A DNA stretch of 64,000 bases from Diphasiastrum complanatum. Taxonomy: Eukaryota > Streptophyta > Lycopodiopsida > Lycopodiales > Lycopodiaceae. Shown in pieces: positions 1 through 64,000 of this stretch. Made by a program: the position numbers and the translations under genes. The DNA lies in assembly GCA_029204225.1 (NCBI GenBank), contig CM055100.1, positions 31,754,915-31,818,914 on the forward strand, written 5' to 3'. A model generated the notes under the pieces. It made no database searches. It saw nothing but the letters and a program-made list of their open reading frames with translations, and was not told the origin of the DNA. Within the stretch, counting starts at the first letter, position 1, and each line of letters opens with the position of its first letter.

Positions 1-703
1 GATAAGTATTTTATTTGTGGAGAATTTAACTATTCTCGTGGATGTTTATTCTACTACAGTATATGGTCTGCAGATGCTTGAGTACAATTTTTCATTTGAT
101 TGGATCTCCATAGGAGACAGATAAATCTATTAAGATGAATGAATACTATTTTCTTGTATTTGGTGCTAGAAACAGGAGCATTTAACTCAAAAGAGTATCT
201 GGATACTCAGAGTTGAGTTTTAATCATTCTATATCTTAATGATTCTCCTAGAGATTCTAGTTGAATGAATTATCATATCTTAGAATTGGATTCTAAGGAT
301 AGTTGTACTTGGAAGATTTTATAAATTGTCTGCCAGAATTTGTGGATAATTTCATACTATAATTATTATTATTTTTCTTTACCTTTAATCTCCTAAGTTA
401 GGGAATATTTCACTCCGTGGTTTATGTAAGTGTTTTACATGAAGGTGATGTTATTAACTTGCGTTGAGTGTAACCTAGTTGAGAAATTTATTGCTTAGTG
501 TAGTTTTTTCAAACTTGAGTCGTACTCCAGAACAAAGATTAACTATTGGAAATAGGTTTATCTCTGAGTACTTGTTTGATATGGAAGTCAGACTAAGAAT
601 AATGTTTTCCTTGATTAATATTGTAAGTTAAAGGAACTGTTCCTGTACTTTTTTTCCATCTTGAGGAGCTTCTAAGGATAGAAGCAGTTTAAGGAGGGAA
701 GAA
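1..703 (+). mobile_element. Degenerate Ty3/gypsy 3' internal region with polypurine tract
   Basis: AT-rich sequence without usable reading frames. It ends in a polypurine tract (AAGGAGGGAAGAA, 691-703) directly before the LTR start at 704, which is the usual 3' end of a gypsy element. Style and phrases resemble the decayed gypsy tails at 28.3-29.7 and 41.7-45.7 kb. No domain is readable, so assignment rests on the tract and the adjoining LTR. Confidence 0.55.
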
Positions 704-943
704 TGTTATGGCCATATTCAGTTAAGGACTTGGAATAGTCCTAATATGGTTAGACCGGCCCTCCAATACTCGAGATTATTGGTCATGCCATGATTTAATT
801 CCATGTCAAGGCCAGTTTGTGACTAATTACCTTAAGAGGACCCAGACACTCTAATTGAGACATATGGAGTATTGCATGTCTGTGTGACGGATATAGGCAG
901 GAGGACTGCATGAAGAGTTGTGATCTATTTATAGCCTTTGACC
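704..943 (+). repeat. Gypsy LTR fragment (5' part of LTR)
   Basis: Starts TGTTATGG after the polypurine tract and is the reverse complement of the LTRs at 19,582-20,061 and 34,493-34,979. Matching ends near 943 in an A/T-rich TATA-like stretch (TATTTATAG), after which the sequence diverges, so the LTR is truncated to roughly its first half. Confidence 0.75.
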
Positions 944-2263
944 TGATTCGAGAATATCGTTGATTTTCTAGTAGACTCGTCGTTGACTTGGCTGTAAGTA
1001 CTGCATTCAAAGACTTTCCAATCATGTCCTTGTCTTTTAGATTTTGATGGGTGACTAAAGCCGATCTGCAAAATAAAAATAAGATTTAGAAAAAAAAAAC
1101 AATTCACAATTTATTGATGTGCTAGATGAAACAAAACACATGAATAGTTTAAAACTAAATCTTACCCGAAAGCATATATTCTTGTTGACCCCCACTTGAT
1201 TGAAAGCTCGTCAATACCTTTTAACATAACTCTTTTTCGCTTATTGTTCAGTATTTTCTTCCGTAATATGTTTACTTCTGCATTTATTTGACAATATGAG
1301 GTACACAATGTTTGTACAGTTAGTTTTATATTGTCACTTTCTTGGTTAAGGTTTAATATAATATTTTGCAAATCAGAATTATCTATCTTCAAGATTTCAT
1401 TCTCTTCTTTTGTTTGCAACAAAAGAGTTTGTTTTTATCTGTAGTAATTCAATGAAAAAAATCCATTGTTTGGAAAATATGTTGAATGGTTTGCAATCTT
1501 TCACAATAACCCAATAGACCATTTGTGTCCTTCACACAAAGACAGTATGTGACTGATTTAAAATTTGGATGTTACATTGGCTTGGATCGATTGGATATAA
1601 ACTTTCATCAACCCATAGATCCCAATGTTTCCTATCTTCCATCCTCTGATGGATGATTTGGTGACCTAGTAAGGTGGATCCTTTCAGATTTTTTTCAACA
1701 GTGGAGCATGTTCTGTAGGAAGATCAATATGGAGATGATACTTAGACATCTTGATAATTGATAGATTAATCTAGTAGAAAACCAAATTGTTATATATCTT
1801 GCAAGCTATTCAGACTCATCTTAATTGAAAAAAAAATTCAACTGCAAAAGTTTGAAATGATCTTGGCACTCTTTTTGATCCAACATACTCCATGTTTCTT
1901 GCTTTATATGCAGAATCAAAGCTTTGCAGTTATTTTTCAATAGATGTGTGTTGAAATTTCAAATTTTTTGAATTGCAAAAGTTCGAAATAACCTTGCTAC
2001 TCATTTTGATCAAACACACTCCATATTTTCTAAATTGCAAAAATTTAGATTCATGTTGGCGCTCATTGTGATCCAATCTATTCAAAGTTTCTTGGACGAT
2101 ATTCAGATCGATAAGACTATTTTCCTTTGATGTGAAAGCTATGAGTAGATGGAAAGAAACTTTGATGTGCAATATGATTTGCATTTACATGAGAAGTCAT
2201 GTTAGTTAATGGTAGAAAATAGAATCTGAAGTATGAACCCCACACATTGCGGCTACCTAAATT
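944..2263. other. Unassigned intergenic stretch
   Basis: No recognisable gene. A short - strand frame (1162-1422) is rich in Leu, Ile, Asn and Lys and could form a coiled coil, but it has no family signature and no splice context. It is more likely a chance or decayed transposon frame. Confidence 0.4.
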
Positions 2264-3460
2264 CTAGCTAACTACACACGTTACTTGTGAGGTCAAGTCA
2301 TCGGAGTTGTCCGGGCAGACCAAAAACTCGGTCGGAGTTTTAAAATCTGACAGTTTTCTCTCTCTTATGTGGCATTTCTTAGACGGCCCTTTAGGGTCTT
2401 GGAACTCCTCTAATGAGAGCATTCTTTGCCCTCTTGTCATACGTAAATTGCTCTTGAGGTGCCAAAGGTCTCTCCTCCACACCTACAACAATATCCATCA
2501 AATCATTCATCTCTAGCAAAGAATCCATCCTCACCTTCCAAGTTGAATAATTTGTTGAGGTAAGCCTATCATTGCCTTCCAACATGAAGCCACTTGAGGT
2601 TGCCATGTTGCAATGATTGATCTTCTCTTTGAACCTATTCAAATGCACTTAACACTCACTTGAAAATCAACAAATGAAACTCAAGAAGAAATGATCACAA
2701 AGATATGAAAACAATCTAGCCTCTCCTTTTCTCTCTTCTAGCAAATCCTAGCACATAGAATGATGGTTTCTTGATCACAATAGATCTAAATACAATATGA
2801 TGATGAACGTTTTCTAACTACTAAGATTGAATCACACTCTTGAAAAAGTCCAGCAACTTAAAATCAAGATATTTTATCAAATTTAGGATTCTTCCAAAAT
2901 GCAAAATATTGAATCAAGCAAAAGCTATATGCAAAAGCTAGAATCTTGATACATCAATTAGTAGAATGTACCATCCACAAACATGAGCAATTTTTGTCTC
3001 CACATTCTAGTAAGTGGTTTAAAAAATCGGCTTGCTCCAAGTGATTTGACCTAAAATGATGCTTAGATCACAAAGATCTACTTTCTATACTTGAAAATGC
3101 ATGATTTGAGCTAGAAACAACCCCAAATCCACATAGTATTTATGGAACCCTCAAATCCATCTCTAGATTTAGAAAATACTCCAACTTTGGCCTAAAACCT
3201 ACTCTGATACCATGTGAAAAAATTAGATCCAAAACATACATGATGGATCTTACATCTTTAGCCAATTTGGAGTGCACATCTAGATTTAGCTACAAGATAG
3301 AAATCGTCACTTTACACATGCTAGAATTGCATAAATCACTAAGATCTAATCATAAGCGCTAAGATCCAATATGGTACTAACCCTGTTTGTACAAAACAAC
3401 AACAGCATACTATCCTTCACACGTGTGGATGTTAGCAAGAATGTTAGCAAGAAAATATAA
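2264..3460 (-). mobile_element. Ty1/copia fragment: gag N-terminus, primer-binding site, partial LTR
   Basis: The frame starting at 2606 gives a typical copia gag N-terminus: a Met-Ala-Ser-like start, then a Leu-x-Ser/Thr-x-Asn-Tyr-Ser-x-Trp-Lys core followed by an acidic patch. It is frameshifted near 2390-2480 and then lost. Upstream on the same strand, 3201-3212 reads as TGGTATCAGAGT, nearly the plant copia primer-binding site complementary to initiator tRNA-Met. The LTR begins at 3213 (TGTGAAAA on the + strand) and matches the LTR at 33,541-34,169 for about 240 bp before breaking off. Only the 5' end of an old element is left. Confidence 0.75.
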
Positions 3461-4860
3461 AAATAAAAATAAAACATCGTGGCATGTATATTGTGAGTCC
3501 ATGTGTGAGTAATTGTTAATAAACTTCTACCATGGCATGTGTGTTATAAGATCATGATTAGAAGCTTTCCTTTGCTTAATAAGTTCTAAACTTCTGAACT
3601 TAAGTTAGAAAACTTAAGCTTAAAAATAAAAGATTCTAAGTTTAACTTGAGTTCTCAGTTTAGGGACTCAAGTTTCTAAGGTGTGAGACTTAGAATAGCA
3701 AGATTAGAAGGATAATCCCATAAAATAGTGAAAACTTATTGAAGGAACTCTTGCTATAAGAATAGAGGCATTTTCCTTTGTTAGCCAAATTTTTGACATC
3801 AAAAATCGGACTAATATTGAACAAAAAGCGATTGCAGAGTATTTGATGAGCACCAGAACATTGTGAATACTGCTTAAGTTGATGCAAAATATTGGACCAG
3901 GACCGTCCTTAAAGTGGCTAGACACTTTATTAGACACTAGAAAATGGTCTATACATACGGTCTAGAGAACCGTAAAAAATATTTGACATAAGTCAACTTT
4001 TGTAAGACTGAGCGAAAAATGCCAGTCTATGTAGAAATAGGTCCCAGCCCGCCTAAATGTGGCTAGTCAGAAGTTTTACGATCTTAAAATTGGCCCGGAT
4101 ATAAAAATGCCGACAATGTCGAGCAAAACTTTGATGTAATCGTTACTAATACCAAAAACCTCTTTGTTTTTCAAGAACGGTCGGTTTCCTCTCAAGATTG
4201 CTCTGTTTGTCACTTGTAACAACGTCAGCAACTTGTAGAATCAAAAACCGGTCAGTGGCATTACCAATAGGAAAATCGACAAAATGGCATATATCTGTGA
4301 ATGGGCATAGTGGGTTTCGAAAATATGGGCAAATGACAATTTACGACATCAGAACCACAGTCACAGAGAAAAATTGGCAAGGCAAATGAGAATGGAAAAA
4401 TTAAATACCAGGGAGGCCAACAGGATGAACCAACTTGACGAAAAATTTTTATGGCCCTTGCAAAAGTTATTTCATTAAAATTAAGACTTAATGAGCTAAT
4501 AGGGGGTTAAAAAAAATTTTAGAGTGACATCACACCCTTGCCACATGTCAAATGGGAGAGCTTAATGTCTGCCTCACCTTGGAAATCATAAGCAAAATTC
4601 TAGAAAAATCTTCTTGGGACACAAGTGCCCATAGGTCATTGGACAAGTACAAGGAGAAGGTTCTAAGAACAAAAAAGTGGTTGATGTGATGGGCCTTGCA
4701 TTTTACACATGCTAAAATGGAGAGAAGTGTCTAAAAAGTGAAAAGATGGTTGGGTGAAGGGTGGGCCTCTGCAACCAGCTATATAAGACCACCAAACGTT
4801 GATCATTCTGTGTGTGGGCCTGAATCTATCCTAGTGAAAAGTGTTGTTCTTGTGAGCTTT
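3461..4860. other. Unassigned intergenic stretch
   Basis: No gene or element recognised. Low coding potential on both strands. The last 100 bases lead into a copia integrase fragment. Confidence 0.4.
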
Positions 4861-4861
4861 T

Positions 4862-6190
4862 TGCTGCTCTTATGATTGTGTGCCAAGTTCAAGGCTTTTT
4901 GTGATGAGCATGGAATGAAGAGAGAGTATACAACACCAAGGACCCCACAACAAAATGGAGTGGCCAAGAGGAAGAATAGGACTTTATGTGAAAGTGCCAA
5001 AGCCAGGAGGTTAAGTGCTAACCTTGATAAGCCATTTTGGGATCGAGCTTTGTTGTGTGCTTATTTCTTGTGCAATAGGTGGCCGAGTGCTATTTTGGAT
5101 GGAAGGACACCTTTTGAGATGCTATTCAAGAGGAGGCCGAGTGTCAACTTTCTTAGAAGTTTTGGATGCACATGCTATGTCAATGTAACTCTTGATGATA
5201 TGACCAAGGAGGATCTATCTTCAAGGAAAGGTATATTTGTTGCATATAGTGAGGCGAGTAAAGCCTTAGAGGAGTTTTGAGCTCCAAAAAGACCCTTTAA
5301 GAATTTGTGCAAGATGTAGTATATATTATTAAAATATTATAACACTTAATACTTTTGACTTGCCATAAATTTTTAATCGTACTTCAAAAGTATATCATGT
5401 AACATATCATTGGAAAGGCTTTGTTGAGCGCTTTCCAAAGTCCGCTAAATTCGGACTTACCACTTAAAAGTTATGCCATTTTTAGTATGGAATCAAAATG
5501 TGGACTCAAAAAGTTACATTACGTAGATTTCAAATTTGAGTGTTTTGATTGGTCCATGTGTAAGAAAAAATTGAGAAAAAATATAAAAATAATCTTTACA
5601 AAAGGTCTTTTTTGGATTTAGAACTCCTCTAATGGGTTTACATTCCTTGTACTAATAAGGTGATTATTTGTAGAGATGTCATGTTTGATGAGGGGAACAT
5701 TCCAAAAGTATCTTCAAGCATTAATGATGGTGATGTGGATGGATCTAACATTCTTGATGTTGATGTAAATGGGAAAATACCATAAATATAAATTTAAGAA
5801 GAAAGGAGCCAATAGAGCGAAAAAGCCACTCGAGCTTATACAGAGGCATATAATACAACAATTTTTTTGCAAAATAAGAGCCCCACTACCACGGTTCCTA
5901 ATGTGACTCCTGAAGAAACACTCACCTGAATGAAGGCCTATTAAGTGCATTTTTGTGGGATATGATGAGAGGACGAAGGCAAATAGGTGTTTTGATCTAG
6001 TGATGTGGAAGATCCACATTAGTAAGGATGTGATCTTTGACGAGATGCATAGATTTGATGAAGACGATCATGCAAAAGGTGATAGTGATATCAAGAGGCT
6101 TCCTATGATCTTAGAAGAAGATAAAGATGGTACTCCACAGAAAATCGAGCACGAGGATCAAGTCCAAGAAGAGGATCATGATTGAGCTAC
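4862..6190 (+). mobile_element. Ty1/copia integrase fragment, interrupted
   Basis: 4876-5280 encodes the C-terminal part of a copia integrase core: the Thr-Pro-x-x-Pro-Gln-Gln-Asn-Gly-Val-Ala motif containing the region of the catalytic Glu, followed by the Phe-Leu-Arg-Ser-Phe-Gly-Cys region. The frame breaks at 5280. The next conserved block (Phe-Val-Gly-Tyr-Asp-Glu-x-Thr-Lys-Ala) does not resume until about 5945 and runs to 6185 with the usual acidic tail. About 650 bp of unrelated AT-rich sequence therefore sits inside it. RT and RNase H are absent. This is a dead fragment. Confidence 0.8.
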
Positions 6191-8017
6191 ACCCATTTAT
6201 GATCCAAGGGGGAAATACTTGCTGATTGGTGATAGGAAGGAGAAACAAGTGGGAAGCAAGAGATTGTACATGGACACTCCCATGGGATACCTACTTGCCA
6301 AGAAGTATACCTGAGTTGAACGTGCCTAAATGCAATGAAACAATTATGAAGGATGCGAGGATGATACGACCATGAATCGAGATGAATGTTGACATGTCGC
6401 TCGTCTCTTTTTGCTCCTTGCCTTCGATTTCAAGGAGCTCTCTCTCCTTTGTGCATTTTTCCTTGGGCTTTGCAAGGGTAGCTACAACTATCACTATCAT
6501 TGAGGTCATGGTTTTTTGTCCAAAGCGAGGAGCCTAGTGATAGAGCTCAATCTAAATTTTATTAATTAGCATTCTGAAATCTCCTTTCACTGATTATACC
6601 TAGTCCATCCTGGTCTACAAGATAAATGTTGAAGTCACCCACTACCGAGGGTAGGGAAGGAGTTGATGGGTCAATGGCCTCTCAAAAGTATAATATAAGG
6701 ATGTTTTTATAAGGAGTGTAAATGATGATGTTGATCATAGTTAGACTAGCCAAAAAAATTTAAGATACAAATGTTGATCTCCTCTCATATCAGACTAGTC
6801 AAAGGTCATCCTCTAGTCTTTGGAAACCACAATAAGCAAACAGTTTCTAGTGCTTTGAGCAAATCCATAGCTATATCAATCATTTATATTGATGGGTTGT
6901 ATCACATATTGTAGGGGGGAAAGCTTCAAGACTAATGAATGAATTCTGAATTGAGAAAGTGGAGAGATTGCTTTTGAGCAAAGCCTTTTTGACTAGGAGC
7001 TAAAACCCCTAGTGATCCATGATATGGCATTCATGAGAGAAGCTCTAGTACAAAAGAACACAAAGATGGACAAGAGAAAAAAAAAAAAAAAGACTCTTCA
7101 CATATGGAAGGGAAGAGAATTAATGCTCATGTTCTATTGCTCCTAGAGGTAAAAACATGTTGCATTTCTTTCTCCTAGCTTTGGCCTGGATTGAGCCACT
7201 CTTTTCAAAGGATATAATTTCAATGCTACTCATTGAAAGTTAGGCCTTTTGTTTGAGGTTGGGGGTTCTCCAAACCTCATGACTCCTAAGGAGTTCAAAA
7301 TATATAGAAACTTAAAAAGCATTTTCTTTTGAAAGTAGTAAGCTAGCCACATTTTCAAAAATAAAACTTTAAACCCGAGCACACATCGCAGGGAAACAAA
7401 ATAGAACTATGGTCAAGTCATAAGATTCACAAGTGATGCACACAACTTTTTGATCTCAATTAGAAACTTCTTCCAATAATAATAATAAAAATTGGACATG
7501 AATTTTATGGCCCATAGATTATTGTTGGTGAAAAGTTTTTAGCAATTCATGATAACTCAATTTATCATAGAGAATGATGCATGGAAAATGTTTGCACATG
7601 TGTTACACCTATACAATTAACTCTTTTTGGGGTCAAAAAGTTCTATACAGCTATTTTTGGGGTAAGAGTAATTAAAACTTCTGTCATCTTTTACTTCACA
7701 TAATGGTCTTTCATGTGACAAAAATTAAATAAAATTTCAATCAACTTTTACCTCATGAAATGGTCGTCCTAGTGACCGTTAGCAACGTATGAAACAACCC
7801 TTACTACCTTAACCTACTCCCATATATGACCTCTCCCTAATGAGCTCTGCTGAATCTATGAAATGACCTCTTAGTACCTTCAAAGGAAGCCTACTCCCAT
7901 ATATGAGAAAACAAATCTTTAGGATTCATCCACTAATTATTCCTTTAGTTGTTGGTTATAGTACAACGAGCCCTCACCACAAACTTTGTTTTTTCTATCA
8001 AATTACCTTAAAAGGAT

Positions 8018-8021
<4 letters not shown>
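6191..8021. other. Unassigned intergenic stretch
   Basis: No supportable gene. Contains an A-run near 7080. The last part forms the upstream region of the peroxidase gene. Confidence 0.4.

Positions 8022-8073
<52 letters not shown>
8022..8073 (+). repeat. (CT)n microsatellite in peroxidase upstream region
   Basis: An uninterrupted CT run of about 52 bp, ending some 60 bp upstream of the TATA box of the peroxidase gene. CT-rich tracts close to transcription starts are common in plant promoters, so a regulatory role is possible but not shown. Confidence 0.9.
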
Positions 8074-8078
<5 letters not shown>

Positions 8079-8132
8079 ATTTGCTAACGTTTTGATTCTA
8101 GTCTCATTGAAAGTGTCTTTCCAACCAATGTG

Positions 8133-8140
8133 TATATATA
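8133..8140 (+). promoter_or_regulatory. Probable TATA box of the peroxidase gene
   Basis: TATATATA lies 56 bp upstream of the chosen start ATG at 8196. A start site about 30 bp downstream (near 8165) leaves ATG 8196 as the first AUG and excludes the in-frame ATG at 8157. Confidence 0.55.
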
Positions 8141-8195
8141 TAGGGAGAACGTGCTTATGTATGACTACTTGTTCTTCAACTATCAACGCACAAAC

Positions 8196-8448
8196 ATGGA
8201 CGGGACGTGTAGATTGAGAGAAATTCTGAGTGTGGTGTTTATTTTGGTTTTGTCACTGGTGATCGTTAAGTCGGAGAGCACAAGCAGCAGCAGCAGTAAA
8301 TATAGTAATTTGTTGTCAGTTGATTTCTACAACACAACATGTCCTAATGTGGAGTCGATTGTGCTAGCTACGATGCTGCAGAAATTCAACGAAACACCCA
8401 CAGTTGCTGCTGGAGTACTTCGTATCATGCAGCACGACTGCTTTGTTG

Positions 8449-8516
<68 letters not shown>

Positions 8517-10325
8517 AGAAATACTCAATTTTTTCCCAGAATTAACATATGGGTTTCCATGATCTTTATGAGTTTTTGTGGTCAATTATCTAGTGAACGC
8601 AAGAACGCAGAAATAGTTTTAGAGCACAGTTTCCGGAGACTCAATTTTTTCCCAGAATTAACATATGGGTTTCCATGATCTTTATGAGTTTTTGTGGTCA
8701 ATTATCTAGTGAACGCAAGAACGCAGAAATAGTTTTAGAGCACAGTTTCCGGAGACTTAGAGACTATTTTGGTCTCTTTAAAAATCAGGAGCTCAATTTT
8801 GCTTTTCTTACAAGCTATCATCGACTGATACATTAGAATGGCCCCACGTTAGTCACGAGTATACTTCATCTACTTTTTGTTTAAATTTGTAGAATTCTAG
8901 ATTCTGAAGACGTCTAAGAGCTATACATTCAAGCATATTGCCGTAGACAATCACAGGCTCACAATCGCCAGTATTGTAATGAAAAGCAGACCATCGGAGT
9001 TCACAGTATATGACTGAAACAGCAAAATTTCAACTTTTGATTACAAGGATGGTTTTCTATTTTGTATATCCTTGAGATTTGTACATGTCTAGTGTTCTTG
9101 TTCTGATCTTCAGATTTCAAGTGTTCGTACAGGGATGCGATGCTTCAATTCTACTTGTCTCTACTCCAAACAATACAGCAGAAAAGGATGCGGAAATAAA
9201 CCTTTCATTATCTGGAAATGGATTTGATGCAGTGATCCGGGCAAAATCTGCTGTGGAGGCTCAATGTCCAGGAGTGGTATCCTGCGCTGACATTATAGTT
9301 ATTTCTGCAAGAGACCTTGTTAGCCTTGTAAGTATCCTCAGCCGCCTTTTCATTCAATAGACGATCATCCATATTTAGCTACCTTTCATATTTGTTAAAT
9401 GAAAACAGACTGCTTAGCCAATGAACGTGCTCGGTTGAAGACGTGATCAACACCCTCGGGCCTCAACGAAAGATAGGATCTCTCCTCTCTTTTAGAAGCC
9501 TAACTTTCAAGTTCAAGATGTTAGAAGGTAACGCACATATCAAAAACATTCCTTTGATGTTGCTTGTATGTTGCAGGTTGGAGGTCCATTTTTTCCAGTG
9601 CTGAAAGGACGCAGAGACGGAACCGTATCTCAAGCATCACGAATAGCTGGCAACATTCCTACCCCAGATATGAGCCTCGATGAGATCATTCAAATTTTTT
9701 CTTACAAAGGGCTTGGCATCAGAGATCTTGTGACATTATTAGGTATTCACACACTACTGCTCAGTTACAGTTTTTTCCATTGACCATAATTCCCAGACAC
9801 ATGTGTACATATTAGACGTCGTCTCGACTCTCAACATTGACTGTTTTTCTGCATGTTCAGAATCAAAATCTGTAAAACAATTATCAACAGCTTGCTGGCT
9901 TTTCATTTGCAGGTGCGCATACAATAGGATTTGCTCACTGTACATCGTTTATCAACAGGCTATACAACTTCAGCAGTACATCTCAGGTTGATCCTTCTTT
10001 GGATCCTCAATTTGCTCACGCCCTCCAGCAGACTTGCCCACCAGTGAACTTTGATCCTACTGCTGTCACGTTTAATGATCCTACAACACCCTTCACATTT
10101 GATAATGTTTACTACAAGAATGCTCAGAGGGGTCTGTCTGTGATGTCATCTGACCAAGTGTTGTTCTTAAATCCAAGAACTCGGGGTATTGTCAATCACT
10201 TTGCCAGCAATGAAGAGACCTTCTTTTCTGCTTTTGTCACTGCCATCCAACATATGGGCAGCATGGGCGTGAAGACTGGAATGCAGGGAGAAATCCGGAG
10301 AGATTGTGCTTTCGTCAACAGTTAA
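8196..10325 (+). CDS. Class III (secretory) plant peroxidase
   Basis: Heme peroxidase of the secretory plant class, using H2O2 to oxidise phenolics in the wall or vacuole. Four exons: 8196-8450, 9133-9327, 9577-9742 and 9913-10325, all with GT/AG borders, the classic three-intron layout of this family; 342 residues predicted. Residues 1-26 form a signal peptide. All eight disulfide cysteines are present (49, 82, 87, 130, 136, 215, 247, 337), as are distal Arg76 and His80, proximal His208 in Gly-Ala-His-Thr, and the Asp/Ser calcium ligands around residues 81-90. Several Asn-x-Ser/Thr sites are visible. Oddities: the distal block reads Arg-Ile-Met-Gln-His instead of the usual Arg-Leu-His/Phe-Phe-His, so the highly conserved Phe before the distal His is Gln. 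Intron 1 starts directly with a CT microsatellite. The start codon is chosen by the TATA spacing and signal peptide. The family is certain; the exact paralogue is not. Confidence 0.93.
8452..8513 (+). repeat. (CT)n microsatellite abutting the intron 1 donor
   Basis: About 62 bp of pure CT starting one base after the G of the donor GT at 8451-8452, so the donor reads GTCTCT. If the intron were retained, translation would add a Ser-Leu repeat. Confidence 0.92.
8523..8755 (+). repeat. 116-bp tandem duplication in peroxidase intron 1
   Basis: Two head-to-tail copies, 8523-8638 and 8639-8754, are identical by eye over their length. Such identity in an intron points to a recent duplication. Confidence 0.92.
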
Positions 10326-11069
10326 TTAATGTCTAGCATATAACCAGTCTCAAAAGCAAGATCTATCAGATTTAACGTTAAATAATTGATCCTTTTAATT
10401 TGAACGATAATCTGGGTACTCAAGATTCCTCCCTTTCTTTTATGTTCTAAGCTTTTTTACGAGAAATGTAATCCATACGATTATGTCATCGTTACCATTG
10501 AAATATGGACGCTAGATTCCAGTTCTCACAAAATGACCGTCATCTTGTCATGACAACCTTATAGAACCTACCTATGATCATGATTGGACTTTAGGATTTG
10601 TTGTTACCCATTTCATTGTTAATGTCTCCAACCGTCCAATTGCTTATTCATATCCATCATTGATGTAATTAGTCGATCTTATAAGTTCATCTTTGATCTT
10701 TTATGACTCATCACTTATTACTTTCTAGAAAAAGATTCCAAATACTATAGGTGTACACATTTGTACAAATGGGATCTATATCTATTTTCTTGATGTTTAA
10801 TGAGTTTGGTAATGTATTTTTATGGTTATTCTATATAAAAAACCAAAGAATTCTTTTTCAACACTAAAGTTATTTTCAGCGCATTGTTGCGCATAAAACC
10901 CTTGGTCACTTGATGAGACATAACACGTCATCAGATGATTGAAATTTCAATTTAATTGTATGTGGAATTAGACTTGAATCTTCATTGTGTTATTGTAAGA
11001 CTTTAAAAAAAATTCTCATAATTGATGGCAATTTACTCCAAAAAAACTTCAATTTTTAATACTTTTCAG
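10326..11069. other. Peroxidase 3' flank, no further gene
   Basis: AT-rich downstream region. No clear AATAAA close to the stop codon and no coding signal. Confidence 0.4.
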
Positions 11070-11600
11070 CACTTCACATGGGTAACTTTAGGTGCATGTA
11101 TATATCTCTATAGGACTCCAAATCTAATTTTTTTCATAGACATGTTTCTATGGCCATAAAGGATTTTTGAAAATAGATAGCCAAAGAAAGGGTTCTAAAA
11201 AGCACCTCCAAAGGAGCTACAATTTTTTAGCACCTTTCAATAATTTTCAACTTTTTTCAACACTTACATGGGTAACTTTAGATGCACATATCTATATCTA
11301 CATTACTCCAAATTGGAAAAAGAAAAATTTGAGACACATGTCTGTATGGTCATATAATACTTTTTAAAGTAGACAGCCCTAAAAATATTGTTGAAATCAT
11401 GGTGTTATACACTCAAATATGATACTTCCAATTTTGGTGATTTTTATTAGCACTTAAATGGGTAACTTTGGATGCATGTATCTATCTCTATATAGACCTC
11501 AAAATTCAATTTTTTTTATAGGCATGTTTCTATAATCATATAGAATTTTCTAGAGCAGACAGGCAAAAAATTGAATGTGAAATTCACAATAATGTAGTCC
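11070..11600 (+). repeat. 190-bp tandem repeat, about three diverged units
   Basis: The phrase ATGGGTAACTTT recurs with its first G-G-T at 11081, 11271 and 11461, exactly 190 bp apart. Each occurrence is followed by a conserved block (GATGCATGTATCTAT-like, then CTCCAAATT-like, then CATGTTTCTAT-like and an AGACAGCC-like end). Units differ by many substitutions, so the array is old. It has the length range of plant satellite monomers but is only three units long here. Confidence 0.8.
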
Positions 11601-12351
11601 CATATATGAACATATTAAAGTTTCATTAGTACCCCCACATGTTTGACACATCGTATCTTACATGTATATAAGTTGCCAAAATGAAGGTCTCAAAATTTTT
11701 AATCGGTATATGTATATATGAAGAACACACATGTGAAAGTATCGCAAAGTGACGATTATTGATAGTTGCACAATGACGATCATTAATCATGCAATGACGC
11801 TTAAAAAACGATGTTTATTAAGAAAAATTAATGTCGCTATAATTGTCATGGGGCAACATTTAAATTTTGTCAAAAGAAATGTCACAAACTTCTGTTGCTA
11901 TCCACTCTTTTTCTGGTAATAATGTACAATGACATTTTTAATTTTTAGATTTTTTGATAAGGAGATTGAAAAATAGTTGTTTTGGATTTTGAGAAACTAA
12001 CAAAAAATATTTACAATAATGCATGGAGAATTTCAAATATATAACATTGTACGAAAGTTTGTGCTAGTTGTTTGGAGTTTGGGGTAATATCCGTGAGTTG
12101 AAAAAAAAGCCATGAAATATTTTAGTGTTTGGACCATGGCCCAATATATAGAAGCTCAGTCATAGGTGCATGTGTCTAACAAGAAATTGAACAATACACA
12201 TCAATATAAGCAAAAACATATAGTGTCTAAAATTTGTAGTTCTTGCAGTTGAGGTCCTCTTAATCAAACACATAGAATTAGTTCTTATCGTAGGAAGCAA
12301 ACAGAACAGAACATCAAACAATCTCATTATCTGAACACATAGCTCATTCAA
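11601..12351. other. Unassigned AT-rich stretch
   Basis: Nothing coding recognised between the tandem repeat and the truncated 3' end of the copia element. Confidence 0.4.
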
Positions 12352-14959
12352 AATTGAAGGAAGTTATGCTAACATCTGCGTTGTACTTGACTTTGAAAAT
12401 CTATTTGCAATCATCTACGTTTCTACTAGCAGGTAATTCGACAATCATCCATGTCTGGTTCTTGATAAGAGATGAATACTCTTTATCCATAGCTTCTTTC
12501 CAGAGATCTGAATTAGGCTGACTAAGTGCCTCTTGGACAGACGTCGGTTCCTGAACAAGATAAGCTGCAAACTCTTCGATATACCGGTTAGGTGGTCTAC
12601 TGGTTCTTGAAGATCTTTTGGGTAATACATAAAGTTGATTATTTCCATCATACTGTAGTTGCTGATTTGCAACATCATCATCTTCTGATTCGACTTTGAT
12701 TTGTTGTTCGTCAAGAGTAGAGGAGCTAGGACCTTCAATAGGAATAGTCAACTGAGGAACTGGAAAGTTCAAGGCATCAAGAGAATCTGATAGGTCGGCT
12801 ACATGGAAACCTCCCTTTCCTTTGAGGTTTTGAAACTGATCTTCAATGAAGATGACATCCCAGCTAGTGAATATCTTCGACTCGATGGGACCGAACAACT
12901 TGTAGGCTTGATCTGAAGTGGTGTAGCTGATGAAAACACACTTGACGCTCTGGAAGTCGAGCTTCTTCTTGAGATCACGAGGAATTTGCGCAAAAGCAGT
13001 ACATCCAAAAACTCATGAGTTTGATAAAGAAGGTCTAGTACATGTCCAAACTTCGAATGGCATTTTGTTTGAGAGGCCTTTAGTGGAACATTTGTTCTAA
13101 ATATAGGTTGTTGTTGAAACAGCTTAAGCCCAGAAGCACTTTGGAAGTGTCGCATGTGATAACATGCACTTTTCCGACTCAACTAAGGTTCTGTTCTTTC
13201 TCTCAACAAGACCATTTGACTAAGGTGAATAGGAAGTGATGTATTGTTTCTCAATGTCATTGTTAAGGCAATAGTCCTTGAATTTGTTGGAGATGTACTC
13301 TCCTCCGTTTTCTGACCTCAATGCTTTGATTCGTTTGTCAATTTGATTCTCAGCATGCTCTTTGAATTGTCTGAATTTGATGAAAGCATCTAATTTTTGT
13401 TTAATGAAATAAACAACTGTTCTTAGAAAATTCGTCAATAAAGGTAATGAAGTACTTTGCAACTAACAATGAAGGAATTTGCATAGGTCCACATATATCT
13501 GTATGAACAATATCAAACAGACCTTTTGTTGCATGCATATGGTTTGATCTAAACGGAATCCTAGCCTGCTTTCCAAAGATGCAACTATGACAAACAAGGA
13601 GATCGACCTTACTAGAAGGATAGTTGAGATCAAGAACCATGGATTGTCTGGACATGTTCAAAATAGATGCATGATTCACGTGTCCTAAGCAATGAATAAT
13701 AATGCTTTATTGACTAGAATAGAGGTCTTCAATACTTGACTAGACTCAGAATAGCAATGTGCCAATCTATATAAGTAACTCTGCCTCTTGCTGAGTGCAA
13801 GGATCTTATCACTCCTATCTATAATTCTGCATTGATCAGATTCAAATTCTACCTTATGGCCTAAATCTGTAATTCTACTTACTAATAACAGATTTGTAGA
13901 GAGTTTAGGCACATATAAGACCTTTGATAGTAGTTTGAATTGATCATGCTGGAACCGCAATCTTACAATACCTTCAACTTCAATAGTGTGAGTACTATTT
14001 TCACTGATATGAACAAATTTCTTTGTGTTGTAAGGTGTGTAGGAGTTGAAGATCTCACGTTAATTGGTCATATGTTGAGTTGCTCCAGAATTCAGAAACC
14101 ATGAATCATCCAAAAATGTGTTGTAATCTTTGACCATGAATGTGCCTTCGTCCACTTCGACTTGGGGAGATGATGAGATTGTGTTTGCTTGTTGATCAGG
14201 TTGCTTGGATGCGTTCTTTGCTTGGAGAATTCGGCAATCCTTGATCTCATGGTTATTGCGCTTGCAATACATCTTCTTCTTCGATTGTGGATCTGATGAT
14301 TGTGCTTGACTTTGAGTCTGTTTCTGATTCGTTGTAGCCTTCTTGGAGCTTTTCTGCTTCTGTTGCTTTGAGCCTTTGTTGACAAATAGAGCCTGAGAGG
14401 AGGAAGTAGACGAAGTGTCTTGACTTCTTCGATTATCTTCTTGCAGCAATATAGTGATAACTCTAGTAAGACTTAAATCTGAGTGTGTCGATATGATCAT
14501 CACCCAGTTCTCATATGTAGAAGGCAAGCTTGAAAGCAATGTCATAATTGTGTCTTGATCGTCTATGACTGATCCGACAATAGCCATCTATTGCAATAGA
14601 TTCTTAAATTGGTTAATGTGAGTTTGAAGTGAATTACCAACAAACATTTTGAATGTGAAGAATTTCCTTCGTAGATGTAACTTAGTAGTTACGTCCCTCA
14701 CGTCATATAGTGAGTTCAAAATGTCTCAAACATCTTTTGACATTTTAGCTTCAGCTATGTGTCCAATCTGTGTATCTGATATATTATCGTCCTTTGATTT
14801 CCACTTTGAGTCGTCGTCTTCAGGTTTTACATCTGTACCTGTAACAACATCCCATAATTCGCTGGTGATTAGCAAGGCCTTCATCTTAAATTTCCACAAA
14901 TAATAATTAGATCCATTCAGCTTGTTTGTGATATGATCGGCTTTACTTTGAAAATCCAT
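12352..14959 (-). pseudogene. Ty1/copia gag-pol, truncated within reverse transcriptase (family A, copy 1)
   Basis: Read on the - strand from ATG 14,959: gag N-terminus; gag core (14,587 down to about 14,300); a damaged zinc knuckle (Tyr-Cys-Lys-x3-His-x4-Cys, first Cys missing because of a 9-base loss relative to copy 2); protease motif with Asn-Ser-Gly-Ala-Thr replacing Asp-Ser-Gly; pre-integrase block; integrase start with the His-Thr-Asp-Ile-Cys-Gly-Pro motif; Gly-Gly-Glu-Tyr block; integrase C-terminal region; then the first residues of RT (Trp-Lys-Glu-Ala-Met). The sequence stops near 12,352, so almost all RT and RNase H are gone. Several frameshifts. Close to the copy at 46.2-47.9 kb. 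Confidence 0.88.
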
Positions 14960-15133
14960 CTGGAACTTAGTTTGTCAACCGTATTGATGACGCTGAGATG
15001 TGGTAATGCCAACAATAGGAAATCAATTCTCTGACATTGAATGGTCGAAAAGGACTGAAGAGTATGATATCAATTTGATATCGCAAAAGATATCAAGTGT
15101 TAGAGCTTTCACTCTGATAAAGTAGCAAACCTA

Positions 15134-15145
15134 GCTCTGATACCA
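15134..15145 (-). promoter_or_regulatory. Copia primer-binding site
   Basis: Reads TGGTATCAGAGC on the - strand, the standard plant copia primer-binding site for initiator tRNA-Met, immediately inside the LTR end at 15,146. Confidence 0.9.
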
Positions 15146-15685
15146 TGTCGGAAAGTGGTGTGTAAAAGATAGGTCTAGTTCGAAAAGAAACAAATGAAAG
15201 TAATTCGTGTGTCTAGAAAGAAAACTTTTCATGCATGGCGGAATAAACTATCTTCATCTTTCCAATGCATAACTATGCCTATCAATTTCAAACAAGATAA
15301 TACTGATAGAAATCATGTTTGAACTTATAGTAATTAACTTTGAAATCGCCAGTACTACAGTGATTACGTAGCCAAACAATTTAAGCATCGAAAATTATCA
15401 AACAAATAATTAGTCGCAATTGTTCGCGAAGAAATACAGAAACGCATACATTCTGAGTCGAAAGTTAAACGCAACGAAGGATAGTATTGATTTAGTATGA
15501 AAACGTAACTGAAGCAAATGAGTACAATAAGTTGCGGATCGAAGCCACGTACTCTATGCTATTTATGAACGGCTAAAATGAAAGTCTGAATTAAGCACAA
15601 TGTTGATAATCGGTAGCGTAATAGCAATCTATAAAACAACTCTAAGAAGTGAGCTAGAATGCTCAAGAGTGTTCAAGCTCGCAGG

Positions 15686-15721
<36 letters not shown>

Positions 15722-16480
15722 AACTATTCAAATGCTTCTGATAATTCTGAGCTCTGTAGAAATGAACTAAAGCAGCCACATGCGACACTGTCGGGTTTTT
15801 TGCAAAAAAGACGAGAAAACCGAAGGTGCCCTTAAATCTCATTTAGGGTTGTCCCACACTTTTCCGTAGTCATTTCCTTAACATTTGAGGCTCTTTGGAA
15901 AAAGCAAAAAAATGTGACACTGTGACTTTACACGAGATTTCTATCAGACGAAAAATGCGACACTATCGTAAACTCCATGTAATTTTGTAGACTGTGTAAA
16001 AACACTTGTAATTCTGCAAACCGTGTAAACACACGGGAAAATTTGCAGAACTAGATTAAACAATGGATAAAGATTAAAATCGATTAGTCGATTGGTAGAA
16101 GGAGAATAATCCAACAAAAGAGATATCTTCCATAAGAATGAATGAGAGAAGAATGACAGAGATTAATTTCTCCCACACTTGTATGTCTATTTATAGCATC
16201 CTCTTGACCTAGTTGGATCATCTTGCCTAAGCTTATCAACTTATGGAAGTTTCTAGGTACTTGCCAAAAACTTAGACTAACTTGACTAGATTTAATGTAT
16301 CTCTACTAACCAATTAGAGTAGGTCTAAATTTGACCTTATCAACATTTCCAATTGTTAAAATAGTAAGGAAACTATTTCTGCTCCTTATTGACATAAAGA
16401 AATGTATCTCTAAGTTGAAAATTCACTTTGGCCTCCAAATTGCCAAATTAGACAACTTAAGTAGTGGACAATTTTTCACA
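15146..16480 (-). repeat. Copia family A LTR
   Basis: The inner end is TGTCGG (+ strand) at 15,146, next to the primer-binding site. The outer end is placed at TTTTTCACA, 16,480, giving TG..CA ends and about 1.3 kb; the outer boundary is an inference. On the - strand a TATA box (CTATAAATAG) sits at about 16,186-16,196. A (GA)n run at 15,689-15,719 lies inside the LTR. Confidence 0.65.
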
Positions 16481-16613
16481 TGGATCACTTTAGACTAGTC
16501 TTGCGGCATCTGCATGGCTAAATTTTCCATGCAATCACACAAAAAAAATTTCTTTCACAAAATAGAAATGTAAGATTATAAGAAGCTACATCTTGTACTT
16601 TTTCTTTATATCG

Positions 16614-16622
16614 TTAAGTACC

Positions 16623-16714
<92 letters not shown>

Positions 16715-18139
16715 ATTTCATGACTACAAAATGAGCGTCATTCTTTGTGAATACTTTCCTATTGTCCTCGGCCATCAACACATTTTGAAGGTCTTGAAGT
16801 GTAGGCAATTTTTCCATTATGGCATAACTTTGGACAAGGTTAGCAAAATCACTACTTAAGCCATTCAAGACAACTTGCACAAGCTTATGCAAGCTCTTTG
16901 TTCAAATCCTTTACTCTCAAAACAAATTGATGTCCACTCTCATTCTTTCCTTGGAAGCATTGAAGAACTTGATTTTGAGAGAAACCAATCTTGAGATGTT
17001 CTTGGACTCATAGATCTTTTGAAGAGTATCTGAAGCCTCTTGGGCTGAGGTACAAGCTCCAACTTCCTTGAGCAAATCATTTGCAACATTCATCTTAGTA
17101 AAATGGAGTGCAATCTTGCATCTCTTCTTGTATTTAGTTGTCTATTGTTGATGGATTGGCTCATCTTCATCTCCATTCACTGTATCCATCAAATCTTGAT
17201 AAAAAGGATGGATTTCATTCTTAACTTCCAAATTGAATATTTGGAAGAGTTCAATCTATGAGTAGAATCCAAAAAATAAGCACTCATAGATGCCATCTTC
17301 TACAATAAGGAGATAGGTTCAATAAAACAAAATAGATTGTACAAGATTTGATTAAAACCAACTATCTCACTCTCTTATGGACCTGAGAAGAATCACACTT
17401 TGGTTCATCAATAATATCTATGATGATCTTGAGCTCGATCAATCTTCTAGATCCCAACTATATCCAAATTCAGCTCAAATTACTCATAAATTTGATCAAA
17501 ACTAGTCTCTTCCTTTATTCAGATTTTAGAAGAAGGATGAATCAACCTATAGTGAACCAAAAGAACTTTAGAGAACAAAAATGCCTTACAAATAAAGCTC
17601 TCTAAATTTGGGTTTAATCACTTTGACATAATCAATCTCAAATCTATCAAAATCTGAGCCTATTAGGAATGTAATTTTTTGACTAGTTTTGCATTTTAAA
17701 ATAAAAATCATCAAAAGCCTTGTAATGAAAAAGGTGTCTTATAGGACATCAAGAAGACTAATAATGACCTATTAAAGTTCTCAAAATGCTGATTCACTTT
17801 CCTAAAGAGTGGTCAGATTCAATTCCTTAGAAAATCTTTACTAGGAGACTTGTACTCCAAGATGAAAAATCACCGAGACTTTCTAATTTGGTTTAGTTAA
17901 ATGAAAATGACTCTATATTAGTTTCTAAATGAAAGTGACTCAATATTAGATTCTGAAGCTATTATTTAGAAAATAAGGTCTCCTTTGATATATTTTCATC
18001 CGAATGGAACCAAAAATTTAGAAGTACTATCCTTAGATTGGCAACTCGTAGCAAGGGCATACCAATACTACTCAAAATCTAGGATTGAAGCTTGAAAAAA
18101 TCAAATCTAAAACTCACTTTTGATTAAGATCTAATACCA
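16614..18139 (-). mobile_element. Second copia fragment: gag, leader and primer-binding site
   Basis: From ATG 17,296 on the - strand a gag N-terminus is readable (Asn-Ser-x-Lys-Tyr-Ser-x-Trp-Lys-Leu-Arg-Met) but soon hits a stop. A later block (16,892-16,740) gives the gag core with Leu-Asn-Gly-Leu-x3-Phe-x-x-Leu and Leu-x-Ala-Glu-Asp-Asn-Arg. The coding sequence runs into a (GA)n microsatellite at 16,626-16,711, where the element is cut off. A primer-binding-like site with one mismatch is at 18,128-18,139 and a probable LTR starts at 18,140 (TGTATATAC). Confidence 0.7.
16626..16711 (+). repeat. (GA)n microsatellite
   Basis: About 86 bp of uninterrupted GA. It forms the 3' edge of the gag remnant and encodes Ser-Leu on the - strand. 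Confidence 0.92.
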
Positions 18140-19581
18140 TGTATATACATCTCCATCTCGGATTTAAGGTTTAGGGTTACCCTTCAACTTTTCTTGACCT
18201 AAACCAAAATTCAATACCCTAAAATTTTCCATCAACCCTAGCATTGACCTCGAGATCTTGAGATCCACCAACAAGGCAAAACATGCAAAAAATAGTCCTA
18301 CATTCTCTCTACAACGCTAATGTACATTTTGTACTCATTAGAAAAGATGCCAATAGACCTAATGTGAGGAATTCACATGATTAGGCATAGGTCTAAGCAT
18401 CTAGACACTTGTCATGTGCCACATCATCACTTACAAGTGGAATTACAATGAACTAGTCAAGCTACAATTGTGAAATTTCAACACAATGTCTTTGTCAAAT
18501 AACGAAACCTATACTCCATTTTCACAAAAAATTAAAAATTCATGTATATGTATTGAGCACATATAGTCCTTTAAATGTTGTAGCTTGAGTAACCATCTTA
18601 TCTATATTAAATGTAAATATTGGATTCATAATAGAACTGACCCAAGTTAGGTCTCAGATGTAGACAAATGCTAGATAAAAGTAGCTACAGTAAATAATGC
18701 TACTGATATGAAATAACTATGATAAACACATCTATTAGCATAGAGATGTGACAAAGGTAACCTTATTGAATGTGCACCAAGATCGTTGAAATGATGCATC
18801 ATTTTTGTGTTAAACAAACACTATCTAGACACCCCAATTCATCTCATAAATTCATGTGAAAACAAGCTGAAAAGTATTAAGAAACTATAGTGGAAATAAG
18901 CATATACTATGATTGGTTTATCTCGCTGATAGGGTGGCAAATTAGAAATGGGAAAATCAATAGCAATCAATCATTGCTCAAACAGCTCTTAGATTCACAT
19001 TGTATTGAAAGCATGAGAAAAATGTGTCGTAAATTCCTAAAGTGAGATTGCAAACTGTCAATTACCATAGCTCCCTCAGTTAAATGGAAAACTCAATCCA
19101 AAATGAGGACTAAATCTCTGGTGGCACTTCTACTATGTGATTGCATCTAAAATGTTTGTACATTCAACCAATGAATAAAAGTTGCAATTAAGCTTACCAA
19201 AAGTGTTTTCCATAACTTTATAAATTTAAAGGTAGTAGGTGGGTGCTAAAGTTAGTGAGGCACTTGCTCACAGTGGTCAATTGTAGGTAGGTTTGTGGAG
19301 AAACCTATTGTGAGTTTTAGTTAGCTATTTTATGCTTTCCCATTATAATAGGTTGAAAGAGAAACTTGTTGAGGAAGCAACAAAGAAAATTGAAGAGAGA
19401 ACAATTAATCCTATCCATAGGATAGGGTGAATCAATCTCCATCATTGAATATGTAACCTACATAATAAGCAGACCATTTAGAGACATTTGAAAGGTGCTT
19501 TAGAAAAGAAGGTAATAAAAAGATATAATTATAGTACCTTCTGTTTTAGGACTTCAATATTATGTAAATGTTGTGACCTGG
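18140..19581. other. Possible decayed copia LTR, then unassigned
   Basis: The first few hundred bases follow a primer-binding-like site and may be LTR, but no second copy in the window sets its limits. The rest shows no gene. Confidence 0.35.
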
Positions 19582-20061
19582 TGTAAAGACCACTCGGGAA
19601 AACCCCTAAGATGAGGACAGGAGAATACAATTGGAGACATGTAGGAGCAAAACCTCCCAACCAAACCTAGAGCAATTCTAGATCTAGTCCCCCCAGCCAT
19701 GTCATGTGAATTCTAGAGGAGAAGAGAGCAACTGGTAACCTGAACCCAAGTTGTAGACGAGAGAATCCCTACCCCAATATATAGAGAGTAGATTCATGTG
19801 CATGAACACGTGCAATCCCCATGTAGTCCAACTATAAATAGTTCACAGCTCTTCATGCAGTCCTCTTGCCTATATCTGTCACACATACATGCACTACTCC
19901 ATATGTCTCAATTAGAGTGTCTGGGTCCTCTCAAGGTCATTAGTCACAAGCAGGCCTTGACATGAAATTAAATCTTGGCATGACCAATAATCTTGAACAC
20001 CGAAGGGCCGGTCTACCATATTAGGACTATTCCATGTCCTTAGTTGAATATGGTCGCAACA
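19582..20061 (-). repeat. Gypsy LTR (family G1)
   Basis: About 480 bp, with TG (19,582) to CA (20,061) ends. Near-copy of 34,493-34,979 and homologous to 704-943. The polypurine tract lies on the high-coordinate side, so this is a 3' LTR of a - strand element. Confidence 0.85.
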
Positions 20062-20240
20062 CTCTTCCTTCTCTAAATAGGTTTTGTCCTCAAAACATAA
20101 AAGAGAAGACATGAAATTATTCCTTAAGCTTTCAAGTCTTATCTAGGAATCATTATTTTTAGTCTGATCTTTCCATCTGAATAAGTACTCAGAGATGCAA
20201 CAATTCTTCAATTGTTTGCCTAACTCAATAGCATTAGGGG
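20062..20240 (-). pseudogene. Gypsy integrase C-terminal/chromo-like tail and polypurine tract
   Basis: On the - strand the residues preceding the tract read Tyr-Leu-x-Arg-Trp-Lys-Asp-Gln-Thr-Lys-Asn-Asn-Asp-Ser then Arg-Leu-Glu-Ser-Leu, like the chromo-type tail of gypsy integrases (Leu-Val-x-Trp-Lys-Gly). One stop replaces the expected Trp. The same tail is next to the LTR at 34,979. Confidence 0.7.
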
Positions 20241-21468
20241 ATATTAGAACTCAAAATGGGCCCTTTGTCAGGATGCTTTTTTTTTACTTCGCACGCTTTC
20301 AACGCTTAAGTGGCCCAATCCAGGGTGTCCATCTGTGACGAACTATAACAGTGGTTGATAGACGGAAATTTGCTTTTGCCTTTCCCAGCCAAATTTTGGT
20401 GATTTTCAAAAATCTCGTTGGGTAGGAGAAACGATTGTGATTGGACCACAAATATTGCCCGAATACTCTTTTGCTGCCCGTATTTGTACACTCGAGGTTG
20501 ATTTGACGTATATAGTTATAAATTGTAGTTAATTGATCCTTGTAGTTTAGGAACTTCTTGTCATTCTTAGGTATACCTCTCATTCTCTTTGTTCTCATTC
20601 ATACTCAACTTCCATAGAGATATTTTGGACTAATGGCGACATGCATTCGGAGACCAAGAGGAACCATTGATGCGGGCCAGAGCAGTTTGTTTGGTGCGGG
20701 CCATGCGATGTCTTAGTATCGGATCAGCGCGCATGTGTACGGATCAACAGTGAGGCAGTATAAGAGGCACGTGCCGAACCGATAACCCGAGTATGAAGTC
20801 GATAGCTAATCAATGCGCAGGTGAGTATAGGCCATTGTTCGTTGTGTTAATTATTGGATCGAATCCGAGTCTTCATACTTTTCCCATGCTAATCTTTGTT
20901 TTTTGGACGATCACACACTTTGAAATTTTTGTAGATTAGAAGCGGTTGCCTCCACACCAAAGGGAGAATCTAGAATATTCCCTCTAAAAATTAGAATATT
21001 TCATTTTGGTTTCATTTAGTACCAGAGGCCATTCGCAAACCCAGCATCAAATCAGCGCCCGCGTAGAAAGTTAGCAGCCACATAATGTAGGCCAGGCACG
21101 TCGAACCGATATCAGACAAAAAAGTCGAAAACTAGGCGATATCGGAGGGGTGCATGGAAGTCTGAAACAGGAATATCATGATTGGATCGAGCGCACTAAA
21201 CCGATATTGTCAGTTGTAAAAAAAAAATCGATAACTTTTGAAAGACAGCTCGGATTGAGACGATTACAACGCCATTAGAAAGCCCTCGACGAGAGCTTTT
21301 CAACGGCAGCCAACATGACCTAGTTCCGAGCTACAGTTAAAGAGATATTCTTAGTCAAAGTTTTGGGCGGTTAAATAGTCAACGGTCAACCTAATATCGG
21401 ATCGACGTGGTTGACGAGTTTGACCCGGTCAAACCCTAAGGACACACGCCGATCTGATATTCAAATTT

Positions 21469-21508
<40 letters not shown>

Positions 21509-21583
21509 GAAAGAGCTCAACGAGAGCTTCGCAATGGCACCAGAATGACCTAATTTCGAATTACGGTGCAAAAGTTATAGGCA
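20241..21583. other. Non-coding stretch rich in CCGATAT/ATATCGG motifs
   Basis: No gene recognised. From about 20,690 the sequence turns more GC-rich and repeats short motifs such as CCGATAT and its complement (near 20,772, 21,105, 21,140, 21,203, 21,395). A pair of about 70-bp direct repeats lies at 21,279-21,345 and 21,510-21,580. A poly-T run occupies about 21,469-21,507. Confidence 0.6.
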
Positions 21584-21599
21584 GTGACGTGTGAGATGA

Positions 21600-21804
21600 C
21601 ACCTGCACGCGTGTGAAATGACACCTGAACACGTGTCGTGTGTTCATTCGATTGCTCATAAACACGTGTTGCTCTCGCATTCGATCGTACAAATCCCACA
21701 CGTGTAATGTGACAGGGTGACATGTGTCGCTCGCTCATTTGTCCGTACAACTCCCACACGTGTGACAGGACGTTCTTTCGCACGTGCGAACCCCGATATA
21801 AAAT
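21600..21804 (+). promoter_or_regulatory. CACGTG (G-box) array plus TATA box, copy 1
   Basis: Five CACGTG palindromes and several ACGTGT variants occur within about 200 bp, followed by TATAAAAT at 21,797-21,804, some 306 bp upstream of the ATG at 22,110. The same arrangement is kept in copy 2. G-boxes bind plant bZIP and bHLH factors. Regulation is inferred only from the motifs. Confidence 0.6.
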
Positions 21805-22109
21805 CACAAATTTCGATGAATTTTTTTCACTTTTTTTTTCGCTCCGCATATCGCATTTGTGCGCACCCTTCACAATCAAAATTCCTCCTACTGCCTTCCA
21901 TGCGCACAGGTCCGATACGTCTGCCTACGTGTCACCCCATATCGCACTTGTGTGTCTTTCCTCAAATCTAATCGTTCTCTCTGATATTTGGCTCGCATAG
22001 GTCCGATATACCGTACATTCTGTCCGTACATAGCGGTCCTCTGCGAGTTCTTTATCATCCCTTCCTTCTCATCCTAACCTTCATGCACAAGTCCGCTATC
22101 ACATAGTTC

Positions 22110-23810
22110 ATGCCCATAAATAGGAGAAAGCAGACAAGGAGAGACTTCTTTTCTCCTGGCTCATCCTCATCTCCTGCAGTTGCCATCACACCACCTGCTA
22201 GACCTAGAATGCGCAACCGTAGCAGGTGGCTCTCTGAGATACGCAAGTATCAGAGGTCAACAGCTCTGTTGATCCCAAGAGCTCCATTCTACCATGCTGT
22301 CTGAGACATAACAAAAAATGATCTCGAACAGCACGTTAGATTCACACCGGGAGCTCTTCAGTGCCTTCAGGAGGCTGCTGAAGACTATATTAGCCTTTTT
22401 TTTTAGGATTCTTTTTTCCTTGCCATCCATACCAAGAGGGTTACCATAATGCCCAAGGATTTTCAGCTTATGATGAGAATGAGGGATAGGTACTATAGGT
22501 TAAATGTATCTCAGCCTGCTGCTCCTAGACCAACTCCTGTAGATAGGACTCATCTTTCTACGAAGTGTCCTAGGAAGCAGACAGCCCCCAAGCGTGCTCC
22601 TAAGAAAGTGAAGCCTATCCCAGAATCCATTGTAGATAATGTTGTTGTTGCTAATGCTGTAAATATAGCTACCTCTGTTTTGAATACTCCTATAATTGTT
22701 GTAGATACTACACATCCACCTCCTCCTCCTCCTCCCAATTTCTACACATATATAGATTCGAATGATTATCTTAAATTTGAGAAAGACATATCGAATGCTA
22801 TAGATACAATTGGTACTCCTTTTTGTTTTAGACTAGAATAACTTGATTTTAGTATTAATTTTAGAGTTCTAGATTGCCTGGATCTCAAAGACAGACGGGC
22901 TTCTATCAGTGATCCTGTGATAGAGTCCGGGCTGACACTCTTGCAATTTGACATTGCAAGAGATTCATCAAACGAGTTGCTGGTGCTGAGTAACTTTCTG
23001 CTCCAAGCCTTCAAGGAGAATAATGACACATTGTCACAGTGTCTGACAAGTGGATTCACACCAGCAACAAAGTATCTGGTCATTCCTTATCATACCAAGT
23101 AAGATATATTAAGTGCTTCTTCATGTTTTATGCATTAACATTGACATTTTCAATTTAAATAGTTCTCAGAATTGCCGCTAAAGTACTTTCAATCTTATTT
23201 TGCAGTGACCACTGGAGTTTAAATCTGATCTCTATTAAGAGATCTGTAAATAATATTATTAAATGTTCTTGTGTCAAGATGAATTCGGCAAGAAATGCGC
23301 ATAAGGATGTAGATATATTCATTCCATATCTAAGTAAATATATTCCTACAAACGTTCCCCATTCCGTGGACTGGCAGATCGTCAGCTTGGAGGTAAACTC
23401 TGTCTTTCTTAATAGCATTTTGAAATCAGTATTCTAATGAAATATTTTCAATCTAATTCATTTTGTTTCATAATTGATTTCTTGTGTGCTGAATTATTTT
23501 GCAGTCACCCCAGCAAAATGATTCATTCAGCTGTGGGTGGTACACATTGTACAATGCCAAGTTGTTTTTTGAGTGGTTCATCCTTCAACAAGATGTTGAT
23601 ATTTCTAAGGTAATAAATTCTATTTATTCCTATTTTGGAATCATGATTAGTTTTCTATTCTGGTGATGTTATTGGCCATTACTAATATATGAATATTCTA
23701 TTTTGCAGTTTACACTTCTTGAGTATACATCAAACCAGGTGTACAGATTTAGACAAGAAATTATCCTGAGTATACTGGCTAGGGCAAGGCCTTCAGCCTC
23801 CCATTATTGA
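22110..23810 (+). pseudogene. CENH3-like histone H3 frame fused in phase to ULP1-like (C48) protease, copy 1
   Basis: Exons 22,110-23,098, 23,206-23,392, 23,505-23,609 and 23,709-23,810 (GT/AG) give a 460-codon frame with three nonsense codons: TGA 22,302, TAG 22,404, TAA 22,839; no frameshift. Codons 1-40: Arg/Ser/Pro-rich tail. About 41-128: an H3 fold with Glu-Ile-Arg-Lys-Tyr-Gln, Leu-Ile-Pro, Leu-Gln-Glu-Ala-Ala-Glu-Asp-Tyr and Ile-Met-Pro-Lys-Asp-Phe-Gln; loop 1 is one residue longer than in canonical H3, as in CENH3. Next a Pro-rich linker, then a ULP1-type SUMO-protease region with His332 (Asp-His-Trp-Ser-Leu), Pro-Gln-Gln and nucleophile-like Cys402 (Ser-Phe-Ser-Cys-Gly-Trp). The usual catalytic Asp position appears to be Lys. 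The TGA replaces the Arg codon CGA seen in copy 2. The protease exons look well kept. Could be transposon cargo. Confidence 0.72.
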
Positions 23811-24042
23811 TGATGGTGCAAAGGATGATGTAGTTGTACTAAATTAAGATCAGAAAAAATATAGATAGCATAGAACAAAAATACATGTATAGACTTCATA
23901 GAAAAATATACAATGATATATCAAATGCTGCTCCAGTTTATGAATTTGGGAGCACAAAATACATGTACAGATGCCCAACTTGGGCTTTCATTTATTGAAT
24001 GAAAGGGTGTATACACATTTTTTTACTAAAGTTTATTTGAAA

Positions 24043-25026
24043 CTATTGTTCTCCCACAATGGTGATTGTTGTAGGTAGATCTTTGCAGCACGTTATCAGC
24101 TCTTGTCTTTTTCGCATCTGTGACATGGCAAATATTAGTGAATGTGCAATTGTAAATGATGACATTTTCTATTATTTTGTTTTATTTTGAAATGGCAATA
24201 AACGTAAAGTACTTACGAGTCTTCCGTTGATGATACATCTGAAATATGTTGGTAGATTGGTTTGTAATAGCATGAGCTCTATTCTGATAAAATCAAGCTT
24301 CCAGTGCTCTTCCACCTCAACCATAGTCAAATATTCCTCATTGTAGATAATGCTTATCTCCATTCGGTTTGTGTGACCATTTAGTTCAAAGTCTTGATCC
24401 AGTGGTAGCCATGTACCTTCAATTTTCTTGTATCTCTGGTAGTTAAATGTGAGACTGAGCATTTGCTTTTCGATATAATAACGAAAGATCATTGAGGACT
24501 TTTTAATCTTGCATTCTATGTCATTATTTGGTTTACTATCCCAGCCTTGATCCATGAGATCTGACAAAGTCTCATCTAATAAATCCTTGCAAACAAATAA
24601 AGTTGGTGTCCTACGAACACTAGCACTCGAGAAAAAATCAACAAATGTATGCAATGAGATAAACCAACTTAGGTGAACAATTTTCAAGCATGTGCTTATC
24701 TTCATAGCATTTTTAATATCAATGAGTAGCTTGCATCTCAAGGATTCAGAAACAATGCTGTCAGGAGTAGGCCACTCATCACTTTGAAAACTAGGCAATG
24801 GAATTGCTTCGAGCTTGCCAAAACTTCCATCTGTTTGTGGCGTATATAAAGATTCATAAAAATAACTACCACAATCTTCAAGTTCCTTTGGACTTCTTCC
24901 TCTGTATTGTAGCTTTCCAACATCAGAGTGAATCACGTCTAATATTCCTGCAAGTGATTGTGCGGGCTCCCATTCATTTATGCATGATGGATATACATTT
25001 GAAAGAAAAAAACAATGTTGAAGCAT
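24043..25026 (-). CDS. Unrecognised spliced gene, about 294 codons
   Basis: Exon 25,026-24,217 (270 codons) ends at a perfect donor (CTC then GTAAGT) and joins in phase to 24,117-24,043 (acceptor GTCACAG), which adds 24 residues and a TAG. The frame is open throughout, which is unusual here. The protein is mixed hydrophobic and acidic, with no signal peptide, no clear membrane segment and no motif I can name. An in-frame TAA lies just before the ATG, so 25,026 is the first possible start unless an upstream exon exists; a short Met-Ala-Arg-Arg-Pro-Arg frame near 25,425 is one candidate. It is tail-to-tail with the histone-protease unit, stops about 230 bp apart. Copy 2 of that unit is not followed by it. 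Confidence 0.55.
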
Positions 25027-26668
25027 TTAAATCATAATCTGAAGAGCATCAATAAAGGAAATCACCTATGATTGCTACATAGTGCATATGTTTTGATATA
25101 CTTACAATTACATTTTTTATGATCATGAGGATTGATATCATGTACTTTGATTTCTGAATGCATATATACATGTTGCACTAAGACTTATGATATCGATTGA
25201 CCTCCCGAGGTAGTCTTAAACTCCAAAATTTTTGCTTTCCAATAAGATTTGTAAGTCATTTTTGCTCTTTTCTTTTGTCAAAAATCGCCCTTTGATGATG
25301 GATGCAGCAATACCCATGAGTTCTTCGTATATTTTGTTGGCTTCTAGTTATCAGCTTCTTCTTTCTCATTGTAAAGAATCACAGAATCGATTGTAGATCT
25401 GGGTCTCCTCGCCATTGCTATTTTCAAAGCTTGGGCGCCAAAAATCTCTCTGATATGTTACTTAATTTTAATTTTTTGTATCACATTTAATCTAATGTGA
25501 ATGCCAACATAGTCACAGTTACTACGTATACCATATTTTATGTAACTGTACATACTATATTTCTATAACTATAACTAGTATAGTTAGAAAATTTCATTAT
25601 ACTAACCAGCATAGTAAAGTAAATTTAACTTGAGATATTGACATCGGGCAGATTAGCACGTGTCGAGCAGGAAGAAGAAACCAATGGGATACGTCCATGC
25701 TGTCCGGACACAAATTTCAAAGTTTTCTATATTGCATTTTTTATTTTTTAGTTAATTTGAAGACTTGTTCTGCTAGTTTCTGATTTTGATCAGATCCTCT
25801 CTGTGCTTGTGGCATCATGATTGTCACATTGTCTAAGATATAGTTCTTGAAGGTTTCTGGCATCTCATGGACTGACGTTCAACAGGACTCCTCCTTCAGC
25901 ATATTGATCTTAGCGCAACTTGTAATCTTTGTATTTTCAGTCATCTGAGTGGATGATGACGCTGCATCTGGTTCCATTTGGATTGACTTCAAGGAGTTTA
26001 ATACTTTCTTTTTTTCTTTTTTATCAACATAGTTGCATATCTCCTTGCTATCTTTCTTAGTAACTAGATGGATATTCGCTTCACAATTACGAATATCAAT
26101 ATCCACCATAGTTAGGATCACCTAGGTGTAGCGTTGCTTCAATTGATGTTTCTTGTTGATGGGTGCCTTGGGTGGTTCTACCTTGGAAACCTTAGCCATT
26201 GGTGCTTTTTGCAATGGTTGAGCTGGTATTTTTGCATTTCGTACCGATCAAGATCCATGTGTTGTAGGACTTGTTCATCTGTCAGCTCAACTTCTTCATC
26301 ATATGAAAAGACATGTTGTCAAGGTACTAGGTCATTTTCAACTTGCTCTAGTATCAACTCTATTGCTAGCCATGCCACGTTGATCATGTTTACCTCGAAA
26401 GTTATTGGCGTGTCTAGGGTGTAACCTTTTTGGTGATGATGTGCTAGGTTCCATATCCAAGTCTAGATGACATGCTTGCCCAGCCATGCAATCAACTGTC
26501 GCTAATGCATCCCATCCATTGCACAATATCTAGTTAAGATTCATAATGATCTCCCCTGGCTTGCCTTGGGCGATCAATTGTGTGATTAGTGGTGGATGAT
26601 CTGTTATCAGCATTGGGTGTAATCGGTTTCACCGCCCATGTGGTTGGATCCACCTTTACAGCCTGCTC
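25027..26668. other. Unassigned, with possible gypsy remnants at the right
   Basis: 25,440-25,760 is very AT-rich and non-coding. From about 25,880 the - strand carries short Lys/Ser-rich frames that could be decayed gypsy polyprotein beyond the protease domain, but no domain is readable. Confidence 0.35.
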
Positions 26669-28150
26669 TCAGTTTTCAAAGGTGAGTTTCCCGGTCCCCC
26701 AATCATAAATCACTTGTGTGACTCTCAATGAAGGTCTTCCAAGTAAAATGCAATAAGCAGAAGGGGATTCTTGGATTTCCATCACCATGAAGGTGATTAT
26801 GAACTGCACTTCCGCTACCTTTACCGGATTGTCTTCAACCACACCTTTTGGTTCTACATAGGACTGATCCGCTAACTTGATGACAAATCTTGTTGGCTTC
26901 AACCCTTGCAAACCCATTTCTGATACAAAGTAGTGGAGATCAAATTGACGCCTGATCCTCCATCTACTACCACAGTTTTGTCCTTGTACCTCTTGTGCTT
27001 GATTGTTGGCAGAGAGGTATGTGTTGCTCACTCTCCCACGCTGCTCCAACTTGGAGGACGTTGATGGTTCTTTCATAGCCTGCACAATATAACGGCTCTT
27101 TTGTTGCCAATTCTGTTTTCGACTTGAGCCATTCTGCTAGGATGCTCTTTGCTTGAGGTATGATCCACAGCAACTCCCTGAGGGATAAGTTCAAATAGCT
27201 AGCCAATAATCTCGTGAACACTCCAGTATGTGAAATCTCATGCTCTCCCATTTGGAATGGGTCATGATGATGATGCAAACAATCATTTTGATATGTTTGC
27301 AATGGCTAGCTTGTTTTTGGTGCTAGTATTGCGATAGCAAGAGGTTATACAAGTACGTCTCTTGCTCGTGCATCTTCCTCTGCCTGCGCTTTCCGTACCC
27401 AATGGCGTATCTTATGATATTGCCTTCCTTCTTCCCTCACATTCGGATATGGTCCTATAGCTAAGGGTTGATCATCTGCCATTGACACTGATTAGGGTGG
27501 TGAGGGATCCACTTCCTTCCGATTCTATGCTCGTATTACGGCTAACATTGGAACATGAAAATTTTGAGTCTTCTGTGGCGTCCTTCCTAGAACTACTGTT
27601 GGTTACACTAAAATCAAGTTCAAGGGTGCACTGGTTCTAGGTTTGAATGGGCAATTCTTGTAGCAGCGCCCGTATCCACATTCTTGACAAAAGGGATTAG
27701 ATATGCCCTTTTGAGAACATTCAGCAATTTTGTGTCCTTCGCCGCATCCATAGCAACCATAGATTCTCCCACCTTAACGTCGAGGTTGGGTAGCATAGGT
27801 CACGTAATATTCGTTGATAGCCAGGTCAACATAGGGCTCGTCCGGTTCGTACCACTACTGCTGCTCAGGATGAGGTGGTGCTTCTTGCTCCACTGCTGTC
27901 AAATTTACATGAGCCACTTGGTTGTTAACTGGCCCTGGTGGTGCAGGTAAGGCCATGCGTTGCTGATTATTCGGTGCCGCATTCGGAGACCCCTCATAAT
28001 AAGGATATGAAGTCTGATACTGATTTCTTTTCTGTTGTATGATCCTGGGGTTGAATGGGCAGAATGCCCTTTTGTGCAATGATGCGTTACACAGGTGGTA
28101 ATACTGTTGCAGTGTTAGTTTGAGATTTTGCTTCAAACTGAACACTCATT
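26669..28150 (-). pseudogene. Ty3/gypsy gag and aspartic-protease remnant
   Basis: On the - strand, in element order: a Pro/Gln/Asn-rich gag tail (28,145-27,855); a CCHC zinc knuckle near 27,750-27,715 (Cys-Tyr-Gly-Cys-Gly-x2-His-x4-Cys); and a retropepsin-like region (about 26,970-26,670) with Phe-x-Ile-x-Leu-Ala-Asp-Gln-Ser and the Ile/Leu-Leu-Gly-Arg-Pro-x-Leu-Arg motif typical of Ty3/gypsy. Several stops and frameshifts separate the blocks. The RT region expected at lower coordinates is not recognisable. Confidence 0.75.
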
Positions 28151-28329
28151 TGCTGTACGGTTTTGGGTACAAACCGGACTTCATATGTTTTCTCTTCGGA
28201 GATACTATGGCTGGTTCTATTCCAGTGGATTTGATGTTGGTGCTATACTTCCCTGCAAGGCCTTCAGTTTCTGATCAAACTGTGTCATAAATGAGGTTCC
28301 GGTAAATCTTAAGTTATTCTAGATTAGAA

Positions 28330-29685
28330 ATTAAGAGGGAAATCTAGACGTATTCTAGATTGGACCCTAACTTTGGAATGACAATTTGTGCCACGTCAAA
28401 AGTAAGGGCATTTTTTAGATTAAAATCCTTATATTGACACCGTGTGCGAGTTGTAAAAGTTTGGAACTTTCCAAATGGAAAGGACTTTCAGGAACAACTC
28501 ATGTGTCTTTCAAAATTTGTAATACACTCTTATGATTGGTATGGTCTTGGGAATATGGAGAGTTGGGATTGGTAAATCATAACTCAGATTCTAGGAAATA
28601 CCTAATCGATAGGAGTGGATAGTATTCATACCTCGGATGAATAGACAAGATAGTGGAATTTTGGTAATGACTGGCCATCTTACCAAATTGACTATGTTTA
28701 TTTGGGTAAAGACCAAGTAATTAGAGTATCTGGTTAGGCTTTATGAATTACCAAAGTGACATTATGAACATTCACGATTCGAAGTTCACTAGTCACTTTT
28801 GGTGGCTGTATTTGCTAAACTAGAGATGACTCTGAACTTAAAGTTCTTCTAATCATTGGTAGTTGACTTCTTTTACTGAGTATAGGACAAGAATCTGATG
28901 AATTATGATTGACGAATCATAATTCAGATTCGAGGTATACTTGATCATTTAAAAGAAGGATTACTCGCGTGACCAGAAGATCAGTTAAGATATGTATTCA
29001 TATTTTCCTAGCAATCTCCTCAGAGAGGAAATTATCCTTGATGGAGATTGAGTTATAGTAAGCATTTGGCTACCGGTTATAGCTTGTGAATGCTTACGTA
29101 TAGTTTTAAACCTATATCACCCATTGTGGTAGAGACTCAGGCGTTCAAGTTTTCAAAAGTAGCAGATTTCCTACATGATATGCAGGAAATGCTACGGATT
29201 GCACAACCGACATTATGCAAGTCTGAAAAGATCACCGAGAGACTTCCAAGTGGGGGATTGGGTATTTTCTGATAATCCAGAAGGATTCGAGTGTAATGCA
29301 TATTGGCAAGCATTATAAGTTGTACCCTAGATATAGAGGACCGTTTAAGATCTTGAAAAAGATCGGATCCTTAACTTACCAATCGGAACTCCCGAATGGA
29401 TATCAAGTGCATCCTATATTTCACGTAAGCCGTCTCTGAAAGAGCATCTTGGATCTGGAGATCGATTGGACCTGTTGGATGAATCATCGGTTGTGTCTCC
29501 ACTTGAACCCGGAAAGATCTTGGATACAAAAACTAAACGATTGAGAAATCGTATAGTTACCGAGCATGTGGTTTGATGGAAGGGATATACAAACGATGAT
29601 GATTCTTGGGAACGGGAAGGAAGCTTAAGGAGGAACTTTCCCAGTTTTAAGTTCTGAGGATAGAACTTGAATAAGGGGGGAAGAA
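28330..29685 (+). pseudogene. Ty3/gypsy 3' internal region (integrase end, chromo-like tail)
   Basis: Mostly decayed. Near 29,090-29,270 an integrase tail is readable. At 29,325-29,440 comes the Arg-Gly-Pro-Phe-Lys-Ile module followed by Val-His-Pro-Ile-Phe-His-Val-Ser. At about 29,505-29,620 a chromo-like tail reads Arg-Asn-Arg-Ile-Val-x-Glu-His-Val-Val and Trp-Lys-Gly-Tyr with a stop in place of one Arg/Lys. The polypurine tract (AAGGGGGGAAGAA) is at 29,673-29,685. Confidence 0.75.
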
Positions 29686-30145
29686 TGTCATGCCCATGAG
29701 TGGTCTCGGGTAGCGTGTCCATGCTAGGGACCAGTAGACCAACAACCCATAGGTTAATTGTGACTATAAGGGAATTGGGGCCCTTATGTGTACATGGTCA
29801 TAATTAATGGTTGTAGGCCTAAACACTTGATGGTGGATTGGTATGGGTCTATCAGTGAGTCATTGAAAATTGGATGACATGGCCCAGGTGAGGTGTCACA
29901 GTGCACTACTAGTGGTGCATGGGCCTTGGAGGGTATAAGTATACCTATTGGACTCTCACTATGTGTATGCTTGATAGCATGACCGGTGGCAGGATGCTGT
30001 TGGTGTGATGCCTCATTCCTCTCTAAGTGATTGATCCATAGCTTGGGGGCTAGATCTGTTCGATTTAGGTTGGTTGGGTTGGTTTGTCCACCATCAGGTT
30101 CCCTTGTGTTGCTTGTGATTGGCATGCCTAGAATATGATCCTTGC
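29686..30145 (+). repeat. Gypsy LTR (family G2)
   Basis: Begins TGTCATGCCC right after the polypurine tract. It shares the block GCTTGGGGGCTAGATC with the other gypsy LTRs here. The right end is estimated near 30,145 since no second copy fixes it. Confidence 0.65.
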
Positions 30146-30690
30146 ATTGAGGACTTTATATGGAGGTTAGCTCAAGTGCTCAATGTGCATGCTAAAGTAG
30201 AAGTCATAACTATTACAAACAATAACAATGGAAATGGAAGCAAAAATCAAAACACAACAAGAGACAATAGCAAAATTGATTAGCACTTGAGGATGCTTGC
30301 TCTTCAATTTGCTAGAGTTTTCTCCTCTCAATAAGCATGTAAAATGGTTACAAATGCTGCCTTTTTATCTTTAGAGTGGCCCTTGCCCCTTGCTTCCTAT
30401 TGGCTACTTGCATGAAGCTGGGATTGAAATCCACACCCTTCACAAGAAGCACAAACTAATCTATGGTGTAGGAAGAAACACACCCCACCCACCACCATTT
30501 GACCCTTGACTAATTACAAAAGCATAGGAACTTAAGTTTAATTTAACTTTGGCCTTCTAATATTATTTTTAATTACATGACCCAAATTCTAGTTTATTCA
30601 AAAATGATTATATACAAGTGCTCATTGGGCCACGGGCTTACGCACGCAAGATGCCACAACCCTCGCAACTTATTTCTACTTTTTCTGACT
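30146..30690. other. Unassigned stretch
   Basis: No gene or element boundary recognised. Confidence 0.35.
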
Positions 30691-32720
30691 ATTTTTTATT
30701 TACATAGGAATAACCCCCAACAAACTGCTTTGTAGGACAATATTTCTTTCACTTTGTAAGGTCCTTCCACTGGAAATTTCAATTTACCGCCGGTCACTCC
30801 ATGTGTATATGGTTATTGGTTATGCCTCGTCATTTCGGGCTTGGCCTGTAAAGTAATTAATAATCATATGAGGACCCAGACCTATAATTGGACATAGGAG
30901 CACATGCTTAGTGAATGAGTGCTTTAATGCAAGAATAGGAGGTCAATAGCTCAATATAGGTTGCATGGAGATCCTAGGGAGAATTTTCTCTCTCTCATGG
31001 GGAGAATATGTCCATTGGAAACTCGCCCATCCTCCTATTGGAAATTCAGTTTCTTGAGCCAGTTTCTCCTCCCCTCATTTGGGTTCTTCACTATGGCTTG
31101 GGGGCTAGGTCCAGGAGGAAACTCCAGGAGGGATCTAGGTTTGGATGGGTGGTTTTGCTCCATAGGTGTCCTTTTGGCTGTTTTGAAACAGGATCTAGTC
31201 AGATCTTCATAAGGTGATCCTTATAGTCTTCTTTCAAATCTTTTTTGTGTAAGCGACGGTCATGCCATGCCTTGTGACGTGCTTTCTCTATTGCTAATGC
31301 ATGGACTACCATCAATCTGGTTTCACAAAGTTTATGTAAAGTCTCATGATGCATTTGTAATAATTTTGAATCATCCAACCGTTCTGTTGCTGCCATGTGT
31401 AAGGATGGTATTAAAATTCAATCGGCATAACTACATCTTGACCGTAAACCAGTTGAAATGGTGTCTGATTCGTACTAACTTTGTAAGCTGTTTTGAATGC
31501 CCATAATGTTGCATAAAGTTTATGTTTTCAATCAAAACGACTTGCTTCTACTATTTTTGTCATAATGTTGCAAAGATCTTATTGGAAGATTTAGCTTGTC
31601 CATTACCCCTCAGATAATACAGAGTATTAAATTGATGTATAATGAGAAAGTCTTTCACAGACACTTGATCCTTTCATTGACAAAGTGTGTTCCATGATCA
31701 CTTATGATCTTGATAGGACATCCAAATCTAACAATGATGTGCTCATATAGGAACTTAGCCATAGATTTTGCATCGGCAACTCTAACTGCTTTTGCCTCGA
31801 CCCACTAGGTCATAAAATCTGTTGCTACGATGATATATCAGGCTTGAGATCCTTTTGCCACAGGATGAATAGGACCAACATAGTCAATTCCACATTTCTC
31901 GAATGGTGTTTGTGATAGAACCGGATGCAAAGATTCATACTTTTGCTTCGTAGGACGACATGCTCGTTCACATACATCACATGACTGAATAAAATTTTTT
32001 GTATCCTTATGAAGTGTAGACCACCAACACCCTGATTGCAAAAGTTTTCGAACAGTGATATCCGTTGAAAAATGTCCACCTCCCATCCCATCATCTGAAA
32101 ACATGATTAGATCAGGTACTTCATGCGGTAAAACACATCTTCTCAAAAGATTATCCATTCCACGATGACACAATTGGCCCACAATCAATTGATAAGGTTG
32201 TGCCTTAATAATCGATTGTTTCTTTTGTACTTTTGTCAAAGAGTCGTTAGGTAGGCCTAACATCAGATAGTCAACAATATATGCTGCCCACTCAAGTACT
32301 ACTTCAACATACAACAATGCAACATCTAGTAGTTTATCATCCACTTCAGTGCTAACTGGTGTTGTCTCAATTCTTGAGACATGGTCTGCAAGATAATGAT
32401 GTTTGCCTTTTTGAACCACAACTCGAAAATCAAATTCGGTCAATAGTAGTAGCCATCTTGCAATATGTCTCGTGTTACATGTCTTGTTCACTAAATATAG
32501 TAATGGCTGGTGATCGGTATAAAATGCAAAATGTGTCACCATTAGATAATGTTAAAATTTCTTTATAGAAAAAACCATGGCCAACGCTTCTCGTTCTATT
32601 GTACAGTAATTCTTCTCAAGATCTGTAAGTTGTCGACTTGCAAATCTAATGGGATATTCTTTCTTGTGTTCTCCTGGCTACCTCAAAACTTAAAGTTGGG
32701 TTTCTCTCCAATTTGAATGG
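30691..32720 (-). pseudogene. Ty3/gypsy RT end, RNase H and integrase, split by an LTR piece
   Basis: From about 32,670 on the - strand: Ala-Ser-Arg-Gln-Leu, Glu-Arg-Glu-Ala-Leu-Ala-Met-Val; RNase H Tyr-Thr-Asp-His-Gln-Pro-Leu-Leu-Tyr; Ala-Asp-His-Val-Ser-Arg; integrase zinc finger (His then Cys-x2-Cys at the Ser-Cys-Asp-Val-Cys block); Asp-Tyr-Val-Gly-Pro-Ile core start; Ile-Ser-Asp-His-Gly-Thr second catalytic Asp. Stops accumulate below 31,840. The end of integrase (Phe-Pro-Val-Glu-Gly-Pro-Tyr) is found at 30,790-30,730, beyond an inserted LTR piece at 30,791-31,225. It ranks among the better-preserved gypsy copies in the window. Confidence 0.85.
30791..31225 (+). repeat. Partial gypsy LTR (family G3) inside a gypsy integrase
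   Basis: About 435 bp nearly identical to 45,794-46,232. It lacks the first 50 bp of that LTR and its final CA. It interrupts the integrase frame of the - strand element. Confidence 0.85.
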
Positions 32721-33245
32721 TTCCCACTCTTTTAAAAATTTGAATAATTAGGGAGGTAGAAATGGACCAATAGGATTCAGAGGCCAAGGTCCTCCTCTCT
32801 ACTATAAAAAGAGACCAACTCGAGTTTCCTACACATGTACATATCTTCATTTCAATAAAGCAGATTGGTTCTCTTGTGAAATGAATTTATGAATGTCCTT
32901 GCTCTCTATCAATTTTCCTCCATGTCTCGTGCTTTTATTGTGTTTTGCTGATTGTTGGATCTGATTGTTATTGGGATTGCATGTTTTTATACTTTTTATG
33001 AGAGAGAAAGAGAGAAAGAAAGAGTAAGCTATCTTCATTGTGGATCTAGTGCTAGTAGAGTAGTGTTAATGCTTAGCGTTAATGGATGGTAGTGTTAGAT
33101 GTGAATCTTCCATTCAAGCAGAAATATGATCTATGTTATCTCTCTCATGGGAACGAATCTACGCGTGACAGCTAACTTCATCTCCTTGATGCTAGATTGA
33201 TTAGATCTTGGGTTGAGGATAGGCAAGGAAAGAAACCCACTACAA
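32721..33245 (+). repeat. Probable LTR of a Tat/Athila-type gypsy element
   Basis: TATAAAAA at 32,803-32,810 and a leader run to the right. The stretch ends just before a typical Tat/Athila leader signature at 33,246. The left boundary is uncertain and is set only by the end of the neighbouring RT fragment. Confidence 0.5.
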
Positions 33246-33268
33246 TTTTGGCACCGTTGCCAGGGAGC
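33246..33268 (+). promoter_or_regulatory. Tat/Athila-type leader signature next to the primer-binding site
   Basis: TTTTGGCACCGTTGCC followed by AGGGAGC. This is very close to the GGCGCCGTTGCCGGGGA signature seen directly downstream of the LTR in plant Tat/Athila gypsy elements. The element is cut off about 60-80 bp later by copia sequence. Confidence 0.65.
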
Positions 33269-33329
33269 TATGCCAATTTTTCAGTTTGCAGCATGTTTGT
33301 TGGATGGTTAGCTTGCATTAGGCATCTTG

Positions 33330-34169
33330 TCATTCTAGTAAGTGGTTTAAAAAATCGGCCTACTCCAAGTGATTTGACCTAAAATGATGCTAGGATCACA
33401 AAGATCCAATTTCTATATTTGAAAATGCAAGATTTGAGCTAGAAACACCTCCAAATACACATAGAATAAATGGCGCCCTCAACTCCACCACTAGATTTGA
33501 AAAATACTCCAACTTTGGCCTGTAACTTGCTCTAATACCATGTGAGAAAATCAGATCCAAAACATACTTGATGGATCACTAAAATCTTGACCAAATTTGG
33601 TTGCACATCTAGATTTACACATGCTAGAACTTGGAAATGCATGAATATCTGATACAATATACTTAGATACAATATGGTACTGTCCATGTCCGTACAACAG
33701 CATAAGCATACAGTATATCACATGTTTGGATTAAAAATCAACAAGAAAAAATCACATTTTACAAACTAGAATTTAAGATATCTTGAGAAATACACATGAG
33801 ATAGACATAGAATCAAAAGAGATGAATTCACCACATAAAATGAGAACACAATGATACTTTCTCCACTCAAGTATAGCTATTTATAGATGCCAAAATCTCA
33901 CTTGGCCAATTGCCCTAAACTTGTCCTAAATGGTAACTTCTTGGTACTTCATCAATTAGCCTAGAAATTCTAGTCTAGATGCAATGTATCTGTATTAGCC
34001 AATTATAATGGGTCCATATCCGACCTCATCCCCTTATGTACTTGCCAAAAATAGTGAAAACACTATTTAGGCCTTTATTAACAAAAATAAATCTATCTCT
34101 AAATTGAGATTTCATATTGGCGTCAAAATTGCCAAGATAAATCAACTAAACTAGTTGATATTTTTCACA
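33330..34169 (-). mobile_element. Copia leader, primer-binding site and full LTR (family B)
   Basis: 33,330-33,528 matches the leader at about 3,000-3,200. The primer-binding site (one mismatch) is 33,529-33,540. The LTR runs 33,541-34,169 (629 bp), with ends TGTGA...TCACA and a - strand TATA box CTATAAATAG at about 33,877-33,886. The gag region expected further left is missing. Confidence 0.78.
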
Positions 34170-34492
34170 TATATATCTCTCTCTCACACACACACAATCA
34201 ATCAATCAATCTTTTTTCTCTCAATTTTTAAACCACAAAACAAATCCACCCTAAAGGTATGGAGGCTATAGAGAATGAGGTCGATTGTGGAAAGCAATAG
34301 GCATAGTATCCCAATCAAGAGACACAATTCGAAAGACGAATGAGAATGAAGCTATCATGACATCATGGAAAAGGAACTCATGATATGAGAAAGCTCTAGA
34401 GGAGATTTATGGATCAGAAAAGTGTTATGATAGGGGGTCCTATTGGGCAATGTATAGAGAGGTGCAATGAACTTGTTAATGAAAAATGCTAA
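34170..34492. other. Short unassigned gap
   Basis: About 320 bp between two LTRs, with CA/TC-rich low-complexity sequence at the left. Nothing coding. Confidence 0.4.
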
Positions 34493-34979
34493 TGTAGAGA
34501 CCACTAGAGAAAATCCCTTAGATGAGGATAGGAAAACACAACAAGAGAGACTAGAGAGCAAAACCACCCAACCAAACCTAGATCCCTCCTGGATAATCCT
34601 CCTGGATCTAGCCCCCAAGCCATGTGATAGCAAGAGGAGAAGAGCTCTACTGGCAACCTAGACCAAAGTCGTCGACGGAATAATAACTACCTCAATATAT
34701 AGAGAGTAAGATCCTGTGCATGAACCCATGCAATGCCCATGCAGGTCCACTATGAACAGGTCACAGCTCTTCATGCATTCCTACTGCCTATATCAGTCAC
34801 ACGTACATGCACTACTCCATATGTCTCAATTAGAGTGTCTGGGTCCTCTCAAGGGCATTAGTCACCAACAGGCCTCGACGTGGAATTAAATCTAGGCGTG
34901 ACCAATAATCTTGAACACTGGAGGGCCGGTCTACCATATTAGGACTATTCCATGTCCATAACTGAATATGGTCGTAACA
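34493..34979 (-). repeat. Gypsy LTR (family G1)
   Basis: 487 bp, TGTAGAGACC...CGTAACA on the + strand. Near-copy of 19,582-20,061. The polypurine tract (AGAGAGGAAGAA on the - strand) adjoins at 34,980, so this is a 3' LTR. Confidence 0.87.
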
Positions 34980-35141
34980 TTCTTCCTCTCTTAAACAGGT
35001 TCTGTAACAGAAAAAAGAAAATATGAAATTATTCCTTAAGCTTTCAAGTCTTACCCATAAATCATTATTCTTAGTCTGATCTTTCCATTTAAATAAGTAC
35101 TTAGAGATGCAACAATTTTTAAATTGCTTGCCTCTTCTCAT
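34980..35141 (-). pseudogene. Gypsy integrase chromo-like tail
   Basis: The - strand reads Tyr-Leu-Phe-Lys-Trp-Lys-Asp-Gln-Thr-Lys then Arg-Leu-Glu-Ser-Leu-Arg-Asn-Asn-Phe, matching 20,062-20,240 without its stop. Internal sequence upstream of this is unrecognisable. Confidence 0.7.
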
Positions 35142-36584
<1,443 letters not shown>

Positions 36585-36690
36585 AATTTTTTACATGTAC
36601 CTTTCGGGATGCGAAACGTGCCTGTAAAATTTTTTTACTTTTTTTTTACATGGCCTTTCGCGCACGAAAGGTGCATGTAAAAAAAAAGTT
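36585..36690. repeat. Two adjacent imperfect hairpin palindromes
   Basis: 36,585-36,637 and 36,640-36,690 each have T-rich then ACATG..CCTTTCG arms pairing with CGAAA..GTGC.TGT then A-rich arms around a short loop. Related half-sites occur at 36,865 and near 39,951-40,030. Confidence 0.75.
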
Positions 36691-37303
36691 TTTGGCAAAA
36701 AAAAAAAGAAAAAAAAAAGTAAAAATTTTCGAGCCGTAGAAGGTCACCTCCTTGGCCGTTCTGTCGTGGGAAGGGCCTTCCCGAGCGGAACGGCCTCGGA
36801 GGGTGACTTTAACCCTCCCCCCCCCCCCCCCCCCACACATTGAACTGCTACAACTTTTTTTTTCCGAAAGGTTGATGTAAAAGTTTTTGCGGGCAGTGCG
36901 AGTGTATAATGATGGACATATACTGAGAAGGGAAGGGATGGGACTTTGACCCAAGAATCCCCTTCTTTCCTTTGCTTCTTTGAACAGACTCCAAGAATTT
37001 GACATTCACACGATCCGGTGGGCGCTCGACGAAGGGCGCTGGCCTCCTCCTTCAGAAAGATGTTCGTCGTCGTGACGTGCATGACGCGTGGATGGTGGTT
37101 TTGGGCCTCGGCAAAAATAGGTTTTGACGGCTCGTGAAGGACAGTTTGCAGGGCGGCGCCCGAAGAAGAAGAAGAGACGCTGTCAAACGAAACCTCACTC
37201 TTTCTTCGCTTGCACGTTCTACCGCGTTGGTCTTCTCTTTTGACCAGTATTTTCAAATTTTAAGCCCCCCACCGTTGGATGTTTGTAAATCGTTCCGATT
37301 TTG

Positions 37304-37311
37304 CCACGTGG
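37304..37311 (+). promoter_or_regulatory. G-box CCACGTGG upstream of the AG-peptide gene
   Basis: A perfect CCACGTGG, about 280 bp upstream of the TATA box. Binding by bZIP/bHLH factors is inferred only. Confidence 0.45.
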
Positions 37312-37584
37312 CTAAATCTAAACGTTAGAACGTTTCCGAGTGGCACCTCTGGACGCGTGGCCAGCATCTGAGCTGTGCGGCGCAAACGTTACCGTGTTAT
37401 TAATGAGCACGATAACCCACTAGATTTTTAGCCTGTCCACCGTAGAGCCGTTAAGATTGTGACGTGGTTTAAACGATCGACGATTCAGAATCTCCAAATC
37501 GCTGGCTTCGACGCGTGGCTAATATCCAAGCGTGCGGGCATAAGAGCTCTTAAACTCCAGGGGTTGGATCGTCGTTTTTCTCTG

Positions 37585-37592
37585 TATATTTA
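37585..37592 (+). promoter_or_regulatory. Probable TATA box of the AG-peptide gene
   Basis: TATATTTA, about 197 bp upstream of the ATG at 37,782. Implies a 5' leader of roughly 165 bp with no upstream ATG frame of note. Confidence 0.5.
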
Positions 37593-37781
37593 TTGCTGCA
37601 GAAGCATCTCCATCTCTGAACAATCGAGCTGATCGTAATTTTCTGTGGATCCAGTATTTTTTTTTGGGCTCTGGATTTTGTGTTTGTGATCACAGAATAC
37701 AGATCCGGATCGAGTGCTGGGGAATTATACTGTCAGATCTCGGTGCTGGAAGAGGTTTTCTGACAAGATTTTGTGCCCAGA

Positions 37782-38314
37782 ATGGCTGCAAGGTGGATGC
37801 AATTGTCAATTCTCCTTGCTCTGTTAATTGGAGTGATCATGCCCACAGTGCGCGCAAATACGCCCCCTACTGCAGGGCCTCTTCCTGCCAATGATGGTCA
37901 GTATTCCGCTTAACCATCCTTGCACCAGAATTTCAGTTTCTCAGTTGAATCTCTCTGTTGTTGCTTTCTCGCTTTTATTGAGACACCCTTTTCCAATATT
38001 GTAATCTATTAGTTGTTTTTAACGATCCATGATTTTTCGCCTCCGTTCTTTGGCGTTTGGCCTTGTATCAGATCAGGTTTTGTGGTCTGAGGTCTCTTGA
38101 AAACAGCCCTAGGTTAATTCTTTGTTTTGGCCACGAGATTTTTTAGATTCGTGTGTGGTCAGTTAGATTGCATCAGATCTAACATTGAAATTCCTTGTGT
38201 TTGACTGCAGGGGTTGCCGTTGATCAGTACATTGCTTATGTACTAATGTTTGCTGCCCTGGTTTTGACGTACCTGATTCATCCTCTCGATGCGTCGGGTT
38301 CCTCCATATTCTGA
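37782..38314 (+). CDS. Arabinogalactan peptide (AGP16/20/41-like AG-peptide)
   Basis: Small GPI-anchored, O-glycosylated wall peptide. Two exons, 37,782-37,896 and 38,211-38,314, with GT/AG borders and a phase-1 split Gly codon; 72 residues. Residues 1-25 form a signal peptide ending Val-Arg-Ala. The mature core of about 14 residues has Thr-Pro-Pro-Thr-Ala-Gly-Pro-Leu-Pro-Ala, the likely hydroxyproline/glycan sites. The C-terminal half (Val-Asp-Gln-Tyr-Ile-Ala-Tyr-Val-Leu..., Leu-Thr-Tyr-Leu-Ile-His-Pro-Leu-Asp-Ala) is the very conserved GPI-signal segment of this subfamily. The length and intron position fit the family. The core has fewer Ala-Pro/Ser-Pro pairs than usual. No sign of decay. 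Confidence 0.93.
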
Positions 38315-38659
38315 AGACTCGACTGTCGAGCCAGCTGCACATGAATTTTCTTCACTCTCTGAATGCGGCGGTGGCATCTCTTTTTGCATTTTCATAATCC
38401 AGGCGATTATGACCTCTTTCAATTTTCTTTGAAAGATCATCATGCAGCATGCTCATGATCTATGATCAGTTTTTGTACCACAGATTGCTGAACTATTTTT
38501 CAGAAGAATGATCTGCTGCCGTCCTTACCGTCGGCCGTAGACATGGCTTTCTAGGATGAAGCTTTGTACATTGGTAGTAGGAAGCAAATTTGAAAAAGCT
38601 TCATTGCTAGGTACAGTTTACAGATTTTTTAGGCATGGCATTGTCTATGTTGGAGACTT

Positions 38660-38665
38660 AATAAA
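38660..38665 (+). terminator. Possible polyadenylation signal of the AG-peptide gene
   Basis: AATAAA about 345 bp after the stop codon; plausible 3' UTR length. Confidence 0.4.
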
Positions 38666-39740
38666 TTTCTCAGTGTATACATAGAGTTACAGAAATACAG
38701 CATATGTTCCTGTTTACCTTATTTAACCACTTCAGAAGCTATTTTTCTAATTGCTGATTTGAATTGTTCATGTGTATGCCATTGCTGTGATTTTAGAGAT
38801 GCAATGAATGAATATGATATTGTTTCTGTGAGTAATACTTCCAAATTTGGTGAACAAATCTAGTGCAATTGAATTGTCAATTTCTAAAAAAGAGATGCAG
38901 CTTTAAGATTTCCATTTATATGCTACTTGAATTGGGCATTTGAGATAGCCAGGCAGCATCATTAGGTAACTCAATTATGCACAATAAACAGCCTAGAAAC
39001 AACCAAAAGCTGATTCTATTCCAAATGAAAGGAAGCCATGTTTTTGTGCACAATGCCATTACTATCGATTAAACTCTTCATTGTTTTGGGCTTCAAAAGA
39101 TTTTGCTATGCTTACATGTACAATGGAATACCATCATTCTATGGGGTAGTTGATGAATACAGTTGTGTTGTGTGAAAGTCAAGTCGAAATTAGCTGGAAT
39201 TGAAGATAGCCAGAACCGACCCACTTGCAAAAGGGACCCCACACTTGGATGAGCTAGCCAAGCATGATGAGGAGAGATACCAAAGACGTGGAGCAAGGAA
39301 AACCCAAGAATGCCAAAGGGCTGGCTGGTTGCCACATGGGTAAAACTTTTTCAAAGTGAGGACAAATGAGCAGGCTTTTATAGTCTTGCTGGCTGAAAGC
39401 CTATTCAGCAAATCATGAGAGGAAGAACCTGCTTTATTATTAAAAGATGGGCAAAATCCATTGGAGCTCAACGCAGTAAAACAATACTTCCGAAAAATTG
39501 ACTATTTTGTATCATGTAATGTACTAGAATAATAGATGTTGGGTGGGTGTCTTTCAATCAAATTTTGAAGTTTAGAAAGCTATAGCTTGAAGTGTAATCC
39601 AATTTGAAGTATTTTGTGTTACATTGGCCATAAAATTGTATATAAAGCCTACTAAAGTATATATGGTAGTATGAAATAATCTCTGATTGCTATTAATAGG
39701 ACTATGACCTATCATGCTTTTGCAACTAGGCTCATAACTT
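38666..39740. other. Unassigned stretch
   Basis: Short frames only. No gene recognised. Confidence 0.4.
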
Positions 39741-40085
39741 AAGAAGTACCTAAATGAATGGGTTTCAAGAATCTATGACATTTTTTTTTTTTGGGGGGGT
39801 GGGGGTTCGGTTGTCCTTCGAGGCCATTTTGTTGGGGAAGGGCCTTTGGCTAACCTAAGAAGTACATGGGTTTCAAGAATTTATGACACAAAAAAAATTT
39901 GAGGGGGGGGGTCTCGTCCTTTGAGGCCACAACCCTTTTTTTGTTGTAAGTTTGCATGCACCTTTGGGAGGGAAGGTGTACGTAAAAAAAGGATAAATTT
40001 TTTTTTATGGTGTTGGAAGGTGTACATAAACACAAGGAGAGGTGCACAGATTTTGTTAAGGGAAGGCTCATCATTTCCTACGTAA
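39741..40085. repeat. Diverged 116-bp tandem duplication and palindromic units
   Basis: AAGAAGTAC ... GGGTTTCAAGAAT ... poly-G ... CCTT(C/T)GAGGCCA occurs twice (starts 39,741 and 39,857). It is followed by palindrome-like units, GCATGCACCTTTGGG / GGAAGGTGTACGT at 39,951-39,986, related to those at 36.6 kb. Confidence 0.6.
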
Positions 40086-40419
40086 AAAAAAGGAAGTAGT
40101 AGTTTTACGGGTAGGTGAACTATAAAATAAATATGCTTTTTTCAAAGTAATAGGTTTTTGGCAAGCATTGAACTCAATTTCGATCCACACTATTTGTCTT
40201 ATTCAAGAGACTTTGTATAGATCCTTAGGGCCGCTACCCATCTAATTCCTCACCCTTTGCAATTTGCAACCTGATGTCACCAAGGAATGCACATGTTGGA
40301 TATTTTTTTTATTTAAGCTAAGAACAACACCAACCTGATCTTAGGTGAATTCGCTTTGGGAGGAACATATTTTGCATTGTGATTAAGGGTGCAAGTAGGG
40401 TCCCCACCTTTGTCTAATC

Positions 40420-41675
40420 TTGGAGCTTGCCATTAAGATCCCATCATGATCTCTCCACCACGAGGATGCTTTTCCACCATTGGATGAGGGTGTGTGCCTT
40501 GCTTGCGGCCTTATTCATGGTGCATAGTACACAGGCTTCGACAATTTGTAGCCTCTACATTTACGATTCTTGTGACATTAGAGAGAGTATTGTCTATTGT
40601 AGCATGTCTTCTTGAGATGTAGGTTTCAACCTAAAAGGTTGGATCGATTTTGAAGGTAGGTTGTTGTAGTAACAGCTTCTACCCAGAATGTCTTTGGAAG
40701 AGAGGCATGGGCCAACATGCTCTTTACACTTGCGATGAGTGTCTGATTCTTCCTTTGAGCTACACCATTGGACTGATGTGAGTAGCTGGCTGAATGTTGT
40801 TGTAAATGTATTCGATAGGCCTTGCAGAAAGCTTTGAACTCGGTGGAGATAAATACTCCCCCTGCATCAGAGCGTAGAGCTTTGATTCTTCTCTGGGTCG
40901 TTTTTTTTTATGATGCCTTGAACTGCATGAAGAACTTGAGAGTCTCGGATTTGTTCTTCAAGAAATATGTGGCAGTCCTCCTAGAGAAGTCATCAATGAT
41001 AGTCAACAAGTAGACAGCTCCCCCTATGGAAATAGTCTGCATAGGACCACAAATGTCCATGTGTACAAGATCTAACAAACCTTTAGAAGAACGAACTGAA
41101 TCGGAAGTGACTGGAGTTCTAGCATGCTTGCAGGAAATATAGCTTTCACATGAAGAATTTGATTTGCTAATAAAGGGTAGATATCGTACTAAATTCTGTT
41201 CGACATTTGTTGAATACAATTGGAATTTAAATGGCCTAATCTGAAATGCCAAAGCATTTCAATTGATTCAGAAGTTAAAGTGAAAAGAGCTTGACTACTT
41301 GTAGAATAAGAGTGATTGATTTTGTACAAATTTCCACACCTTCTACTGGAAGCGATAACTTTCCTAGATTCATCAAAAATAGTGCAGTCTTGTCTATCGA
41401 ATTCGACTTTCTGACCTGAGTCTGTGATTCTGCTAACTGAGAGCAGGTTATTGGTCAGATTTGGAATGTGAAGGACATTGCCCTCGATAATATAACCTTC
41501 AAGTTGCACCATGTAAATGTCTTCTTCGATAACTCCATTGAGATATGTTGTCTGTACATCCATTTGATGTATTTCCAAATTTGTTGCAATGGCAAATGAT
41601 AGCAAAAGTCGAATAGAAGAATGCTTGACTACTGGACTGAAGGTCTCAGGGTTGAAATCAGTCGATTGTTAAGAT
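40420..41675 (-). pseudogene. Rearranged Ty1/copia: RT start placed before pre-integrase and integrase
   Basis: On the - strand from about 41,675: RT N-terminal motifs (Glu-Thr-Phe-Ser-Pro-Val-Val-Lys, then Gln-Met-Asp-Val-x-Thr-x-Tyr-Leu-Asn-Gly). Without a frame break this passes into the pre-integrase block (Leu-Ser-Val-Ser-Arg-Ile-Thr-Asp, Leu-Gly-His-Leu). Integrase follows (41,252-40,630) with Asp-Ile-Cys-Gly-Pro, Ile-Asp-Asp-Phe-Ser-Arg, a Gly-Gly block and Gln-Ser-Asn-Gly-Val-Ala. Copia order is protease, integrase, RT, so the RT piece is out of place. Frameshifts occur in the integrase. Confidence 0.8.
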
Positions 41676-44600
41676 CACTGTACCCTTCACTTTTAGTTGA
41701 AGATTTTGTGAATCTGTCAATTGAGGAGCATTTCTTGTTCTAGGGATCAATAAGGGCCAAGAATAATGTAAATCTAGTAGAACAGTTTTATGTTGGTCTA
41801 TAAGGGGATTTGCTAGGGATTAAGTGCGACACTTAATCAACAAATCAAAACTATTAAGGGGATAGTGCTAAAGCTAGCGATACCAAATTGAACTTTTTCC
41901 TAGTACAAATTTGGGGTTTTATTAACCGGAACCATTTTTGGAAGGGGGAGAAAGAGTGGAAGTCTAATATGTAGATGATTGCTGGTCTTAAGGATCCAAT
42001 TATTTAATTTGCATTCAATTCCTAAAGTATAACTAATTGCAAGTGAGAATAAAATTGGAAATTATTCAAGAAGACTGCCTCTGGGAATTTGGATTCCTTT
42101 TCCCCAGTGTGAATTAGAATTTCAAGAATTCGAGGATTCTAAGGGAAAAGTAGTGGCAAGACTGATAATCCATTTATGAAACCATCTTTGTTTTGCAATT
42201 TTTGGATCTTGCAAAGTACTGCAGATAGAAGGTGTTCCATACAAGAATCTAGTAATTTGGATTCTTTTCAGTTATAGAGTATTTCTCTATAATGACAGTA
42301 ACAACCAAGAGAGTTCTAATTTGTTAAAAGAATTAAGTTCTTTGTACCGATTCTGGAATAGATATTGGATATCTAGGACAGTATGATATTCGATTTTTGT
42401 TGAAATCTATGTTTCTTTTGGGTTAGTGATACATTCTATTGTATCGCGATGATACATTCTGTTTATCCATGTTGGGTACAATATGGAATGGTATTCTTTG
42501 AGTGACACTAAAGAAGCATGAGAGATTTCAATTGTTAGGATTATCTCCTAGAATTGGTTGTGAATTTGATCCTATATCTGGGTATAGGATAGCCAAATCA
42601 TCTTTTTTGACTTTTTGGGCAAAACAGATCTAGATGCAGAGGATTCTTGGAGGAAAACCTGGTGGTATGGGACATCAGTGATTCTAAAGGTGATTTCTTG
42701 GGTAGAATGATCTATAGACTGATGGTTAGTGATTACTGTAATGGTAATACTAACAGAGTCCATTGGTTTTTATTAAGGGTATTTTGGGAATTATGAGATA
42801 TAGATAGATCCCTAAATGGTATCTCATTAATTACAAAATATGGAAGCCCTTACATCTATTTCTCTATTTTATTAGACCTCTACTCTTTAGAAATTTCTTA
42901 TTACATGACAATTGGATTGAGATTCATATAATTCCTTCCAGTGTAGAACTCTGTTCTGAAGGACTGTTATAATTATATGAGATTGTACTTCCATATAAGA
43001 TTTTTGAATATGGCTCGGAACTTAGATTTCTTGAACCCTAACGTTAGTCTCTATTTGATAGTTGATTATTGAGAGATAATATTTCTATCATTCGGGATAA
43101 GATATTCTACGATTTTGAGGAAAAAGTCATGTTTGTAATAGTATTGGATACTCATTGCTGACTTTTTCGAATCTTTGATATCTTATACGTTGTCTCCTCG
43201 GAACTTTTAAATCGAAATTATGAAATTTCTTTTTTAAAAGGGGGGAAGAAAAGATAGGAATAAGTCTTTTGAGGAATCAGCCAGTTGCATTGACTTTGGG
43301 AAAAAAAATCTTGTATGTGTGCAAAGGTAGAACTATCCAGGTTGAAATAGACGAACTCTCTAAGTGACTATTTTGAGTAATCTGGAACTAGAGGAGTTTT
43401 GGGGTTATTGAGCTGTGAGATATTCATTAATATGGGATGTAGTGGTAAAGATTAAATTAAGATTCACTGATTGTTACCAAGTACCGTTTTGATATAGATT
43501 CGATCAGTGGAATAAAGCTATAATCTTAACTCTATGTCCAAAGATGTCTGTATGAGTTAGCCTAATCTTGGTTTGTACGCTAAGATCTGTTGTAGGCTGA
43601 TTGGTAGAAGAAATTTTGTTAATAAGAGTTAGATGGTTGGAAAACTTGTGATGTGGAGTTATTCACTTCAAAGATTTCCCAAATATGTTATTTACTCATA
43701 AGAAATAGAGTTCTTTGGTAGCTGAGTTGCAAGATTCTCAGAGAATTATGTGAGTAACATATGCAGATTATGGATATCTTTCAGTGTATAGCCTATGCTT
43801 ATGTATAGGAACATAGTTGGATAAGTTTCTTATGTACATCTTAATCTTGTGGATCTACTCTATGTACTGAGTTTATATCGTATACTTAAACTAGTCAGAG
43901 TACATAGACATATGAACAAGTAATGTGTGGAACAGTTACTTGTAGGTTAATGTCTCTTTCTGTGGAAAGGATAATTCATTAACTTATTTATGGTTTGGAA
44001 GAAGATCTAAATGTGGTGTTATACATGTATAATTGAGATCTGCACCTAGACATTTAAGATTTCTGAATCATTTACAATTGACTTGAGTAATTGGATTACT
44101 CCTGATTAGAAGTTAATTGGATAAATAAGCAGTGTGAAGAGAATTCATCGGGAACTGTTTATTTTGATCTATATTGCTTATAAGTCACATGATTAGTGAG
44201 TCATTTGGATTCATTTATGAGAACTGTGCATAGAATATAGAATATTCTTGAAGTAGAAATATCCTAAGTTATTGACTATATCCCAGTGAGCTCATATACA
44301 TACATTGGATGACAAAGTCTAACTAATGTCAAGGATAACCACTGAATTCAGTTGGAATTCAACATAACTTTATAATATCTAGATGTGGTTCTAGGTGATT
44401 GTATAAAGTTTATTATTTGTTAAAGACAAATGATATAATGGTATTTAATCACTTGGTTGATTGTAGAATTTGGAAATCATAATTTGGTTAAGAATCAAAG
44501 TGGAAGAATATTCTTGGAATCCAGTAATTTTCCTTGTGGAAAAGATTTCAGAATGTTTCTTATATTTCCTAAGTGGTATGTTGTGCATATACTTCAGTAT

Positions 44601-45743
44601 CTCTAAATGATTATGGGTTTAGAATCTGATAGATTATGATTGACGAATCATAAGATTCTAAATGTTTATGATTGAAGATCATAAATTGATACTTAAAGGT
44701 CATTAGATGATTATATGGAAATATGATGATTTTTAAGATGATGAGTAATTCTTGATCAATTGGTGGAGTTAAAATTTAGATTTGTTATTTGAACTCTAAA
44801 TTTGTGTACAAACTTGAGATTGTTTGGATCTCACAGACATTTTCATTAAGTATTTGTGTACTTATGAGGAATTTGCTTACCTTTACTGATTGTAGTCAAG
44901 GAATGCTTGTGTACTATTTTCAACCTAAAATCTCCAGTTAATCAGGAGCAGTTAAGTCTATCAAGATTGAATGGTTGCTATTTTCTGGTATATAAGTGTT
45001 TTGGGGTACTCAGGACTGAGTTGAAGTCATTTTTATCTTGATGGATCTCCTAAGAGATTTTGGTGGGATGGGTTTTGTACCAAGAAGCATTTATGACAAG
45101 TCTACAAGTACTTGTGGATAGTCTTGGACTATAATTGTTTTGGATCTTTTATTTTTGAACATTGATTTCCAATGTAAGGTGAGGACTCACCCACTTTTTA
45201 ATGTAAATTGAAGTGCATGAAGGTGATGTTCTTAGATTGGAGAGAATCAAACCCAATAGGGAAATTTATCTTTTAGTGTACTTCTAAAGGTCGATATAGT
45301 ATTTCAGTGTAGAGACAGATAATTTGAGAATTATCCCATCTCTAAATACTTATTTGATATTGAAGTCAGACTAAAGATTGATTTTCAGGGTAATTGTGAA
45401 AGTTAAATGATTGATTTGTTAGCTTTTAAACTTAATCTTCAAGTTTGGTCGACTGCTCATCCGGTGTATCATGTTAATTTAGTTTTTTTATATGATGATG
45501 ACAGTTTGATGTATTGAAGATTTTGCCCATTTGGAAGATTTATCGCTCAATGTACCTTTGGACCCGGAATGAGTACTCAGGATCAGAGACAAACAATTGA
45601 GAAATTGTTCCATCTTTGTGTGCTTGCTTAGGCTGGTTGGTCAAATCGAGGATAATGATTCATGGAAAGAGTTAAAAACATACAAATTGGGTTTTCCCTA
45701 GTTACTTGTTATGAGGACAAAACTGGTTTAAGGGGGGGGAGAA
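41676..45743 (+). mobile_element. Heavily decayed Ty3/gypsy internal region
   Basis: Four kb of AT-rich sequence without frames. Near the right end a gypsy integrase tail can just be read (Thr-Ala-His-Pro-Val-Tyr-His-Val-Asn, about 45,450). It ends in a polypurine tract (AAGGGGGGGAGAA, about 45,730-45,743). Phrases resemble the decayed regions at 1-700 and 28.3-29.3 kb. Confidence 0.55.
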
Positions 45744-46234
45744 TGTTACATCCATGTCCTGTATAAGGGAATCAGAATAATTCCTGACGTGGATAGCCGG
45801 TCACTCCAGGTGTATATGGTTATTGGTTATGCCTCGTCATTTCGTGCTTGGCCTGTAAAGTAATTAATAATCATATGAGGGCCCAGACCTATAATTGGAC
45901 ATAGGAGCACACGCATAGTGAATGACTGCTTTAATGCAAGAATAGGAGGTTAATAGCTCAATATAGGTTGCATGGGGATCCTAGGGAGAATATTCTCTCT
46001 CTCATGACGAGAATATGTCCGTTGGAAACTCGCCCATCCTCCTATTGGAAATTCAGTTTCTTGAGTCTGCTTCTCCTTCTCTTTCTTAGGTTCTTCACTA
46101 TGGCTTGGGGGCTAGGTCCAGGAGGAAACTCCAAGAGGGATCTAGGTTTGGATGGGTGGTTTTGCTCTACAGGTGTCCTTTTGGTTGTTTTGCAACAGGA
46201 TCTAGTTAGGTCTTCATATGGTGATCCTTATACA
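45744..46234 (+). repeat. Gypsy LTR (family G3), complete
   Basis: 491 bp, from TGTTACATCC after the polypurine tract to CCTTATACA. Shares its 3' half with families G1 and G2. A truncated copy is at 30,791-31,225. Confidence 0.8.
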
Positions 46235-47697
46235 TATGGTTTGATCTAAAAGGAAACTTAGTCTGCTTTCCAAAAATGCAGCTATGACAGACAGGGAGAT
46301 CGACCTTACCAGAAGGATATTCGAGATCAAAGACCATGGATTGTTTGGTCATGTTCAAAATAGATGAATGATTCACGTGTCCTAAGCGATGATGCCATAG
46401 TAATGCTTTATTAACTAGAACAGAGGTTTTCAATACTTGACTAGACTCAGAATAACAATGTGCCAATCTATATAAGTAACTCTAACTCTTGCCGAGTGAA
46501 AGGATCTTATCACTCCTATCAATAATTCTGCATTGATCAGATTCGAATTCTACCTTATGATCTAAATCTCTAATTCTACTCACTGATAACAGATTTGTAG
46601 AGAGTTTAGGAACATATAAAACCTTTGATGGTAATTTGAATTGATTATGCTGGAATTGAAATCTTATAATGCCTTTACCTTCAATAGTGTGAGTACTATT
46701 GTCACCAAGAAGAACAAATTTCTTCGTGTTGTAAGGAGTGTAGGAGTTGAAGATCTCACATTGATTGGTCATATGTTGAGTTGCTCCAGAATCCAGAAAC
46801 TATGAATCATCCAAAAATGTGCTTTGATCTTTGACCATGAATGCGCCTTCGTCCACTTCAACTTGGGGGAGATAATGAGACTGTGTTTGCTTGTTGATCA
46901 GGTTGATTGGCTGCGTTCTTCACTTGGAGAATTCGACAATTCTTGATCTCATGGTTATTGCGCTTGCAATACCTGCAAAACATCTTCTTCTTTGACTGTG
47001 GATTCGATGATTGTTCTTGACCTTGAGTCTATTTTCGATTCGTTGCAGCCTTCTTGGAGCTTTTCTGCTTCTGTCGCTTCGAGCCTTTGTTGACAAATAG
47101 AGCCTGAGAGGAGGAAGTAGACAAAGTGTCTTGACTTCTTCTATTGTCTTCTTGCAGCAACATAGTAATAACTCTAGTAAGAGTTAAATCTGAGTGTGTT
47201 GATATGATCGTCACCCAGTTCTCATATGTAGAGGGCAAGCTTGAAAGCAATCTCATAATTGCATCTTGATCGTCTATGACTGATCCGACAGTGGCCATCT
47301 GTTGCAAAAGATTCTTAAACTGCTTAATGTGACTCTGAAGAGAATCACCAGTAGACATTTTGAATGTGAAGAATTTTCTTCGTAGATGTAACTTAGTAGT
47401 TACGTCCCTCATGTCATATAGTGAGTTCAAAATGGGCTCCCCAACGTCTCTTGACGTTTTGGCTTCAACTATGTGTCCAATCTGTGTATCTGATATATTG
47501 AGGATTATAAGCGCGAAAGCTTTACCATCCTTTGATTTTCACTTTGAGTCGTCGTCTTTAGGTTTTACTTCTATACTTGTAACAACATCCCTTAAGTCGT
47601 TGGCGATTAGCAAGGTCTTCATCTTAAATTTCCACAAATAATAATTGGATCCATTCAGCTTGACTTTGATAAGACCGTCTTTACTTTGAGAATCCAT
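46235..47697 (-). pseudogene. Ty1/copia gag to integrase start (family A, copy 2)
   Basis: From ATG 47,697 on the - strand: gag with intact core; a zinc knuckle with both leading cysteines (Cys-x2-Cys-x4-His-x4-Cys, near 46,975), better preserved than in copy 1; protease region; pre-integrase block; ends in integrase at 46,235 exactly where the gypsy LTR ends. Frameshifts and at least one stop are present. Very similar to 13,500-14,959. Confidence 0.85.
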
Positions 47698-47893
47698 CTA
47701 GAACTTAGTCTGTCGATTGTATCGATGATGCTAAGATGTGGTAATGCCAACAATAAGAAATCAATTCTCTGATACTGAAAGGTTGAAAAGAACTGACGAG
47801 TATGATATCAATTTGATATCGCAAAAGATATGAAGTATAAGAGCTTTTGCTCTGATATCATATTGGAATCAGATAAAGAAATAGTGAAACAAT

Positions 47894-47992
47894 GCTCTGA
47901 TACCATGTCGGAAAGTGGTACGCAGAAGATAGGTCTAGCTCGAAAAGAAAAGAAAACCTTTCGTGCATGGCGGAATAAACTATCTTCATCTT
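47894..47992 (-). repeat. Copia family A primer-binding site and LTR stub
   Basis: The primer-binding site is 47,894-47,905 (GCTCTGATACCA on the + strand). The LTR starts at 47,906 (TGTCGG) but matches copy 1 for only about 87 bp before being cut off. Confidence 0.8.
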
Positions 47993-49060
47993 GCCCCACC
48001 ACTATATAGGAATTGCATAGTGGGTCTCATCAAGCACGATCTCGCCGATGACATGTGACCACCTAGGATGGTGACATGTGGCACTAAAACATGTCGATAA
48101 CTCCAGACCTGTGTCCTGCCCCTTGCGAGGTAGTCACTAAAGGGCGTACCGTATGGTACGCAACACCAAGAATCAAGCGTGGATATAGTTGAGGAATACT
48201 TGCCAAGTAAGTTATGCCTAGATCTTTAACAAACAACTGAAGTCTATGAATATTCTTTAGTGGATGAAAGGACGGATGATGCCTTAGCCAATTTTGGAGC
48301 CAAGGTGGAACGATAAGAGTTTAGTGGAGAAGGTGAAAAGAAAAGACAAAGATGACAAGGCTTGTCTGATGTCACTAACAGTATTGATAGCTCTAGTTCC
48401 GTTTTGTGTTGGCCACTACTTTGATAATGAAAAGATTGCAACTATGATGGGAAGGATAGTGATTGGAGCAATGGTAGGAATAGTAAAGGGGAGAGAAGTA
48501 GGTGGTGCTAGTGTTTGAAAACATTTTTATCCTCAAAAAACCTACAATTTTAAAGCTTCTCAAGTTTTTGAGGACTATCACTCATTAAAGGGCTTTTGTG
48601 CCTATTTAAAAATGGTAAAAAATATCATGATACCATTGAGAAATAATGTTGGTTCCATTCCTATACTTGGTTGGTTTTCCGGAGCAATAGTTGCACTTGC
48701 ATCAACTCAGGTGGAAGGGGGAATAAGAATCTCCTCCCAAATTAGCATGGTCAAGTGGAAGGGGGAATAGGAATCTCCTCCCAAATTAGATTTGACCATG
48801 TTGAAGATGGGGAGGTTCAAGGTAAGTGTGAGATGGGGTGCAACATGGATGATCGTAGTGTAATCATGATGCAAAACCATCTAATGGTGAGGGAGGTTGA
48901 TACCACCATCTCTCTAAGAAGATAGTATTGTATCTCCCCACCATTAGATCATTGGGAGCCCACCACTGTGACTACAATGACACCCGTGGTTCAAAACACG
49001 CCACCCATGCAACACCTTCACCAGTTGTGAAATTGGCCGAGTTCGTTAAGTAAAGGTCAA
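47993..49060. other. Unassigned stretch with small duplications
   Basis: A block GGTGGAAGGGGGAATA... occurs twice (about 48,711 and 48,753). A block with TTAGATCATTGGGAGCCCAC at about 48,940 recurs inside RIBA intron 1 (about 50,357 and, diverged, 50,475). A + strand frame at 48,294-48,518 is not recognised. Confidence 0.5.
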
Positions 49061-49497
49061 AGTGACATGGGCATGGCCTCACCTCAAGGTTCCACATTCA
49101 ACTCCCCTTCTAGAAGTCAATCGGATCTGGTCTTTCTGTTGGTGGTGCCACCAGATGTGCCAGGACCGATGTCTTGCCTGCAACCGCTAGATAATCCGAT
49201 CAGAGGGAGGCAACACTGGTGGCGCAGCGGTGGCAAGAGGGTGGCGCATGCACTCCTGGCGGCGAGGCGTCTTCTCTGTTCTTCTTTGGAACAGATTCTG
49301 CGAAGGATCCAGTGTTCTCGTGTTGACGAGCATCTGCTTCTCTCCTTCTCGCTCTCGCAGGCGCACACCTCTTCTATGACAATCCCATGCTGCTCTTCTG
49401 CAGCTGCACGGATCTAAATTGGATCGCAAAAGAAAGGCGGAGCTGAGACTGGGATCCAGGAGAGCCTTGGAAGCAAAGGATCGTTGCGGTTTTGGGT

Positions 49498-50782
49498 ATG
49501 GAGGCTGTGTGCGGTAGATCTGATGTTTTTGTAGCTCTGGGAGGTGTTTTCTGTGGCAGCAGATCGTGTCTTCGAAGAAGATTTGAGAGCTTCAGCGGCC
49601 TGCGTTCTGCCAATTTGCCAGAAGCATTGCGGCACGCAGTTTCCCTTTCTGCTGGCTCTCCTTTTCCTTGCGGTGGAGGTAGCCGGTTGGTAGTGTCCGG
49701 TTCTAGGTCACGTAAAACGATCAATGCTGCTATTGGTTTCCCTGTAAATGAAAGTTCTTCGGCAGCGGACGATTCTGATTCTGATGGAACGGGTGCGGAC
49801 ACAACCGGGTTTGCAACACTTTCGTCTCAGATTTATCCACAAAACGACCAGTTCTTTTCAAGCGATTCTGACCATCCATCGGAAGGGTTTTCTTCGATTG
49901 ATAAAGCAGTGGAGGCTATACGCCAGGGAAAGGTTAGTGCATATTGCTTATCTTTCAGTCTTACATTGTTTGCCATGCGTTAATTTCTCCTATTTTGAGT
50001 GGAAGGCTACTATCAAAAATAGCGCAAGAAAGGTTCTGGTATGAACTTACTTTTGAATGTAGTTTCTTCTTTGATGCATTTTTTCTGCTATTTTCAACCG
50101 AATTTTTATTCAAACCTGGAAAAGGATACTTCTTCCTATGTTGGTTCAGCAAGCATCAACAACCAACCCAGTTTCCCGACTTCAACTACCCAACCAACCA
50201 AAGGAGGGATTAGCGTATTCTGCACCACCATTGCAGTGCAGTCCCAGCAATTTAATGGTGAAGAAGAAATTATACCTCTAAGGTGGAGTCCCAGCAATTT
50301 AAGGGTGAAGAAGAAATCATAGCATCTAAGGTGAGTGCATCGCCCACGTTCACCCTTAGATCATTGGGAGCCCACCGTTGTCACTGCAGTGGTGGTGCTG
50401 AATACACTAATCCTGTGGCATGCCCCACCTGCCGTTAGTGTGGCCCTTTAGCACTAAGTGTGGTGGGGCAGATTGTTGAGAGCCCACCATTGTGACTGCA
50501 GTGGTGGTGGTGCTGAATACGCTGATCCGGGGAGACTTTAACTGGCGTGCCCCATCTGCTGTTAGTGAGCCCCATTAGCACTAACTGAGGTGGGGAAAGT
50601 TTGTTGTGCCCTGTCAATTGTTAGCTACCACCAGCTAGCTAAGTGACTGGTCAGTGGTTAGCTAACCAATTCAGTGAGCACTAATTGAACCTTTGTAGTT
50701 TTGCCCACTGCTAACCTCTAGCTAATAACACCCTTAAGCTTCTGTTAGCGACTTCAGCCTCAACACACCATCCAGAGCCTTG

Positions 50783-50831
<49 letters not shown>

Positions 50832-53800
50832 CACCCCCTTCCTTTTCCCTTCATCAACTTGCTATTTTTAGGTCTTCACAATCTTTGAGGGTGCTGAATT
50901 TGATGCTAACAGGGGCAGCATTAATCAGTTGTAGTGGGCCATCTTGTTTTTAAACATGCACTAACTTCCATGGCAAACTGCAGGCGGGGCACCAAGCAGT
51001 CGTTATAGTTCACAACGTACGTGTTAGATACTATGCTATATGAGCATGTGGGGCTCAACTTGGGAGAGTGTATTCCTCAGCTGGACTGAGGATGCACACA
51101 GGCCCTACCCTCATCCAACGATGCATGAGTATTTAAATATTTCATCATCCATCTTGATTATTGATGGACAATTAAACCTCGTTGGATGAGGGTGGGACTA
51201 TGCCATGGCCCTACCCTGAGTCCAGTTGAGAAATAAACTCCCCCCCCTCTTGACGTAGACATATCTCTCAAGCATCCAGAAAAGCCTAATCTGGCACCAC
51301 ACCAGCATAGGAGCCATGGAACCATCCAAGCAAGCTAATCACCACAGCTAAAACATCATGAGTCCACTTTTTCTTGGTGATTACAGATTTTTTGAACTGT
51401 GAAGTAACTTACATTTTTTATGTGCATTGGCTTATGGCCATCAACCACGTGAATAGTGTTTATTATGTGTGAAAGATGTTGAGCTCATGTCTCTGTGTCA
51501 TAGATATTTCGACTAGGATAACTGAGTGGAAACCATGCTTGTTCTTTACTTCAGCCCGAAGCATTATGCCACTGATTACAACACCTTTCTGCTTATGCGA
51601 ATTTTCAGCTGAGAAATCACACTATTTATCATAATTCTAGCTATTTTGCTGACAAAGAAGTTTTGCTGATTTTATCTCGGGTACAGTGTGTTATTGTGGT
51701 GGATGATGAGGACAGGGAGAATGAAGGTGACCTAATAATGGCAGGATCCCTAGTCACACCAGAAGCTATTGCTTTCATCGTCAGGCATTGCACAGGCATC
51801 ATCTGCTGTTCCATGAAAGGAGAAGATCTGGACAGGCTCAGAATCCCTTTGATGGTTCAAGATCGTGACAATGATGAGGCCCTTTTGACTGCCTTTGCTG
51901 TCACTGTGGTAATATAAAACTTGCCTTGTCCAATTGAGTTTCAGAATTTTGAAGAGTAAGATACATATTCCAGCCAATGGATTTTTCCACTGCATAAAAG
52001 TGTCTTTTTCATTTGTATGGGGTTTCTATGAAGGATCATACTGTTCTTTTCACATAGTGATAGTATCAGTAATATCGATCTATGGCATTTTTTCCCCATT
52101 GATTTCCAGGATGCAAAGGTGGGAACTACGACCGGAGTGTCTGCTCGTGATCGAGCGAAGACAATCTTAGCTTTATCATCTTCAGACTCAAAGCCAGAGC
52201 ACTTCAGGCGGCCTGGTCATATCTTTCCTTTAAGATATAAAGAAGGTGGTGTACTGAAGCGGGCTGGGCACACGGAAGCTTCCGTTGACTTGGCAGTGTT
52301 GGCAGGGCTTCCCCCAGTTGGTGTGTTATGTGAGCTCGTTAATGACGAAGATGGTTCAATGTCTCGGTTGCCTATTTTAAGAGATTTCGCAAAACAGCAT
52401 GGACTGCCAATTATATCAATTGCAGATCTTGTCAGGTGGGTGACAGATTTTGTTTGATGTATTCAAGCTCTAATTCTTCCTCTAGAGTAAATATTCTGTA
52501 TATGTTTTTTTGACTCTCATAGTGTCAGTCTTGTATTTTCAATTGCACTGCAGGTACACTTATCTTGTGGCAATTGACCTAGAAAAAAAATCTCTACTTT
52601 GTGTCTCTCCGTTTTGGTAAAATGACATTGCAGGAATGTGATTGGGAATTGTAGAGAGCGTTATCCTTTTATTCCTAAGTACAGGCACCCATGCCATCCT
52701 TTTTAGAATTTTGTTGCTTATACTGATACATTATCCTTTGCAGTCTACCATCTGTTATAAGTTAAAGGGGTCTATTCTGCATTAAGTATCAAACAGCCAT
52801 TTGAAGTGATACTTTTGTACTTCCTTTAGTTGTTGGTTAAGGCTAAAAAGTCAAGCATCTTGTCTCAGTTTTATGGTTACAGTTTTAAATTCTCTAGCTG
52901 TTGGTATTGAAGGCTTAATAATGGCATATCTTGTCTCCAATTTTGTGATTAAATCTCGTATATGATTGGAATCACGGCAATCTTGGAATACATGTTATGA
53001 GTTACCTTGGTCCCTGCACTTGATGAGCTTCTTTATTACAAAATATTGAGACTCACAATTGCTAGAGTTCCTCATCCTTTTGCCATCAACTGCAGTATCT
53101 TGCATTTGCTTCATAGTCAAATCCTTCACATTCAAATTGCTGGCAGCAACCTAGTGGTATTGCTTTGGCACATGGCCTGCAATCTGACTCCTAATAAGCA
53201 TTTTTCCAGCTTGTAATTCTTTAGGATTTTGCTATGCTTATGGAAAGCACATCCACTTGTATCGGGTATCTTTTCATTTTCTTCATTTGAAAAGCCTCAG
53301 GAAATTCTGGGCTTGATACTGCAGGTACAGAAGTAAGCGAGAGAAGTTAGTGAAGCGGACAGCCGTTGCCAGATTGCCAACTAGATGGGGCACTTTCAAA
53401 GCTTACAGCTATAAATCAAAACTGGATAACATTGAGCACATAGCAATGGTGAAGGTGGGGCTTTGCTACCTTGAATCTTAGTTTTTGTGTTGTGCCTATT
53501 GAGAGAAGCATGAAATGTTTTCTCTAACAGCTGTTTGGTGATGAATTGTGGAATTCTCATCTCACCTGCAGGGAGATATTGGGGATGGGCATGATGTCCT
53601 CGTGCGGGTGCACTCAGAATGCCTCACTGGGGATATATTTGGTTCCTGTCGGTGTGATTGTGGAAATCAGCTTTCTGTTGCAATGCAGCGCATTGCAAAG
53701 GCTGGTAGGGGAGTTCTTGTATATTTGCGGGGGCATGAAGGCAGGGGCATTGGACTTGGCCACAAATTGCGTGCATACAATCTCCAAGATCTAGGTCGGG

Positions 53801-53873
53801 ACACTGTGGAGGCTAATGTCGAGCTTGGGTTGCCTGTTGATTCACGTGAATATGGTATTGGTGCACAGGTATA

Positions 53874-53941
<68 letters not shown>

Positions 53942-54271
53942 ATTGCCCTGAATTAGAATTTTTTGCTATCCTTTTGTGTAAAAGGTGCTTATTCAGCAAG
54001 AGGGTGTTTGGAACAGATTCTGCGAGATGTTGGGGTGCAGACAATGAAACTAATGACCAACAATCCTTCAAAGTACTTGGGTTTGAAGGGTCATGGTTTG
54101 GCTGTGACAGGACGGGTTCCTGTTCCTTCTCCAGTCAACATGGAAAATCAGCGATATCTTGAGACTAAGAGGTCAAAGATGGGTCATGTATATGGGTCAG
54201 ACTTACCTGGATCTTTTGCAGGCCTAAGAATACCTGGCAGTGCAGGTGGAGAAATTGAATCACTCGGCTGA
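49498..54271 (+). CDS. RIBA: Bifunctional riboflavin biosynthesis protein RIBA (DHBP synthase / GTP cyclohydrolase II), plastidial
   Basis: Catalyses the two entry steps of riboflavin synthesis: ribulose 5-phosphate to 3,4-dihydroxy-2-butanone 4-phosphate, and GTP to the diaminopyrimidine. Six exons: 49,498-49,932, 51,687-51,908, 52,110-52,435, 53,325-53,454, 53,572-53,868 and 54,017-54,271, all GT/AG and in phase; 554 residues. The N-terminus (about 1-60, rich in Arg, Ser, Leu) looks like a plastid transit peptide. DHBP synthase half: Asp-Glu-Asp-Arg-Glu-Asn-Glu-Gly-Asp (152-160), Gly-His-Thr-Glu (His273), Cys-Glu-Leu (Glu294). Cyclohydrolase half: zinc ligands Cys388, Cys399, Cys401 and Arg-Gly-His-Glu-Gly-Arg-Gly (about 424-430). 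Both sites look complete, unlike plant RIBA paralogues that lost one activity; the paralogue number is not assigned. Cys replaces common residues at Arg-His-Cys-Thr-Gly and Gly-Ser-Cys-Arg-Cys. Intron 5 starts with a CT microsatellite. Confidence 0.94.
50150..50620 (+). repeat. Small duplications inside RIBA intron 1
   Basis: A unit containing GTCCCAGCAATTTAA.GGTGAAGAAGAAAT occurs twice about 50 bp apart (50,240-50,330). A larger unit (GAGCCCACC.TTGT.ACTGCAGTGGTGG ... GTGCTGAATAC) occurs at about 50,368-50,408 and 50,480-50,520 and is related to 48,940-48,990 upstream of the gene. Confidence 0.7.
50785..50827 (+). repeat. (CT)n microsatellite in RIBA intron 1
   Basis: About 43 bp of CT in mid-intron. 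Confidence 0.92.
53877..53937 (+). repeat. (CT)n microsatellite at the start of RIBA intron 5
   Basis: About 61 bp of pure CT beginning nine bases into the intron (donor GTATAA at 53,869). The intron is short (148 bp), so the repeat is over a third of it. Confidence 0.93.
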
Positions 54272-56295
54272 GTTTTAAACTTGTTCTTATATGTATCATG
54301 GAACTACCTAAATTTTGATCATAAAACTGAATTTGATTGCCTTTTATTTGTTCCCATCCACCAAATTTGTGGATGGGGGAGGTGTACAATGAAGCCTCAG
54401 TAGAAGGCCCTTTCATATGTCCACCTAACTAGAATCAAACTCCAGGCCTTGAGGTGAGGGAAGGAGCCATCAACCAACAGGACACTTTTACTATAAGCCT
54501 ATAGTCACATTACCTTAAAAACTCACATATATGTGCTGAGCAGTGTAACTCTTATTTCACATATCATTATGGTGCATTGTGTCCATGAACTCTTATCATA
54601 TAATTATCTTTCTTGTGCCACTAGTCTACCTTTCTTATAAAAAAAACTGTCTGGTTTTTCTTCTTTTTATAGCTGATACGGTCTAGTATGAGTTGCTGTT
54701 GAAGGTTTTAGGACGTCGGAAATCTTTCCCTCTTATTGAGTTGATTACTCTAGAAATGGTGTCTGTGTTTTGTCCATGCTTCAAGTTTATAAAATCCTTC
54801 TCTTAAGCTTGAATCCAATGTACAAGCTAGCATGAGCTTAAGAGTGTTTCTGCACAAAAACCAGCTACAATGTTTGCCAAGATTGGAAATTATGAGTGTT
54901 GTTGTCCATGCTTCAAATATATGAATCCCTCCTTGAGCTGCTGCTTTTCCAAGGCTTAAATATTTTTTAGTTCAAATGTCAGGCTGCTGCCTATTTGTAT
55001 GTATGTCTCTTGTTTGACAAAAATGCTACTGTTTCGATTTTTTTGAGCTGCTTCAGCCTATTCAAGAAGGTAACTCATTGATGTATCCTGAAAATAGTAT
55101 TCTGATGAGTTTTGAAACAGACATCACTTGAAAAGACAAAAGTTTAAGTGCTCATTATGGAGCTTAGAACATATTTATCAAGCATCGAACCACTCAAATG
55201 CTCGAGAAATAAGGGTGAGCAATGATTGTTAACTATATCCCTACAGGCGGTGGAAGGCCCTGACCCCAAGGTGCCGCCGTACCAAGGCATGCCACGACCT
55301 AATGACAGGTATGCATTATTTTTGCAATTTTTTAAACCACAAAATATGGTTGTGAGCAACCAACGACAAGCTGTAACCACATGGCACATGTTTAGCACAA
55401 ATGTGCCTATGCTATGTGTCAAGATTTCATTGGCTATCCAAATAAGAGCTTGGTGCATACCATAAGAGATGGTAGATCCTTGACCCCTATTTTTACTGAA
55501 ATGGACAGTGATGTCTTGCAAGGTTCCAAATTAGGGCACCTCGAGGAGTTTAAAAATAACAAATCAGCCTTGTAAAAATAATTATGAGACCCTAATAAGT
55601 TGCGGATACTCAATATGGCGATAACAAAGAAACATGGATCATGCGATGTGTGTCCACAAGAAACATCACCATATTGTGAATTGTATTGTGATACTTGTGG
55701 GAGGATGTTATACAATCATCAATTTGCTTTGTACTTACGTATACTTGATGCTTGATGTAAAGACTATACATGAGAATATTCATAGGAAAGCTCTTTGTGA
55801 GTTGTAAGACTGTGAATTTCGCTTAGGGCAAAAAAGTGATAGAATTCAAATTTATTGAATCAAAATGCGGCATAGTGGGTCGGGCAGTCAACAAGATCAA
55901 CAAGAACAATAAATGGTGTGACGATAGCATTTGGATGATCTTTAACCCCAATTCTTAAATAGGTCTGTTCAAAGTCTTAGTCTATCGCATTGTTCAATGC
56001 TTCACGATCAAGCATTCATCACACACACATGATTAGCAATGTTACATTCAAAAAAGCAATAAATCCAAACAACCCATATTGAACAACTAAATACTCTCGA
56101 GCGAACAACTAGCATGGGAACAACATAAGACAACAACCATCCAAACCACTCATCCACAAAAACACAAGGAATGGGCTCTTTTTTATAGCCAAACCAACGG
56201 TACCCCTTCAAGAGGGCCTTGGCATTTTGCGAGTAAATTTTTTGCGAGTTTTGCAAATTTCTTTTTTGCCATGACTCAATGACTCAACAAAAATA
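54272..56295. other. RIBA 3' flank and unassigned stretch
   Basis: No gene recognised on either strand. No AATAAA close to the stop codon is convincing. Confidence 0.4.
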
Positions 56296-56627
56296 TTGCA
56301 CATGGTGTGCTACCTTTTTCTGCTATTACTTCAATGTTTATATTTAAGAATGTGGTTTGGTACATAGTTAAAATTCCCACAAAGTAAAAAAAAAATTTAA
56401 TTAATTTTTTTTTTTGCAGCCTCCAAAGAAAGCACGCCGGCGTTCTAGGTGAGACCGCCCGGATTATTATTATTTTTTTTGCGGGGAATCCTATAGCGTG
56501 TCGGCGTGCTATTTGATTCCGCCGCAAAAAAAACAAATTCTTGTTTCATTTAGCACCTCTGTGTGCTATCTTTCAAGGTTGCCAAAAAGAAAAATCTACC
56601 CAACTTACTTAGCACACCGACGTGCTA
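56296..56627. repeat. Array of short palindromes, consensus TAGCAC-N6-GTGCTA
   Basis: Imperfect 17-18 bp palindromes at 56,296-56,312, 56,430-56,447, 56,494-56,511, 56,551-56,568 and 56,610-56,627. The last four are 64, 57 and 59 bp apart. The arms are conserved while the central six bases differ, for example CTCTGT and ACCGAC. Confidence 0.7.
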
Positions 56628-57111
56628 TGTTTGGAAGCTAAAAAAATATTCTGAAGTATATTTTTACTCAAAATTTGGTTCTCAGATATGTCAAAATACT
56701 TTTTTTATTTTATAAAACCTATAATGTACGAGAGAGTGGGGGAGTAGGGCATTCAAAGCTTGCTTTTGGGTACACCCGAAAATAGCATAGATGGTTAAGT
56801 TTGTTAATGACTTAGCACCACATTTGGCCTCTCCAAGATTTTTTATGATAGCGTGCACGACCCGTTCATTGGGTTTTTGCTCTACCGGGTTACTGACTTG
56901 GCCCGTTCGTTTTACTTGGACTGCCCAAATTTTGTCGTTAGGGTTTTCACAGTTTTTGACATTGTCACTATATTTTTTAACTTCAATTTTTTACAACTCT
57001 TTTTCTTTGCTGGTTCTTTTTCCAAACTAACTTTTTTCATTGCGAAAATAGACTCCAATATTAGCCCGATTTTCCATGTAGAAATATCGGCTAATAGCGT
57101 AGTTTGGATTT

Positions 57112-57330
57112 GTTAAAAGTCGTAACATTAAGGACTCTATCCTTAACATTTGGGCCATGTTAGACTCCCTCTCTGCTTCCACCACTCCCTCTCTTATTCT
57201 TTGGCTTGATCTTGACAAAGCCTTTGACCGAATTAGCTGAGACTATATCTTTCGATGCTACGACAAGCTCTGGGCCTCCCTTGTTCCTCTCCTACTTTTG
57301 TGCATGCCCTTTATTCTTTCTCTTTCTCCA
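57112..57330 (+). pseudogene. LINE-type reverse transcriptase scrap
   Basis: A short + strand frame reads Arg-Asn-Ile-Lys-Asp-Ser-Ile-Leu followed by Leu-Asp-Leu-Asp-Lys-Ala-Phe-Asp-Arg-Ile-Ser, the pattern of plant non-LTR RT domain 1-2 (usually Lys-x-Asp-Phe/Ile-x-Lys-Ala-Phe-Asp), with a TGA where Trp is expected. Nothing further of a LINE is recognisable. Confidence 0.5.
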
Positions 57331-58057
57331 AGATTCTCCTTATGGCCGCTCTTCTCTCCCTTCTTTCCCACCTATAGTATCCGCCAAGGATACCCTCTTT
57401 CACTTATGCTTTTTGCCATCGCCACAAAACTGTGAGATTGTTAAAGCCATCTATCTTGAAGTTTGGGGGTCCTCTTTCAAAACCACTCATTGTACACTTG
57501 CAAGTATGTGATTAGGCCAATTTTAGAAGTGGATTAGCTCGTGGTAGTGTAGGCTAGTTACACTTGGCTTGATGCTAGAGGACTAGTGACATAGCACCTC
57601 TTGATCTCCTTTGTTAATTTGGGCCAATCATGTGGTGAGGTGCACCAAAATGGTCCAATCATTGTAAGAGGTGGCATGTAGGAGGCCCAATCATAGTAGG
57701 AGGTGGTGTTTTAGAGGTCCAATCATTTTGCTTCATTTCTTGGATCTTGAGCTACGATGAGTGTCAGTGAGGGTGAGTCCATACTTAATTTTTTGTAGCA
57801 AGATATTGATGTAGCAAGCTCCAACCCTTAGTATTTGCTTTACATTCTCTCTCTATTCGAGAGCTCTATGTAACATTCTCTCTTGAAGTGGAGCTAGATC
57901 TAGATTTAGTAAGATTGTCATAGCTATTGAGATTGTACTCTCAAGATAGTTGCCAATTTGGTTTCGGTTGGACACCATTATCAAATCATTTTTTGAGAAA
58001 GAAGCAACATTTGTACTTGCTTTTTGGATCCATTACGAGTCAATTTCTCAAGTGATT
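57331..58057. other. Possible copia leader region
   Basis: The last few hundred bases precede a copia gag and may be LTR or leader, but no primer-binding site of the standard type was found here. Confidence 0.35.
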
Positions 58058-58450
58058 ATGGCATCCATGGGGTCTTGTCTCTTGGAGCAAGGAGAGAGAT
58101 TGAACACCTCCAATTATTCTATTTGGAATGTGAGGATGGAATCAATTTTGATTCTCCAAGATGTGATGGATATTGTACTTGGAATTGAGGAGGAGCCTCA
58201 GGTACTCCAAGAAGTACAAAGGTACAAGAAAAGGGCAAGAATGTCCTTCACTACATCAAGATGAATGTATCCAATGAAGTTTTTGTTGGATTATTCTACT
58301 ATCGGAGTGATTCATCTGAACAATCGATCTTTAGTCTTCATCCATTTTTATTATCTAGTTATGCAGTTTAATTCATGTTTCTACATAATCTGCAGAATAC
58401 TCAGGAATCGCTCAACATGTGGCTCCGACATATCAAACAACATCTAACTT
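58058..58450 (+). pseudogene. Ty1/copia gag N-terminal fragment
   Basis: From ATG 58,058: Met-Ala-Ser-Met start, Arg-Leu-Asn-Thr-Ser-Asn-Tyr-Ser-Ile-Trp, Arg-Met-Glu-Ser, Gly-Ile-Glu-Glu. It stops at 58,264 after a frameshift; the next gag residues are readable in another frame to about 58,310. Related to the fragment at 2,391-2,606 but on the opposite strand. Confidence 0.75.
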
Positions 58451-59064
58451 ATCGATGATGTCGACGAAAGTCGAAGGAGTCGACCATGTCGAAGAACGAC
58501 AATTATTGTTCCACTTGATATGAAACTAAAAAACTGTCCTAACTGCTTTGCAAGTAAATTTCTGGGAAGTCCTAACTAGATGGATGCCAGCACATTACAA
58601 ATATTTACCAAATGCGACTGCGACCTAATAGTTGTCCTATTGGATACGCATTAACTACGTAGTATAAATAGCTGATCATGAAAAACTTAGCTTAGCTCAG
58701 TGCTAGACATCAATTTTGATCTGATTCATTTATGTAAGCTTTAAATGTGATATTGTAATTAGGGTACAAATAATTAGATTTATTGTATTTGCTTTTGTTC
58801 GGGACGTGACCCGCTATGGACATATTGGTCGGGGCATTGATCTCGTAGACGGCTACTTGGATTAGCCGAGTAGCCACACATAGGACATATTAGCCTGTAC
58901 ATAGTTATATACAATATATGCTATAATCGAGGGCATGTCTCAAGTTTGTTGGTCGAATTTGGCCATATCAGGCCCGTTGGCAGGTGGTAGGCCAATTTTA
59001 GGACACTTGAGCACATATCCTTCTAGCGTAGCTTGGATCTGAGTTAGATAGATTCAATTATGAT
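58451..59064. other. Unassigned stretch
   Basis: No gene. May include part of the LTR that ends at 59,625, whose left end I cannot place. Confidence 0.35.
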
Positions 59065-59270
59065 GACATGCAGATGTTTAGATAGCATGCAAAGTCTTAC
59101 TGTATGCATGCAAGCCACATGCAACATGCAAAGTAGTTTCTGCGATCTACACATGTCTAGGCAATTTTATGAGTTGACATGCAGTACATGCACCATACAT
59201 GCATGCAGTTACGCATGTGGATCTCTGGTAGGTGAATTAGTTCAGTTAAGTGGACTTTCCATGCAACTCC
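59065..59270 (+). promoter_or_regulatory. Cluster of CATGCA (RY-type) motifs
   Basis: About nine CATGCA hexamers within roughly 200 bp, several as CATGCATG or TGCATGCAA. RY elements are bound by plant B3 factors of the LEC2/FUS3/ABI3 group. No gene start is recognised downstream apart from the LTR end at 59,625, so function is uncertain. Confidence 0.5.
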
Positions 59271-59589
59271 ATTGTAGGAATTCAAGTCTCTCTCATGTAG
59301 GGAATGTTGGGCATGTTTTGCCACATTGTGAATATTGAGATTTTGGTGTTTTGGACTCATTCTCTCTCTACCCGAGTTTTCTATGTATGATTTTCTCTCT
59401 CTACTCGAGAGCAGCCTTTTTTTCCCATACTGAACATTTAGATTTTTTTTTTGACATTCATTTCTCATAGTGAAGAGTTAGATTTTTTTATCAGATGTAT
59501 GCCATTGTGCTCTTGCCTTAGATTTTTCAAGCATATTGTTCTTTGATCAATCTTGTGCAATCACAACACCTCAATAAGATCCTGTAGGG

Positions 59590-59637
59590 TGTGTGATGAA
59601 GTTCACACGTGCTAAAAACTTCACATGGTATCAAAGC
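59590..59637 (+). mobile_element. Copia LTR end and primer-binding site
   Basis: ...AACTTCACA (LTR end, 59,625) followed by TGGTATCAAAGC at 59,626-59,637, a one-base variant of the plant copia primer-binding site. No gag frame follows downstream, so only the 5' end of an element remains. Confidence 0.7.
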
Positions 59638-60703
59638 TTCATGCTTTGAAGAGGTGAGGGTGTATACATCAGATCATCAGTGTTTTTGCTTGCAAGAACT
59701 TGGATTTTGGAGGATTCAAACTCGCTGAGAAACAAGCAATCTGTGGATCATAAGTGGATCAAATCAAGGCTGATCTGATCCAGCGGAGCTCTGTACGGAC
59801 AGAGAGCTCACACATGTGAAATCAGCCCTCATTAATGAGTGCTACTTCTCAAGGAATGATCCAAATTTGATGTTCTATAGCTTGTTGGATAGGTATTGGA
59901 GAGTAGAATGTGTTGCTCTTGTTTCTAAATCAATTTGATTTGTTTCTAGAAGATTTTTACGCAATCAGAGAGTTTGAGAGGGTACTCAACTCGTGGGATA
60001 TGCCAAAGTGAGCACACATCTGTCTTTTCACCATTTTCATCAATTTTCACTGTCAATCAAGTAGAATTGGATAGAAGTGAGTGTTCTGAGGTCTTAGACT
60101 TTTCATTTCACACATATTACTGAACATTCTATCTAGTCTTTGTCTGAAACCGAAAAGGAATGAACAAGATCAGTATAATGCATGTACTGGAGTGAATCTA
60201 TAGAGAAAACAGGCTTACTAAGTATATCTCTGAATCTAACATAATGTTCATAAAATACGTCAGAATTTGGTTGTGTAGTCCTGAAAACATGTAGATATGG
60301 CCTGAATAGACTGTGGAAGTAGTCTAGATTTTTAGTAATCCCAAATTCACTAAGAAATGAACTCAAGCCTGAATCTCATGAGGATCCTAAGGAAGAGGCC
60401 ATGGAAATAACATAGATATCGCACTTGTGCACGAGGAAGAACTAAAACAAAACTAACTATCAAGATCGCGCACAAAAGAAATTTGTACGACAGGTAGATA
60501 CCGAATATCGCACTTGTGCGCAAGTAGGTAGTGTTGGAGGCAAATGGACAACAATGCGCGTGCACAAGAGCGATATGCCGCGAATTTTGAGAACGGAAAA
60601 AGTAGAAAAATAATAGGGTTTCTGTGCCATTTATACTAATTTTTTGCACGTGTGGTCAATGGTCAAAGGACACGTGTCTACTTTCAATTGGACTACAAGA
60701 ACT
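59638..60703. other. Copia leader remnant, then ATATCGCACTTGTGC motif stretch
   Basis: No gene. Between 60,415 and 60,580 the motif ATATCGCACTTGTGCGC occurs twice forward and once inverted. It recurs within the leader of the histone-protease unit. Confidence 0.5.
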
Positions 60704-60924
60704 GGCACGTGTGAGGTGACACCTGGACACGTGTGAAATGACACATGTACACGTGTCTCGTGTTCATTCGTTTTCTCAACAACATGTGTCGCTCTCGCAT
60801 TCACTCGTACAAATCCCACACATGTAAAGTGACAGGGTGACACATGTCGCTCTTGCATTTGACCGTACAAGTCCCACACGTGTGACAGGACGTTCTTTCA
60901 CACGTGAGAACCGCGATATAAAAT
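60655..60924 (+). promoter_or_regulatory. CACGTG (G-box) array plus TATA box, copy 2
   Basis: Seven CACGTG palindromes by eye, followed by TATAAAAT at 60,917-60,924, about 310 bp upstream of the ATG at 61,234. Collinear with 21,600-21,804. Confidence 0.6.
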
Positions 60925-63000
60925 CACAAACTTCGATGAAGTTTTTTCACTTTTTTTTCGCTCCGCATATTGCACTTGTGCATATCCTTCACAATCGATA
61001 TTCTTCCTAACGCCTTCCATGGCATAGGTCCGATACATCTGCCTACATGTCTCCTCGTATCGCACTTGTGCACCTTTCTTCTATACTAATCTATCTCTCT
61101 TGTATTCAGCTCGCACAGATCCGATATACCGTACATTTTGTCCATACATATCGGTCTTCTGCAAGGGCTTTATCATCTTTCCCTGCTCATCCTAGTCGTC
61201 ACGCACAAGTCTGCTATCCCATAGTACACGTCCATGGATAGGAGAAAGCAGACAAGGAGGGACTTCTTCTCTGCTGGCTCGTCCTCAACTCCTACGGTTG
61301 CCATTACACCTCCCGCTAGACCTAGAACGCGCAACCGCAGCAGGTGGCTCTCTGAGATACGTAAGTACAAAGATCAACCGCTCTGTTGATTCCAAGAGCT
61401 CAATTCTATCGTGCTGTCCGAAACATAACTAGAAATGGTCTTGGACAGCTGGTTAGATTCACACCTAGTGCTCTTCAATCCCTTAAGGAGGCTGCTGAAC
61501 ATCACATGAGTCTTTTTTTTTAAGATTCATTTTTGTTGGCAATCCATTCCAAGAGAATCACCATAATGCCCAAGGATTTTCAGCTCCTGATGAGAATGAG
61601 GGAGAGGTTTTGTGAATTGCAAGTATCTCAGCCTGCTGCTCCCAGACCAACTCCTCTAGATAGGACTGATCTTCCTACCAAGCATCCTAGGAAGCAAGCA
61701 GCACCCAAGAGAGCTCCGAAGAAAGTAAGGAGGGTAGACACCACATAATCTGTGAAGCCTAACCCGGAATCAATTGTAGATAACATTGTTATTGATACTG
61801 TTGTAAATATAGCTACATCTATTTTGGATGCCCCCTCAATTCCTATAGATACTACACATCCACCTCCTCCTCCTCCCTCAAATCTTTATACATATATAGA
61901 TTCCGATGACTATCTTAAATTTGAGGACATATCCAATGCTATAGATACAATTGGTACTCCTTTTTGTTTTAGACTAGATGGACTTGATCTTAGTATAAAT
62001 TATAGAGTTCTTGATTGTTTGGATCTCAAAGACAGACGGGCTTCTATCAGTATAGAGTCCGGGCTTACACTCTTGCAATATGACATTGCAAGAGATTCAT
62101 CCAATGAGTTGTTGGTGCTGAGTAACTTTTTGCTTCAGGCCTTCAAGGAGAATAATGACACATTGTCACAGTGTCTGACTAGTGGATTCACACCAACAAC
62201 AAAGTATCTGCTCATCCCTTATCATACCAAGTAGGATATATTAAATGTTTCTTGCTGTTTTATGCATTAACATTGGCATTGTCAATGGAAATAGTTTTCA
62301 AAATTGTAGCTAAAGAAATTTCAATCTTATTTTACAGTGATCACTGGAGTTTAAACGTGATCTCTATTAAGAAATCTGTAGATAATAGTATTAAAGGTTT
62401 CTGTGTCAAGATGAATTCGACGAGCAATATGCATAAGGATGTAGGTATATACCTTCCATATTTAAGTAAATATATTCCTACAGATGTTCCGCATTCTGGA
62501 AACTGGCAAATCGTTAGTTTGGAGGTAAATTCTATCTTTCTTAATAGCATTTTGAAATTAGTATTCTAATGTATTTGTTTCATTCTAATTCATTCTGTTT
62601 CATAATTGATTTCTTGTGTGCTGAATTTTTTTGCAGTCACCCCAGCAAAATGATTCATTCAGCTGTGGGTGGTACACATTATACAATGCCAAGTTATTTT
62701 TTGAGTGGTTCAACCTTCAGGAAGATGTTGGTATTTCTAAGGTAATAAATTCTGTTTATTCTTATTTTTGGAATCATGATTAGTTTTCTATTTTGTTAAT
62801 GTTTTTAGACATTACTAATACATGAATGTTCTATCTTGCAGTTTACACTTCCTGAGTACACATCAAGCCAGGTGTACAGATTTAGACAAGAAATTATCCT
62901 GAGTATATTGGCTAGGGCAAGGCTTTAGCCTCCCGTTATTGATGATGGTGCAAAGGATGATGTAGTTATACTAAATTAAAATCAGAACATATAAAGATAG
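60704..63000 (+). repeat. Large direct repeat, copy 2 (partner 21,584-23,868)
   Basis: Same order and orientation as copy 1, 39 kb away. Flanking sequences on both sides differ between copies. No convincing target-site duplication or terminal inverted repeat seen. Confidence 0.92.
61234..62928 (+). pseudogene. CENH3-like histone H3 frame with ULP1-like protease, copy 2
   Basis: Same architecture as copy 1, with ATG at 61,234 (Met-Asp-Arg-Arg-Lys). Damage: a one-base loss near 61,371-61,376 within the first H3 helix region; TAA at 61,521 at the same codon as the TAG of copy 1; a 27-base insertion 61,725-61,751 relative to copy 1, with an in-frame TAA at 61,746. The Arg codon lost to TGA in copy 1 is intact here. 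From 61,752 the linker and protease are open: exon 1 to 62,230, then 62,338-62,524, 62,637-62,741 and 62,842-62,928, GT/AG throughout. The protease keeps Asp-His-Trp-Ser-Leu, Pro-Gln-Gln and Ser-Phe-Ser-Cys-Gly-Trp. The C-terminus is five residues shorter than copy 1. The protease part alone may still be expressed from an internal start. Confidence 0.72.
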
Positions 63001-63143
63001 TCATCATCAAGGTCTTTGGTAAAGATCAAAGGATGAGGTGAGATAGGAGGCTTAGTAAGGGTAGGGGTATCAACAGAAAGGTCACCATTTTCTTTTTCCA
63101 AACAAACAAATATCTTCCGAATATGTAAATTGTAGAAACTTAC

Positions 63144-63448
63144 TTCAACAGCAATACGTTCAGCATAGTTAGAGAGATCCATATAGATTTTTTCAACCAT
63201 CCTTAACGTTTCTTTCTTTTTAATGAAATCCATATATATTTTGATCCAATCCATAGTAGTCATCAAGTCAACAAGGCAAAAGATCTTATCATCAGGTCCA
63301 GCAGCATCACAAGTAGCTTTATCATAAGAAGTAATGAGTTTGTGAACATCAACAGCTTTCTTCATGCAACAAATGATAGTCTGAACAAAAGGGTTAGGAG
63401 GAGGAAGGGGCTCCCCATAACAAAGAGTAACAGCATCGAGGAACCAGC
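63144..63448 (-). CDS. Single exon of an unrecognised - strand gene (partial)
   Basis: A 305-nt exon between a good acceptor (TCCACAG, at 63,449-63,450) and a perfect donor (GAA then GTAAGT, donor at 63,143-63,138), open over 101 codons. The residues begin Trp-Phe-Leu-Asp-Ala-Val-Thr-Leu-Cys-Tyr and are largely helical-looking, with no motif I can name. A - strand TATAAAT at about 63,640 could mark a promoter, but a short Met-Ala-Asn-Lys frame after it hits a stop, so the first exon is not resolved. Downstream exons would lie inside the histone-protease repeat and were not found; it may be a broken gene. Confidence 0.4.
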
Positions 63449-64000
63449 CTGTGGACTACATCATAAAATAGACCTTGTTAGCCATAAAATACAAGTAAAG
63501 GTAAAAGTTTGGTACTACCCTGGCCAAAAAAGGTAGTCAGGTTGGCATCTTAAAAAGATGCTTTGAGAGAGTAACAGAACATCACATAGTCCCTCTTGAC
63601 AAATCAAGACCAAACCCTTTGAACCCTTCAATTTATAGCATAACAGGTTAAAATATAAATGTATAGATTCTTACACTACAAAGTACCAAAAAGTGAAGCA
63701 AGTTTTAGGACACCCAACTGTTACCTGCCACCATCCAACAAAACAAAACCGCACGAGTTAGTTAAGTGAGGAAGACAGGTGTCATAGCTGAGCATCAGTT
63801 GTCATCCATGTCCGAAACAAAATTCACTACTTTATCAGCTTGATTGCAATTACAAAACATTCGTCCAGTCTTCCTAATCATGCATTTTATAAATAACAAT
63901 ACATTCTGCCCTTAAATCGAAATTGTATCAGGGCAGATGCCATACTAATCAGTGCAAGGGCAAAAAGAAAGTATTCAGCTCACCAAACAGTATAAACACG
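63449..64000. other. Unassigned end of window
   Basis: No complete gene. Possibly the 5' region of the - strand exon at 63,144-63,448. Confidence 0.35.

Follow-up and report, generated by a model that had tools for sequence, protein, structure and literature searches.

The genome of Diphasiastrum complanatum (Lycopodiaceae) harbors a DNA transposon that, with near certainty, encodes a histone H3 fused to a Ulp1-like protease of the C48 family. Besides 35-bp terminal inverted repeats (TIRs) and frames of transposase-like and accessory type, the element has a gene of four exons, whose ~470-residue product consists of a basic tail, an H3 fold, a basic and Pro-rich linker, and a C48 domain. No target-site duplication was seen at its insertions. 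A broken copy lies in the window (the whole stretch of 64,000 nucleotides analyzed here), unbroken copies exist elsewhere in the genome, a second lineage has the same architecture, and both domains bear the signature of purifying selection. Ulp1, SET, and TET enzymes are already known from transposons; what sets this element apart from those is the fusion of histone H3 to C48.

A histone-protease gene in the window

Within the window, an H3 fold and a Ulp1/C48 protease domain are encoded in frame at 22116-23810, over four exons whose three introns are all GT-AG (Table 1). The plus-strand frame from 22107 runs through a basic tail, the H3 fold, a basic and Pro-rich linker, and the N-terminal part of the C48 domain, to a splice donor after 23098. 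A previous sequence-only reading had described one frame, without frameshift, from the tail to a four-exon protease. The frame, the H3 fold, the linker, and the four exons stand, but exon 4 is frameshifted near its end. The same reading held that this copy is unable to make the full fusion, and we agree: there are three in-frame stops (TGA 22302-22304, TAG 22404-22406, and TAA 22839-22841). In addition, where most other copies have a Met codon, the window copy has Ile, though two codons before it, at 22110, there is an ATG in the same frame. What the window contains here is a transposon-borne H3-C48 gene in broken form.

Both halves belong to their respective families. With X at the first two stops, the window copy matches Pfam Histone (PF00125) with E=8.1e-26 and 91.1 bits (cut-off 26.4), while the spliced part past the third stop matches Peptidase_C48 (PF02902) with E=2.1e-11 and 44.5 bits (cut-off 20.7). 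Thus, the proposal that one frame combines genuine H3 and C48 folds is borne out, and neither half is scored as non-homologous by profile search. Many copies in the genome have H3, linker, and C48 in this same order, so the pairing is not due to chance.

Table 1. Positions of the element copies and of the parts of the H3-C48 gene in the window.
Feature	Position	Strand	Basis
Transposon copy 1, internal fragment (c7 positions 4405-8562)	21581..25761	+	blastn, 94.9% over 4181 bp
Exon 1 of H3-C48 gene: basic tail, H3 fold, Pro-rich linker, C48 N-terminal part; three in-frame stops	22116..23098	+	Frame, splice sites, Pfam
H3 histone fold, codons 38-128	22227..22499	+	PF00125 E=8.1e-26 with X at stops; PDB matches
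Linker, basic and rich in Pro (codons 129-210), in frame with H3 and C48	22500..22745	+	Reading frame
Exon 2: C48 part with the catalytic His in DHW and, where Asp is usual, Asn in MNS	23206..23392	+	Frame, splice sites, alignment
Exon 3: C48 part, Gln (PQQN) and Cys (SCGW)	23505..23609	+	Frame, splice sites, alignment
Exon 4: C48 C-terminal part, frameshifted near end	23709..23810	+	Frame, splice sites
284-codon open frame of the element, no known family	24172..25026	-	Open reading frame, Pfam search
Transposon copy 2 (c7 positions 3812-6690, ~85%)	60108..63000	+	Comparison with c7

The transposon, its copies and its lineages

The fullest copy of the element (c7) measures 8,681 bp between its ends. 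It starts with CATTAGAGGAGTTCTCAATATCAAAAAGACCC and ends with the inverse of CATTAGAGGAGTTCTCAATATCAAAAAGACCC, a perfect 35-bp TIR. A second copy with both ends (c22b) measures 7,441 bp, and both ends were also recovered at L065/L066 and at L073/L074, the latter with a duplicate at L075/L076. These three pairs, two of them duplicates of one insertion, are among ten fetched in addition to c7 and c22b; the stretches taken for the other seven yielded no right end. Judged by eye, none of four independent insertions has a target-site duplication of 2 bp or more. The c22b copy sits inside a Copia-type element, and copies of that element without the insertion (L081 and L082) show its exact point, with nothing duplicated. 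An empty site for the c7 insertion was looked for and not found.

Copy 1 in the window is without the left part of the element, where the transposase-like frames lie, and without both TIRs, and no TIR match occurs on either side. The ends of this fragment are common to several copies. The H3-C48 gene of window copy 2 (about 61234-62976) is broken as well. Ten copies, each examined within a stretch of 17-18 kb, have the block around the gene in common, some of them partly, and the fuller ones extend further left.

To the left of the H3-C48 gene lie plus-strand frames containing "LKLDESE", "HLAGDLKTL", "HPCLYC", and "SSQGMEKSH", which we infer to encode a DDE-type transposase. Minus-strand frames flank the gene on both sides, of which the window retains only the one at 24172-25026. 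None of these other frames, transposase-like or minus-strand, passes a Pfam cut-off. A composite of the transposase-like frames has no Pfam match at E<=1, including to Mutator-type transposases, and no PDB match. As they match no Pfam or PDB family, we leave the transposon superfamily unclassified.

Three similar copies on C7 (L011-L013) have open frames of 412-416 aa, and in the two that were read (L012 and L013) a piece of transposase-like frame (YNSSNNLFVDLNYLLRS) runs into the H3-C48 frame. At 5264-5634, the window also contains a non-autonomous element of 371 bp. Its ends resemble the TIR (CCTTAGAGGAGTT...AACTCCTCTAATG), and no target-site duplication is visible around it; copy c11a contains one much like it, of 365 bp (L036:3365-3729). 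At window position 2415 there is a right-type end on its own. Furthermore, a second version of most of window 12135-26476, 99.2-99.5% identical, lies on the same contig at a distance of 10 Mb (C9:21.77M, L031/L032, holding 4248 N), which reflects either a recent large duplication or an assembly effect.

The element is abundant. A search of the D. complanatum genome (1.74 Gb, 5176 contigs) with the H3 part gave 6586 first-look candidates. All 150 that were scored matched, at 81-100% identity, the window copy itself included. Of these, 27 combined a stop-free H3 match with an open frame of 300 aa or more; some of the 27 are probably duplicates on small contigs. The left end gave 1973 first-look candidates, 40 of which were scored. 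What the sequence-only reading missed is that the gene belongs to a high-copy TIR transposon and is no single-copy host or centromere gene.

Unbroken relatives, whose existence the sequence-only reading had posed as its key question, do occur. A stop-free single frame spans the H3 fold, linker, and N-terminal part of C48 in 7 of 30 fetched loci (among which L003/L004 and L021/L022 each seem to be one place counted twice), and the two halves are thus not confined to separate genes. A splice check covered 41 sources, several of them the same place twice. Unbroken spliced coding sequences of 470-479 aa, ending in VVVLN, are present at no fewer than four places: on C11 (L007), C7 (L008), C6 (c6), and C14 (c14). 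For the unbroken spliced protein of c7, the one tested among these, the Pfam scores exceed the cut-off in both domains (Histone, 1e-27, 97.3 bits; C48, 1.1e-10, 42.2 bits). In a census of 26 non-duplicate copies, including both window copies, 21 contained a stop. The five without a stop in the reference frame were L007, L008, L020, L021, and c14. One of them, L020, carries a frameshift, and another, L021, coincides with c6, in which Tyr takes the place of the catalytic Cys. Three unbroken copies thus keep everything that we looked at. A search for relatives in viral contigs returned 13 stretches that fit a pattern, none of which was confirmed.

A search with a distant H3 reached a second lineage (L51), deeply diverged from that of the window copies (lineage A). 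Exon 1 of its best copy, L051, is a single open frame comprising a tail that begins MARTKQT, an H3 fold, a Pro linker, and the N-terminal part of C48. The two lineages have their domains in the same order, with 38% identity over the tail and H3 and 28% over C48 (BLASTP). Three splice points in L51, with GT and AG, fall at places matching those of lineage A, and the motifs HW, MNS, QQ, and SFSCGW are present; exon 3 compares as SSQQVDSFSCGWY in L51 against SPQQNDSFSCGWY in lineage A. Linker length differs between the two. Pfam scores the L51 Histone match at 88.1 bits and the C48 match, on a partial protein, at 20.0 bits, just under the cut-off of 20.7. In L051, the final codon of exon 2 is a stop, whereas in L084 it encodes Gln, and no unbroken L51 gene was therefore seen. 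The L51 query yielded 121 matches in its own genome, from 102 scored of 8879 candidates. Of these matches, 19 have exon-1 residues 1-406 in one frame, and one of the 19, L051 itself, is stop-free.

A third, decayed lineage lies around or beside c12 (L034, about 3112-4711, minus strand), where H3 and C48 pieces adjoin on one strand. These pieces are now in different frames, so that their former fusion is only presumed.

A second multi-copy repeat, found on several contigs (L052-L059), encodes a different H3-like fold (FVRLVKEIVDEFSLGNRVTADAVSAIQES and similar) at all eight loci, with 47-49% identity to the lineage A H3. At five of the eight, a poly-Pro N-terminal part precedes it in the same frame. 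No C48 match better than E=1 was found within the 1.6-2.0 kb fetched per locus.

The pN/pS values, which are uncorrected and come from non-independent pairs, show purifying selection on both domains between distant copies, and less on the linker. Between window copy 2 and four unbroken lineage A copies, pN/pS is 0.22-0.28 for the H3 fold, 0.18-0.29 for C48, and 0.48-0.52 for the linker. Across all pairs of the 26 copies, the means are 0.38 for the H3 fold, 0.50 for C48, 1.00 for the linker, and 0.56 for the tail. Values are noisy among closer copies, with the H3 fold exceeding 1 in 6 of 15 pairs listed. Given the unbroken copies, the same architecture in a second lineage, and the purifying selection on both domains, the fused protein most likely serves the element.

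Identity of the two domains

The transposon histone can safely be placed in the H3 family, judging from its sequence, whereas to call it centromeric would not be safe. The window H3 fold matches 175 distinct PDB sequences at E<=0.001, and the 60 listed are all named H3 or Cnp1. Ordinary H3 leads both PDB searches. Schizosaccharomyces pombe CENP-A (Cnp1) is close behind in one of them, and is not among the 60 matches listed in the second. Three residues of the fold are nearly invariant: H105 (26/26 copies), R108 (26/26), and D115 (25/26), and they remain invariant when L51 is included. We take these (the His, Arg, and Asp of IH-KRVTIMPKD) to be H3-H3' and DNA contact residues. Loop 1, which in CENH3 is longer than in H3, is by eye one residue longer than that of H3 in lineage A and not in L51. 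The fold also contains LLIP and AAEDY, which are CENH3-like residues.

In a phylogenetic tree, the transposon H3s form one group, not firmly supported (83/80), apart from host H3 and from CENH3s. A topology uniting them with three plant CENH3s was not rejected (p-AU 0.277). The "centromeric-type" label given to this histone by the sequence-only reading is therefore not upheld: the tree neither unites it with CENH3 nor rejects that union, and the best-matching structures are ordinary H3.

The host CENH3 gene was not recognized among 150 scored hits, where intron-split genes were probably swamped by element copies. The 13 top hits of the CENH3 query look like host genes for ordinary H3, with 9 of the 13 on C11. 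The one that was read (L060) has Tyr41, Arg53, Ser87, and Leu90, and in these residues it differs from angiosperm H3.1.

Alignment of the C48 half to yeast Ulp1 (E=0.0048) and to a Ulp1-like protease (E=0.0019) brings the His, Gln, and Cys of the active site into register. At the place of the catalytic Asp, a loose alignment puts the Asn of MNS, which L51 shares and which 25 of the 26 copies have, the remaining one being unreadable there. The element protein thus departs from the C48 pattern of a His-Asp-Cys triad plus Gln by having Asn for Asp, and its predicted protease activity may be altered as a result. Papain-type enzymes have Asn as their third residue. The other positions are largely kept, His in 24/26 copies, Gln in 20/26, and Cys in 20/26, and all three are also kept in L51. 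Cys is replaced in five copies, among them c6, one of the four unbroken ones, and is unreadable in one. A structure model of exon 1, built from an alignment of five sequences, has very low confidence (mean pLDDT 36.6) and carries no weight here.

Known systems and possible functions

Chromatin-related proteins occur in several other transposons. KIU (Kaonashi) variants of plant non-TIR Mutator-like elements carry Ulp1 (available part of PMC13317346), and VANDAL elements encode anti-silencing VANC proteins (excerpts of PMC10398659). Like these, the present element is a DNA transposon of a plant, and one of its accessory proteins contains a Ulp1/C48 domain. In contrast to them, its C48 is fused to H3, it has 35-bp TIRs, no target-site duplication was seen, and no Mutator transposase is recognizable; the word "histone" is absent from the available part of PMC13317346. 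Ginger1 also has a Ulp1 domain in a DNA transposon protein, but at the C-terminus of an integrase-like transposase, and "histone" does not occur in the accessible portion of PMC2836005. The oomycete CryptonF and CryptonS elements carry a C48 peptidase, although they are tyrosine recombinase elements, and the passages available from PMC3212892 contain "histone" twice, both times regarding deacetylases. Fungal TET/JBP and oomycete SET transposons carry a chromatin- or DNA-modifying gene as well, but the cargo described in the excerpts of PMC12730594 consists of enzymes, not a core histone. Among the matches listed from the open-access literature, we found neither a histone-carrying transposon nor a histone-protease fusion.

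With H3 and CENH3 themselves, the element protein shares a complete H3 fold and a basic tail, which in L51 starts MARTKQT. It differs in being extended by a linker and a protease, in being encoded by a mobile element, and in branching apart from host H3, albeit without firm support (83/80).

A core histone fused to a protease would be a different way for a transposon to handle host chromatin, and a mobile element may in this manner build its own protein into that chromatin. Why transposons keep Ulp1 is an open question in the field; here, the fusion points to nucleosomes as a possible site of protease action. It also offers a testable handle on the link between SUMO and mobile-element silencing, and a natural design for a histone-tethered enzyme.

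We tentatively propose, with slightly less than even confidence, that the gene encodes a chromatin-tethered deSUMOylating protein that counters silencing at element copies. Its H3 part would pair with H4 and enter nucleosomes, or bind chromatin as an H3 mimic; the C48 part would strip SUMO, or a modifier akin to it, from proteins of silencing or repair close by; and the element would thereby keep its own copies from being silenced, much as VANC proteins act on behalf of VANDAL elements. For an element under host silencing that keeps both domains joined under purifying selection, the simplest reading would be that the H3 domain places the deSUMOylase-like domain in chromatin. A bolder version, possible but doubtful, is that an unclassified DNA transposon superfamily encodes its own nucleosomal H3 with a C-terminal SUMO protease, which would mark and deSUMOylate chromatin through nucleosome entry, such that the transposon carries its own chromatin.

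Several alternatives concern what the two halves do. The C48 half could be catalytically dead or changed, with no role beyond binding SUMO or ubiquitin and so guiding an H3-like anchor. The substitution of Asn for Asp in both lineages and the loss of Cys in five copies point that way, but the retention of His, Gln, and Cys in most copies and in L51, the purifying selection on the C48 region, and the precedent of Asn in papain-type enzymes make it a fairly unlikely explanation. We find it unlikely that the H3 half is instead an integration or segregation tether to particular chromatin, such as centromeres, where the protease would clear SUMO. The CENH3-like residues LLIP and AAEDY are consistent with such a tether, yet CENH3 kinship is not established by the tree, the scored copies are spread over many contigs, and the histone and transposase-like frames are separate. 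Regulation by SUMO of the CENH3 loading factor KNL2, together with a ULP1d interaction, is described for Arabidopsis in the available part of PMC12903445, which makes a centromeric version of the mechanism possible. It is quite improbable that histone and protease are made as separate proteins from one transposon gene, through an internal start, cleavage, or alternative transcripts. A linker that evolves freely and varies in length between lineages would suit this arrangement, but no stop, intron, or frame change separates the halves in the unbroken lineage A copies or in exon 1 of L051.

Two other explanations are disfavored. Plant transposons often carry gene pieces (excerpts of PMC13317346), and with stops in 21 of 26 copies the gene could be a captured host fragment, passively copied and without function, as in Pack-type elements. 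This is very improbable given that unbroken copies exist, that both domains are under purifying selection between distant copies, and that the same fused order is found in a lineage only 28-38% identical. Finally, two real domains in phase could be taken for a host centromere gene coupling CENH3 to a deSUMOylase, present as a pseudogene in the window. The very high copy number, the inverted repeats, the existence of an empty site, and the fact that other copies are surrounded by the same element make this scarcely credible.
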